Shown in pieces: positions 1 through 64,000 of a DNA stretch of 64,000 nucleotides. How positions within the stretch are numbered: the first letter of the stretch is position 1; the number at the start of each line of letters is the position of its first letter. Origin of the DNA: Coffea arabica (Eukaryota; Streptophyta; Magnoliopsida; Gentianales; Rubiaceae). The position numbers and the translations under genes are program-made. The notes under the pieces were generated by a model. It was not told where the DNA came from and searched no databases. It was given only the letters and a program-made list of their open reading frames with translations. The stretch covers positions 19,593,557 through 19,657,556 of the forward strand of contig NC_092320.1 in NCBI RefSeq assembly GCF_036785885.1, given 5' to 3'.

Positions 1-1600
1 GATGACTTTGGATTGATAGAAGATGATCCAATCAACTTACGTCAAGTCAAGGAAAATTCAAATTTTCAAAAGTGGATCGATGCCATAAATGAGGAGATTA
101 AATCCATGAAGGACAATGACGTTTGGAATCTTGTCCCATTGCCAAAAAGAGCGAAACCCATTGGTTGTAAATGAATATTTAATATCAAGAGAGGTTCGAA
201 AGGCAATGTGGAAAGATACAAATCTCGTCTTGTGACTAAGGGATTTACACAAAAGGAATGTATCGACTATAAAGAAACCTTCTCTCCGGTCTCTTCAAAG
301 GACTCTTTTAGAATTATCATAGCAGTAGTGGTGTATTTCGATCTTGAGTTACATCAGATAGATGTAAAGACAGCGTTTCTCAATGGTAACATTGATGAGA
401 CGATTTATATGGTGCAACCATAAAATTTTGTATCAGGAGATCCAAAAATATGGTTTGCAAACTTAAAAAATCTATCTATGGGATCAAATAACCGTCTCGA
501 CAATGGTATTTCAAATTTCATCAAGTGATCATCTCATTTGATTTTGAAATGAATTTAACAGATGATTGCATATACCATAAGTTCTGTGAGAGTAAATATA
601 TTTTTCTGGTATTGTATGTTGATGACAGTTTACTTGCCAACAACGATATTGGTCAATTGCATGAAATCAAAAAATTTCTGATTAAAAATTTTGAAATGAA
701 AGATCTTGATGATGCATCTTTTGTGTTAAGCATACAAATACATCGAGATCGATTTCAGGGTATTTTAGAACTATCACAAAAGGGCTATATCGAAAAGGTT
801 TTCAAAAGGTATGACATACAAAATTGTAAATCAGATGACACTCTTGTGGCTAAAGGAGATAAATTTAGTTTTGAACAGTATCCTAAGAATGCTTTTGAGG
901 AAAAAAAATGTAAAAGATTCCTTATGTGTCAGCAGTAGGGAGTCTAATATATGTTCAAATATGTACGCGTCCGGATATTGCGTACATTACTAGATTGTTG
1001 GGTAGATATTTAAATAATTATGGATTAGATCATTGAAAAACAACCAAACGGGTCTTACAATATCTACAGAAAATAAATGATTACATGCTCACATATCGAA
1101 AATCAGATGAGTTAGAGATCATTGGGTATACTGATTCCGATTATACTGGATGTCAAGATACTATGAAATCGATGTCAGGCTATATCTACTTGTTGGCTGG
1201 AGGTGCCATATACTGGAAGAGTGCTAAACAGTCCCTCATAGCATCTTCTATTATAGCTGCAGAATTTATAACTTGTTATGAGACATCCAATCAAGAAATT
1301 TGGTTGTGAAATTTTGTCACAAGATTACGTGTAGTGGATAGTATTGAAAGATCACTCAAATTATTTTGTGACAATAAGTCAGCAGTTCTATATTCCAATA
1401 ATAACAGGAACTCGACGAAATCTAAACATATAGATATCAAGTTCCTGGCTGTTAAAGAAAAAATACAGAGTGGACAATTATCGATAAAGCATATCGGGAC
1501 AAACTCCATGGTTGCGGATCCGCTTACTAAGGGATTGCCACCCAAAATATTTCATGAGCATACTGCTAGTATGGATGTCGTGTTATTAAATGATGTATAG
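1..1600 (+). mobile_element. Ty1/copia retrotransposon fossil, 3' part of pol
   Basis: Translated plus-strand segments show the copia reverse transcriptase family (for example the stretch with QIDVKTAFLNG near 355-400 and LYVDDSLLAN near 615-650). They are followed by the copia RNase H region (DSDYTGCQDTMKSMSGYIY near 1135-1190) and the typical pol end LTKGLPP near 1525-1545. The element enters from outside the window, so gag, protease and integrase are not seen. It is a broken fossil with several breaks. A purine-rich tract follows at about 1603-1612, as expected before a 3' LTR. Confidence 0.93.
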
Positions 1601-1612
1601 TTTTAGTGGGAG

Positions 1613-2550
1613 TTTATTATTTTAAACGCTCTTATGATATTTTTCAGTTATTGAGGATTTAAGGATATTTTATGCATAAATAAAGGTTGGATTTATTTAC
1701 ACTCTGACTTTGGTATGGTTTGATCTCATGAAAATTTAAGGTGGACCAGTTGAAAATAGGCATGTTTTGATCATATTACATGAAATTTTCATACTACACA
1801 TCCACATCATGATTCATGTCATTCAATTGCATCGATATATGTGACCATTGATGGGTCGAGTTACGAAATTGTGACAAAGGCCACTTTGATCCTACATTTG
1901 TGTGATTGATGGATCGAATTGGCTAAAGATACATTTTAGTAATGATAGTAAAGTTGAGCTTATACGGTTAATTGCGAAACATAATTATAAGGTTACACAT
2001 ATAGTTCAAGTGGAAGATTGTTGGATCCTTAATCCAACATTGGACTTATATGTGAATAATTATGGGTTGCAAACTGTCAAATAAAGTTAAATTCAATTAA
2101 AGTGATCAAATGTGGTTTGGACTTAATGTATCTAAGAGGATGTGGGTCTTTAATGTGTAGAAAGTTAAGAGCTCCTATTTCTATAATGGGCTGAAATAGG
2201 GCTCCAAAAGGTAACAGGGATGTTACATATAAATAGGGTTATGGTCCTTAAGTCACACGGATCATCATTATTTTGTCGTATTTTCTAGTACCACAATATA
2301 CAGCCCTTGCCTGATATCCCATCGTCAGAAAAAATACCAGAGAGATATTAAAGAGCTCTCTCAAGGATCAGAGAATACGTGTTGACCTGGAAAACCACCC
2401 CAAATTCTCTAAGAATTCCAGTATCAAGTTTGTCAATATAGATCAAGGTACGCTTCCGCAATTTTGTGTTAATTACTTCTTAATAATCATCATAAAGATC
2501 TTGGGTTTCATAGGTGATAGTTTTCACCAAAGGTTAAATATAAATAACCG
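1613..2550 (+). mobile_element. probable 3' LTR of the copia fossil (ends approximate)
   Basis: This stretch lies just after the purine-rich tract that ends the copia pol region. It contains a promoter-like TATA stretch (ACATATAAATAGGG near 2225-2238) followed by leader-like sequence, which is the normal LTR arrangement. The exact borders and target-site duplication could not be fixed because only one LTR is in the window. The assignment rests on position and composition. Confidence 0.5.
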
Positions 2551-3480
2551 CCCTAACAAAAATAACTTTAAAGCCACCAAATCCGATGCCAAATTTAGAA
2601 GAGAACCAACCTTGGTATCCGTAGTTCTTGAAGTTTTCTGCAGCTAGCTTGATCATTAGTTTCCAACATCGAAACAGACTTTTCTTGAATTTTTTCCATG
2701 TTCATTTGATGCCAAAAGGTGTCAAAAGGTATCCCATTCTTCTCTTTTCTCTCATATATACCTGAATATGCAACAAATATGCCAAAATGTTGCTTCATTT
2801 GTTTTTGCCGTTTGCATTTTTCTTGCTGTTTTCATTCAGGAATTATTAGATTTCCTCCCTGTCTTCTTGTGATTGTATGTGGTATTTGAGTAAATGAGAT
2901 TTGGATGTCGTTGGAGGTTGCATTATGGTCCCATTTTGTTTCTGAACTTGGCTATTTGGACGGAAAATGTTGCTGGAAATTAACCCAGAAAGTTGCAGAA
3001 GCCATCGAGCAAGATGCGTGAAGATTTTTGAAACTACGTTTTCACCCCTGACTTTTTAAATAATTTCATTATAGCCCAAAACTTCTGCAAATAAATCATT
3101 TTTACCCCTTTAAGCTTTAATCTTCTTTGATATGTTTTAAGCATGGTTTTCAGTTAACTATTTCTGGTTTTTAAGAGTATAATTACATCTTAATATTTTT
3201 TATTGATTTATTGTCTTGTTGGGTTTAGTAATTAGTTTAGGAGTTTGGGTAATGTTATTTGTTTGGTTTTCTGGAAATGGATTTTAGTTATTTCTGATTG
3301 GGTTTTGTCTTGGGTTAGGAGGCCAAAGCCCATGCTTTTTCTGTTGGTTTGTTTGGATAAATCTATGAGTTGGCCTGTGTGTATTTGCCTTAGACTTTTG
3401 ATTGGGCTTAGGAAGCTTTGGCACAAAGAAATAAAAAAAAAATGGCCCAATTGCCTGATGCTCTTAAGAAACCAGAAAAT
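2551..3480. other. AT-rich stretch without a recognised gene
   Basis: Only short open frames occur here and none resembles a known protein. It lies between two LTR fossils and is probably degraded repeat or old spacer. Confidence 0.5.
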
Positions 3481-4858
3481 GAAATTGCATATTAGTCCCT
3501 GTACTTTCAAGTAATTTCACTCATGTCCTAAAAACTTTGATTTTTTTTCAATTAGGTCCCTAATTTAATTTCAATTTGATCCCTAAATTTTATTTTTATT
3601 TTATTTTGACCCCTTATTTTTGTAATAATGATAATTTGACCCCAAAAACTTTCTTAATTTTTGCAATTCGGTCTCTAACAGTTTTGATTTCTTAACACAA
3701 GTTGTTTATCTTCTTTAATTGTTAATTATACTTCATTTAAGTATTTTAATTGGTCGATTTCATGATTATTTCCATTTCTTTATAATTAAATTGGTTCCTT
3801 GATCATTTTGTTGATTTTGGAGTATAAGTAGGGCAATTTTCACCCTATTTAATCACAACTTCAAGGAAGGTAACCTTCTTTTCTTATTTTAAATTCTTCT
3901 ATGTGCTCCAATGTGTTTTTATGTGTAATTGCATGTTTTGAGTTTTTTTTCTTTTAATTATTCCTTTCATTTTTTTTAAGTTTCATTTATTTTATTTAAT
4001 TTTGATGATTATTTGTGAGGCATTTAAATGTCAAATTGTAATATATAGGAGCTCAAGACATGTCTTTAGCTAGCTTATGTAATTGATAGATCTTAATTTT
4101 GCCAAAATGTAATTAGTTAGATAAATGTAATAGTTAGGTAATTATTTTTAAAATTTCCCTTAGATTGTAGTTAGGGTTCCAAATGTAATAGTTAGGTTTT
4201 TATTTACGTTGATTTGCTTGTGTGCGTACGTGTTTATTCGCTTTCATTAGGGCTTTGCATCTAGAAATTATGCTTATGTGTTATGTGCTCTATGTGTATT
4301 ATGTGTTTACTTGTTTTAATTATGTTTATATGATTTATTTAGTTATAATAAATGCATGATGTCACCACATTAATCCAACGCTAGTTGTTGCCCTTTCTTC
4401 CTGATTTCTTACTAGTCCAATGCTAGTGAAAATTGGTAGAAATGGGTTAGTCTAATGTTAGACCCTTTAGGCCATTTTTGTGCTAGATGCATACTTTGCT
4501 CGACATTTTTGCATTTCATGCATGCTTTCTATGACTATGACTCCCGAACCCTTTTCTCTTGTTCTCAAAGACCTAGAGTCATGTAAACTAAGGGTTTTAT
4601 CTGTTTTTTTTTTATTAAAAATACAGTTTTTGGTGATTTGGTACACCTAAACTCAATACTAAGTGACGACTTCTACTTTTTCATAAAACCCCTCTTTAGA
4701 TTATTATTTTGGGCCAAAATCACTTTTTAAGTCCCATTTTAGGTCCTTTTCTTTTATAAACTCAAAAATTCATTGTTCACTCAAATAAACTCAAATTTTT
4801 GCAATAACCTACTTATAAACTTATTATTTTATTGTTTTTCAAAAAATAGGGCGCGATA
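3481..4858 (+). mobile_element. LTR- or leader-like Ty3/gypsy debris
   Basis: The stretch is T-rich, with runs of the 'tttaggtccctaattt' type and, near its end, a GTGACGACTTCTAC block followed by an AATAGGGCGCGATA block at about 4846-4859. Blocks of this kind are common at the ends of plant Tat/Ogre/Retand-type LTRs (established knowledge, from memory). No matching second LTR is present, so borders and family are tentative. It precedes the Athila-like coding remnant. Confidence 0.35.
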
Positions 4859-5740
4859 ATGTGAATGAGGAGATTGAAAAAAGTGAAGAAGAGAATTCTT
4901 CTTCGCCCCAACCTATGACGAGGCGTCAAAGGGGGAGTACATCTAGACGCTCAGAGGCGTGGTATTCAGATTTACTTGACTCGTGATCTTATCGCATGCA
5001 TTTTGGGTTACAACAACATTGGTCCAATTGTTGATTTGAAGAAAGGGCTTGTTGCTCCCAATAAGAGATGGGATCCATCACACGCACTGTCTCGATTTGG
5101 TCTTGAATACCAACCTTTCTACTTCTCAAGGAAAGAGACGATGATTGTTAACGTCTTCGACACTTGCTACACCTCATTATCTATATGATGGCACACAACG
5201 TGATCCCAAAGAAGAGTGGTCACGGAGAGGTCCGAAAAAGTGACATCTATTTTTGGACTATATGTTTTATAATCGAGAATCCTCCTATGCCCGCATTCTG
5301 CTACTGAATATAATCATCAGTTATATCAGGTCGATGACAAGACGGCTTACTACTTCTTTCAAGTTTGCATTTTCCCGTCTCCTATCGCTAGTGTTTGAGC
5401 GGATGGGAGTGAATTTGAATGGAGTACCTCAAGTAGCTATTCGCCCTAGTACAAAGTTACCAGTTTTTTCACTTTGTGTCGTGGGAATTGCTATAGAACA
5501 TATTCCTTTGCCTACTCAAGAACGACGACAGAAAGCACATCACAGCCAAGACGAAATTGGACCCTCAACTGCTACTCCATCTCCTCCACCACCTCAATTA
5601 AATTGGCAGAGACTTTTTAGTCGATTAGATACAATTGGATATCAATTGGGTTCAATGGACATTCGCATGCAATAGATTGAAGAGCATTTGGGCATACCTC
5701 CACCTCACCGTGATGATGATGATGACGTCGATGATTGAAG
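4859..5740 (+). mobile_element. Athila-like element, remnant of the extra ORF ('putative plant transposon protein' family)
   Basis: Plus-strand open segments at about 4976-5188 and 5253-5675 resemble the protein region often annotated as 'putative plant transposon protein', found in the extra ORF of Athila-like Ty3/gypsy elements. Visible cues are a segment with YARILLLNIIISYIRSM, a proline-rich linker and an acidic Asp-rich tail near 5700-5735. It is a broken fossil. The same element continues to its polypurine tract at about 6992-7005 and 3' LTR from 7008. Confidence 0.6.
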
Positions 5741-7007
5741 ACATGCCGACCTCTTGATGCCTTTTGCTTTTGCTTCTGTGTTTCTTAGTAGTTTTCTTTT
5801 TATCTTTTCCCTATAAAATATTTAATTTGCACTTATCATTTTGCACTTGGAACTTGTGGCAATTCTAATTGATTTTGGTTCTAATTGAACTGGATCTCAG
5901 CCATTGATTGGAGAGTAACTTATTCTTATTTTCTTTATTTTCTTTCCCTATACATTGAGGACAATGTGTATGTTAAGCGTGGGGAAAGGAATGTCCTAAG
6001 TAGAAGTTACTTTTGCAATTAAATATTTGGACATGTTATTAGAAAATTGTTTTATGCTCTAAATTGTTGATTCTTGGGTATTGTTGGCAGAAGTTTAGTC
6101 TAGTTTTAAGAGGAAATTCCATCAAAATTTTTCCAAAATCTTGTCCACAATTCAAAATTTGCCCCAAAATTTTCATACGTCATTCATTTAAGTCCACAAA
6201 TGCATGACAATTAAGTTTCTTTTTTGTTTCAAATTCTCCTATATTAGTGAGATGAAGTAAGTAATTTGAGAAGTCAATGTTCACTTGACTTGAAAGCAAT
6301 TATTATATGATTACTACTATTGCATGTGAGAAAGAATATCTTGTAAAATAGAAAAAATTATGCCTATAATTTTGTATGATAAATGAAATCTCTCATCTTA
6401 TTTGCTTTTACATGTAATTGATTTATATAGTTGCTAAGGCATTTTCTTCCTTGTATCTATATTATTAAGGGAATTGTTCATAAAAAAAAAGAGGTCCAAT
6501 AAATTCTTGTACTAAATAACTGAGAGTTTTCATCTAAAAATGTCGACTTTCGCGTAAAAAGGTATTTGAATTAAGGAGAAATACGTAAAGTGTTGAGTAA
6601 CCAGGGATTTTCATCTAAAAATATCAATTTTTGTGTAAAAAGACACTTTCTCTTTTTTAAAAATGAATAAAAGAGAAATAAAGTGAACAATTCCCTTTTT
6701 AGATTCGTAAATTTAACAATTCATTTCAAAGGAAGAAATTCTAAAGTGACTATATAGGTTCGTTATTTGTAAGACTAGGTGATATAGAGAGATTGATTTT
6801 TGTTAAGTTGAATTTTGGATATAAATATCTCTCTTTTGCACGATATGATGAGTATTCAGGATGATATGAATGGTTGCATAATGAAAGCTTGCCGAGTTGA
6901 GAAAGATTGATGTTCAAATTCACTTGATTCGTTTCATTTCTTAAATCATTGTTGGATCATTTTTCCTATTGTTTGAGGACAAGTAATGATTCAAGTGTGG
7001 GAGAATT
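5741..7007 (+). mobile_element. 3' non-coding region and polypurine tract of the Athila-like element
   Basis: A TTGAGGACAATGTGTATG block at about 5955-5972 and the polypurine tract AAGTGTGGGAGAATT at about 6993-7007 frame this non-coding region. Both have close counterparts, at similar spacing, on the minus strand of the nested relative (about 10617-10640 and 9457-9472). Between them lies a pair of similar ~45-bp motifs (about 6522-6563 and 6597-6643) ending in the TTTCGCGTAAAAA type of sequence. The relative has the same pair. Confidence 0.65.
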
Positions 7008-7684
7008 TGATAAGTGCTTTTAAGTAGCATTTTGTGCTTATTTTTGGCACAAATTATGATGTTTTAAGATGTAACTTGCTCCCTAAGTTTCTAAATTTTG
7101 TGAGTTTCAATTGAGCAATTTAATGTGCAAAGTTGGTTATATTTGTAGAAATTGAGGTGAATTATCAACGTTGAATCGAGATGGATTTAATTCGAACTCA
7201 TTAGTGTTTGATTCAGCGGCAATTCGGGAAGTAGAAAAGCATCAAATACAAGTATTATTGGTGAAATACATGAGCAAACACCTGAACAGGGCTTTAGTGA
7301 TCAACTGGAGCAGAAAAGAAGCAAGAAAATGTATATTTTGTGATTTGCCATGAGAATAGGGAAAACTAAACTATTCTAAACCACTACATTATGAGAGTAA
7401 GTTTTGATAAATTTGGAAATGAATCTCTAGTTAAACAAGAGTAATAATAAAAGGTAAATCTATTCACTTGTATCTTTTGTACCATAAGTGGACTCCATTT
7501 CCCTAAACTCAAGTATTTAGTGACATTTCTCTATTGTTATCTTGCAAGTTATTTAGTTAAAATAGTTAATTAGTAACTATTATTATTTCTATGACCTTTA
7601 TTCGATAGATAGTCTAAATAATAGAGTAAGTAAATGACCTAGTACTTGTAATAGTTGCTCTTCGTACAATCGATCTGATATATG

Positions 7685-9456
7685 TGATGAGTGCGCGGTA
7701 TACATACAACATTAAGATCATCCTAATCAAGTTTTACATTTATAAACTCCTAAATGCCCCACACGCGATTTATTGCAAGTATATGAATCATGAGCGAGTA
7801 TAGTGTATTAAGGGTCGATCCCACAAGGAAGATTGCAATTACCGGCACTACTAAAGTTTCTCTATTATTTAGACTATAAAATGAATTATAACAAGTTAAA
7901 TCTATTGAAATTATACAAAATAACAAATGAAAACTCCTTAGGTTATGGTATCCCTAACTACTCATGCATTTGCCATTTTTGGATCATTGAGTACTACCAT
8001 CTAGGCTAATTATGGTGTAATTTCCTTAAACATATGAAACCTACTTCCGTAGTGAATCAACTATACTCATAACTAATCCATACCTATTCTTATGGTTATG
8101 AAATAAGCTACAAGTTCATTTCTTCAGTGAAATTACATGAAATTAATCACTAAAAACCATATAGATGCACCCCTACTTTCGTGAGTGTACTCCCTATGTT
8201 TAGCACTTCTTGAACCAGTGTTAAATCACAATTTTCATTGCAAAAACAACACCTTAAATAATCACGATTAATGGTACCAGACTAATCATGATTTAAGAGC
8301 CAAAGTGCTAAATAACTTGCTCAAATCATAGCAATCAAATAACCAAATAATAAACACTAACAATCATAGAAAGTTCAACTAAACCCAAGGTATAAACTTT
8401 TAAAAACACATAATAAACACAAAATCCAGAACATGTATATTAACCAAACTTAAGAATCTGATACAAAAGATAAAGAGTTGGAGAAGAGATAACCCATGTC
8501 ACTTGAGCTTCAACTCCTCCATCTTCATCTCCATCTTCATCCTAATGTAGCCAAGATACAAGAATGGATGATCTATACTACTCTACACTAAGCTAAACTA
8601 ACACTTAGAAGACGAATGAGCTACATTTTTGCACTCTTCAAGTTCTCCCGTATGTCTCTCCCTCTCCTCTTCAATCTTGCAAGCTTTTGCTATATAATGA
8701 TGAAAGTTAGTCAAGAAGTGAGGTTTACACCTCATTTTTACAGTTGGGAATGTTTCTCACATGTCTAGCATCACATGTAAGTTGGTGGAGGTGAAATTGA
8801 GTTTTCTATGAAAAGAGCAGCCTTCTCTGACCACAATCCAGCCACAAATCCGGCCAAGTTCCGGCCGGATTGCTACAGTGACCTTTGGTAACTTTCTGCT
8901 CAATTTCCAGCTCTGATCCAATTTTGCATCAATTTCAACTGAACTTTTCTTGATGATAACAGCTGATTTAGCTCTTGACCAAAACATGAAAGTTGTAGCC
9001 CTTTGACTTAGCTTTCTAATGCATCAAGAATCACCTCATTTGAATTTGTGAGGGCTGATAAATGATCGAAATACACTTAACTGCTCACTGCCCTGTTTCA
9101 GCTTCGACCAGTAGAAATTGGCTACTGTAATTCGGCTTTTTGACTTGGAAAACCTTCAAACTGGATTCACATGTTTTCACCAAAGTTGTAGATCTATCTC
9201 TTATCTTCAAATGGATTCAAAAATCATCTCAATCCGATCATTGTAGCTCAAGTTATAGCCGAAATACAAAAATATATCAAAACTGTCAAAATACACAAAA
9301 TCCAAGTAAAAAGTGATGAAAACCTCATTTAATTATTTAAAAGCATTTTTCACCAATTATAACCAAAATGACTCATATTCTTCCAATAATATAACCAAAG
9401 TGACTAAAAATAATATAAAATGTCATACAATTATTACGTAAATTAGTCACTTATCA
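7685..9456 (-). repeat. 3' LTR (left copy) of the gag-only element
   Basis: This is a 1772-bp direct repeat of 13929-15700, with TG...CA ends. It contains a short GGCCGGATTGCTACAGT motif near 8865-8881 that recurs many times in the element's internal region. Confidence 0.95.
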
Positions 9457-12400
9457 AACTCCCCCACACTTAAATCATTGTTTGTTCTCAAGCAATCCAT
9501 ACATAATCAACTGCAATGATTCAAGAAGTGAAACAATATATGCACTTTTGTCAAATTTAATTTCTCAAGACTTGGAATATAATCATTATACAATTGTTCA
9601 AATTACACTAAATACTCATAATATCAAGTAAAGGAAAGATAATTATACCCTAATTTAACAAGTTAAACTAAATCTTCACCCTAACCTAATTTCACAAATA
9701 AGCAAATCACATAGTCGATTTATAGCCTTCCTCCTCCTATAATCATCTTTTTCTCAAAATTTTACAACTAAGAGGGATTTATTCATACTAATTTTACTTA
9801 AATAGTGAGAATGCTTTTTTACGCGAAAATCGACACTTTTAGGTGAAAATTCCCGGTTACTCAACATTTCACCTATTCAAGTTGCTATGCATACTCTTAA
9901 TTCAAATGCCTTTTTACGCGAAAGTTGACATTTGTAGATGCCAACCCCCGGTTACTTGGTACAAGAATCATTGGAGTAGAACAATTTTTATTTATTTTAT
10001 TTTCTTTTTTTCTTTCTTTTTTTATTTTTATTTCTCTCTTTTTGTTATCAAAAATAAAGGACAATAAATAGATATTCCCTCTTAGAAAATATATAAGAAT
10101 AATCAAAAGAGGAGTATAACCTTTATCGACTATATCAATCACTTGCAAAATTAAGTAAAGAGAAGAAATTTCATTAAACATGTAAAATTATAGGCCTAAT
10201 TTTCCTCACTTTACCGAATATACTTTCTAAAATGTAAAAATCCTAATTGCATAATAACCATTTCCAAGTTAAATGAGAACTAAACCCTCCAAAATACACA
10301 TAAAGTTTCAACAATTGGAAGAATTAGACACTTAAGATTGGAACAATTTGGCCCCTTTTAAATAAAAATGCAAAAATTTGAAGAATTTTGGGCCATAGTG
10401 AAATATTAGAAAAGATTTTAGAAAAATTTTGACAGAGTTTCCCCTTATAAATGGATGAAAACTCCCTACCAACAAACCCAATTTCAAGCAAATTATCCAC
10501 ATGGCAAATAATTCAAACACAATTCCAACATTTCTAAGGATTTAAATCTTTAAAATATCATCACATGGCATTAAAATGCAAGTTCAAATATTTCCTTCCC
10601 CACACTTAAACTTCACATTGTCCTCAATGTGAGAAAAGGAAAATAAATAAAGAGTAAAAGAAAATACTCTCCTTATGGCAATGTGATGAATTTCCAACCG
10701 TATTTGAGAAAGAATGGAGAGTTCACTTATCGCACCCTGAAAAAGACAAAATCAAAACAAATAAATTTCTTAAAAATAAAAGGTTGCAATCAACAAGAAG
10801 AAAACATGCAAGTCAAGGAAAAAAGAAAAATGATCAAGCATGTGGAACCATACAATGTTCATGAGATAAAAACATGAAATAAGCTAATCTTTGCTAATCA
10901 AATATATGCATTAGTATCCAAAGCAAAGGGAAGCTAATTTCACACAATAAATGCGCCATCACGAACAAAGTAAGTTCCATTTATACATTTTGTCATCAAT
11001 GATCAAATCCTCTCAAGTACAAAAATAATCTCAAAATGGAGGCAAACACACCAAATCAAAATATAAATGACCTTCGTGAAAATTCATGAAATACTAAAAA
11101 CTATTGTACCACAAAAATTGTAAGTGCATTTATGAATTTCATCAATTAAGGCCATCTTCAATTCACCTCTTCTTTTAGAATTACCTAAGAATTCAAGAAA
11201 TCATTCAATTAAGCACCTTTTCATTCGTTAGGTAATCTAAATTACTCACATAAATATCATAAACTCCCACTAAACTAATTAAAATGCTACATTGACCACT
11301 TAATATGCAACTTTGTCACCAAGCCAAATTAAGCATAAAACTAGCAAGAATTCACCAAATAAATATAATAAATACAAATCACAAAATTTATTCATCACTA
11401 ACAATCACCAATAGCATCAATAAGCTCAAATAAATGCACCTAAGTTCACATATTAAAATTTGCCTAAACATAGAAAATATTCAATCATGGCAAAATTCAA
11501 ATAACAAAGTTAGGTGAAAAATTGTTACCTCAAATTGGTTTGGTGATGTTAAGTGATGAATATGATGTGAAAACCCCCAAGAAACTTACTCCAATTTGAC
11601 CTCAATTGAGTGATTCAAGAAAGTACAACCCTAACTATTGGTAAGCTTGAAACCACTTTAGAGTTGTTTTTGAAAGAATACGAACTATGAAATTCACTCT
11701 AAAAGATGGGAGAAAGTGATTTGGTGAAAGTTATTTGAAGATTCAATGGTGAAAAGTGGTGTTTTAGTGAGTGGTATGTGTTTGAGATGTTAGTGTGTGA
11801 GTTGGGTTGAAGAAGAAGGGAGAAAAATTGTGAGGAATTCGTGAAACGGATTAATCTTACGCTGGTTACTGTTCACAATCCGGCCAGAAATTGGAGGGAT
11901 TCGTGGAGGGATTGTTGGAGGGATTCTGAGCAAATTTTTTTTTTTTTTTGCTGTTGCATATCGGGCCAGTTTCTGGCCGGATTTCCGGCCGAATTCTTGG
12001 CCGGATTGCTACAGTATTTTTTTTTAACTATCCGGCCAGTTTTTGGCCGAAAATTTTTGGCCGGATTTCCGGCCGGATTCTGGCTAGTGAGCCCGAAAAT
12101 ATTTTTCTTTCTCCCCTGACTATCCGGCCTTCAATCCGGCCAATATTTGGCCGGATTTATGGCCGGATTTGCTGCAGAAAAAGATATTTTCTGCAGTTTT
12201 TCCTCCAAATTTGCTTGGCCAACCTTCCACATTCCACCTTCTTTCATGTTCTTTGAATAAAATCCAAATTTAACATTAGAAATGTATCTTTCTAACCCAA
12301 ATACACGTGAAGATACATGATCATGCACGAATAAAACTTTAACATGGAACACTTTAAATGCATGAAATGTAGCAATTGAACATGAAAACTTCCTTTTTGC

Positions 12401-12577
12401 CTCAATATAGGCACTTTTGCAATTGAAATCATTTGCATGAACCCTTGCCATTACCACCTACAAAACACACAAAAACACTGGTTAAACAACTAAAACTTGC
12501 TAAAAACAAGAAATCGTTGGGTTGCCTCCCAACGAGCGCTTCTTTATAGTCATTAGCTTGACTATATTACCTCATTA
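9457..12577 (-). mobile_element. internal non-coding region of the gag-only element
   Basis: Reading on the minus strand, it runs from the end of the gag-like frame to the polypurine tract. It contains the block GCGCTCGTTGGGAGGCAACC (about 12515-12540), which in plant Ty3/gypsy relatives is found just after pol (from memory). It also holds a patch rich in GGCCGGA/TCCGGCC palindromes at about 11876-12175, a TTGAGGACAATGT block (10617-10640, minus) and the doubled TTTCGCGTAAAAA-type motif (9808-9859 and 9904-9958). There is no pol similarity. Confidence 0.7.
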
Positions 12578-13738
12578 TCAATGAGGTTTAGTTAATGAAT
12601 AATCCACCATTTTAGGCCTTGGTGTATCATTGTAAGGTGACTTAATAGAAAAAGCCACATGATCTAATGATGTGAGAGATGGAAGTGATTTACATATTCC
12701 AAGTGTTTCATAGATATTACCTTGAATATGCACCACTTGAGAACTTACCAAAGGAAATACCATGAAAGTATCTTGGTCAGGAATATCTTTAAAACCTGTA
12801 CTTTTTATACACTCCTCAAGAGGGGTGAAAATTGAGTCCTTAAAACTCACCTTTTGAGGCTCAAAGTTAATTCTAAAGATATTATCATGTGAAATGGACA
12901 TTTTCTCATTGAAACACAAGTTAGAATCATCATTTTGATCAAAATGCAACCCATTTTCACATACAATATTCCCACTATTCATGCTAGGATCATTTTGCAC
13001 ATTATTAGAGGAAATAACTTCACATAATGCACTCAATTGCTCATGTATTCGACCAAAGTGAGAAGCTGATTCATCTATTCTTTCCTCGAACCTATCAAAA
13101 TGATCGGAAGTTGCATTTGCTAGTTTTTCTATTGCTAAATCAAATTGATTAGAAAAATTTTCTACAGCTAGCTCCCAAGATGCATTAGAATCATTAGTTA
13201 ATGGTTCACTTTCTAACTCCCAAGGTAGAGGTGTATTATTTAACTTCTCTATTGCCAACTCCCAAAATGATTTTGATTCATATTGGACACTTTCAGGTTG
13301 GTAATCATAAAAATATGAATAATCACTATAAGTACATTGATCATCCCAACCATAAGCAGGAGAATTGCTCCAATTAGCACTATATCGATCAAAACAAAGA
13401 TTGTAATGCTCTAATTCATCATAATAATCCACATTTTGTGCTTGTCTACATGTATTAGAAGCATGATAACCTCCACACAAGTCACAAATCACATGATAAG
13501 AATTAAAAGCATTAACATTCCTCCCTTGCTCAATTTCATGCATAATTGTGTCCATTTGAACTTGTAACATCATAACATCAAATTTAGTCTTTAAGCACCT
13601 TATACGATCTTCAAAAGACATACATTCAGTAAATTCTTGGTTACCTCTGTTGAAGGAGCTTTGCAATTGGTAACCATCCATTGCCAAACTTCCATTTCTC
13701 AAGCATTGTCCTCCAAATTGACCTACCTTTCTCATCAC
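12578..13738 (-). mobile_element. gag-like reading frame of the non-autonomous element
   Basis: This 386-codon minus-strand frame lies just downstream of the primer site. Near residues 85-97 it has a zinc-knuckle-like CDLCGGYHASNTC motif (CX2CX3HX4C), the form usual in Athila-type gag proteins. Downstream are repeats around 'WELAIEKL/WELAVENF' and a heptad-like stretch. It is shorter than a complete gag-pol and has no protease, reverse transcriptase or integrase after it. It is part of a retrotransposon, not a host gene. Confidence 0.75.
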
Positions 13739-13902
13739 TTAAAATTGCTTTTAAACAACCTCAAAAGAAAAATTAGTAAGAAAAATAGGTAATAAAACAC
13801 ATACACACATAAAACACAAAAATAACAGAAAATAACATTCACACTATAACTAATGAAATGTCTAAACTAATAAAGTTGCTCTTCACACCGATATTGCCAA
13901 AT

Positions 13903-13922
13903 CTTTCCCGGCAACAGCGCCA
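13903..13922 (-). other. primer-binding site, tRNA-Asp type
   Basis: On the minus strand the sequence TGGCGCTGTTGCCGGGAAAG starts six bases after the LTR end. It matches the complement of the 3' end of plant tRNA-Asp (TGGCGCCGTTGCCGGGGA type) with about two differences. tRNA-Asp priming is common in Athila-like elements. This fixes the direction of the element. Confidence 0.85.
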
Positions 13923-13928
13923 AAAACT

Positions 13929-15700
13929 TGATGAGCGCGGGTATACATATAACATTAAGCTCATCCTAATCAAGTTTTACATTTATAAACTCCTAAATAC
14001 CCCACACGCGATTTATCGCAATTATACGAATCATGAGCGAGTATAGGGTATTAAGAGTCGATTCTACTAGGAAGATTGCAATTACCGGCACTACTAAAAC
14101 TTCTCTATTATTTAGACTATAAAATGAATTATAACAAGTTAAATCTACTGAAATTATATAAAATAACAAATGAAAGCTCCTTAGATTATAGTATCTCTAA
14201 CTACTCATGCAATTGCCATTTTTGGATAATTGAGTACTACTATCTAGGTTAGTTATGGTGTAATTTCCTTAAACATGTGAAACCTACTTTCGTAGTGAAT
14301 CAACTATACTCATAACTAATTCATACCTATTCTCATGGTTATGAAATTAGCTACAAGTTCATTTCTTCAGTGAAATTACATGAAATTAATCACTAAAAAC
14401 CACATAGGTGCACCTCTACTTTTGTGAGTGTACTCCCTATGTTTAGCACTTCTTGAACCAGTGTTAAATCTCAATTTTCATTGCAAAAACAACACTTTAG
14501 ATAATCGCAATTAATGGTACCAGATTAATCATGATTTAAAGAGCCAAAGTGCTAAATAATTTGCTCAAATCATAGTAATCAATAACCAAATAATAAACAC
14601 TAACAATCATAGAAAGTTCAACTAAACCCAAGGTATAAACTTTAAAAACACATAATAAACACAAAATCCAGAACATGTATATTAACCAAACTTAAGAATC
14701 TGATACAAAAGATAAAGAGTTGGAGAAGAGATAACCTATGTCACTTGAGCTTCAACTCCTCCATCTTCATCTCCATCTTCATCCTAATGTAGCCAAGATA
14801 CAAGAATGGATGATCTATACTACTCTACACTAAGCTAAACTAACACTTAGAAGATAAAGGAGCTACATTTCTGCACTCTCCAAGTTCTCCCGTATGTCTC
14901 TCCCTCTCCTCTTCAATCTTGCAAGCTTTTGCTATATAATGATGAAAGTTGGTCAAGAAGTGAGATTTACACCCCCCCTTTTACAGCTGGGAATGTTTCT
15001 CACATGTCTAGCATCACATGTGAGTTGGTGGAGGTGAAATTGAGTTTTTCGCATAAAGAGCAGCCTTCTCTGACCACAATTCGGCCAGAAATCCGGCCAA
15101 TTTCCGGTCGGATTGCTACAGTGACCTTTTGGTCACTTTCTGCTCAATTTCCAGCTCTGCTCCAATTTTGTATCAACTTCAACTGAACTTTTCTTGATGA
15201 TAACAGCTGATTTAACTCTTGATCAAAACATGAAAGTTGTAGCCCTTTGAGTTAGCTTTCTAATGCATCAAGAATCACTTCATTTGGATTTGTGTGGGCT
15301 GATAAATAACCGAAATACCCTTGACTACTCATTGCCCTGTTTCAGCTTCGACCAGTAGAAATTGGCTACTGTAATTCGGTTTTTTGACTCGGAAAACCTT
15401 CAAACTGGATTCAGATATTTTCATCAAAGTTGTAGATCTATCTCTTATCTTCAAATGGATTCAAGGATCATCCCAATCCAATCATTGTAGCTCAAGTTAT
15501 AGCCGAAATATGAAAATGTGTCAAAACTGTCAAAATACATAAAATCCAAGTAAAAAGTAATAAAAACCTCATTTAATTATTTAAAAGCATTTTTCATCAA
15601 TTATAGCCAAAATGATTCATATTCTTCCAATAATATAACCAAAGTGACTAAAAATAATATAAAATGTCATACAATTATTATGTAAATTAGTCACTTATCA
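13929..15700 (-). repeat. 5' LTR (right copy) of the gag-only element
   Basis: This is the partner of 7685-9456, of equal length, followed by the target duplication ATATG at 15701-15705. By eye the two copies differ mostly by scattered single-base differences. Confidence 0.95.
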
Positions 15701-15790
15701 ATATGCTCTGAACTACTATTTGACATATATACTTGTAGTCAAACAGGTATATTTTTTTATTAAACTTGCACTTATATTGAGAACCCATCA

Positions 15791-16445
15791 GGAATTAAAG
15801 CTACAAGTGGGTTGTTTCTAATTGGCAAAATTGTCTCTTGAAATTAGCAAATGATGAGTTTTTCTTTTTTTTTCTTTTTAATTTTTTGACCAACAATGAT
15901 ATTTTAATTCATTTTTTGTCCTTGAAGAGGATGGAAAATAGGACTTCACTTACTCTCTTATTACCCAGGAACTTTGAAGTACTCACAAATTAGAACTTGG
16001 AGCAGGGACAGTTGTCAAGTCAACTGTTCATGAACGATTTAACTCTTTTTGAACAATTTGTGATAAGTAGTTAAGAAGAAGTTACAAATTGTATAAACAG
16101 TGTTACACCGTTCAGAGGCCCCAAGTCACGCAAATTATGTCATCCTACCAAGTTACGTGCCATTGTGAGTTTTTGCTCTGCTATTTTGTAGATGACACGA
16201 GTTCTAATATTCAAAACTCTTGTCAAATACCAAGATCTTGTGCAACGCATTTGCACAAATAGTAGAAGATCTTCCCCAAAAAAAGGGGAAAAAATTCTAA
16301 TGGTAAATCTCAAAATCAAGAAGATTCACGCGTTGTGAGAAACAATACAAGCACAAATTGGCTTTTGAGGGCCAAAAACATAAGTGCAAATTATCGACGG
16401 TAGAGTGATATTTATACAATGACATTAAACATCATTAGAACTAAA
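15791..16445. other. spacer without a recognised gene
   Basis: No protein similarity is seen. On the minus strand this lies directly downstream of the methyltransferase-like pseudogene and may hold its former 3' untranslated region. Confidence 0.4.
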
Positions 16446-16526
16446 CTATTGAGGCTTCTGGCACGTAAGAATGCAATACTTAAGCAGACCATTTTTGTAT
16501 CTGTCGACACTGACGGCATCGTCAGC

Positions 16527-17961
16527 TAGGGGTGAGCAAATTCAGTACATACTGAATTCATAACCGAAATCAAATTCAATTTGGTAATTTGAAATCAGAT
16601 ATTTGGTAATTTGGTATAAATTCGGTACGTATCGATTTCACCGAATTCTAATATGGTATGAAATAGGTAATGAGATTATGAATTTGGTAATAACCAGTTT
16701 CGCATTCAAATTCGGTAAATGAAATAGGGTGCCGCATTACCGTATTCGAATACCAAATTAGTTTATAAAATTATATAATATATAGATAAATGCTATTTAG
16801 TATTAGTATATACTACTAATATATTATTATATTATATAGGTAAATGCTATTAATAATAGTTAGTACATGGTATTATCATGTACTTATCATAATAATAATA
16901 TATAATAATGTACAATATATTTTAGTATTTGTTAATTGTTATATGACTATAATAATACAAATATATAGTAATACATAACAATATAACATAACTATAATAC
17001 TTATTATTTTATACATGAGTAACATGGCTAGAATTAGATAATAATTAATACATATATGTATAATACTAAATATTAAACAATAAACATAATTAGTAATTAG
17101 AATTTAGATATTGGTAATTTGATGCATCATTCATGTTTGAATTATTGAATATTTGAATGCGTAACTTGTAACTTGCAAGTATTAGTATGCTCTAAATTTA
17201 CATTACTTATTTAACATAAAAATTCATATTCTCTATTCACTAATCTTAAGGTTTTAAGTATAGACAAGACAACTAAACAGTGTACGTGAACGCATATCAA
17301 TTGCAAATCAATGCATTAGTGTATTGGTTTTCACAATAACATATGTAAGTAAATAAGTTTTATTTTGATTTGAAATAAATTATAAGTTTGTAACTAATAT
17401 AACTTATCACTAATCATTGTAATTTGTGAGTTTGTAACTAATATTACTTATTATTAATCATTGCAAATTATAAATTCATAAATCATCACTAATCATTGTA
17501 CAGCCTAAGATTTATTCTAGTTTAAATTAATCACTTTTTATGTATTCCTTAAATCATAGACTAAGTATTCTATGTATAAGTGATTAAATAAATGCCAATT
17601 AAACCACAAAATGATTAGAACATAAGTAATGTGTTAAATTATGAATAAATTTGGGGATCAAATCAGTAATAATTTTTAAATCATTGAGGAGTATAATGAA
17701 TGTATTATAATTTAGAAGCCCCAATTTGTAAATTAAAAATTACACAATCACTTCCTTCGGGACCATAACAGGGTTATCTCATCAGTTTTTTTTTTAATAA
17801 CCGAATTCATTACCATTTCCGAATTCGAAATCGGTTGCGAAATGAATTTGGTCATAGCTAATTCAAAATTGAAAGCGGTTTAGATTTCTATAAGTCAAAT
17901 AACCGAATTCATCGAATTCAACTAATCGAATTACCAAATTTGTACCGTTTGCTCACCCCTA
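16527..17961. mobile_element. non-autonomous hAT element in the last exon of the TMT-like pseudogene
   Basis: This 1435-bp element has terminal inverted repeats beginning TAGGGGTGAGCAAA and an exact 8-bp target duplication TCGTCAGC at 16519-16526 and 17962-17969. The subterminal regions are full of ACCGAATTCGGT-like palindromes and the core is very AT-rich. No transposase frame is seen. The insertion splits the final exon of the methyltransferase-like pseudogene. Confidence 0.93.
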
Positions 17962-18464
17962 TCGTCAGCGCCCTGATGTTCAATTGCCTCCATCCTATTA
18001 ATTGAAATTGAGAAAAGATGGAGAAATGGTTAATAATTATAGCATAAAATTGCAAGATAGATAATGGTAATGAATTGGCTATGCTAGTGAAACACACAAT
18101 GCTTACCACCATGTCTAACATACGACATGATTCCCTTCCATCATAACGTTATCTTCCTCGTTTCTGCATAATATGGAGCAAAGTGTGGAGACCAGTCTGC
18201 ATACTTGATCTCCTAATTAACAACAGGAGACTTGGATAATAGGGAAAAGGAAAACTTTGTGATGAAGAAAAATAATGATACTGGTCGAATAAATAAGTAG
18301 CGAAAAGGAACCGCAATTGAATACCTCAAAAATGCAGGACTTGAATAAATTCATATAATCAGCAGCAGAAATCCATTTAGCACGATTTCTGCTCTCCAGT
18401 TGACTCGGTAACTTTTTCTCATCTGGAAGCAGATCATGTTCAAGGGGCGAAAGATCCCAATGAC

Positions 18465-18767
18465 TAGAACTGCAAACGAGTCGAGTCGAGTCGAGTTTTG
18501 GGCTAATCGAGTCGATTCTCGACTAAATTTTATCAAGCTCGAATTTGAGCTCGAGCTCGATGAGCCGGCAATTTAAAGCTCGAGCTCGAAAAAAAATAAA
18601 AAATAATTATTTTATTTTTAAAAAAATAATAAAATAATATTTTTTCTTAATAAATAATAAAATATTAAGGATATATATGTAATTTTACTATTAAAATAAG
18701 AAAATAAAAAATATATATATACTTAAAATAAAAAATATATAATATATTTAAAATTAAAAAAATAAAA

Positions 18768-18827
<60 letters not shown>

Positions 18828-18974
18828 TCGAGCTCGCGAGCCTAACGAGCTTAATATTTTGAGTTCGATTTCGACTCGAGCCAGCTTGAGCTCGACTCGA
18901 GTTCGATATTGATCGAGTTCGACTCAAGCTTGACTCGAGCCGCTCGCGAGTTGCTTGATTCGTTTGTAACCCTG
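18465..18974. mobile_element. non-autonomous hAT element in an exon of the TMT-like pseudogene
   Basis: This 510-bp element has ends of the type TAGAACTGCAAACGA and TCGTTTGTAACCCTG. It is flanked by CCAATGAC (18457-18464) and CCTATGAC (18975-18982), an 8-bp duplication with one mismatch. Subterminal arrays of GAGCTCGAGCTCGA/CTCGAG palindromes surround an AT core with a TA-dinucleotide run at about 18774-18826. It interrupts the exon that codes for TWCH...DLSP. It belongs to the same family as 21726-22209. Confidence 0.9.
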
Positions 18975-19636
18975 CCTATGACACCAAGTGAGTAAAATGA
19001 TAGTAGCACCAGGGGCAGCCACCCGATTCAACTCATGAACAAACTTCATCAAGAAGAAAATAGCATCAGCAGAATCTTATATTATTACATATATGTGGTA
19101 TCTACGTTCAACAAGTAGATATATAATCTTTTTTAAAGAATGATAAAAACAAAAAAAATAAAGAGAAATAGTAATTGTCAAGGATGGAAGAAGAAAAATA
19201 ACCTTTGTTTTATCGCTTATGTGATTTTCACATTCAATACACCAAATTAAATCGAATGAACCATCTTCAAATGGCTGATTCAATGCATCAGCCACTTCAA
19301 AGGATATCTGCTACGTATGTTATAGCAGCTGTTAGGAAAAGGAAGCAACACTACTGATCGATCTTCATAATATATATATATATATATATTACTTGGAACT
19401 TGCAAGCAAGTTCCGAGTCATTTTACTAAATTTATTTGAAATAAAGACTTCATCTGAATTTAAGACTTGACATAATCAACATATGTATATATAAAAAAAA
19501 TTTCTATACACTAACATATTTGACGACTAATCTTAATTTGACTTTGAAACTTATGCTTTGCACATATGATATGCATTCAAATCCAATAGTGTCTAAGTTG
19601 TTGGTTAGTCTATAGAGATTAGTCATATATATTAAT

Positions 19637-19971
19637 AGAGTAAATGGCAAAAAGTGTGACTAAACAATTAACCTTTTATGTCTTCTGGTCACTAGACTAT
19701 TTTTTAGTTTAGGATTTTAACATAATTCAGTTAAAGTCCCTAATTCTGTGATTCATGTATTTTTACCCTCAATTGGATATTTTTACCCCTATAAGCACGC
19801 TATTGCTTGTCACGGGACTGCCTTTCCATTTGTTCTAACTCCAAAATTTGACAAAACACAAAAAAAGCAACAATTTTGTTAGTTGACTGATACTTTTGGC
19901 TAAAAAAATAGTTTAGTGAGTAAATGACGTAAAAGTTAATAGTTTAGTAATATTTTTTGCCATTTGCTCTA
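19637..19971. mobile_element. MITE in an intron of the TMT-like pseudogene
   Basis: This ~335-bp element has inverted termini that match over about 60 bp (AGAGTAAATGGCAAAAAG on the left; AGAGCAAATGGCAAAAAA on the reverse complement of the right). The flanks are TA-rich, so the target duplication and superfamily cannot be fixed. Confidence 0.7.
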
Positions 19972-20915
19972 TATATAGAGTTTTTCTCTTTCCAAATAAT
20001 AGTTATTTATGGATCATTTGGAACTCAAGTTAAACCTATTTTTGTATATAAATTTGATAAAGTTCAGTCATAATTGGATTGGTCTCTTAATTTGAAACAT
20101 AAATCCAAAACATAGGTGGTTTCAAATAATTTTAGCCAAATTCAAGAGTTATCTTCTACACCTAAGATCATTGATAATACGTATCTGAATTCGATTCTAT
20201 CATGGGATAATTTTATCCCCTAATTTTTAGGATTTAAAAATTTGAAATTATTAGTGTGTAAAAATGAAGGTGAGGATGAATAATCAAAATAAAACTAAAT
20301 GAGTATAGTTCGTATGTTACTTCAGTCTGTCTATAACATTTCTCATAGAAAAAAAAAAAACAAAACAAATCTGTGTACGTGCACGGGTTAGCATCTAGCA
20401 TTCTATGAAAATGCATCTCTTGCTTTCTATGGATGAAAATATTGGAGAAAATTTGTCAAAAAAAAAAAAAAAAAAAGCACAATCGGATGTCTAACTTGTG
20501 AAAAATTATAATGATTTAAAATATTTACTAAGAACATTAATTGTAGTAACTTTTTAACAAAACCCAGCGCAAAATGTTTACAAAAAGCTCTGCATGATAT
20601 CCAGAAGTCAATACAAGTATATTTTATACGCAAAATCTTGAAAAGGTGTCGTCTACATGAAATAATCATCTACTATCAACGCCCACAAATATTTTCAACC
20701 CTTAAGAAAAGGAAATTGTAATGCATATAGTTCATGCAAACCTGACATTCCAATCCTTGGGCAGCAGTTAGAACACGAGCTCTTTCGGCCTCAGCAGGGC
20801 TTAGGGTGATGCCTTTAGCTTGAGCACCATATTTACTTGCTAGCTACGTACCTGGTGCTGCCACCAATGCCGCATCCAACATCAAGTATGTTTCTTCGTT
20901 TCTTAGATGGATCCT

Positions 20916-21725
20916 CTACATATTATTTCAAGATAGACAACGGCGGTTAGTTAACCACTACAAAGGAATGAAACCAAAAAATGGCCAAGCTGGAGAGGAG
21001 AAAAACTAGAAATTATAAGGGGCATGTTTCACTAGGAAAGAAAATAAATACGTTGAAAAAGAATTAAACCATTTCTTTTTCCAAGGTATTCACGAACTAA
21101 ACCTAGATTATCAACTGCAGAAATTGCCTATAATTGCTCAAAAAAAAAAAAAAGGAAGAAAAAGTCTATGCTCAATATATATTCACATTGCTTCAGGCTT
21201 GTACAATTTACATTACTAATCTTGTAATTTGACCAATTTGTAATCTAACCTTTTTAAATACCCAAATATTTATAAAGAACCCGTAAAACCAGTGTGAAGA
21301 AAGTTAAAGCAAAAGTAAAACTACTTAAAAATGAGAAAGAAAAGGAAAGACCAAAAAAAAAAGTGCTGCCTTTTTTTTTTTTTTTTTTTTCTGTTGCCTA
21401 TATGCCTACAACAACTACTGCTCAGATCCTTCCCAAGTTGACTATCCTTTGCATATCCTTTTGGGTGTCGAATTTGGTGCTTCAATTCAAAATGGTCCTT
21501 TTTATCATGAGCTGAAAGTTTTATTTTCTTTCTTAGCTCTAAAGAAGTATTTAACGTGAATTTCTGCTTCGATCTCCAATCAGAAATGCTTTTTTGGTAA
21601 AAAAAAAAAAAAAAAAAACTGTTAAAATTTATGTGTAATGTAGCAATCGAGTACTTTGGATGCATCCCTCTCTTTTGGGATTTAAAGTCAATTATTTCAA
21701 AATTAACTACCAAATATACTTCTAC
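20916..21725. other. spacer or intron-like sequence with A/T runs
   Basis: This stretch should hold the missing first exon of the TMT-like pseudogene if it survived, but no matching segment was seen. It contains several homopolymer A and T runs (for example near 21370-21390 and 21600-21620). Confidence 0.4.
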
Positions 21726-22209
21726 TTTGGGCTGCAAACGAATCGAGCCGCTCGCGAGCCGCTCGAGTCAAGCTCGAGTCGAGCTCGACATTAATCGAGC
21801 TCGAGTCAAACTCGAGCTCGAACTCGAGTTCAGAATATTAAACTCGTTAGCTCGCGAGCCGGCTCGCGAGTTTGAGTATATATATATATATTTTTTATTT
21901 TTATTTAATAATAAAATTACTTATATTATATATATATTTTTTTATTTTTTATTTTCATAGTGAAATTACGGATATATCCTTAATATTTTATTATTTATTC
22001 AGAAAAAAAAATTATTTTATTTATTTTTTTTAAAAATAAAATAATTTTTTTTATTTTTTTCGAGCTCGGCTCGACTTGATTCGAGTCGAGCTCGAGCTCG
22101 AAAATTGCCAGCTCGTCGAGCTCGAGCTCGAGCTCGAGCTTGATAAAATTTAGCCAAGGCTCGGCTCGATTAGCTTAAAGCTCGACTCGGCTCGATTCGT
22201 TTGCAGCCT
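21726..22209. mobile_element. non-autonomous hAT element, CTCGAG-palindrome family
   Basis: This 484-bp element has ends GGGCTGCAAACGAATCGAGC and its inverted match, flanked by the exact 8-bp duplication ACTTCTAC (21718-21725 and 22210-22217). Subterminal GAGCTCGAG repeats lie on both sides of an AT-rich core. No transposase is present. It is a second copy of the family at 18465-18974. Confidence 0.93.
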
Positions 22210-22403
22210 ACTTCTACTACACTATGGTTTGAACCTATTAAAATATAAATGCAAAAAGATGACATTATTGGGACGGGTACAATGTGATTTAAAAGTTAAA
22301 ACTATTCAAGCTAAAACAAGTTGGGGTTATCTACATATTAGCTTTTATCTTTTTTACTTTTTCATACTTTTAATTTTCAATAACTTCGTTACGCTATTTT
22401 ATT

Positions 22404-22612
22404 TTATTATTATTATTATTTTTTGTCGACACAGGGGTGTCCGGATCAATCCTTACGAGACCCGACTAATCCCCTGCGGTCCGGGTCCGACGCCTCAACC
22501 CGGTCCGAACACGTTAAATGCGCGGAGGAATCCAGCGGAGCGGAGACTCGAACTTGTGACCTCAAGATTCACTGGTGAGAGGCACTGCCGCTGGACCATT
22601 CACACGGGACCA
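22404..22612 (-). mobile_element. tRNA-derived SINE
   Basis: This 209-bp element on the minus strand starts TGGTCCCGTGTGAATGGTCC. It has pol III-like internal promoter boxes (A-box like TGGTCCAGCGGC, B-box like AAGTTCGAGTC) and ends in an A-rich tail AAAAAATAATAATAATAA. A perfect 15-bp target duplication TTACGCTATTTTATT flanks it (22389-22403 and 22613-22627). All hallmarks of LINE-mobilised SINE insertion are present, and the perfect duplication suggests a fairly recent event. Confidence 0.95.
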
Positions 22613-22627
22613 TTACGCTATTTTATT

Positions 22628-23340
22628 ACTTTATAAAATTCCATCAATTCAACCGGTGACTTACTAAACATGTCAGGCCTCGTGTCCAGATCAGGGGCCT
22701 CTCCAAAACTAAACATGTAAATCCAATCTACAAAACAATTATTAAATTGCAATGATTGAAATGCACAAGAAAGATATGATCTAAAAGAATCAAAATCCAA
22801 TGCTTACTGATTTTCAGCTACATATCTTTATGGGAAAAGACTCAGAGAGCTGGCGTCCGTACATTTCTGGACCAATCTTTCATGGGACAGTAAGGACGGT
22901 CCCATTTACAGAATAAAGGGATAATTTTGGAAACCTCCCCTAGGGTTTTTTATAGTCTCACTGCCTTCCCCTGAAATTTTCACAATATGGGAAACCTCCC
23001 CAAAAACTAATTAGCTAGTAACAAATCAGCCCAATTTAAATACAAAAATAATATAAAATTGGTGTTACGAGAGAGAGAAAATAATTTAATTTCATAACTA
23101 CCCTCAAGTTTTGCATTAGATAGTTAATTTACTAAGAACAAAATACATCTATTTTAACTTTATCAAATGTGAGACGATGCAACTGTTACCGCGTTCATAA
23201 AACGTAAACAAAAATCAGCTTTTTAACTCTACAACAAATTTAACAACTCAAAGTCAGCGACCAAAATGTGACATTTAAGAAAATTCAATGGCTAGAAAAG
23301 TAACTTCGCCAAAATCAAATCAAGACAACGTCGTTTAACT
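22628..23340. other. spacer without a recognised gene
   Basis: It includes a stretch near 22920-23010 of the 'ggaaacctcccc' type often seen in plant MITE ends, but no matching partner was found. No coding similarity is seen. Confidence 0.4.
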
Positions 23341-23349
23341 TGGGCCCTG

Positions 23350-23671
23350 CTTTCCCTAACCAAACGCTGTCGTTTTAGCACTGCAGCTTTTCATCAACGA
23401 ACCAGGCAAGACCTCGAACTGATCACCTGAATTTGCAGCGGCAAAATTTAACAAAAGAATGGTGTTGAATCTGTAACTTCCCCACCGACTACTGAACTCT
23501 CCATTTCAGTTTTCCCTCCCGAAATCAAAACCCAGAAAGGAATTTTCAGACCATTCAAATCCCGTACAACCGCTGCAAATTGAGTGATCAGATTCCATGT
23601 TAACGCCGCCGTTTTCGAGTCTCGGCGAATCATAACAGGGTCAGCGGCGGGTTAATCAGCAGATAGATTCC
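23350..23671 (+). promoter_or_regulatory. possible 5' untranslated exon and promoter (FRS gene?)
   Basis: The stretch is GC-richer than its surroundings and ends in CAGATAGATTCCTG followed by GTAAACCC, a good donor, and then by T-rich intron-like sequence. The FRS coding exon at 29764 is directly preceded by a strong acceptor (TTTGTGTGAATGCAG, 29747-29761), so an upstream non-coding exon must exist. This is one candidate, implying an intron of about 6 kb. Inference only. Confidence 0.3.
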
Positions 23672-26582
23672 TGGTAAACCCTTTTATCTTTTGAAAGAAT
23701 TTGATCCTGATTGGCCGTTTTGCTGTTCTTATCTCTCGCGTTTTTGTGAAACTTTTAGTGGGATGTGTTTTTTCTGGTTTCACATTTTAGTGTAAAACTA
23801 GGAGATGGATTAGGGTGCCCAATTATGCCCAGTTAATTTCTAATTATTTTTGTAATCTTGATGGATGTTAAATGATAAACTACAGATTTAGGATTGCATG
23901 ATTGGAATGTATATAATTGATCAAAAACTGTGTCATAAAGAACAAAAGAGGTGAAAATTGTAATACAATATGCCTTTCAGAAAGGTAAGAAACCACAACT
24001 ACATAATTAGTATCTATCCAACTGGCCAATAGTCACATTGTGCTGTAGTGTTCTCAGTATCCTCATCAGTATTTAAAAACTAGTCTCATAAATGAAATGC
24101 AAAGATGCTATTATTAAAAAAATATCCATTAACCAAAAAAATGGAAATTAGCTTCATACAATTCCACATTAAATGGAGCTATTAAAATTACTTAAATCTT
24201 AATCCAAATGCTAGAATAGCACTCCAATCATAATACTGCAAGATACAATAAAAGGACTTCATCAATGTTCTTGCCACTTATACTATACATGGGCAATGGA
24301 GCTTGAGTGAAGAGGTGTATCATGCTTCACCTAAGAGGTCATGCCAACTTCAGTCCTCTCTTTTGTCCCAAATTCAGAAACTAACCAATAACTATAAAAA
24401 TGATGAAAAAAGATTAATTCTATATCATTTTGTCAAAATTAACTATTCTCGGCTTCTCATATTCTGCATTCAAAAACAAGTACCTTATTAATTACAAAGT
24501 CGCAATAATTTATGCAAGTCCTTAAAGAAGCAAATAAAATACAATCAAGATCAAAACTCCATTACTTTTGAAGTTCCAGTATCCGCGTTCTACATGACTC
24601 AGGAAAAGGCTGCTAAATTTTAATTAAGGCATAAAAAGGACACATGAGCAACCATCATAGTTAAATCATACTCTTAACAGGCAGAAAAATCACATGGTAT
24701 TCTAGCGTGTAAATCACATAGATAGACCATATCCTGTTTTAAGCCAAACTTTGACCATTCCACCATGCTGAAAAATGCCAAAAATAATTGATAGGGGTCA
24801 CAATTATATAGTACTCGGTAAGAATTCAACTAAGTAGATAAAAGAAATCTCTGATACGAATCAATATACCACAAGTGAATGATAGGACATTAATTTACCT
24901 AAAACAAAACTTTCTCTTCTCTTTCTTAGGAAGCTCATTGACATCATATTCAACTTGTTTAGACATAATTCATAATCAAAATATGAGCCTTAGTAGCAAA
25001 AACCATGACAGAGCGGCAAAAATAAGATCTAATATTCAGAGAACAAACAAAAATAACTTCAAAACAGATGAAGCCAACTTCAGTTATAAAATTTCTTAAT
25101 ATTCTTTTTGAAGATGAGCCTTTTTCCTGACCTTTTTCAACTAAGAAAGTAATCACTAAATTTAATGATACGAATACAAAACTTTAAATAAGAAATTAGC
25201 CCTAACAAAAGAAAAATGATAACCTGAAAGACAGCAGAGAATATTCTTAGCATTTCCTCTGCTTTGTGGACCGAGAAGCTATTTCTCTTTAATCCTGAAA
25301 TGTTGAGAGAACAGTAGTGTGTTAGGAAAAAGATCAGATGACAGATAGATGGATTTCGTGATCTGAAATCTATTTCTGGTTTTTCTGGTTTCTCAATTCT
25401 CTTTGCACTTGCAAAATCACAAAATTACAGATCACATGACTGTACTGGAAAAAAAATGTGGTAGATAGAAGTAATACCTAGAGAATTCTAAGAGCTAGAG
25501 GCTTTAACTTCCACTTGTTTTTCCTATCATTTTCCTGGGCCAAAGAACTAAAGCTAGAACATCAAGGAATTTGATCTCAATAAACGGAGATTTTGAGTTG
25601 GTTATCCTACAGATTGCCTTTTGTGAGTCAATAGTTGCACATACACGTGCATAGAACAATCCAAAAGAACAAAAAAAGTCCCATTAGATCAGCTTTAAAG
25701 AGTTCACAATTTAAAAAGGAAAAAAATCTCTAAAAGAGAAAAACTCGACTTCTTTCTAGGAATTCAAGTTATATGGTGGAGATGAAGATCTAGCCAAGGA
25801 AAATGACTTCTAGAATACTGATAGTGAGTTTCACATCAGATAGTGAGGATGAGATACCAACCTTCATCTTCCTTGCATGAAGGAGAGGGAAAGGATTTGA
25901 TGCTTTTTAGCCAAGGCAATATCAGGAAAAAAATGGCAGATAAACAGAAGATATCAGCCATTACTACCTGAGGGAGGAAGAGAAGAGGGAGATGAAAAAG
26001 AAGACAATGAGGAAATGGGAGAAGCTGATAATTGGGAGATGAGGAAAAAATCAGCATCAAAATTAGGTGGTCAAAGGAAAATTGCAAAAGAAATTAGCAT
26101 CTAGAAGAGAGTTGTCCAATATCAACATTAGCAAGAATACCAGGTAACTTCGTTAACAGACTTATCGAGTCCACCAACCTTGACTTTTTACATTTGACAT
26201 TGGTTTGCTGATCATGATCAATTGAGGCAAACAATCAGACACCTCATATACTTTAAAACTCTACTACTTCAACTAGCAACAAATATTTTTAAGCCAAACA
26301 TCGAACAAATTAACTAATAGCATGCTAAACATCTTAGCAAAGTATATATCACTTTGTAGGCATAAATCAAACATGATGTAGTAGATGGCATGCTAAACAT
26401 CTATCCAAAGCAAACATGACATTCGAGGATTAAATCAAATGTTATTGATCCAGAACAAAGCAAAAAGGCCCCAGGATGGAATTTCTCTCACTTAAGCTAT
26501 AAAAAGTCGTCCAGACATTATGAAATAGCTTGCTGCAACAAGACAGAAAATTATAAAGTTATGAGTAACTAACTAAAAGAAT
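23672..26582. other. mostly intron-like sequence with weak minus-strand exon candidates
   Basis: No protein could be recognised. Two minus-strand segments are open and bounded by good splice signals: 25224-25294 (ends in AVFQ before GTTATC) and 24562-24612 (reads PFPESCRTRILELQK then a stop, preceded by TTTAG). They may belong to an unidentified gene or be chance. The rest is AT-rich. Confidence 0.25.
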
Positions 26583-26585
26583 TTA

Positions 26586-27448
26586 CCAGCTGTTTGGTTG
26601 CTGCTGAGGAATGGCAATGAGAATCACTATGAAAGACCCCCTCAGTGGCAACGAGTTTCTGAAAATTCTTTGTAATGAAATCTGGTGTTTGGAAGTGCCA
26701 TTGTGTAATGGGAATGATATATTTTAAAAATAAAAAAAAAATCCGTTAAATTTCTTCAATTTCCTTTCCTTTTCTTCCTTGCTGTTCATCTTCTTCCCAA
26801 TTCGCAGCCACCTCCCACCGCAACCTCTTTTCTTTATTATTTGTTCTTATGTTGCTTGCTCTTTGATTTTGAGACACTGCCAAACCACCTCCCTTGGCCA
26901 CTTTAGTTTTGTTTCCTGCTTCCATTTTGTAAAGACCCACTGCTAGCACAATTCCATTTTTTTTCTTTTGTAATTCTTCTCCATCTTTTGACAACTGCCA
27001 AACTGCGTGTCGCTGCCAAACGCTTTCAGTGCTACTGCATTGGGATGTAAACTGAAGATATAATATACAAGACAGTAATCCTTAATCAATGGTGTGAGGG
27101 AAAGGGAGGGAACAAAGGTTGCAGAGATGGAGTAGAAAGGGAAGGCAAGAGGCGGCAATATGGAGGGTGGTGGGAGAGAGGAAAGGAAGAGAGGTTACAG
27201 GGATGGAGTAGAAGGGGAAGAGGAGATGCATTCTCCTTCTTTTTACTTTTTCTTCAACTTTAATTTTGATTATTTTTATTTTGTTCTAAAAGGTGGAGGA
27301 ATGAGAAGTGAAAGTGCCCAAATTGGTATTTGAAGACCTAAAAGTGGGTAATCAAAAAAGTCATAGTAGTCTACCAAGCACCATCAGTGGGAGTGATTAC
27401 CCTCTTATTCCCATTGAGGGGTACAAAACCTCCCAACCAAACGGGTGG
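26586..27448. mobile_element. PIF/Harbinger-type (Tourist-like) MITE
   Basis: This 863-bp element has inverted ends CCAGCTGTTTGGTTG and CCACCCGTTTGGTTG (13 of 15 matching), flanked by TTA on both sides (26583-26585 and 27449-27451), the usual 3-bp PIF/Harbinger target. It contains no transposase. The short open frames inside are not similar to proteins. Confidence 0.8.
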
Positions 27449-27451
27449 TTA

Positions 27452-28504
27452 GTAGAAACAGTCAATCCACATCCTTTTATTCTAAGTTTCCCACCTAGAT
27501 AGAGTTGCTAAAAATATCAACTGGAGAATTAAACTTTGAGAGCACAGGGAAAAAAAAGATAAGACCATTTCTAATGAAATTATCATAATTTTCAATGCAA
27601 AAGAGTGGAAACATAAAATAATGGACCTCAAGGATCATCACTGGATAGAGACCTTAGAACCTCCTCTTATTCATGACTTCACTGAAATTTTAGGGAACAA
27701 TTCAACATGCAGCACAAGTTTCTCTTTGATAACCGTATACTGTCAGGAAAACAAAAAAAAAAAAAAGAAGAAAGAAATAGACAAGGTAACCATATAATAG
27801 GCAAAATTACATAATAAAAAAGAATAACAAAATACCTGAGAAAAATAACATATCTTCAGTCATTTATCCTCCATTTCTTGAAGACCTAATAATAGTGGTA
27901 AAGAGATTAAACAAACAGCTGTTGATAACAAATCTCTCAAAGCAAAAACAGCTGCAGAACACAGAAAATTTGAAACATAAGCCAGTGCACATACCCACAA
28001 GGCTCAATGAAGAAAATGTTCCATCTTTTTTTCTTTCTTACTTTATCTGACATATACCTTGAATCAGAAAATTTTGACCAAATCAGATTTGTTAGAAAGA
28101 CTTTAAAAAACACTCCGAGGAAAAAAAACCTGAGGTTAACTCATTTTTGGACCTAAAAAATTGAAAAAAGAAACACAGAAGCCTAACAAGTCTTCACCTT
28201 GAGACAAGAATCTCTACAATTCTTCATCCTTGATGGTAGTCTTGATCTCTCAACCTGTAGCAAAAGTATGGAGCTTGTTAGAGAATAAAAGAAAATTTAA
28301 TCAAGGGGGAAAAAAGGATACACAATATTAAAATGGAGGAAGCAGTGGACTTGAGAGACAAACAAAAAATAAATAAGAGAGAGATGGAGAGAAGAATATT
28401 GACTTATGCTGAACACAAGAAAAGGGAAGAAGAGCAGAGGAAGAATATTGATTGATCGAGTAAAGGAAAAAGGGAAAAGAAGAGGAGAGGAGAACGTCTG
28501 GAGT
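27452..28504. other. spacer or intron sequence
   Basis: AT-rich, with no coding similarity seen. If the FRS gene has the far upstream exon proposed here, this is part of its intron. Confidence 0.4.
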
Positions 28505-28514
28505 GGGTAGATCT

Positions 28515-28897
28515 CACAACGGATCTTCTGTCCCACACCCTGTGCCACTCTCTGTCCCACTTTTTATTATATTGCTATTTCTCTTACATAAATATCATGT
28601 TTTAGTTCTTTTTTGTTTCTTTAAGATCCAATAACTATTAACTAAATAATACAAAAAATTTAACAAAATCAAAAAGCATAAAAATGAGATTTTTTATGAA
28701 TTTTCTGCTGTATTTTTAATTTTCTATTACATATTACTTTTTTGAAGCTGTTGTATTTATTTTTTAGTCAATTGATAGTTATTGGATCTTAAGGAAACAA
28801 AAAAGAACTAAAACATGAAGTTTATGTAGGAGAAATAGCAATATAACAAAAAATGGGACAGTGAGTGGTACAGGATGTAGGACAGAAGATCTGTTGC
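28515..28897. mobile_element. MULE-type MITE with long inverted repeats
   Basis: This 383-bp element has inverted arms of about 170 bp (left CACAACGGATCTTCTGTCCC, right arm reading GCAACAGATCTTCTGTCC on the other strand). A 10-bp direct repeat GGGTAGATCT flanks it (28505-28514 and 28898-28907). Target size and long arms fit Mutator-like elements. No coding content. Confidence 0.85.
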
Positions 28898-28907
28898 GGG
28901 TAGATCT

Positions 28908-29746
28908 AGGGCAGTTCCTGGTTTCCAGTGAAGACCTTGAGCCCAACGCTGTCCCAAATGGGAAAAAAACATGTCACATGCCGGACACGTGTGAGGATGA
29001 CCAAACTTGCCACCAATCTCCTTTTGCCACGTCACTAAGAAGCCAATCCCCTTGTGCCACATGGGCGGCCGACCATTCATACATGGTAGGGGAGATGTTC
29101 ATGCTTATACGATATGGTTGATAATGTATTGGGCAAGTGTGTGCTAGCATAGTTGACAAGATGATTAAATTAGAGAAATTCATTATGTAACTCAGGCATT
29201 ATCTTGTTGAAACCATGTTTAATGACTAGGTTGTCATATGAGCTGTTTTTTTTATTTTTCTTTTTTTGGATTTTCCATTCCATATTGTTTACATGTATAG
29301 TAGGTGATAGACGAACTAATCTACTCGATACTTGTGCAGTATTGCTCAAGAGGTGGTGTTCAGTTGTCATTGGTTCGTCAACTAATGCAACCATAATTTT
29401 CTATTTAATTATGTTTTCAAAATTAGTTGAGCCCGGCTGCATAAGCATGAAACTTGAAATTTACATGTGTATAAACCAAGCTATTCAACATCAGTTTGAG
29501 CATGGCTTAGTAATACTGGGTTGTTTTAGCTCAGCTCAAGTTAAGATCAAAGCAAGATCTTTTCAAAGAAAAAAAATCATACCAAGCTTGAAAATTGTAT
29601 TGTTTGACTAGATTAGGTTTGTTGAAACCCCTAGTTGAAATGTATGTTCTTTAGTAGATTAGTTTTTTTTTTTGGAATACAATCAGTTATAAGCATGTTC
29701 AGTACCATGAATTTGTTGTTCTATTTATTTCTTTTCAGTGTTTTTC
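28908..29746. other. sequence upstream of the FRS coding exon
   Basis: No protein similarity is seen. The last part is T-rich with a good branch/acceptor region before 29762. Confidence 0.4.
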
Positions 29747-29763
29747 TTTGTGTGAATGCAGAA

Positions 29764-32733
29764 ATGGGAGACAAAGAAGACCAGCTTGATATGACGCAAA
29801 AGGGTTTCATACCCTATTATGGACAATTGTTTGATTCAGACGACAAAGCTTACAAATTCTACAACATGTATGCAGCAACCATTGGATTTGGTGTTCGAAA
29901 AGAATATTGTAACAAAGATAAATTGGGAATAGTAACTTCAAGGAAGTTTGCATGTAATAAAGAAGGATTCCGGCGTCAGGATAAAAGGGATAGGGAAACA
30001 AAGAGACCTCGTGCAGAAACTAAGACAGGATGTCTTGCTTGTGTCATTATACTACTTGACAGGGACACAAAAAAGTATAAGGTGACACAATTTGTGGCAG
30101 AGCACAATCATCCATTGCATATTCCACAATGCGTACACTTGATCCCCTCACAGAGAAGGACAACAATTACACAGGATAATTCTGAATTGGTTGATGCATA
30201 TGGGTTATCATTGAAGCAGTCCAATAACCTTGTAGATAAGTTGGGGTATCTTCCAAACAAGCGCTCTAGAGGCTTAAGGTTTGGGGAAGCTGGAACCATT
30301 TTCAGATATTTTCAACAGCAACTTCTGGAAAACCCATCATTTTACTTTGCTGTACAATTGGATAGTGAGGAACAATTAACTAATGTCTTTTGGGCTGATG
30401 CAAGGATGACTATAGACTACAAATATTTTGGAGAGGTGGTTACTTTTGATACGACATTTAGAAAAAACGAGGAATATCGTCCCTTGGGCATTTTTCTGGG
30501 ATTTAATCATCACCGCCAGATGGTAATATTTGGTGCTGCACTATTATATGATGACAGTGTTGACTCCTACAAATGGTTGTTCCAAACCTTTCTAGAAGCC
30601 ATGTCTGGTAAGCCACCGAGAACATTCTTCACGGATCAAGAACCAGCCATGGCAAAAGCTTCAGCTTCAGTGATGCCAAACACCTTCCATGGGTTGTGCA
30701 CGCATCATATTCGTCAAAATTTCCTGAAACACCTTGGCCACATGATGAGGACTGAAACGGGTCTGGTACAATTGTTTAGCAAGTGTATGCTTGAAATTGA
30801 AGATGAAGTAGCATTTGAGGAAACTTGGAGAGAGATGCTTCAGAAACATAACCTGGATTCTAATACATGGCTTAAGAGTATTTATGAGCTGAGAGAAAAA
30901 TGGGCAAAGACATACATGAAGACAAAGCTCACATTAGGCATGCGAAGCAAGCAACTCAGCAAAAGCTTCAATGCAGACCTCAAGCATCATTTAAAGACCG
31001 ATCAAGATTTGGTGGAATTCTTTACCGAGTTTCATAGGGCTGTTGAGAAAAGAAGATACAAAGAATTGACTGCTGAATATGGGGCAAGGCAAAAGGTACC
31101 AAGTTTGAAGATAAAGTACTCACCCATGCTTAATCAGGTTGCAGAGATATATACTCCTACTATATTTGAGGAGTTCCAAGATGAGTTTGACGTATCTCTT
31201 GCCTTGGTAGTGAAGGGTCATACAGTAAATGATAATGTGCATGAGTATATGTTGGCACGCTATGATGGAGGAGATGATCAGAGAGTCATTTGTGAGAAAT
31301 CTACTCAATCAGTCTTGTGTAGTTGTCAGAAGTATGAATGTGAAGGAATTTTGTGCTCCCATGCAATCAAAGTACTAGATTTACTTAACATAAAGTTAGT
31401 GCCTAATGATTTAATAGAAAAGAGATGGACAAGAGATGCAAAAAAAGGAATTTTGAAAGGACCTAACCAGGAGAATGATATGGAGGAGGATGTCCATTTG
31501 AAAGTTGTAGGGCGGTATAGAATGCTGTGTTCAACTTTAGTTAGGGTTGCTATTAGGGCTGCAGAATGTCAAGAAGCTACAGACTACCTTGTGCAATGTG
31601 TGGATAAGTTGACAAGAAAAGTTGAAGAAATATGTAATAAGCAGATGTCAATTGAACAAGCTAGCACAAATCACCAGTCATCTTATAATGCAACAGACCA
31701 AGAAGATGTTTTGGTAATTTCCATGGGTGTAAACCCATCAGGCTCAAAAAGTGGACAGGGCTGCAAGTCCAATAAACGGACAGGAAGCTGGACTGACATG
31801 TTCGGTGAAAAGAGTATGTATGAGTCAAATAACAACCAAGTTCAGGTAGTTGTAACTAGTACCTATTATCTTTTCAAGTTTGTTTAGTGGTAGACTTCAT
31901 GTGCAGCATTTGAGATTGATCACACTTCCTTTTTTGATAGATTGCTGATCAAAGCCAAGAAGTTTCAGTTGACCATGTGTCTTCTCCTCAATCAGCTAAT
32001 AACTCTGTTTCAGTAAGTGATATAGAAAATACTTTTATTAAATGAACAACATTTCCTTCATGGTTGTTAGCTAAATAAGAACTGTTGGTTCTGTTATGTG
32101 ATGCTCAGGCTAGGTCTTGCTCCCAATCTACTGGTGACCTTTTGCATTTACATCAAGCTACTTCGTATCCGTCCCAGGTAAACACTGATCATTGAGCAAT
32201 TAAATTGGCAGTTTACCACTCTCTCAAATTACGCCTGCTCTATAATGCAAAAAATTGCTTCTAAATGTCTGAGAATGGTAGGTTGGTGCTGAAAAACTGG
32301 AGGCACTTTTGCCCATACTAATACTTTTTGAATGATTCAGGATAGCAATAGCAATTCCCTAATTGGTCAATCTTCTGTGGAAGTGGTCCAACGTGCGAAC
32401 AATGTATGTTTGTTTATATAATAAGGATTTGTATTTTTGGAGACACTATATGGCACCAAATTTTGTGATGATATCTGTGACATTGTTAACGGGTCTGTTT
32501 TGTGCCACATAAGGGTGCTGTATTGGAAAATAGGAACTTCTTAATGAACTTCAATGGGCTTGGTACTGCAATGTCTCCCACTGGAACTCAGTTTCTGATG
32601 GTAAAGCAATCCATATTCTATTATCACCATACGTATCTGCAGAGTTTGTACTTGTGTGATTAATTTTTAATTCCTTTTATATTGGGGTGCTTTTGCTGGT
32701 GCACAGCCACATTGGGCTGCTAATCAGAGCTGA
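29764..32733 (+). CDS. FAR1-RELATED SEQUENCE (FRS/FHY3 family) transcription factor, six coding exons
   Basis: Coding exons 29764-31845, 31941-32012, 32109-32177, 32341-32403, 32514-32600 and 32707-32733 join in phase 0 and give 799 residues. The start MGDKED follows a strong acceptor at 29761. Domains: an N-terminal FAR1 zinc-binding DNA-binding domain (about residues 27-118, ending in H114-N-H116), a MULE transposase-derived core (about 220-325, with acidic residues D229 in TFDTTFR and D291 in FTDQEPAM), and a SWIM zinc finger (C519, C521, C531, H533). The family arose from Mutator-like transposases and acts in the nucleus as DNA-binding regulators, best known in phytochrome A signalling. 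The short C-terminal exons (polar, Ser/Gln-rich) are supported by splice signals and reading phase only. No break is seen. Which FRS subgroup it belongs to is uncertain. Confidence 0.92.
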
Positions 32734-35417
32734 GAAATCAACTATCAGTTGTCATCAACATACCTGCTTGTGAGGGGTTTGCAAGATAATCTATTTTATG
32801 TAAAGTTCCTAGGTTATATGATGTATTTTTGTGGCTAATGCAAATTGTAATGGAGTACTAAGCTCTTCTTTATGGAATATAATATCTTTTTGAAGCTTTT
32901 GACTTTGTTGGCTGGTGTTTGTTTTACAAGGTTTAGAACTGTATTGATATATGATAATGTCTACCTCAGGACAAAATATTTGTTGAGGCGATTAGGTGTT
33001 GTAGTTGTAACAAGAAAGTACAAGGGTATAAATGAAAAATGTCAATTGAGCATATGATCGGAAGTAACTTGTTACACACCTAAGCTGATTACTAGATTTG
33101 ATTGATCTTCCTTCCTTACCATATGATTACCCTACTAGTAGTGTTACTTTTGTGCAATTACCCAAATACAGATTTTCCTTTCTTTGTTCTCGTGCTATTT
33201 CACAGTGAATAAATTGGTAAAGAATATCTCAGCAAATGAGTACAGCTGTCATTTGGACTGTAAAAAAAGTCTATTTTGTTGCAATTCCACTGACTATGAT
33301 TGCTTCCTGTCAGTCATTTACGCTTCATTTGCTGTCTCACATGCTGCTGCATTTTAACCCTTGGGTTAAAGTGATTAAGCCTAACCACTCTGGCAATAAA
33401 ATACACGTAGTAGACTCTGTACAGTTTCATATAAGATATAAATGTATGCCATGCCGATAACTTGATGTAACATGCAGCACTCCTTTTGATATTTTCTGCT
33501 CGTTTCCTGTATCTTAAGAGGGGTCTTTTTACGTATAAATAGTTCTTAGGGATTCCTATTGGCTGCATGATTCCACGTGTTATCAATTTCTTTTACCTGG
33601 GCTTTTGGAGTAATAATTGATTTCTGATTTTGAAGTTAAGTCTCACAAGATGATATGAGAATTTCACAGCCAAATCCGCTAAAAATGATTTCTCAAATAG
33701 AGCTGTTCTTGATACCCCCTTAACTTTTGGTGGTAAAGCCCTAGAACATGTCTCATTTCATCATCAGCAACGTTGAAGAAGGCAGCAACTCCTTGTCTTT
33801 TCTGAACATCAATCACTAGTAAGTTTAAGTTTTTGAGTTTATAACTGTTTATTGACCACTTGATTTTCAAAGGGAATGCTAATGTTTAATTGTATTTTTT
33901 CAGTTTATGAATTTTGTTCAGAATGTTGTTATTGTTAAAACTATTCTTTTGTATGGTGAAGTTGCTTCATTGAACTTAATTTTGTATAGATTTGGTGAAA
34001 ATGTATGAACTTATTCTACACACAGGATTTCCTGGAGAATTGAATGTAATAATATTTACGTGATCATAAGGTTTCTGACCTTTTTTGTTCTTTCTTGGTC
34101 TTCTGCTACTGTTTTATCTTGGAGAGGTGAAGTAGAGTTGCTTGTGGGATTCTCTTAGATAAGCTTGGTGTGACGATAGAGTTGGATCCAACAATTTTCA
34201 TGCCATTTGTGATGGACAATGTGATTACTGATAAGTCCCATTCTTTTTTGCCCAAGCTAGCTTCTTGCCCTTTTGTTCATTAATGCTGACATTTGGAAGA
34301 GCTCCTCAAAAGGGGAGTTAGCATTATTGCTCAACATGAGAAACTTGTTTGTGTGCATTGTCTTTGTGGTCAGTTCAGTACTCTTGTAACTTTCTACATT
34401 TTTGACAGAATTGTTTGAAGCTCATTGTTGAATAGCTAAACTATAGTTAGAAAGTTTATTTGACTTGAATGTACAAAATTTGAACTTAATTCTTGAAACT
34501 CTTGTTATGGATTAAAGGCAATACAGAGCTATACACCCCGAGTGCTGAAAATCCACAATTTGAGAAGTTTCGCATGTTGTGATTTTCGCTGAATTTTCCC
34601 ATAAATTTATTTTATTTTATTTTAAGAATCAAAATATTGCCTCATTCTTCTGCTGGAAAATTTGTGAAATATGTAGAAAGGATAGACCTTGCGAATCTTT
34701 TGCAAAGATGAGGTGATAATTGTTTTTCCCACCTGATTGTACTGTTAGGAAGGAAAGGTTTATTCTAACGTGGTTTATTGTTGAGTTTGTAACTTTTCGA
34801 TCTTTAGCTTTGTCCTGGGCATGTTTTTTCACGCTCAGTTGTTGGGAACAACTTCATATTAATTCAGATGCCTATTCTAATGCTCTCATTGTTGCTACTC
34901 TTGTTTCACTTACCTTCGTACTAGGTATCTCCAAGTGGGTTCTTGGAGCAGCATTCTCTCTTTTCTTCTACAAGGTTTTCCTTGATGTTCATGCTTGAGT
35001 TTGAGTATGGTCTAATATTTCCATGTGCTGATGACTAACTTTTTCATGAATTTGTTGCCCTATATTCATCCATAAATGAGGAGCAAAGAGCTTGTGAATC
35101 CTTAAATCTTGGACAAAGAAATGCCACCTGCTGTTTTTGGGAAGAATCTTTCAAGTTTTGCTGGCACTGTTCTTGTGAGGTAAAGATTGTTGGGAGTTTG
35201 CTGACATGTAAAGAATATGAGATACATTTGCTTTTGACACCTTAGATTTTGGCTTCGTCTTGATGTCTCCAATATTTAGAACGAAAACGTATAACAACAT
35301 TTGTGGTAAATTGGAGACTTTTCGCTGGCTATATCCTTTTGGATTTGGTGTAATTAGTTTTCTTCTGAGTTGCACATTCAATTCCCCAAAAAAAAAAGAA
35401 TTGTCTCCATCTCTGTA
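32734..35417. other. 3' flank of the FRS gene and spacer
   Basis: The first few hundred bases are likely 3' untranslated sequence. Beyond that only short unsupported open frames occur. Nothing else was recognised. Confidence 0.45.
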
Positions 35418-35425
35418 CCTTCAAG

Positions 35426-36256
35426 TAGAGATGTCAAAATGGGTGACTTGAGCGGGTTTGGGTTGGGTAAAATGGGTAATGGGTATAAGTGAGTCAACTC
35501 ATTTATACCCATTTAATTAGATGGGTATAAATGGGTAAGTCAAAAAATGAATTAGGTAACCCAATTACCCATTTATAACTCATTTATTTTAACTTTTTAC
35601 AAACTCATTTAAATTCATTTTTGCAAACTAAGTTATCAATTTATACCACTCTTTGTACCCATCATTAGTTTTAAATATTTACTTATAATGTTCAATAAAT
35701 TTAATTACCAATTTTTTTCATTTATACTCTATGTCACAAAATTACCTATTATTTAATAATTGAATAATACGAATATAAAAATTTGAATTAAGTACTATAA
35801 AAATTAATATAAAACTTAATCCAAAAATTTTGTACCTCTAACATTTTTTCATATATAAATTTAAAATTTCATTTTATAAAGATAAGAAAATAGGCTAAAA
35901 TTTATCATAAATTGGTAATGCTAAAAAATGAGCAAGTTAACAAACTAAGAAAAAATAAAATAATAAGATAAAACCAACAAATAATAATAATAATAATAAT
36001 AATAATGTTAACATCATGACAAAATGAAAAATTTGAAAAAAAAAAAAAAGGTAGGGGAAAAGAAGAGACTTGGGGGGAAGAGAATTTTAAATGGGTTAAT
36101 TGGGTTTGATGGGTTACCCAATAATACCCATTTAATAAATTGGTATTATTGGGTAACCCATTTATATCTATATACAAAAATTTAAGATATTTATACCCAT
36201 CTATTCATAGACGAGTATGGATAAATCTAATTAAGTGGGTTGATTTGCCACCTCTA
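35426..36256. mobile_element. non-autonomous hAT element, ACCCATTT/GGGTAA-rich family
   Basis: This 831-bp element has ends TAGAGATGTCAAAATGGGT and TAGAGGTGGCAAATCAACCC (inverted), flanked by the exact 8-bp duplication CCTTCAAG (35418-35425 and 36257-36264). Subterminal regions carry many AATGGGTA/TACCCATT motifs and the core is AT-rich. No transposase. Confidence 0.93.
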
Positions 36257-36264
36257 CCTTCAAG

Positions 36265-37662
36265 AATGACATTTCTCATCAAAAAGACGAGTGAGGTGGC
36301 AAGGAACGGGCACTTTGTTTCAGGTAATAATTGAACTATTTTCCCCATTACTTTAGCATAAATTAGAACAAAAAGACTAACAATCTCCTATAAAATGTGC
36401 ATCTCCTGCGGCTGGTAGCTGGTTGGTGGCATCTTCCAATTGGCTCAGCAGGTCTTCCCGGAAAAAGTAGATCCCAATTCCCAACTGCCTAAGGACACTA
36501 CAATTACCTCATGGGTGACATCAAAGTGTATCATGTTCTGTTAAGATTATCCACAATCGAATGTAATTCACATGGTATGGTATGACAGTATTTCACTTTC
36601 TCTTCTTTTATTATATTTCCACTCACAATGGATTAGACTCTATAAGGTGTAATAGTATGGGTTCACAATTAAATCAAATATTTATTTTAATAATACATAA
36701 TTCATATCTCATAAATAAATAAAATAATTTTTTAAAAATAATTTTGTTATTTTTAAAAAATAAATTATTAACTTTCAAAAAAAATTTTACCTTTTGGATT
36801 TTTTATTCTCTAAAAATAACATTATTAATTTCTAAGTTTGAACAATATATCTTTTTCTACCTCTCAAAAATAATATATTGTTATTTTTTGAAAAATAATT
36901 ATGCAATTATTAAACAAATATGTGATACCTCAAATGTGAAGATATCATAATAATCCATACTTAATTAATAATTCTTTATATAATTAATTGAACTCCATAA
37001 CATAATATTACATAATTTAAATCAAATAAAATACAAATAATAACAAAATGAATACTAGTTTTCACTGTTATTGCCTTTGAATCGTTCCCAAATATGCTCG
37101 ACCAAGTCTGATCGAAATTTTGTCTGTTGTAGCTTCAAAAAATTAGTCCGTTGCAACTTCAAAAAAATTGGTCTGTTGTTAACATTAGCATTACACGGTT
37201 ACAATAAACTTGTGTCACGACATGCATTACACCACGCATCATTACCCTCGGAATGATGATATGTGTAATTGCATTACACAGCCATTACACGCGTCATTAC
37301 CCGCGTCATTACACGCTATGTGTCATAGCATGCATTACACGCGTCATTACCCTCCCCTCCGTTGCTAATTAATAAAGGTCTTCACATCAATGAAGGTTCC
37401 GCGAATTTGATCTTACGTGTCTGGTCAACTTCCTTGTTTCCCAAGCACCTGGAAGTCCAATGCAATTTGGCCTTTTCTTTCATGCCTTTTTGGATCCAGG
37501 TTAACATGAAATCAAGATTTGGTTGCAGACATATAAATTGCAGTCCGATCTCACCACTCATTTAATACGAGGCAAAAGAGAGAGTTAAAACACTCCGAAG
37601 ATAAAATCAAGAACTCTGCAGGTACCAAGAATCAGAGGATTCAGTCAGCTTGATAGAAAGAG
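36265..37662. other. spacer upstream of methyltransferase copy 1, with GCGTCATTAC repeats
   Basis: An AT-rich part (36640-37050) is followed by a cluster of short repeats of the type GCATTACACGCGTCATTACC between about 37195 and 37355, possibly the end of an unrecognised MITE. The last 100 bases before the ATG probably hold the promoter and leader of methyltransferase copy 1. Confidence 0.4.
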
Positions 37663-39079
37663 ATGGCAGATTTGTTCTTGAATCAGGCTAAGCAGTACTC
37701 CGCCAGCAGGCCAAGATACCCAGATCAACTTTTTGAATTCATTGCATCCAAAACCCCTTCCCATGACCTTGTGTGGGATGTGGGCACTGGCAGTGGCCAG
37801 GCTGCTGCTGCTGTAAGTCCCTCAACTTCTCTCTCCCTTCCATTGGAATGTTGACTATGGATGGTGTGCTTTACTGTTTGCTAGTTCGCACGTTGCAGGT
37901 CAGCTGGCGCAGACATCTTTTATTTTATTCCTTTTTGAATCTCTTTGAATACGATTTGGACTCAAAGGAATGTATAACAGATTGAAGGCATCTCAAGGGG
38001 ATAAATTAACTTAAAAGACTTGTGATTATGCAATTATGATTTGCTTGTCTCACATTTTACAATAAACAGTATTAGCAGTAATTGTTTTTTGTTACTGTCG
38101 GATTTGGTGATAACATTTGAATAAGCATTGGTGACTTGGTCCTTGTTCCAATAGTCCAACCCTACAATTCAGGTCAAATTGGCTAATAATAGTCCAATTT
38201 ACTTCTTTGCTTGTTTACTGGCTTGGTTAGCTGTTTGTTTAAGGTGACCAACTTACTTTTAAGTAGTAAATTTTTGAAGCTGCACAATATTTACCAAGCA
38301 ATACCTTGGAGCTGAATATGGTTTATCAGAAAGGGATTGGACAAACTGAATTGTATTACTAACATCGAATGCCTGCCTAAATTCAACTGGCAAGATTGTC
38401 TTATCATCTTATCCATGCAATTCATTCTTGTCAGCTGGCAAAGATCTACAAGAATGTAATTGCCACAGACACAAGCCCAAAGCAGCTGGAATTTGCACCA
38501 AAGGTTCCGAATATTCGATACCAATGTACTTCCCCAAAGTTGTCCATTGCAGAGCTTGAAGAAAACATTGCAGCAGAGTCCACTGTCGATTTAGTCACCA
38601 TTGCTCAGGCTTTGCATTGGTTTGATTTTCCTACCTTCTACCAACAAGTGAAGTGGGCACTGAAAAAACCCAATGGAGTAATTGCTGCATGGTGCTACAC
38701 TGTGCCAGAAATTAACCCCAGTTTGGATGCTGTCTTCCAAAGATTCTACAAAGTTGATTCTGATCCTTACTGGGAACCAGAGCGTAAATTGGTGGATAAT
38801 AAATATGAAACCATCGATTTCCCATTTGAGCCTGTGGATGGCGTTGATCATACCGGACCATTCCAATTCAAAGCAGAGAATGTGATGGATTTGGAAGGCT
38901 TCTTCACATACATAAGATCATGGTCTTCCTACCAAACTGCTAAACAGAAGGGTGTGGAACTCTTGAATGAAAATGTGGTCAAGGATTTTACCTCTGCTTG
39001 GAATGAAGATGGAATATCTAAAAAAGTTGTCACTTCCCCTATTCATCTGAGGATTGGGAAAGTTGGGAATTTGCATTGA
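37663..39079 (+). CDS. SAM-dependent methyltransferase (DDB_G0268948/embryo-abundant-like), copy 1
   Basis: Exon 1 (37663-37812, 50 codons) and exon 2 (38435-39079) join in phase 0 across a 622-bp intron to give 264 residues, normal for this family. The N-terminus KQYS-type motif is QAKQYSASRPRYP, and SAM motif I is WDVGTGSGQAA at about residues 38-48. ATDTSPKQL is the motif II region and ALHWFDFPTFYQQVKW is typical of Methyltransf_11/25 members. The family is related to yeast trans-aconitate methyltransferase Tmt1; plant substrates are not established. It is the most divergent intact copy of a four-gene tandem cluster and appears functional. Confidence 0.92.
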
Positions 39080-40270
39080 AATCTCTGCCTGTTCAAGTCA
39101 GCAAGCCCCTTATGGCAATCATTTTCCACTGGTTGGTCTATTATTCTTGGATATAGGCCATGGACCATGGTTGATGGCTCAAAGATAAATAAATTTGCGT
39201 ATTTCAGCATTGAATCTCCTGTCACTTGAAACTGTTATCTAATTGTTACTATTAGGTGATGGCTAACATCGGATTTGGGGCTTCTTGTTCCCGTTTCTAA
39301 TGTCTTATAGTATTATGTTTCCAAGTTGAGTGGAAGGCTAGAAATGCTACCTACAGTCAGCCAAAAAAAAAAATTTTTTTTTTAAATGATGTGGCAAAAA
39401 CTAGATTTAAGCTACCTAAACGTTAAATGTGATTCCATTTTTCCTTTAAAGGCAAATCTCGTTCACGGGTGGGATGCCAATCTATATTTTATTAGTAATA
39501 AAATTAATTAGTACAAGAAGGTGGGTTTAGGCATTACCGTTAGCAGTACATGATAAGAAAAAAAAGAATATCATAAGACACGAATATCAAAAGGAAGTGC
39601 TACTTCCATAGTGCAAGAGGAAATGTGATTCCATACAAATTAAAACAGAATGTAATTAGCACAAAATAATATTATAAAATTTGTAAAGTGTTATTTGCAT
39701 AATCTTGGGGACCAATAGAAAGTGTATCGACAAGTTTTTCCTTTTTTGATCAGTCCTAGTTTGCAAAAATTTATTTGATTATATCATAAATATTTCATCA
39801 ACCATTTATTTATATTTTAAATCACCTTTGTTATCTCATATATATCATATTAAGACAGAATGCAATATTATTTTTTCAAAGAATTATCTCAAATACTCAG
39901 TTTGAGCTCAACAAGTTTGGATTCTCCATTTTTTGAAAAACAAGCTTTTCATTTACAATATTTCAAAATAATATATAAACAAAAACAATTTCAAAAATAC
40001 CACATCTATACAATATACCAAAAATAATTCCAAATATACAAAAAAAAAAGAAAAAAAAATCTACATCATCTTCTTCTTCCAACTATCACCACTATTGACC
40101 GCCACCACCATCCTCTCCTTCCCTCTCTATTCCCGCTCCCTCTTTCTCCTCCCCTTTCCCATCACATCCACCTCTCCCCCCCTCCGCCCCCCCCCCCCCC
40201 AAAATCTTATTGCGACTAGGTTCTGACCAGAGGCCTCCATTTGGTCGAGACCAGATCGAGGAGGGGGAGA
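39080..40270. other. spacer with a pyrimidine/C-rich patch
   Basis: No gene is seen. A C-rich patch with a run of about 14 C lies near 40183-40200. This stretch and the purine-rich sequence after 41312 were probably contiguous before the LTR at 40276-41311 inserted. Confidence 0.45.
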
Positions 40271-40275
40271 GGAAG

Positions 40276-41311
40276 TGATAGGTGCCGAACCTGTGTAATA
40301 ATAATATTAAAACCTAACTATCACTAAAAGCAGTGAATAATCAATTCTAGGTACTGGAACAGGGACTCTAGGTGTGCAATGAGTTACTTGATTCACCCTA
40401 TTCCTGAAGAGTTTGCTTAATCCGATATACCAGAATTAATTAGTTGACAAAATTTATTAACTAGTAGACAGTGGCAGGCAGGGTCATCTCCTCAGGGATT
40501 GGGGTATTTGTCTCTTTGCGGTTCCAATTGGTAAACGGGGGGTTTATCGGAATAAAGCTAAAAAATAATTAAGCAATTCAACTAAAACGAATAATTAACT
40601 AGTACGAAGGTAAACAGGAATTAAATCAAGAATAGATAAATTCTAACCAAGGATACAACTACTCAGACACAGTCCATTCATCCGATCATTGATGCAAGGG
40701 AGGTTCACTTTATTTTATTAATAGGTTAGTTATAGTCGCCAACGAGCTCTGACGACCAATTTTTCCTTAATTTATTGATAACCAAGGTACGACCATTGAT
40801 TTTCCTAACCAGAAAATACTCTTAAGTACGACCGTAGAAATTAATTCCCCAATTATATTAAGAATTAGAAAAATCTAACCCCAATCAATAACAGTCGGCC
40901 CGCATGAACAAGGAAGAATAATCAAAAAACTATCTCTAAACAATGACTAGTGCTCCCTACGTGTTTTTTGCCGAATTGAGAGAAAGGGTACAAAAAGAGA
41001 GCCCTGCGAATTCCACTTTTTTCGTTTCCTCTTTGATAGGAAGACTCCTACTCAGCAACTCTTCATCAGCCCAAGGGAAAGGAAGTCCGTTTCTTCTCCA
41101 TGTGGGCCAGGTTTGTGGAGCCTTTTGAAGCCTTCCACCTGTGGAAAAATTTTCAAGAAAGTTTCCCTTTTTTTTTTTGCACCTTTCCGCTCCACTCCCT
41201 GAAATTGAGTCCAAATATCAAATATAAGTAGATATTAATGATTAAAACAATATTTGACAAGGACAAAGGAAAAAATTAACAATAAAATTACTAACAATTA
41301 ACACCTTATCA
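40276..41311 (-). mobile_element. solo LTR, Ty3/gypsy-like
   Basis: This 1036-bp stretch begins TGATAGGTGCCGAAC and ends ACACCTTATCA, so both strands show TG...CA ends and the TGATA start shared with the Athila-like LTRs. It is flanked by GGAAG (40271-40275) and AGAAG (41312-41316), a 5-bp duplication with one mismatch. There is no internal region or second LTR nearby. Orientation is tentative. It is a fossil left by LTR-LTR recombination. Confidence 0.7.
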
Positions 41312-41316
41312 AGAAG

Positions 41317-41597
41317 GGCGAGGTGCGGGAAAGGGGAAGGGGAGAAGGAAGGAGGAGGAGGAACAGGGATGGGGAGAGGGGAAGAGAGAGGACGTGATGG
41401 TACTGAATAGTAGTTTTAATTTTTTTTAAATACTCTAAAAATTTTAAAACTTTAAAAATACTCCAAAAAATATTTTAAAAACACATTCAAAAACATCATA
41501 AAAAACATGTATAGTAAAAGTTTTTCATATATATTTTTACACGTAAATAGTTAATCCAGATGGAGCTACTAGATATTTTTAAATGCACGTCACATCA
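41317..41597. other. purine-rich spacer
   Basis: GA-rich sequence followed by an AT-rich stretch; no coding similarity. Confidence 0.4.
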
Positions 41598-41605
41598 TAT
41601 GCACT

Positions 41606-42094
41606 TAGGCCTGTCAACGGGCCGAAATTCATTATTCTGGACCCGGATCCGACCCGTTTATCCGACGGGTCTTTTACTCCATGTTCCGGATCCGGATTCA
41701 ACGGGTCTCAGATCTGGGTCAGGTTTACCCGAAAAAATTTACAAAACTTACAATTTCTAATAAAAATGAGAAAAAAATATATTTGAAAACTAATTTCTAA
41801 CTAGTACAAGACAAAAACCAAATAAGAAAAGAAATCAAATTGACTTAACTCAAATATATCACCCTAATCATATTATATTGATAAATATATATTTTAAATT
41901 ATTAATCCATTTATATTCGAATCCGGGTCTAATAAGGGTTGGAATACTATATTCTATATCCGACGCATTTTTTGTTTGATAAAACGGATCCGGATCCGGA
42001 TCCGGATAATGAAATTAAATCCCTACCCATACTTATAATAATTTCACGGATATGATCCTGATCCGGATCTAAACCCGGACCGTTGACAGGCCTA
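41606..42094. mobile_element. non-autonomous hAT element, GGATCC-palindrome family, copy 1
   Basis: This 489-bp element has ends TAGGCCTGTCAACGGGCCG and its inverted match TAGGCCTGTCAACGGTCCG. It is flanked by TATGCACT (41598-41605) and TATACACT (42095-42102), an 8-bp duplication with one mismatch. Subterminal GGATCCGGATCCGGAT arrays are present. It is the same family as 59899-60436. Confidence 0.92.
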
Positions 42095-42102
42095 TATACA
42101 CT

Positions 42103-42388
42103 CCCCGTCTCAATGGCCAAACGTATCTTTTGGTTTATATCTACCAGAGAGGCCGCACTTGACAAGTCTTTGTCTAACAGCACGTCGCAGTCCATTTTTT
42201 CTTGTTTGTTGCTTTTCACAGGCTATTGAAGTGAGGCCAAAACTCAAAAGTCCAACCAATGACTTATTCCTCAGGTTCAGATCTCTGTACTCTTGCACAT
42301 TTGCAGGATGGCGTACTGGGAAACAATTTGATCAACTTTTTTCCGTTTCAATGCAAATTGCTCAACCTTGTCCTTTTCTTCATATACT
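42103..42388. other. spacer without a recognised gene
   Basis: An open frame runs through it but has no similarity that I recognise. Confidence 0.35.
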
Positions 42389-44018
42389 AAGGCTTCATTT
42401 GGATGGGGAGAAAAGGACAGAAAAGAAAATATATGAGGGAAAGTCTTATCATTTCATTTTGGGAGTTTTAACAAGGATGGAAGAGAAGCGAAATGAACAG
42501 ATAAAAGTCACTCTAATTGGTGAAAATTTTTCTACCCAAAATTGGCAAGAAAAGGACGGAAACTTGTTGGGCACCAAAAAATATTTTTAATATGACAATT
42601 TTATCCTTTAAAAGTTGATACAAAAATTCATTATTTCCAATATATCCTAAAGTTGATTTGTAAAAACACCGATGTGCAAAGCTTTCTCAATCCTATACTT
42701 TCAATACTTCAAACTAGTTGAATTCACTTGGCTTTCTTCCGTTCTTCACTCACAATTCAATAACAAAAGGTATTTTTTTTTTACTCAATCTCCTTTCTTT
42801 CTATGCTCAATCTTCTCTAGAGAATTGTGGTAAAAGCATCTTTTGTGTAGATTGTTATTGTTTATATTCTAAATTTTTTATTCATTTTCAGTCATAAAAT
42901 TCTTGTTAATGAACTCTTGATTTTTATATTATTGATTTGTGATTATATATTGCATGGTTATGGTACATGTAAGCGTCAATGGTGATAAATGAATATGAAA
43001 TTTGAATGCATACAATCTGTTTGTTTATTTGCCTATGTAAGCTTCCAATTGTAAAATGATCATTCTAGAGTCCATAAATAGTATGTTAGCCACTTTTTAT
43101 TGTAACAATGCATCTTTCTTTGAAATGATTAAAAAGATGATGATACTAGAAGTATTGTTTTTTTGATGTCTTTTGTTGTTAAAAGTGTTCTATAGTATTT
43201 AAACTGATCAGTACATGAAGGTACCAATGCTGATAATAACACGCAAATGTAAATGACAAGTACCAATAACGAGCTGAAATGCTGAAATTTAACACTTGAG
43301 TAAAAAAGGGCAAATAGTTCCAGTTGGAAAAAAAAAAAAGAAAAAAAAAGAACAAGCTAATGCAAAGAAGGCAAGAAATGGATGTAATCAGAAAGTTACA
43401 TGTCTTGAAAGCTGCTCAAAGCATTTTCCCTCTCCCATCTCCCCTCCCCCTCACAAGTATGAAAAAAAAAGCACAAAAGCATATGATAAAAGGAAATTAA
43501 TTCAGGAAAGAATTAGAGGAAAAAAAATAAGGTGAGGAGTGAGTTTCAGCTTAGCAAAAACACTAGCTGAAACATGTATAATGGCATTTCCGGTCAACAT
43601 CAAAATCATATGTCAAGAATACCTAAAAGATACTACGAGGACTTGAGGCGATTTACATGCATGAAAGAAAATCAATGTCCAGCAAGAAATTTGTTTTATT
43701 ATTCACCTCGTGAGAATGCATATGCAATTGTTTTAGAAATTTGTCTTACCTAAATATTCTATTTATTGGAACATGAAAGCTAATCTTTGGACTTTGATTT
43801 AAAAATTGAAAGGGCAAATAAGTAAAGTTGTATTCTCATAAAATCATTTCTTTCCACATTTCTTCAACTCTCAAATAAGAGAAAGATGTTTCTTTTCTTT
43901 TCTTTCATTGAACTCCCAAACGAAATATGCATATTTTCCCTTCTTTTCCTTTCTTTCCTAAGTTATCTTTTCTTTTCTTTTCTTTTCTCCTCCTTCATAA
44001 ACTCCCAAACTAAGCCTT
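42389..44018. mobile_element. probable non-autonomous DNA transposon (AAGGCTT...TTTGG ends)
   Basis: The left end AAGGCTTCATTTGGATGGGG and the reverse complement of the right end, AAGGCTTAGTTTGGGAGT, match. Both are followed by purine-rich AGAAAAGGA/AGAAAAGAAAA runs. The target duplication is only TA or TAA-like and ambiguous, so the superfamily (PIF/Harbinger or other) is unsure. No transposase is seen inside. Confidence 0.55.
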
Positions 44019-44484
44019 AATAAAATCATAGATTAGATTACTCTGGATTCACTCAAGACCTTGAACATTTTCATTCCTAGATTTACCTGGATCCAATATT
44101 AAAAAGAAAAAAAAGTAAAAAAAAAAAAAAAAACTATTTCCCTTCCTGGAAAAAGCAGAAGATAGTGATCTTTGGAATCGTTTATCACTAAAGTTGGTCA
44201 TCACATGCCAACTCAAATTGGTTATACCATTCTGTCTTGTAAGTATCTTCAATTACATTCCCTGTCTGCTGTCTCCTTTCGTTGTGGACAAATGAAAGTT
44301 TATTTGTTTAGGCCAATCAAAGTCTCACATCAATGAAAGGTAGATCATCCGAATTTATCATATTATTATTGAAAGGAGCTGCTTGCAGGCATAAAGTTCT
44401 CAACATCTTTGGGAAAACAAATTAAGTAGACCAAGTACCTCAAAGAACTATAAAGTCACATTCAGTCTCATAGGCAGATCAGAG
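44019..44484. promoter_or_regulatory. upstream region of methyltransferase copy 2, duplicated before copy 4
   Basis: The last ~150 bases (from about 44340) match the sequence before copy 4 (about 52270-52425), including CAAATTAAGTAGACCAAGTA and TCATAGGCAGATCAGAGATG. The conserved promoter and leader show that the duplicated unit included regulatory sequence. Confidence 0.6.
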
Positions 44485-45373
44485 ATGGCAGAATTGTTTA
44501 ATAAGCAGGCTAAACAGTACTCGGAAAGCCGGCCAACTTACCCAGAGGAGCTGTTCCAGTTCATTGCATCCAAGACACCGTGCCATGACCTCGCTTGGGA
44601 TGTAGGCACCGGCAGTGGCCAGGCTGCAAGAACTGTAGGCATCTTTAAACCAGAGCCGACACTAAATTTTTCTTTGGAACAGTTTTTGTTGAATTGTGCT
44701 TTACTGATTAATCACTACTGACTTTTGTCAGTTGGCTGGGATATACAAGAACGTGGTAGCCACAGACACGAGCCCGAAGCAACTGGAATTTGCACTCAAG
44801 CTTCCCAACATTAGATATCAATGTACGCCTCCTAAGATGTCTATTGCTGAGCTTGAGCAAAATGTCTCGGTAGAATCAAGTGTTGATTTAGTGACAAGTG
44901 CTGCAGCTATGCACTGGTTTGATCTTCCAACTTTCTACCAGCAAGTGAAATGGATACTGAAAAAGCCTGATGGAGTAATTGCAGCATGGTCCTACGCTAA
45001 GGCGGAGATCAACGCTGCCAGTGCTAACACTCTTCTCCAAATGCTATACGATAATTGTGATCCTTACTGTGATCCACGAGCCAGATATTTCGTACATGAC
45101 AGGTATAGAACCATTGATTTCCCATTTCAGCCAGTTGATGGGCTTGAGCACACTGGACCATTTGAATTCAAAACGGAACGCTTGATGGATTTAGATGACT
45201 GCTTCACATTCATAAAGTCATGGTCACCATACCAAACTGCAAAAGATGCAGGAGTTGAACTCTTGAGTGATGATGTGGTTCAGGACTTCACCCGTGCTTG
45301 GCATGAAGATGCCAATCCCAAGAAAGTTGCTACTTTTCCTATCAGCCTAAAGGTTGGAAAAGTTGGGAACTAG
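44485..45373 (+). CDS. SAM-dependent methyltransferase (DDB_G0268948/embryo-abundant-like), copy 2
   Basis: Exon 1 (44485-44634) and exon 2 (44732-45373) flank a 97-bp intron and join in phase 0, giving 263 residues. SAM motif I is WDVGTGSGQAA; further family motifs are VATDTSPKQLEFA, AAMHWFDLPTFYQQVKW and the C-terminus LKVGKVGN. It is nearly identical to copy 4 in coding, intron and flanking sequence, so these two arose by a recent duplication. It looks intact and soluble (no signal peptide or membrane segment). Substrate unknown. Confidence 0.92.
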
Positions 45374-46376
45374 AACAAGTGAAGGCTTTGCAGGTTCGTT
45401 TGGATGAAACTTCCCATTTCCTACTGATTGAGTTCTGTATCAAACATCAATCCACTAGCTCATAATTACATTATGTAGGCTTAATTCGCAATAATTATTG
45501 TAAGAAGGTGAATTTATAGCCTCTTAAGCGACCTATATTCTTTGTCAAACATTACATATATTAATTTGCTGGGAAACTTATTAGAGCTGAAGTTAATAAA
45601 ATATGCAGCCGGATGGAAGTCTCTGAACGAACGCTAGAATCTTTATGCTCATGCTTTCCGGGAAGGCAGGTTGTTTTCCTCGCTCTCCTTATGAAAGATC
45701 TTCGCTTTAATCTGCTGAGATGAAAACTTCCGTTCCTTGTCTCACTTCGACTTCTGTCTCTGCTAGTACCTACTTTCCATAGTCATTGGTCGATTAATCT
45801 GCCTTACTCTCAGATCAGATGTTGTGTCAGTACCAGAATCTTAGCTACGGTTTATTCTAGTTGAGGTGTAATCTCTCTTTCAAGACCTTTTCAGCCGGCC
45901 TTCTACAAGCTTCACCAGAAGCGACTAGTCGCTCCCTCGAATGCCTCTTTAGTATAGGCTAGTTTGTCTTTTGCCTCCTTCCTCACTTCCTGGTATGGTG
46001 ACCCGACGAGGAACGACAAGGCCATATCCATGTTCGTCTATCATGAACGGGCAAAGGGGCTAATGGTAGAATTTGTTTTGAATCATTATAAGGAAATTAT
46101 CAAATTTATGCTTATGCCTCTCTAATAAAAAAAAATTTAAATTTGTAGTTCACGTTGAAAACTATAGATTAAATTGAAACTTTTAGTTCTTTTTATCCTA
46201 CGTGACAATTAGAATACTTAAATGGCAACAATAATATCATTATGAGAATAAAATTTGAAAGTGAATCACATTAGAAATATTTTTTTAGAAGAGTCTTGTT
46301 TTAGCAAAAAAACTTGAGCAAAGTAAACCTTCCCACTATTAATGGGATTTGGAACCCCCACCTCGTAAATTGACGC
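45374..46376. other. 3' flank of copy 2 and spacer
   Basis: The first ~250 bases are similar to the 3' flank of copy 4. Beyond that no gene was recognised. Confidence 0.45.
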
Positions 46377-47478
46377 TAAGGGTGCGTTTGCTTCTATAGA
46401 ATTAGAATTGAATTAGAATCGAAATTCTATAGAATTGGAATTCTATGAATTGGAATTCCAAGGAATTTCAAGTCATTTCAATTCTTTCGTTTGGGAAATA
46501 CATAGAATTGATACGGAATTTATTTGGAATTCCAAATTCTTTGTTTGTATGAGAGAAGAATTCATTAGGAATTAGAATTGTTTTCAAGAAAATGCTTACA
46601 TAAAATTTTTCTTTTTTTCTTTTTTCTATATAATAAATTCTTTTTTTTTCTTACATTTAGCTAATTTTTACTAAAGATTTAAAAGAAAAAACCAATTTGT
46701 GCCTTTAATAATTTATTTTTTCTCACTCTCATATCAATTTCTTTGGTGAGCATTTCCTTTAGCATGTTTTGATCCATTATCCCTTTTTGTGAAGAAATAT
46801 TTCCCCATCTCAGCCGTGGTATTTTCAACTGTGTTTTGATATATTATCATAAAGCAAAATTCTTTCTTATTTCTAATACTTATGCAAAATTCAAAAAAGA
46901 TTTCATCAATCATAATAGCTATGCACAACTAAAACTCAAACTCCTCTATTAAGTACCAATGGCATGATAAAAATATGAGAGAGGAAAAGTTGAAGCAATT
47001 TTTCACTCATGTGACAATAACTACAAAATCAAGAAGCAATATTTCATGAAAAAAAGGTAAGAAAACAATCAGTTACAAATAAATCCTACATATGCAACAA
47101 AAACACTTGATCAAATGCTTCAACTGCATAAACCAAAAAGCTCAAAACTATCAGTTACAAATAAATCCTAACTCAAGAGGCCAACTGTATAAACCAATTT
47201 CTGCTTCTCCCGTTTCCACCCCTACTCCAACCGCCTCGTCTTGTTTCTGTCTCTGTTTTATGTTCTTCAGTAAATAAATAGAAACTTAAAAACAAAAAAA
47301 ATTCCAGCCAAAACACATATCTCCAAATACCCCTTTGTTTGTTCATATCAATTCTTCACTTAGGTAGCTGCACATTGAGCCGTAAGGAGAGTTGATAGCC
47401 ACGAATTGTATATGTTCAAGCATAACTCTGCAGATCAGAGGTCAAGAGAAAGTACTTCAATGAAGCAGCAGATACAAC

Positions 47479-47675
47479 ATAGGTATATTGCTGAGAGGTT
47501 TGATGTAATGATTGAGGAGATCATAGAGGAACATCAAGAGACAAGGACGAAGCGTCGGCATAACAATGATGCAAGTCAACAAATGAAGGATCTACTTGAT
47601 ATATTGCTCGACATATCTGAAGATGAAAGCTCAAACATAAGATTGACAAGAGAGAACATCAAGGCTTTTATCCTG
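47479..47675 (+). pseudogene. captured cytochrome P450 exon fragment (CYP93-like)
   Basis: The frame reads RYIAERFDVMIEEIIEEHQE, then KDLLDILLDISEDES, then RLTRENIKAFIL. This is the part of an A-type plant P450 just before the conserved intron; AFIL is followed by GTAAAA at exactly the place where that intron usually begins. It resembles CYP93-family enzymes (flavonoid pathway) from memory. The oxygen-binding helix, ExxR and heme-binding cysteine region are absent, so it cannot encode an enzyme. It lies inside the PIF/Harbinger-type element. Confidence 0.8.
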
Positions 47676-47989
47676 GTAAAACTCATGGCTGCCTCCTCTT
47701 GTTTACTTTTACCTTTTATTGTCGCAATTGATTTATGAAATGGAACTAGATTTCTGCAACAAGAATACCGCATCTACTACCATCAGGGTAGTAGGAACTG
47801 TAGGACAACTGTAGGACAACTGTTCTAATTAGTGTCAAAATTGAACCGTTATTACCAGGCTCAATAGTTGAAACATGAAAGCCAGAGATAGAGCTATAAT
47901 TTTCACATCAAAAACCTATTCACAGCATTCTAAGTGCTTGAAAATAAATACCTTTATAAAACCACAGATACAAGGAAGACTGAAGTGAC

Positions 47990-48110
47990 GATCTTCAGCC
48001 TTTAAGCATGCCCAACTTCATATCAGCCCACAACTTTGATATCAAGAAGAATGCACCGACTTCACTTAAATGCAGGGCAAGGTTAAACAAGCCTTCCTGT
48101 AACATATTAG
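47990..48110 (-). pseudogene. possible third captured gene tail (unidentified)
   Basis: On the minus strand a segment reads LFNLALHLSEVGAFFLISKL, then WADMKLGMLKG and a stop. It looks protein-like in composition, but I do not recognise the family and it may be chance. Confidence 0.2.
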
Positions 48111-48940
48111 GAACAATCAAACACATTTAAATATACGCTAAGAGAGAGTGTGTGAGAGAATTTATGACAGCATTAAATAGTCCAAAACAAACATTCATCA
48201 CATTCCATGTCCATTGACGAGAATTTAGCAGCCTTGAGCTGATACATAAAATATTTTCAGGCCCTGACAGCAAGTTTTTCAACAGCCACTGCAGTATAGA
48301 ACTAAAAATTCGCTCTGTCAAAGTAAATTTGTGATTCCTTCTATGATTCTAGATACTAAGTTAAGAAGAGTAGAACTGGTTTTAAGAAGATTTTTTAATC
48401 TGACACTTGGTCATAACAGCCAACAGCCTTGGAGTGTGAACTGGAGACGTTATATACTTGATCATAACAGCCAACAGCCAACAAATTTATGCGTATTGGT
48501 GAAATAGATTTTGTTAATATAATACAAGTTTTAAAGAGATTAATTCTATCATATATGATAAAAGCAAAATTGATTTTTCATTTTCTTATGACTGCACGAA
48601 GATAGTGTTACTGAAACGAACCTTCATTGTTTTTCACGCAAACTGTTTATGCTTTATTAGGATGTGTTAAAACTTTTGTGAATATGAAGACTACTTTCTC
48701 GGTAAGAAAGTGAGTTCCAATTTGTTAGCTACTACTAAGAGCAAAGAATATGCAGTCTAAAAGGTTTAAGCTATGTTGATCTTTAAGTAAAGCATTTTTC
48801 ATCTTTTTTTCTTAATATACATTTCAGCAGCCATTGGCCAGGAAAGTTGATAATTAAGCTCTAAGGCTCAGAGAACTAAATTCAACACTCCCTCATTTTC
48901 TCTCCTCAATCTCACACAACACACACACAAGAGAGAATTA

Positions 48941-49123
48941 ATGGAGGAGATCCAACATTTCAGTCATGAGCATCCCTTGATATTGAGCAAACTCAAAGAC
49001 GATGAATTCTCTGATAAGAAAATTAGTCGTTGCAGAGGCTGTTCACTTAAAATTTTGCCAGGATCAACCTTTTATTCATCAATATCTAGGTATGTTCTTC
49101 ATATTACACACCATCCACCATAA
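48941..49123 (+). pseudogene. captured 5' end of a DC1-domain (C1-like zinc finger) gene
   Basis: The frame starts MEEIQHFSHEHPLILSKL and continues with SRCRGCSLKILPGSTFY and YVLHI. DC1 proteins typically begin with HFSHEHPL, then CxxC, G..FY and a LH pair. Several expected cysteines are missing and the frame ends after 60 codons. The preceding CACACACACACAAGAGAG sequence looks like a captured 5' leader. It is a fragment inside the PIF/Harbinger-type element. Confidence 0.65.
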
Positions 49124-49901
49124 GAAACAAAAGGGATCACAAAATTCCATTCAAATACAGATCAACCAGAATTTCATTCAACAATTTACTTGTCTAAAGA
49201 CAAAACAACACCAAAAATTCAACAAGAAAACACTAACAAAAAGGTTCCCTTTTCATATCATGATTAATCCTTTCAACTTTTACAGTATGAGCTCTCCAAT
49301 TTTCATCAAAGTTCAAGGGAAAATAATCAATCAAGTGACAGTGGACAATCAGAGCAACAATGGAATACAAAAGTAATGATCAATGAATTTTGCCAAATTG
49401 GTAATGAAATTTCATTCTTTACTCATCGAATCAATTCTCAATTCATTCACTGGAAGGGAAGGGGAAGACTGACAGAAACTAATTAAAACCCCATAATTTC
49501 AACCTGTGTTATGCAGTGGCTAGCACAAGTGGAGGAGGCGGCGGCAGGAATGCTCCAACAGAGCATTAGATATGGCGATCGATAATGGGAAGAGAAGAGA
49601 GACGTTTGAGTTTTTTCCATCAATTTTATAGTTGACCCATTTTTGAGATTTTACCCGTAAAAGACCCGCGTATTGACCCGATTTAAGAGTTCAAGCGTGG
49701 AATTGGAATTGGAATTCTTTGGTCCAGCCAAAGAATTGAAACTACGGAATTCGATGGATTTAGAATTGCAATTCAATTCTAATTCTATAGGAAAAATAAT
49801 ACCCAAACACAAGAATTGAAATTGAGGTTTCAATTCCAATTCTATACTCCAATTCTATGGAGAACCAAACGTACCCTAAATCAAATTGAGAAGAAATTCA
49901 A

Positions 49902-50060
49902 AACAATACAAGTTTTGGAGTAGACATTAAATCGTGAGTTGTGATTTCCTTTTTTTTTTTTTAATCATATTCTCTTCCAAGTAGGGGTCTTGGGAGAAGA
50001 GGAAATCCTGTTATATTATCAAAACAATGCAAGTTTTGGATAAGACATTAAATTGGGAAC
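49902..50060. repeat. short direct repeat
   Basis: The segment CAAAACAATACAAGTTTTGG (49902) recurs with few changes about 117 bases later (50019), each followed by a similar GACATTAAAT block. It is a simple local duplication. Confidence 0.7.
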
Positions 50061-50317
50061 TGCACCTGTCTGTTGCAGGCTGTCCTGTCAAATTGCGACA
50101 ATACTTGCAAATTGCCGGTTTTTTACGATTGATCTGGGATTCGTTTGTTTAACTCAAATACTTGAGGTTTCTCAAGTTGTTGAAAGAACAAAAGATAGGA
50201 ATCAAATCCCCGATCACTGGACAGGAAGCATAGAGCTCAAACTACTCAGGCCACCGTCCATTCCTGATTGGAGAAGCCCAAAAATGCCGATAACAAAGTA
50301 ACGATACTATGCACCAT

Positions 50318-50400
50318 ATCATGTACTCCCTCTGTCCCGAAATATTTGTCACATTTCAAGTCTCACACTTATTTTCAATAATGCCAAAATTTCAAATGGT
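50318..50400. mobile_element. fragment of a Stowaway-like MITE
   Basis: CTCCCTCTGTCCCGAAATAT at 50323 matches the terminal sequence usual in plant Tc1/mariner-type Stowaway MITEs (CTCCCTCCGTCCC type). No inverted partner end was found, so it is a fragment. Confidence 0.55.
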
Positions 50401-50749
50401 TTTAATCTAAGTTCCAGCAATATCCTTATTCAGTTTCTATGCATTATAACTTGTTGAATGACAGAAAGGTAATGGAGTGGTGACAAGACATAGGGACTCA
50501 TGTCTCAAAAATGTCTCCAGCTGTTTTTCGGAAAAGTATTTCGAACGAATCGTTTGCACTTGCTGTAGGACTCATGCATATCAAGTGTAATTCTTGAATC
50601 CACGCGAGTAACACAAAAAAAAAAACATGTTTTTACATTCATAACATGTACAAAATGAAGAAAATATTGAAGAATTAATTATCGTGTCATCGGCTTATCG
50701 CTCTAATCAATATAATTGTTGTTTTTCTTTTGTCATTTTATCTTTTCAG

Positions 50750-51653
50750 TTGGCAAGGACATTCAAGAAAGTCATAGGGACAGACACTAGTCCAGAGCAG
50801 CTAGAATTCGCAGCCAAGGTACCAAATGTTCGATATGAATGTACTTCTTCCAAAATATCCACAGCAGAACTTGAAGAAAAATTGGATCGGGATCCAGTGT
50901 TGATTTAGTGACCATTGCTCAAGCAATGCATTGGTTTGATCTCCCAGAGTTCTACAAGCAAGTAAAATGGATACTGAAAAAACCCAATGGAGTAATTGCT
51001 GCGTAGTGCTTTACTGTGGCAGAAGTTAACCAAAAAATCGATCCTCTCATGCAGAAAGGATACTATGGTGATGCTCAACCTTATTGGGAAGCACCAATTA
51101 AGCTGGTAGACAATAGATATGAGACCATTGATTTCCCATTTCAGCCTGTGGATGGACTTGATCACACTGGACCATTCAAATTTAAGTCAGAGACTCGGAT
51201 GGATTTGGAGGAGGGGCTGGGACGGCTGTCAGAGACAACCGTTCCGGAAGGTTCACGACCATGATTAGGCCAAAAAATTTGTACGGCTCAGATCACTCCT
51301 TGTAACTCGATTTTCACGCTGTGTGGGACCCACAAAAATATTGTTGTAGTGTTACTCGCTGTTGTTCTATTGTTACATTTTGTACAGATGATGTTACACT
51401 GTATGCAAATGGTGTTACACCTTTCGGAACGGTTAATCTGACAACCATTCCAGCCCCGGATCCGATGGATTTGGATGGCTACTTCACATATATAGGGCCA
51501 TTGCCAGCTTACCAAACTGCAAAAGAAAAGGAAGTGGAACTCTTGACTGATGATTTGGTCAAGGATTTCACTGCTCCATGGACTGAAGATGGCAAACCAG
51601 AGAAAGTTGTTTCTTTTCCAACCTATCTGAAGATTGGGAGAGTTGGCAATTAG
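50750..51653 (+). pseudogene. SAM-dependent methyltransferase copy 3, broken
   Basis: Exon 2 similarity begins at 50750 after a good acceptor (ATCTTTTCAG) and runs to a stop at 51651-51653 with the C-terminus KIGRVGN. Exon 1 with SAM motif I was not found upstream. The frame shifts around 50880 (in the EEK codons), a TAG stop lies at 51004-51006 after GVIAA, and a 254-bp MITE splits the exon at 51210. Surviving blocks such as AMHWFDLPEFYKQVKW and YETIDFPFQPVDGLDHTGPF show clear kinship with copies 1, 2 and 4. Not functional. Confidence 0.9.
51210..51463. mobile_element. MITE inside methyltransferase copy 3
   Basis: This 254-bp element has inverted ends around GGGGCTGGGACGGCTGTCAG and GGGGCTGGAATGGTTGTCAG, each followed by ACCGTTCCG. 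The host sequence GATGGATTTGGA is repeated on both sides (51198-51209 and 51464-51475). A duplication of 9-12 bases points to a Mutator-like origin. No coding capacity. Confidence 0.85.
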
Positions 51654-52425
51654 TATTAATATGGACTATAGAATCTTCTTTTCCTGAATGCTCATAGTAT
51701 TATATGTAGGCTGTGCAAACTTTTCTTTACTGACCCTTCTATGCTCTTTCAGCTATTAATATCTGATGAGATCATTACTTTATTTATGGTTAGATTGATA
51801 CCAAAAAAAAAAGTTTAGATTGATGCAAGTGAGATAATCTATACCAATATGTAAATACATAGTCATTAGCATTACCATGACAGATCACTATTACAATAAC
51901 AGGACTCTTGATTAAAAAGAAAAGAAGTCAACTTGTAAGAGATAGAAGAGAGATAAGTAATCAGCCACATCAATTGGATGAAAGAGTAGGCAAGAAATTT
52001 CGTAATTGAAAATGTCGTCAGCTATGATGCAGGTTAAGACAGAATCTTGTTAGATGCCAAATTCTAACAAGGTTGCAGAAGAAAACTTCGCTGCCTGCTT
52101 GTACTACTTTTTGACTGCTTTACATTTATTCGGGACAATGATGGACCACAAAATGCAAGGATCCATTGAACTTCTTTCGATGGACCCATGCCAATTTACT
52201 TCTAGTACACTGCAGAAACCATTGCTGGCAATCTTAAAGTTCTTTTATTCAAGCATTAATGTGAACTGTAGGTCACCCGAAGATACTGTATTATTATTAA
52301 AAGGTTGCTTGCAAGCTTAAAGTTCTCTAACATATTTGGGAGAACAAATTAAGTAGACCAAGTACCTCCTCTCGGAACTGGTGAACATACATACCCACCC
52401 ATTCAGTCTCATAGGCAGATCAGAG
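51654..52425. other. spacer and upstream region of methyltransferase copy 4
   Basis: The last ~155 bases are the duplicate of the promoter-leader region of copy 2. The rest shows no gene. Confidence 0.45.
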
Positions 52426-53328
52426 ATGGCAGAATCGTATGATAAGCAGGCCAAGCAGTATTCAGAAAGCAGGCCAACTTACCCAGAGAAACTGTTCCAG
52501 TTCATAGCATCCAAGACACCGTGCCATGACCTTGCTTGGGATGTAGGCACGGGCAGTGGCCAGGCTGCGAGAACTGTAAGCATCTCTAAACCAAAATTCA
52601 ACTCTGCATTTCTTCTTTTTCAGGACAGATTTTCTCGAATTGTGCTTTGCTGATTTATCACTACTGACTTTTGTCAGTTGGCTGGGATATACAAGAACGT
52701 GGTAGCCACAGACACGAGCCCAAAGCAACTGGAATTTGCACTCAAGCTTCCCAACATTACATATCAATGCACCCCTCCTGAGATGTCTATTTCCGAGCTT
52801 GAGCAAACGGTGTCAGCAGAATCAAGTGTTGATTTAGTGACAAGTGCTGCAGCTATGCATTGGTTTGATCTTCCAAACTTCTACCAGCAAGTGAAGTGGA
52901 TACTAAAAGAGCCTGACGGTGTAATTGCAGCATGGTCCTATACTAAGGCAGAGATCAACGCTAGCGCCGCTAATGCTCTTCTCCAGAAACTGTATGATGA
53001 TAGTGATCCTTACATAGATCCACGAGCCAGATTTTTCCTACACGACAAGTACAGAACCATTGACTTCCCCTTTCAGCCAGTCGATGGACTCGACCACACT
53101 GGACCATTCGAATTCAAAATGGAATGGTTGATGGATTTAGATGACTGTTTCGCATTCATAAAGTCATGGGCACATTACCAAGCTGCAAAAGATACCGGAG
53201 TTGAACTCTTGCATGATGATTTTGTTCAAGGCTTCACTCGTGCTTGGCATGAAGATGGCAATCCCAAAAAGATTGCTACTTTTCGTATTAACCTAAGGAT
53301 TGGAAAAGTTGGGAACGGGAGCAAGTGA
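52426..53328 (+). CDS. SAM-dependent methyltransferase (DDB_G0268948/embryo-abundant-like), copy 4
   Basis: Exon 1 (52426-52575) and exon 2 (52678-53328) flank a 102-bp intron and give 266 residues, three more than copy 2 because the stop is read later (ending KVGNGSK). Motifs match copy 2: WDVGTGSGQAA, VATDTSPKQLEFA and AAMHWFDLPNFYQQVKW. It appears intact. The start follows GATCAGAG, exactly as in copy 2. The gene is the partner of copy 2 in a recent duplication. Its role is unknown. Confidence 0.92.
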
Positions 53329-54086
53329 AGGTTTTGCAGCTTCGTATGGATGAAAGTTTCCATTCCCTACAGATTTGAGTTCTGTATCAGATATCAAGCC
53401 ACCAGCTAATAAGTACATAGCTTTTAGAGTGATTATTTCTCAAAAAAAGTCATTTAATAGCCAGGTAAGCCACCTATGTTCTCTTGATAAACATTTATCT
53501 ACTTGCTGGGAAAATTAGTTGAAGTTAATAAATATCCATCGAATCTGAAAAGAGGCTTAGAATACATGGTCCAAATAATGCTATCCTGTCAAGAAAATCT
53601 CAAATTTACCAAACTCCGCGCTTGTCAATTCAGAAAAGTTGGTCTTATACTTGCCTACAGTTCCATAATTGGCTATCCTGTTCATTATAATAAGTTTTAT
53701 ATCAGATAAGTAGACAAAGCTAATGGTGAATTAAGATACATAAGAGGTAAAAAACGAAAAGAAGAAGAAGTTTACACCTAACTTATTGAATGGCTGATAG
53801 TCAAAACTGCACACTACTTGATGTAATCAACGGATTGATGACCAGAAGACTAAGCCTAACTGGATAGTTTGAGAAAGTATGTTTTGGTCCGGAGGTACCA
53901 AATGAAATCCATTGAAATATATATATATACATACAATGTCTTGACTTCGACTAAAAGTAATCGACAGGCCATCAATTCATAGTTAGCAGGGTTAAAATGC
54001 ATCATCTTCGAAGATTGTAAATCGCATATCCGGGAAGATTGTAAACCGCAAATCAGGGAAATTACTCTTAAGACAACAATCCGTCA
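53329..54086. other. spacer between methyltransferase copy 4 and FIS1 (convergent genes)
   Basis: The first ~200 bases resemble the 3' flank of copy 2. The two genes face each other, so this stretch must contain both 3' ends. A short TA repeat lies near 53921-53932. Confidence 0.45.
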
Positions 54087-57000
54087 TCACGATTTTCTGC
54101 TAGCTAATGCAGTTATAATTCCACCAGCTATAAGTCCCACAGTAGTAACTGAAATGCCAACTCCAATGACACCATCTGCACCATAAAGTTAAACTTTTAT
54201 TCCATGTATTGCTATACTCGAACAAAAAATCCTGAGGATTCAAAGCAATATGGCTATCACCTTTTGTAATTTGTTCTATGACTGTCTTCTCAAGGTACAA
54301 AGCCTGCCTCCAATCAGGTTTAATCTAGCAAACAAAGACAAAACCAAGGGGATAAAAGCACCACTCTTGAACGCAACCAAAATGTTCAACAATTTCTTTC
54401 TTTTGACAAGTAATAGTCACGTTAAACTATGAGCAATTTCACTAATGGGAGCAGAAAACTAACCTCCAAACATTTCTCTACAAGCTGCAGGCTCCTTGAA
54501 TACTCACCACTTCTATAACAACCAACAGATAGAAGGTAAAGCTTTTCACTCTTCTGAGATGGACTATTGGTTCCAGAGAGAGAGGCTGCACACAAACAAT
54601 AGTCAGTCTTTAGTAGTGAGAGTAGTTTGCAACTCATGTTTAAATCGAATTTAAATGCCAAAACTCCAATTGCAGTTCTCTCCTTCCAGCTTTCTAAAAA
54701 GGTCATACACTCTCAAAACAGTATTTTTCATAGTATAGCAAAACAAGTACTACAATAAAGTAAAATTTTAATTCTTCTACTTGTGAAACTCAGCGAACTC
54801 TAACACATGCAATGACATAGGGCTTGTTTGGAAGTGAGTTTTTTGGCCAAGTTTTTTAGCTACAAGTTTTTTAACAACTTTAGCTACAGGAACCCAAAAA
54901 AACTTATCAAATTTTTTAACCTACACACTTCAAAATATCTAATACACAAAAAACTTCTATCTTTCTTCTTCTTTCTCCCCCACCCCATCCACCATACCTT
55001 CATCGCCGGCCACCACCTCTACCGCCGTTTCCGGCGCCGGCCACTTATTCCGACACCGGCGTACCCAAATTTTTTTTTTTCCTTCCTTTCTCCCTCCCTC
55101 CCCTCTCTGGCCAAACTCCCCCAACCTATGCAGCAACAGCGGTTACTTTCTTTTCTGCTCTGGTTTTTCTTTGTCCCTCCAGTAACAGCAATGCTACGGT
55201 TGACGGGGGAACAGAGGGGGTGGGGGTGGCGGGAAACGGGAAACGGGAAGGGGAACAGGGAAAGGGGAAACGAGAGGGGGGACGGCTGGTGGGAGGAGGG
55301 GGTGGCGTGCCGGGGGAGGGGCTGGGGGGCAGCGGGGGCCGGGCTTGCAGAGGGGAGGGGGAAGGGGCAGAGGGGCTGGCGGGGGAAGGGGGCTGGCAGG
55401 GGGAGGAGGCAGCGGGGGAGGGGCTGGCCGGGGAAGGGGGAGGCGGGGGCCAGCGGGGGCCGGGCTTGCAGAGGGGAGGGGGAAGAGACAGAGGGGCTGG
55501 CGGGAGAAGGGGGCTGGCAGGGGGAGGAGGCAGCGGGGGACGGGCTGGCCGGGGGAGGGGGAGGCGGGGGGCAGCGGGGGCCGAGCTTGCAGAGGGGAGG
55601 GGGAAGGGGCAGAGGGGCTGGCAGGGGAAGGGGGTGGCGGGGGGAAGGGCTGGCGGGGGGAGGGGGAGGCGGGGGCAGCGGGGGCTGGGCTTGCAGAGGG
55701 GAGAGGGAAGGGGCAGAGGGGCTGGCGGGGGAAGGGGGGTGGCGGGGGAAATGCAGAGCAGAGGAGAAGGGGGCTAGGAGAAGAGGGGTGGCGGGAGGGG
55801 GAAGGAAGAAGAAGAAGAAGAAGAAAGAGAGGAAAGAAAAGAAAAAGGAAAAAAAGAAAAAGAAAGAGAAAGAAAGAAAGAAAAAAAAGAAAAGGAAAAA
55901 AAATTCACCTTACAAAAATTTTTACAAAATTTTTTATCTTACAAAAACTTTTACAAAAAATTTTTCACCTTACAAAAACTTCTACAAAATTTTTCAAAAA
56001 CTTCTACAGTACACTACAGTAAAGTTTTAGACAAACTCCCAAAAAACTCAGGTTCCAAACAGGCCCATTGTTTTAAACTCTTTGGCCAAAAAAAATTTCC
56101 TAATCATTGACCATCTGTGCCCTCCGTGCAGGAGTAACTACATGCATTATTTGTTTATGGTTGTTCAATGACACTTGTCCTACTGGAATGTAGATGTTTG
56201 TTATCTAGAGAAGTAATCATGTCATTAAGAGATTTTTTTCCTTTTTTTTAAATAATACTGCATGTCATAAGCATATGCCATGTCGTATTAAGGAATTATG
56301 GGCCTGTTTGGAACCTGAGTTTTTTGGGAGTTTGTCTAAAACTTTACTGTAGTGTACTGTAGAAGTTTTTGAAAAATTTTGTAGAAGTTTTTGTAAGGTG
56401 AAAAATTTTTTGTAAAAGTTTTTGTAAGATAAAAAATTTTGTAAAAATTTTTGTGAGGTGAATTTTTTTTCCTTTTCTTTTTTTTCTTTCTTTCTTTTTT
56501 TCTTTCTCTTTCTTTTTCTTTTTTTCCTTTTTCTTTTCTTTCCTCTCTTTCTTCTTCTTCTTCTTCTTCCTTCCCCCTCCCGCCACCCCTCTTCTCCTAG
56601 CCCCCTTCTCCTCTGCTCTGCATTTCCCCCGCCACCCCCCTTCCCCCGCCAGCCCCTCTGCCCCTTCCCTCTCCCCTCTGCAAGCCCAGCCCCCGCTGCC
56701 CCCGCCTCCCCCTCCCCCCGCCAGCCCTTCCCCCCGCCACCCCCCTTCCCCTGCCAGCCCCTCTGCCCCTTCCCCCTCCCCTCTGCAAGCTCGGCCCCCG
56801 CTGCCCCCCGCCTCCCCCTCCCCCGGCCAGCCCGTCCCCCGCTGCCTCCTCCCCCTGCCAGCCCCCTTCTCCCGCCAGCCCCTCTGTCTCTTCCCCCTCC
56901 CCTCTGCAAGCCCGGCCCCCGCTGGCCCCCGCCTCCCCCTTCCCCGGCCAGCCCCTCCCCCGCTGCCTCCTCCCCCTGCCAGCCCCCTTCCCCCGCCAGC

Positions 57001-59282
57001 CCCTCTGCCCCTTCCCCCTCCCCTCTGCAAGCCCGGCCCCCGCTGCCCCCCAGCCCCTCCCCCGGCACGCCACCCCCCTCCTCCCACCAGCCGTCCCCCC
57101 TCTCGTTTCCCCTTTCCCTGTTCCCCTTCCCGTTTCCCGTTTCCCGCCACCCCCACCCCCTCTGTTCCCCCGTCAACCGTAGCATTGCTGTTACTGGAGG
57201 GACAAAGAAAAACCAGAGCAGAAAAGAAAGTAACCGCTGTTGCTGCATAGGTTGGGGGAGTTTGGCCAGAGAGGGGAGGGAGGGAGAAAGGAAGGAAAAA
57301 AAAAAATTTGGGTACGCCGGTGTCGGAATAAGTGGCCGGCGCCGGAAACGGCGGTAGAGGTGGTGGCCGGCGATGAAGGTATGGTGGATGGGGTGGGGGA
57401 GAAAGAAGAAGAAAGATAGAAGTTTTTTGTGTATTAGATATTTTGAAGTGTGTAGGTTAAAAAATTTGATAAGTTTTTTTGGGTTCCTGTAGCTAAAGTT
57501 GTTAAAAAACTTGTAGCTAAAAAACTTGGCCAAAAAACTCACTTCCAAACAAGCCCAATAATAATGAGAAGAAGAGGAGGTATGAGAACTAAACATGGAT
57601 CAAAATATAAGGCATAAAGTGGTTTTCTCTGCTTCCTTTTATAAGTTGAATGTGACTGAACATGCATATAAGTAACAAAGCAACACAATGAAATGACAAT
57701 TATTTGCAAGATGTTGAAAATATCCAGTAAGCTATAGTGATTAGGGAAATAAAGGGACACAAATTATGCAAAAAACCAGATTTTGATGTTGAACAAATAT
57801 AAAAAGAGATTTCAGAGTACTTGGACATTGACAGGTGAGAATTGAGAATGTAAAATCTCCTTTTTGACATAAAAGTAGATGTTTGGTGTATTGAGAAATC
57901 ACCTTCGAGCATAGCAATCCCTCGCTGCACATCTTCCAACTGTGTAGAATGAACAAGAGCCCATGACAATCGCATAATGCTTTCACTCTTTTGTTCATCA
58001 GTACCACTATTTTCTACCTCTGCCACTTCTTTCTCACAGCCCTGCGGATGAATAGAAGAAACTTAAGGCTAACACCAATGGATAAGATACTAAATGTAAC
58101 TTATGCACATATAGCAGCATATGTTACTAATACACTACTCAGAAAGCAATCCCTACATGAAGGCACTTAATATGAGCTTCAGAGACATTCCACAGTGCAC
58201 TCTCCCCTCCTAAATCAAAAACACCAAAGTCTTCCAAGTTATCCAAAAGGTGGGTTTTTGGACAATATGATGTGCATATCTTTGACCGGTGCATACTGTC
58301 ATTTTTTTTACTCCATTCTGAAAAAGAATCAACCAAAAATAGAACATAAGAAATCTGGTAATCCTTTAAAATCCAAATTATTGTGAATTTCTCAAATAGC
58401 AATCTGCAAAACTAACATAATTTGCATTTTTCCACACAATTTTATATGACATTTTCCCCACTGTCTAGCATAGCCATCAATAACCCGTAAAGACCTTCAC
58501 AACACCTCTTGAAAGAATCCTGCTTCCACAACTCCCTAATAGATCAACTTTTGTGGCAAAGGGTTGTATTTTATGCAATGACATTGCTCTGGAAACTATC
58601 AACTTCCAAAACTTATCCTAGTACAACTTCTAAAAGCAACACGAATAGGCCTACATTGCTTCTTTTTTTTTTGGTAGATTATAGGCGTACATTGCTACAT
58701 GCACATATATTTTTCTCATTTACGTTTGAATGGCTATTATTTTCTGAAAAATTACATAACACGTTTCCAAGCACCTTTTAATCTTACATGAACATTTATC
58801 CAAGAAATAAATAAATAAAAAAAAGATAGACTGCAAACCATCAATTCAGATTATGGATGATTGCTTCGATTGCTACTTTAAAAAAAGAAAAACCTCTTTT
58901 TTCCATGTTTCCAGACGTACCTAGAAATCCAAAGGCTAGATTACGAACATAATCTACAAAAAAGGATTTCTACCATTTTTTTTTCCACAACAACCAAATA
59001 GACTTATGAAAGAATTATAGAATCACAAAACTCTAGAGAATTGAAGAAATTCTAGAAACCCACGTCAAGTTTCTAAGATACTCAATCATGCAAGGCTTAA
59101 AAAGTTTAGAAAAATATGGATACAACCAAGAGAAGTCGGAAATTAATGCCAAAATTTTAACAGGGAAAAAAGGGGGTGCAAAAAACTTGGATCTTTACAA
59201 GGATAATGTCCCGATTGCACTTGGGAAGGTGCTGTCCAGGGTTGAAAAAGGAGGTGACAGAATCCAACCATTGCGAAATCAT
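54087..59282 (-). CDS. FIS1: FIS1, mitochondrial/peroxisomal fission protein, five exons
   Basis: Minus-strand exons 59282-59199, 58041-57903, 54585-54464, 54324-54261 and 54175-54087 join without phase errors to 165 residues; plant FIS1 proteins have about 167-170. FIS1 is a tail-anchored adaptor on mitochondria and peroxisomes that helps recruit dynamin-related proteins for division. Family cues are MRLSWALVHS, EDVQRGIAMLE, EKLYLLSVGCYRSGEYSRS (TPR-like helices), PDWRQALYLEK and the C-terminal membrane segment GVIGVGISVTTVGLIAGG followed by the basic tail SRKS. The N-terminal exon is diverged: it reads PKCNRDIIL where relatives have about PWCDRDIIA. Intron 2 (3.3 kb) holds a large inverted repeat. 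The exon 1 call is the least certain part. Confidence 0.92.
54820..56066 (+). mobile_element. G-rich non-autonomous element, left arm of the inverted pair
   Basis: This 1247-bp element has inverted ends GGGCTTGTTTGGAAGTGAG and GGGCCTGTTTGGAACCTGAG. The middle (about 55200-55800) is a very G-rich minisatellite with a unit of about 121 bp repeated some four times (CTTGCAGAGGGGAGGGGG marker at 55344, 55465, 55586 and 55690), followed by an A/G-rich tract. The target duplication is not clear. It lies in FIS1 intron 2. The long Gly/Arg-rich open frames are by-products of base composition. Confidence 0.8.
56300..57556 (-). mobile_element. G-rich non-autonomous element, right arm of the inverted pair
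   Basis: This 1257-bp near-identical inverted copy of 54820-56066 is separated from it by 233 bases. The 5' and 3' non-repetitive parts look the same by eye; the visible differences are small length changes in G runs. The unrelated flanks suggest two insertions or a local inverted duplication. Confidence 0.85.
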
Positions 59283-59890
59283 TGTAGTGTTAATTTCACG
59301 CTATATATGTCCTGGGCATTGAAGGGGAGACATAGGCGAGGTATTTATACCTTTGGGGCACTCTGGGCTTGCACGTTTGTAAGAGTTGGGCTATTGGGAA
59401 TATAGAGCTGCTGAAATTGCTATTAACAATTATAAAGGCCGCAATCGATATCATATTGAACACCAATCTCTTTTTGAGCTTTGTATGGTGCTCTTGTTTG
59501 ACTTTTTTTTAAATCTTTTAGTAAGAAGACGATGAAATTTAAGAAGTTAAATTTTTATTTTATTTCCCATAGCTTAGACACATTAGAATGGGTTGTCTGT
59601 GTGTGTGTGTGTGTGTTAGGGGGGAGGGGGGTGGGAAATTGTCACTAACAATTATAAAGGCCACACTCATTGGGTTGGACTTATTTCGATTTCGTATTGG
59701 ATACTAAGTCTCCTTTTGAGTTTTGTAAGGTGCTCTTATCTTGCCTCCGTTTTTTTTTTTTTGGTCTTTCAGTAAGGGGACGGTGAAATTTAAAAAATTA
59801 AAGATTTTTTTATCTCCCATAGTTTAGAGACCTTAGAATGGGTGTTGGAAAAGGGGGGAGGGGGGAGGAATTGAATTAGATGGTAAGGTG
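59283..59890 (-). promoter_or_regulatory. FIS1 upstream region with a direct repeat
   Basis: Two similar blocks of about 200 bases (about 59424-59610 and 59645-59846) both begin AACAATTATAAAGGCC and end in a TAGAATGGGT-type sequence. A GT microsatellite (about 59595-59615) lies between them. This is the likely promoter side of FIS1. No clear TATA box was assigned. Confidence 0.55.
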
Positions 59891-59898
59891 AAAGGGAG

Positions 59899-60436
59899 TA
59901 GGCCTGTCAACGGGTCGGGTCTAGACCCGGATCCGGACCGGATCCGTGAAATTTTTCCGGGTATGGGTAGGGATTTAATTCCGTTTTCCGGATCCGGATC
60001 CGGATCCGTTTTGTCAAACAAAAAAACGGGTCGGATACGGAATATAGTATTCCGGCCCGTATTAGACCCGGATCCGGATATAAATGAATTAATAATTTTA
60101 AATATATATATTTATCAATATAATTTGATTAGAGTGATGTATTTTAATAAAGTTAATTTGATTTCTTTTCTTATTTGATTTTTTCTTTGCATTAGTTAAA
60201 AATTAGTTTACAAATATATTTTTTTTCATTTTTATTAGAAATTATAAATTTTGCTAAATTTGTTCGGGTAGACCCGGATCCGGATCCGGGACCCGCCGGA
60301 CCGGCCGGATCCGGATCCGGAACATAGAATAAAAGATCCGTCGGGTAAACGGGTCGGATCCGGGTCCGGCATAGTAATTCGGGTCCGGGTCCGGAATAAT
60401 GAATTCCGGCCCGGACCCGGCCCGTTGACAGCCCTA
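59899..60436. mobile_element. non-autonomous hAT element, GGATCC-palindrome family, copy 2
   Basis: This 538-bp element has ends TAGGCCTGTCAACGGGTCGG and TAGGGCTGTCAACGGGCCGG (inverted), with the exact 8-bp duplication AAAGGGAG (59891-59898 and 60437-60444). Arrays of GGATCCGGATCCGGATCC sit near both ends. It is the same family as 41606-42094. Confidence 0.93.
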
Positions 60437-60444
60437 AAAGGGAG

Positions 60445-62018
60445 TCAATCCTCTCACTAACAAGAAAAAAAATGGAGATGCCTTAGAACCCTTCATTGTA
60501 TTTGAAAGGGGAAAAAAAAAAGACTCCATCTCATGGGATCTTGTAAAATGGGGCTGTTTCGCTTGAGGATTATTTGTAATTTTATGATTATTTAGAATAG
60601 TACTTTTTGATGATATACATACATAATATTGACAAACGTGCGTAATATAAAAAAATAATAGAAAAGATATTGACAAACGTGCGTAAAAAGAATAAATAGA
60701 TTGTTGTCCACACCCAATATTTAATATGCGGGATAAGCATCACATTACGTGTTTTTGTGGATTCTAACCGTATGCTTCCCGAATTTCATCTACCAGCAAA
60801 ATGGGCACATTAAAGCAAATTCTTGGGCATTGATGCAACCTCCAACAACCAATCTTGTGGTTCAAAATAAAAATATGTTCTTTTTTTAATGCAACATGGC
60901 CTCAATAAGGGTATTTTCGGCATTAAGGGGGTTTTTGTTAAATGTTTGATCATTCAAAGGGTGAGACCATTATTTGGACAAATTACAGGGATTGATTGGT
61001 AATATGGTCAAACCTCAGGAGAGGTAAATGTAATTAACCCTAATCTATACTACATACATAAGACCGATGGACTTGGTCAAGCTATTAACTTAATGTTTTA
61101 GGATAAAAGTAATGTGTAAATCTTTACCATACTGATATTGTATATTTGTAAATGCTAACGAGTTTGGGTGAATGTCAAAGTGTGTAAAATTTATAATTTA
61201 AAGTCAAATTGAAATGATATGCCATTCATTATAATTCGTTAATGTATATACTGTAGAAAAGATTAATCCAAAAATAAAACCTCAAAAGCATGTTAGAGTT
61301 TATTCTTTCTTGTTTTCCTTTGGACTGAATGAAAGAAAGGTCCCAAAAGAGAAAAGATTTGACATTTACCTTCAATATTTATAGCAACTTAAGCGGACAT
61401 TGGTTGCATGGAGACACAAACTGATTAAAATGGTATTATATTTGCGTAATATTATTAAATTTTGAGACGAAATATACTCCTTTTCTCTCAAATATCAAAA
61501 TATCTAATATTTCAAAACAAAATGTATTGATTGCCCACAGCCATCAGGAATAAAATAATTTGGGGAAGGGGATTGCGATAATCAAAGTGGCAAAAAACAA
61601 GACAGAAATTAGCTGGTTTTCATTATTAAGAAATCTAATTGTTATTTTTATATTGGTCATTAAGGAATACAAAAGAAAGGATTAAAAAGAATGTCCGATT
61701 GACAAAAACATAATTTATAACATAGGATTTATCTGTATCAATTCCAATCAAATATTGAACTTAAAAAGAAGATTAATTTCTTTATACCGAAATAGTTTTA
61801 TATATTAGATGAATATATTATTTTGATTTGTTACTTGTTTAATTTTTAGTTGTGTGGATTTGTAACAAACAGATATTTTCCAAGTCTTATGTCTTATTTG
61901 AATTTATTTTTTAATTATCTTTCGAAGTTAAATACTAGTTGTATCATTTGAAGTTTAGTTAGTTGGCGGATAAAAGCACAAAAACTGTACCGAAGCATTC
62001 ATTCAGAAAACAAACAAT
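60445..62018. other. spacer without a recognised gene
   Basis: AT-rich with no protein similarity. A stretch near 60960-61040 ('gacaaattacagggattgattgg' type) resembles common plant interspersed repeats but has no visible partner. Confidence 0.45.
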
Positions 62019-62091
62019 GGCCCATGCAGGTCTCGAACCTGCGACCTTCGCGTTATTAACACGACGCTCTAACCAACTGAGCTAATAGGCC
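62019..62091 (-). tRNA. tRNA-Ile (anticodon AAU)
   Basis: The 73-base minus-strand sequence folds as a full cloverleaf. The acceptor stem is GGCCTAT/ATGGGCC with one G-T pair; the D arm is GCTC...GAGC; the anticodon stem TCGTG/CGCGA encloses the loop TTAATAA with anticodon AAT. The T arm is GCAGG-TTCGAGA-CCTGC. No intron is present. A TTTT run just downstream on the minus strand (62003-62010 region) can serve as pol III terminator. It looks functional and nuclear. Confidence 0.97.
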
Positions 62092-62334
62092 GGTGTGATT
62101 GCTATGGCAAAAAGTAACCATGACATTGGAACGGCCGTCCACAGTATACATTTTACAAAGTAAACTTTGGAAATTGGGGCATCTTTCGGGACTCGAGAAA
62201 ATTAAATATAGTTTAATCTCTTCTTATTCAGACAAAATACCCTCCAAAATCCAAAGTCCCTTGAGAAATTGAACCAAAAAAAAAAAAAAAAACTGATATT
62301 CTGAATTCTGATGCTCCAACCCCAATGTCCAAAG

Positions 62335-62345
62335 TAGCCGTTGGT
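62335..62345 (-). promoter_or_regulatory. MSA element (MYB3R site) upstream of the KEN-box gene
   Basis: ACCAACGGCTA on the minus strand matches the mitosis-specific activator consensus YCYAACGGYYA at 10 of 11 positions. It lies about 165-175 bases before the ATG at 62511. MSA sites drive G2/M expression through MYB3R factors in plants and work in either direction. Confidence 0.55.
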
Positions 62346-62510
62346 TAGTCCGCCTCATGCAGTTCAAATTCGAACTCGGTCAAGGACTCTATTTAGTATT
62401 TTCTTCCCATTAATCAAATACTACTGTACTCTACTATTCAGTCCCAACGCCCAGCCCCTTCCTTTCCTCCAGATAAAAAAATCTGATAAAGACAAGAAAG
62501 AACAGAAGAA

Positions 62511-63302
62511 ATGTTGAAGGCTGCCCAATCTCCATTATCCGACCACCAGATCCAACGGCCGAAAAGTGGCCGGAAGCCACTGCAGCCAAAGAATTCTCCG
62601 GCCACTCCTGTTGTCATCACACCCCACCAAAAACCGAAGCAAAATGCTGCAACTGATCGGATTGAGGTGTCAGTGTTGGATAATGACTCGAACAAGGAGA
62701 ATGTGAATCCCCTTTTTGCCACCCCGGTGAAGAATGAAGAGTTCAGGATCGAACAATTCGATTCGTCCCTGGCTGAGGAGCTGAGTGCCATTCGCGAGAA
62801 GCTCGAGAGGTTGAGGATAGAGAAGGAGAAGACGGAGAAGATGCTCAGTGAGAGGGATTTGGTTCTTGATTTGCAGATGAATGAGTTGCACAAGAGAGGC
62901 GAAGCTCAGAAGATGCTCGAAATCGAGGTTGATAGGCTGTATCGATTGAAGCAGCTCAAGTTATCTTGCATGGTAAGAAGGATTTAAGGGAAAAAACAGA
63001 ACATCTTTCAAGATTCCCTTCATTGCGTTTTATCTGAGTTACTTGTTAGATTTGATATTTCCAGCAATGATGCTAATGTAAACTGTCTGAATTTTCTTGG
63101 GAACAGGGCATTTCGCCAATCCGATCGCTGAGAAATAAGGCAAAAGAAAAGGGCGAGGCAAGTGATCAGTTGTTAAACTTGTTTGGTCCTTGTAACTTTA
63201 TAGAAAGGCCCGTGTCTTCTAAACCTGCGTTCTCTGTTCTTTATTTTTCAGGGAACGAAAACTGATTACAGGGATGAAGTTAACCAGGAGGAAAGCCTGT
63301 GA
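62511..63302 (+). CDS. small coiled-coil protein with KEN box and D-box-like motif; probable cell-cycle protein
   Basis: Exons 62511-62972, 63107-63157 and 63252-63302 give 187 residues. The N-terminus is basic and proline-rich, with RKPLQPKN at 21-28 (RxxLxxxN, D-box-like). A KEN box is at 62-64 in SNKENVNP. A charged helix, very likely coiled coil, spans about 85-150. KEN and D-box motifs are recognised by the APC/C ubiquitin ligase. Intron 2 appears to be a GC-AG intron (GAG then GCAAGT at 63158). Using a GT four bases further on would instead give a shorter end (RNEN, stop). No enzyme domain is seen and I cannot name the family. Confidence 0.8.
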
Positions 63303-64000
63303 AGCTGAGATCAGAAATTAATAGAGACATGCAACTGGCAACATAATATTGCCTGCAAATTGAAATTTGACAGGCACGAATTATATATATAGCTCCTTTT
63401 TAACAATTTTTGTCTAGTGGAAGAAGCAAAAGGGGATGTGAAAACTGAAAACTGGTGTGGCAGCTAAGTGGTGGCACAATACATCATTGTATAGTTTCTA
63501 ACAGAGCTACTATCTCTACTGTAGAGAAAGAAGGAAAACAAAAAGTTTATCTAATTACTGTTTATGTTTATTTCTCTGTGTATTTTCTCTTTAGATTGGC
63601 TCTCTCAACGGAGGAAAAGAAATTATAATATGTTGCAGATTATCATAAAAGCTTGATGGAAAGATGCAGGGCCAAGAAAAGAAAAGATTAACTGGGATGT
63701 CATTGACAGCATATTAAGTATTAACAGATCAATCAACAATCAGTACCTTTAGTTCACCTATCTGGGCTGGATGAGATGTCGTTTTGTTCAAAATATATCG
63801 TGTTCCATTTGTGAGAAGCAGTTGCTTTGATGTGCTAATCAAGAAATATTGCTTCAATTCTCTGCTTGGATAATTTCTTGTCTTACTAGCAGTCTAGCAT
63901 AGTTCAATTTTGATGTCAGAGGATATGTTTCCTCTCGACCGTTATTTTCCTCCGTATATGAGGAAACAATGCAAGTAGATTGACTTATTTCCTTACTTGA
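63303..64000 (+). other. 3' flank of the KEN-box gene
   Basis: Likely 3' untranslated sequence followed by spacer; no further gene was recognised. Confidence 0.45.

Follow-up and report, generated by a model that had tools for sequence, protein, structure and literature searches.

A 3.5-kb element with PIF/Harbinger-type ends lies at positions 46380-49876 of the window, the whole 64-kb stretch of DNA that we analysed (C11:19593557-19657556), and is flanked by TAA on both sides. It is inserted between two Methyltransf_11 genes (44708-45373 and 52654-53328), which are copies of each other. The borders read TAA/GGGTGCGTTTGCTTCT ... AGAACCAAACGTACCC/TAA, and the terminal 16 bases are complementary at 14 positions. 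The interior holds a piece of a P450 gene, the start of a DC1-domain gene and DNA that elsewhere adjoins a fasciclin-domain gene, all set in the backbones of two element lineages, here called A and B (Table 1).

Table 1 Features of the PIF/Harbinger-type element and its target site, in window coordinates.
Feature	Position	Strand	Remark
Target-site duplication TAA (left)	46377..46379	.	Empty site has a single TAA
Left terminal inverted repeat GGGTGCGTTTGCTTCT	46380..46395	+	Common to relatives
Left module, lineage A (element 1-1101)	46380..47480	+	In A elements with or without the P450 piece
Short filler, A backbone / P450 piece	47481..47489	.	Junction shared with the C7 and C2 copies
P450 piece, 3' part of exon 1	47490..47675	+	62 codons, open; homology to P450 genes
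P450 piece, 5' part of intron	47676..47792	+	303 bp, 95.7% to L032-L034 across the exon border
A/B junction	47793..47806	.	Filler of 2-3 bp plus a single unit of an 11-bp tandem duplication (TAGGACAACTG)
Lineage-B backbone (element 1428-2097)	47807..48476	+	Present as well in relatives that lack the DC1 piece
Stretch seen only in DC1-bearing elements	48477..48940	+	Likely to be the region upstream of the captured DC1 gene, with its leader
DC1-domain gene start	48941..49069	+	43 codons including ATG; C1_2 match below cut-off; frame stops after 60 aa
Host DNA beside 3' end of fasciclin-domain gene	49070..49374	.	Gene on opposite strand
Deletion scar	49375..49376	.	666-668 bp missing compared with L011/L020/L021; C20 and C3 copies have an identical scar
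Right module R1, lineage B	49377..49876	+	Shared with B relatives
Right terminal inverted repeat, reverse complement GGGTACGTTTGGTTCT	49861..49876	-	14/16 complementary to left end
Target-site duplication TAA (right)	49877..49879	.	Empty site has a single TAA

The two flanks of the element, joined at 300 bases each, match a continuous sequence at C12:18622568-18623105 (query 1-532 of 600, 94% identity). This site reads GCTAACTCAAATTGAG with a single TAA, and no element sequence was found at the locus at E ≤ 0.001. The matching flanks, together with P450 genes like the captured piece at ~15.6 Mb on C11 and at 14.6-14.9 Mb on C12, suggest that C11 and C12 would be homeologous. The empty homeologous site supports the insertion of the element as a single unit; precise excision from C12, instead of insertion on C11, is conceivable. 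The first-pass annotation of this DNA had described a PIF/Harbinger-type element with matching inverted ends and TAA flanks, which is borne out here, with similar ends in the relatives. It had also named a competing arrangement, in which the site had its P450 and DC1 pieces from the start and two small independent elements lie at the ends, and had pointed to empty or orthologous sites as the place to look. We give this arrangement a negligible probability and consider it ruled out, as the C12 site runs uninterrupted across the target with one TAA and without the element, and nearly the whole structure occurs again on C20 with its own TAA on each side.

The element and its relatives start their short terminal inverted repeats with GGG..CGTTTG, which we take to be the terminal motif of the PIF/Harbinger superfamily. 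The target-site duplication follows the 3-bp TWA pattern of this superfamily (TAA on either side, one TAA in the empty site), and relatives with the same kind of ends carry frames matching a DDE_Tnp_4-type transposase (2.2e-12 in L011). PIF-type transposase frames are found in L010, L011, L024 and L028, the first part of that in L010 being split over two frames, and partial frames in L021-L023. Autonomous members of the superfamily additionally encode a second protein, the Myb/SANT-type ORF1. Three transposase peptides from the relatives were compared with the window by tblastn and had no match at E ≤ 0.01, which agrees with the earlier statement that the element has no transposase; transposase remnants inside the element were sought with the same peptides and none was detected. 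L010 and L011 have transposase frames together with the DC1 and fasciclin-side pieces, so this cargo is also carried by elements that were perhaps autonomous at one time.

A whole-element search of the 1.198-Gb genome (131 contigs) yielded 54 matches, scoring having covered the best 40 of 567 candidate places; the counts of relatives are therefore lower bounds. Among these 40 places, both halves of the element occur only in the C11 element itself and in a copy on C20. Both ends are recognisable in 13 of the 20 fetched loci, and all 13 have identical TAA or TTA on each side. The flank script kept only ends with TWA-like flanks, and a rerun without the flank condition returned the same 13 loci. 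The other seven (L010, L011, L012, L013, L017, L018 and L027) are without one or both clean ends, with L013 having TGA beside its left end and lacking a right end. L044 on C2 is a 14th complete copy, flanked by TAA and CAA, and identical flanks are thus present in 13 of 14 complete relatives. The search for further copies with the same ends, suggested in the first-pass annotation, reveals relatives across the genome. Two DC1-bearing copies, L043 (C8) and L044 (C2), differ in their flanks but have 99.97% identity over 2957 bp, indicating very recent movement, and copies on C16 and C1 are 99.6% identical over 1689 bp. A query with L014:4800-5800 had many mixed matches outside the C11 element.

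The P450 homology (47490-47792) consists of 186 bp of exon and 117 bp of intron, with the exon border at 47675/47676. Besides L032, L033 and L034, each 95.7% identical over the 303 bp, two further genes (L035 and L036) match in two blocks of 95.2% and 100%. Because the homology crosses the exon border, DNA and not spliced RNA was copied. The piece had been reported as cut exactly at the conserved intron; the P450 piece itself is present, whereas the cut is not, as the homology continues into the intron, and an exon-only copy is ruled out. The proposed search for P450 parents leads to donor-like genes on C11 and C12 with 95-96% identity. In four of the five donor genes (L032, L034, L035 and L036) exon 1 is open and matches p450 (1.5e-39 to 6.2e-38), while that of L033 is interrupted; exon 2, examined in L034, also matches p450 (4e-65), and there its frame runs past the fetched DNA. 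The captured piece matches p450 with an E of 9e-4, below the curated cut-off (18.5 vs 22.8 bits). Among solved structures, L034 exon 1 has its best match to isoflavone synthase 1, which is also the sole structure matched by the captured piece at E ≤ 10. The CYP93 name comes from the first-pass annotation, and we keep it as an assumption.

The relatives preserve different states of the P450 piece. L014, an element on C14, carries 570 bp of the same P450 gene region (1541-2110), and its A backbone runs to 1541, as it does in L015, L016, L026 and L019, from which the P450 piece is absent. In L012, L013 and L014 the homology stops at one and the same position in each of four donors (1173 in L032, 1172 in L034 and 1192 in L035 and L036), and at 1294-1295 against L033; the end base shared with respect to the four donors points to a single capture event as the probable origin of the piece. 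The C11, C7 and C2 copies share a junction at which backbone position 1101 is joined to the P450 exon, and the C20 copy aligns continuously with the C11 element over this junction. Most forks of the P450 tree are open, and the C14 piece does not group with the other element pieces.

The DC1 piece lies in the other half of the element. Its C1_2 match is 18.2 bits (E 0.0031) for the 43 codons and 23.4 bits (E 7.4e-5) for the whole 60-aa frame, both below the 26-bit cut-off; the match improves when the 17 residues after 49069 are included. The start of a DC1-domain gene, as proposed earlier, has a C1_2 match below cut-off, and the leader-like sequence would lie in the stretch unique to DC1-bearing copies. 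In a crude control count, a consensus fitted 6015 of 127898 stretches in the window. With 48540-49080 as the query, all eight matches are copies of the element family. The DC1 stretch and its leader occur at eight places, all of them family copies, and two further matches of a second search span only the last 41 bases. A stop codon is present in two of the eight DC1 copies, and these two are nearly identical to each other. The parent-gene search suggested in the first-pass annotation was less fruitful for this piece: neither a close DC1 donor nor a host source of 48540-49080 was found in the assembly, and host DC1 genes have 44-58% protein identity to the DC1 peptide (25 of 33 matches).

Downstream of the DC1 piece, the 305 bp at 49070-49374 are 95.7-96.4% identical to L047 (C22) and L048 (C21), where the neighboring gene, on the opposite strand, encodes fasciclin domains (1.7e-11). 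L011, L020 and L021 keep 451 bp of this fasciclin-side DNA, which extends into the last part of the fasciclin reading frame, and the deletion of 666-668 bp left the same scar in the C11, C20 and C3 copies. L047 and L048 have no resemblance to the DC1 start upstream of the shared stretch, and their reading frames at the part corresponding to the 49070 border have no Pfam match; a NAC-like frame was noticed by eye in L047/L048. The 305 bp may be a third captured piece, or else they may continue the source of the DC1 start. With the C1_2 match improving across 49070, the DNA can be read in two ways: as two captures joined at 49070, or as one capture from a locus whose DC1 start no longer adjoins a fasciclin gene in this genome. 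It is tempting to speculate that the DC1 donor may have stood beside a fasciclin gene and was then lost.

Together, the element has host gene sequence within intact ends, donors elsewhere (P450 genes on C11/C12, fasciclin-side DNA on C21/C22) and no transposase, and it moves as one unit, as seen from the C20 copy with its TAA/TAA and from the C12 empty site. This is the make-up of a Pack-TYPE transposon.

The two halves of the element have different closest relatives. The left half (1-1413) is 95.8-98.6% identical to A elements on C7 and C2, and the right half (1428-3497) is 97.9-99.2% identical to B elements on C3 and C12. By comparison, the left ends of B elements have 81-85% identity to the C11 element over at most 344 bp, and the right ends of A elements 75-82%. 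In ungapped columns, left ends are 87-91% identical for B vs 94-100% for A, and right ends 70-80% for A vs 94-100% for R1. L021 is left out of the left-end figures, as only its first 177 bp are homologous and its row is misleading; its type was taken from another comparison. For the C11 and C20 elements, the left-end and right-end tables conflict. The R1 set, which holds both of them, is starred in the right-end tree (97/95), where the C20 copy groups with the C11 element and the C3 copy (92/84); starred forks number 2 of 16 in the left tree and 3 of 14 in the right. The C11 and C20 elements also share a base that is absent from L010, L011 and L023.

Our comparisons indicate that the element is a recombinant of two cargo-bearing lineages, with an A left half bringing the P450 piece and a B right half bringing the DC1 piece. 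The first-pass annotation held that one element had collected pieces of two unrelated host genes. The pieces of unrelated host genes are indeed there, while their gathering by a single element is contradicted by the joined A and B halves. The join lies at 1413/1428 in the C11 element (47792/47807) and at 1262/1438 in the C20 copy. The simplest reading is one join followed by a 176-bp deletion in the C20 copy; the differing C20 junction would also suit two separate A/B joins, for which we reserve a small chance.

End types were counted in 17 elements with both ends readable, with L013, L017, L018, L027 and L044 left out as one-ended in this comparison. Type A left ends occur with R1 in two elements (the C11 element and L009), with R2 in two (L012 and L014), with R3 in four (L015, L016, L019 and L026), and with a right end 80% like R1 in L025. 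Type B left ends occur with R1 in four (L010, L011, L020 and L021), with R2 in three (L022-L024), and with a right end 73-76% like R3 in L028. Two left types are thus combined with three or more right types. Some combinations of ends may need no exchange of their own, since R2 could be ancestral to both lineages, but one is required for the C11/C20 type. We lean slightly towards a more general reading, in which the family swaps halves as modules and joined cargo halves unite and spread unrelated gene pieces, the family being one that moved recently and in which transposase-bearing members have cargo too.

We then propose, with a probability of roughly 0.84, that the element is a non-autonomous Pack-type PIF/Harbinger transposon that was formed by recombination and would obtain its transposase from elsewhere. 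An A-lineage element would first have gained 570 bp of P450 genomic DNA, exon and intron, the state seen on C14. An internal deletion would then have fused the A backbone to the P450 exon, as in the state seen on C7 and C2. Separately, B elements with PIF transposase frames, in the states seen on C12 and C3, would have gained the DC1 start and the fasciclin-side DNA, by a single capture or by two; a later loss would have removed ~667 bp from B-lineage elements. The A left half was then probably joined to the B right half at 47792/47807, by end joining or by template switching during repair. The resulting chimera is found on C11 and C20, the C11 copy at a site that is empty in the C12 counterpart. 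The order of the second and third steps and of the later loss is our reconstruction.

In the published Pack-TYPE model, neighboring A and B insertions are mobilised together by their outer ends, and a deletion removes the inner ends and the spacer. The model, with fused A+B elements in rice Mariners, is described in a 2022 survey (PMC8903248). It would likewise give an element whose left end is of type A and whose right end is of type B. Linked copies are indeed present: C13 has three A-type places in a 131-kb stretch, and C11 has one ~144 kb away from the C11 element. However, no second element lies within the fetched loci (~9 kb each), and the C11 element has no trace of an inner end and a junction deep inside both elements, so the model needs one large deletion. 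We therefore regard this route as a possible but unlikely one. Recombination of an A and a B half is the route that we prefer.

The element is most likely mobile cargo without a selected function, as judged from its sequence. The first-pass annotation had raised chimeric transcripts or siRNAs against the parent genes. On such a reading the chimera would serve as a functional new gene, or would regulate its donor genes, by way of a fused transcript or of siRNAs that would be sense to P450 and DC1 and antisense to the end of the fasciclin gene. The P450 piece is open, with dN 0.02-0.04 vs dS 0.09-0.12 to four donors, and the DC1 start keeps its ATG and leader-like stretch and reads 60 aa. However, the dN and dS values come from 186 bp only and include divergence of the donors themselves, and the stop codon in the nearly identical pair among the eight DC1 copies speaks against a maintained gene. 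Such a role, as new gene or as regulator, seems improbable to us.

The first-pass annotation had considered gene capture less known for PIF/Harbinger elements than for Pack-MULEs. This is right in degree only, as it is already in print: PIF elements of grapevine contain stretches like host exons and introns according to a 2008 report (PMC2528002), and gene capture by PIF elements, including two-gene cases, figures in the 2022 survey (PMC8903248). The element resembles grapevine Pifvine-3, which also belongs to a transposase-encoding family and has exon- and intron-like stretches common to several copies; however, the passages on Pifvine-3 describe no recombinant of two cargo-bearing lineages (PMC2528002). 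Like maize Pack-PIF cluster 18, it is non-autonomous, and a subgroup of that cluster has pieces resembling two host genes (163 bp and 58 bp), but the survey's account is of ~0.5-kb elements with pieces added in one lineage (PMC8903248), in contrast to a 3.5-kb element with halves of two lineages and clearly different ends. Group AB of Os-Pack-Mariner cluster 217 is likewise a single element with sequences of two related elements; it is of another superfamily, and according to the same account has both sequences in tandem (PMC8903248), unlike the one half per lineage found here. In the portions of the open-licence literature covered, we found no description of a PIF recombinant of two cargo-bearing lineages.

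The element is thus of a known kind, and the joining of two cargo-bearing halves is its notable part. Models of gene capture by TIR transposons have mostly relied on end products. In this case a single genome contains the empty site, the P450 donors, elements with and without the P450 piece, the later deletion, both parental half-types and two recombinants, so the steps and junctions can be read directly. The case also shows that an element with cargo from several genes has not necessarily made several captures itself.

Other features were observed elsewhere in the window. Methyltransf_11 genes stand in a row that also includes 38381-39079, and similar stretches lie at 50741-51651. At 54820-57556, two inverted arms of 1.25 kb, 99.1% identical and 229 bp apart, begin with GGGCTTGTTTGG and have 56% GC vs 34% in the C11 element; no clear target-site duplication was seen around them, and the structure appears to be a recent fold-back. 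A 750-aa open frame at 29635-31887 has FAR1 (3e-24) and MULE transposase (6.2e-24) domains and is predicted to be either an FHY3/FAR1-type gene or a MULE-derived frame. A tRNA-Ile (AAT) gene lies on the minus strand at 62018-62091.
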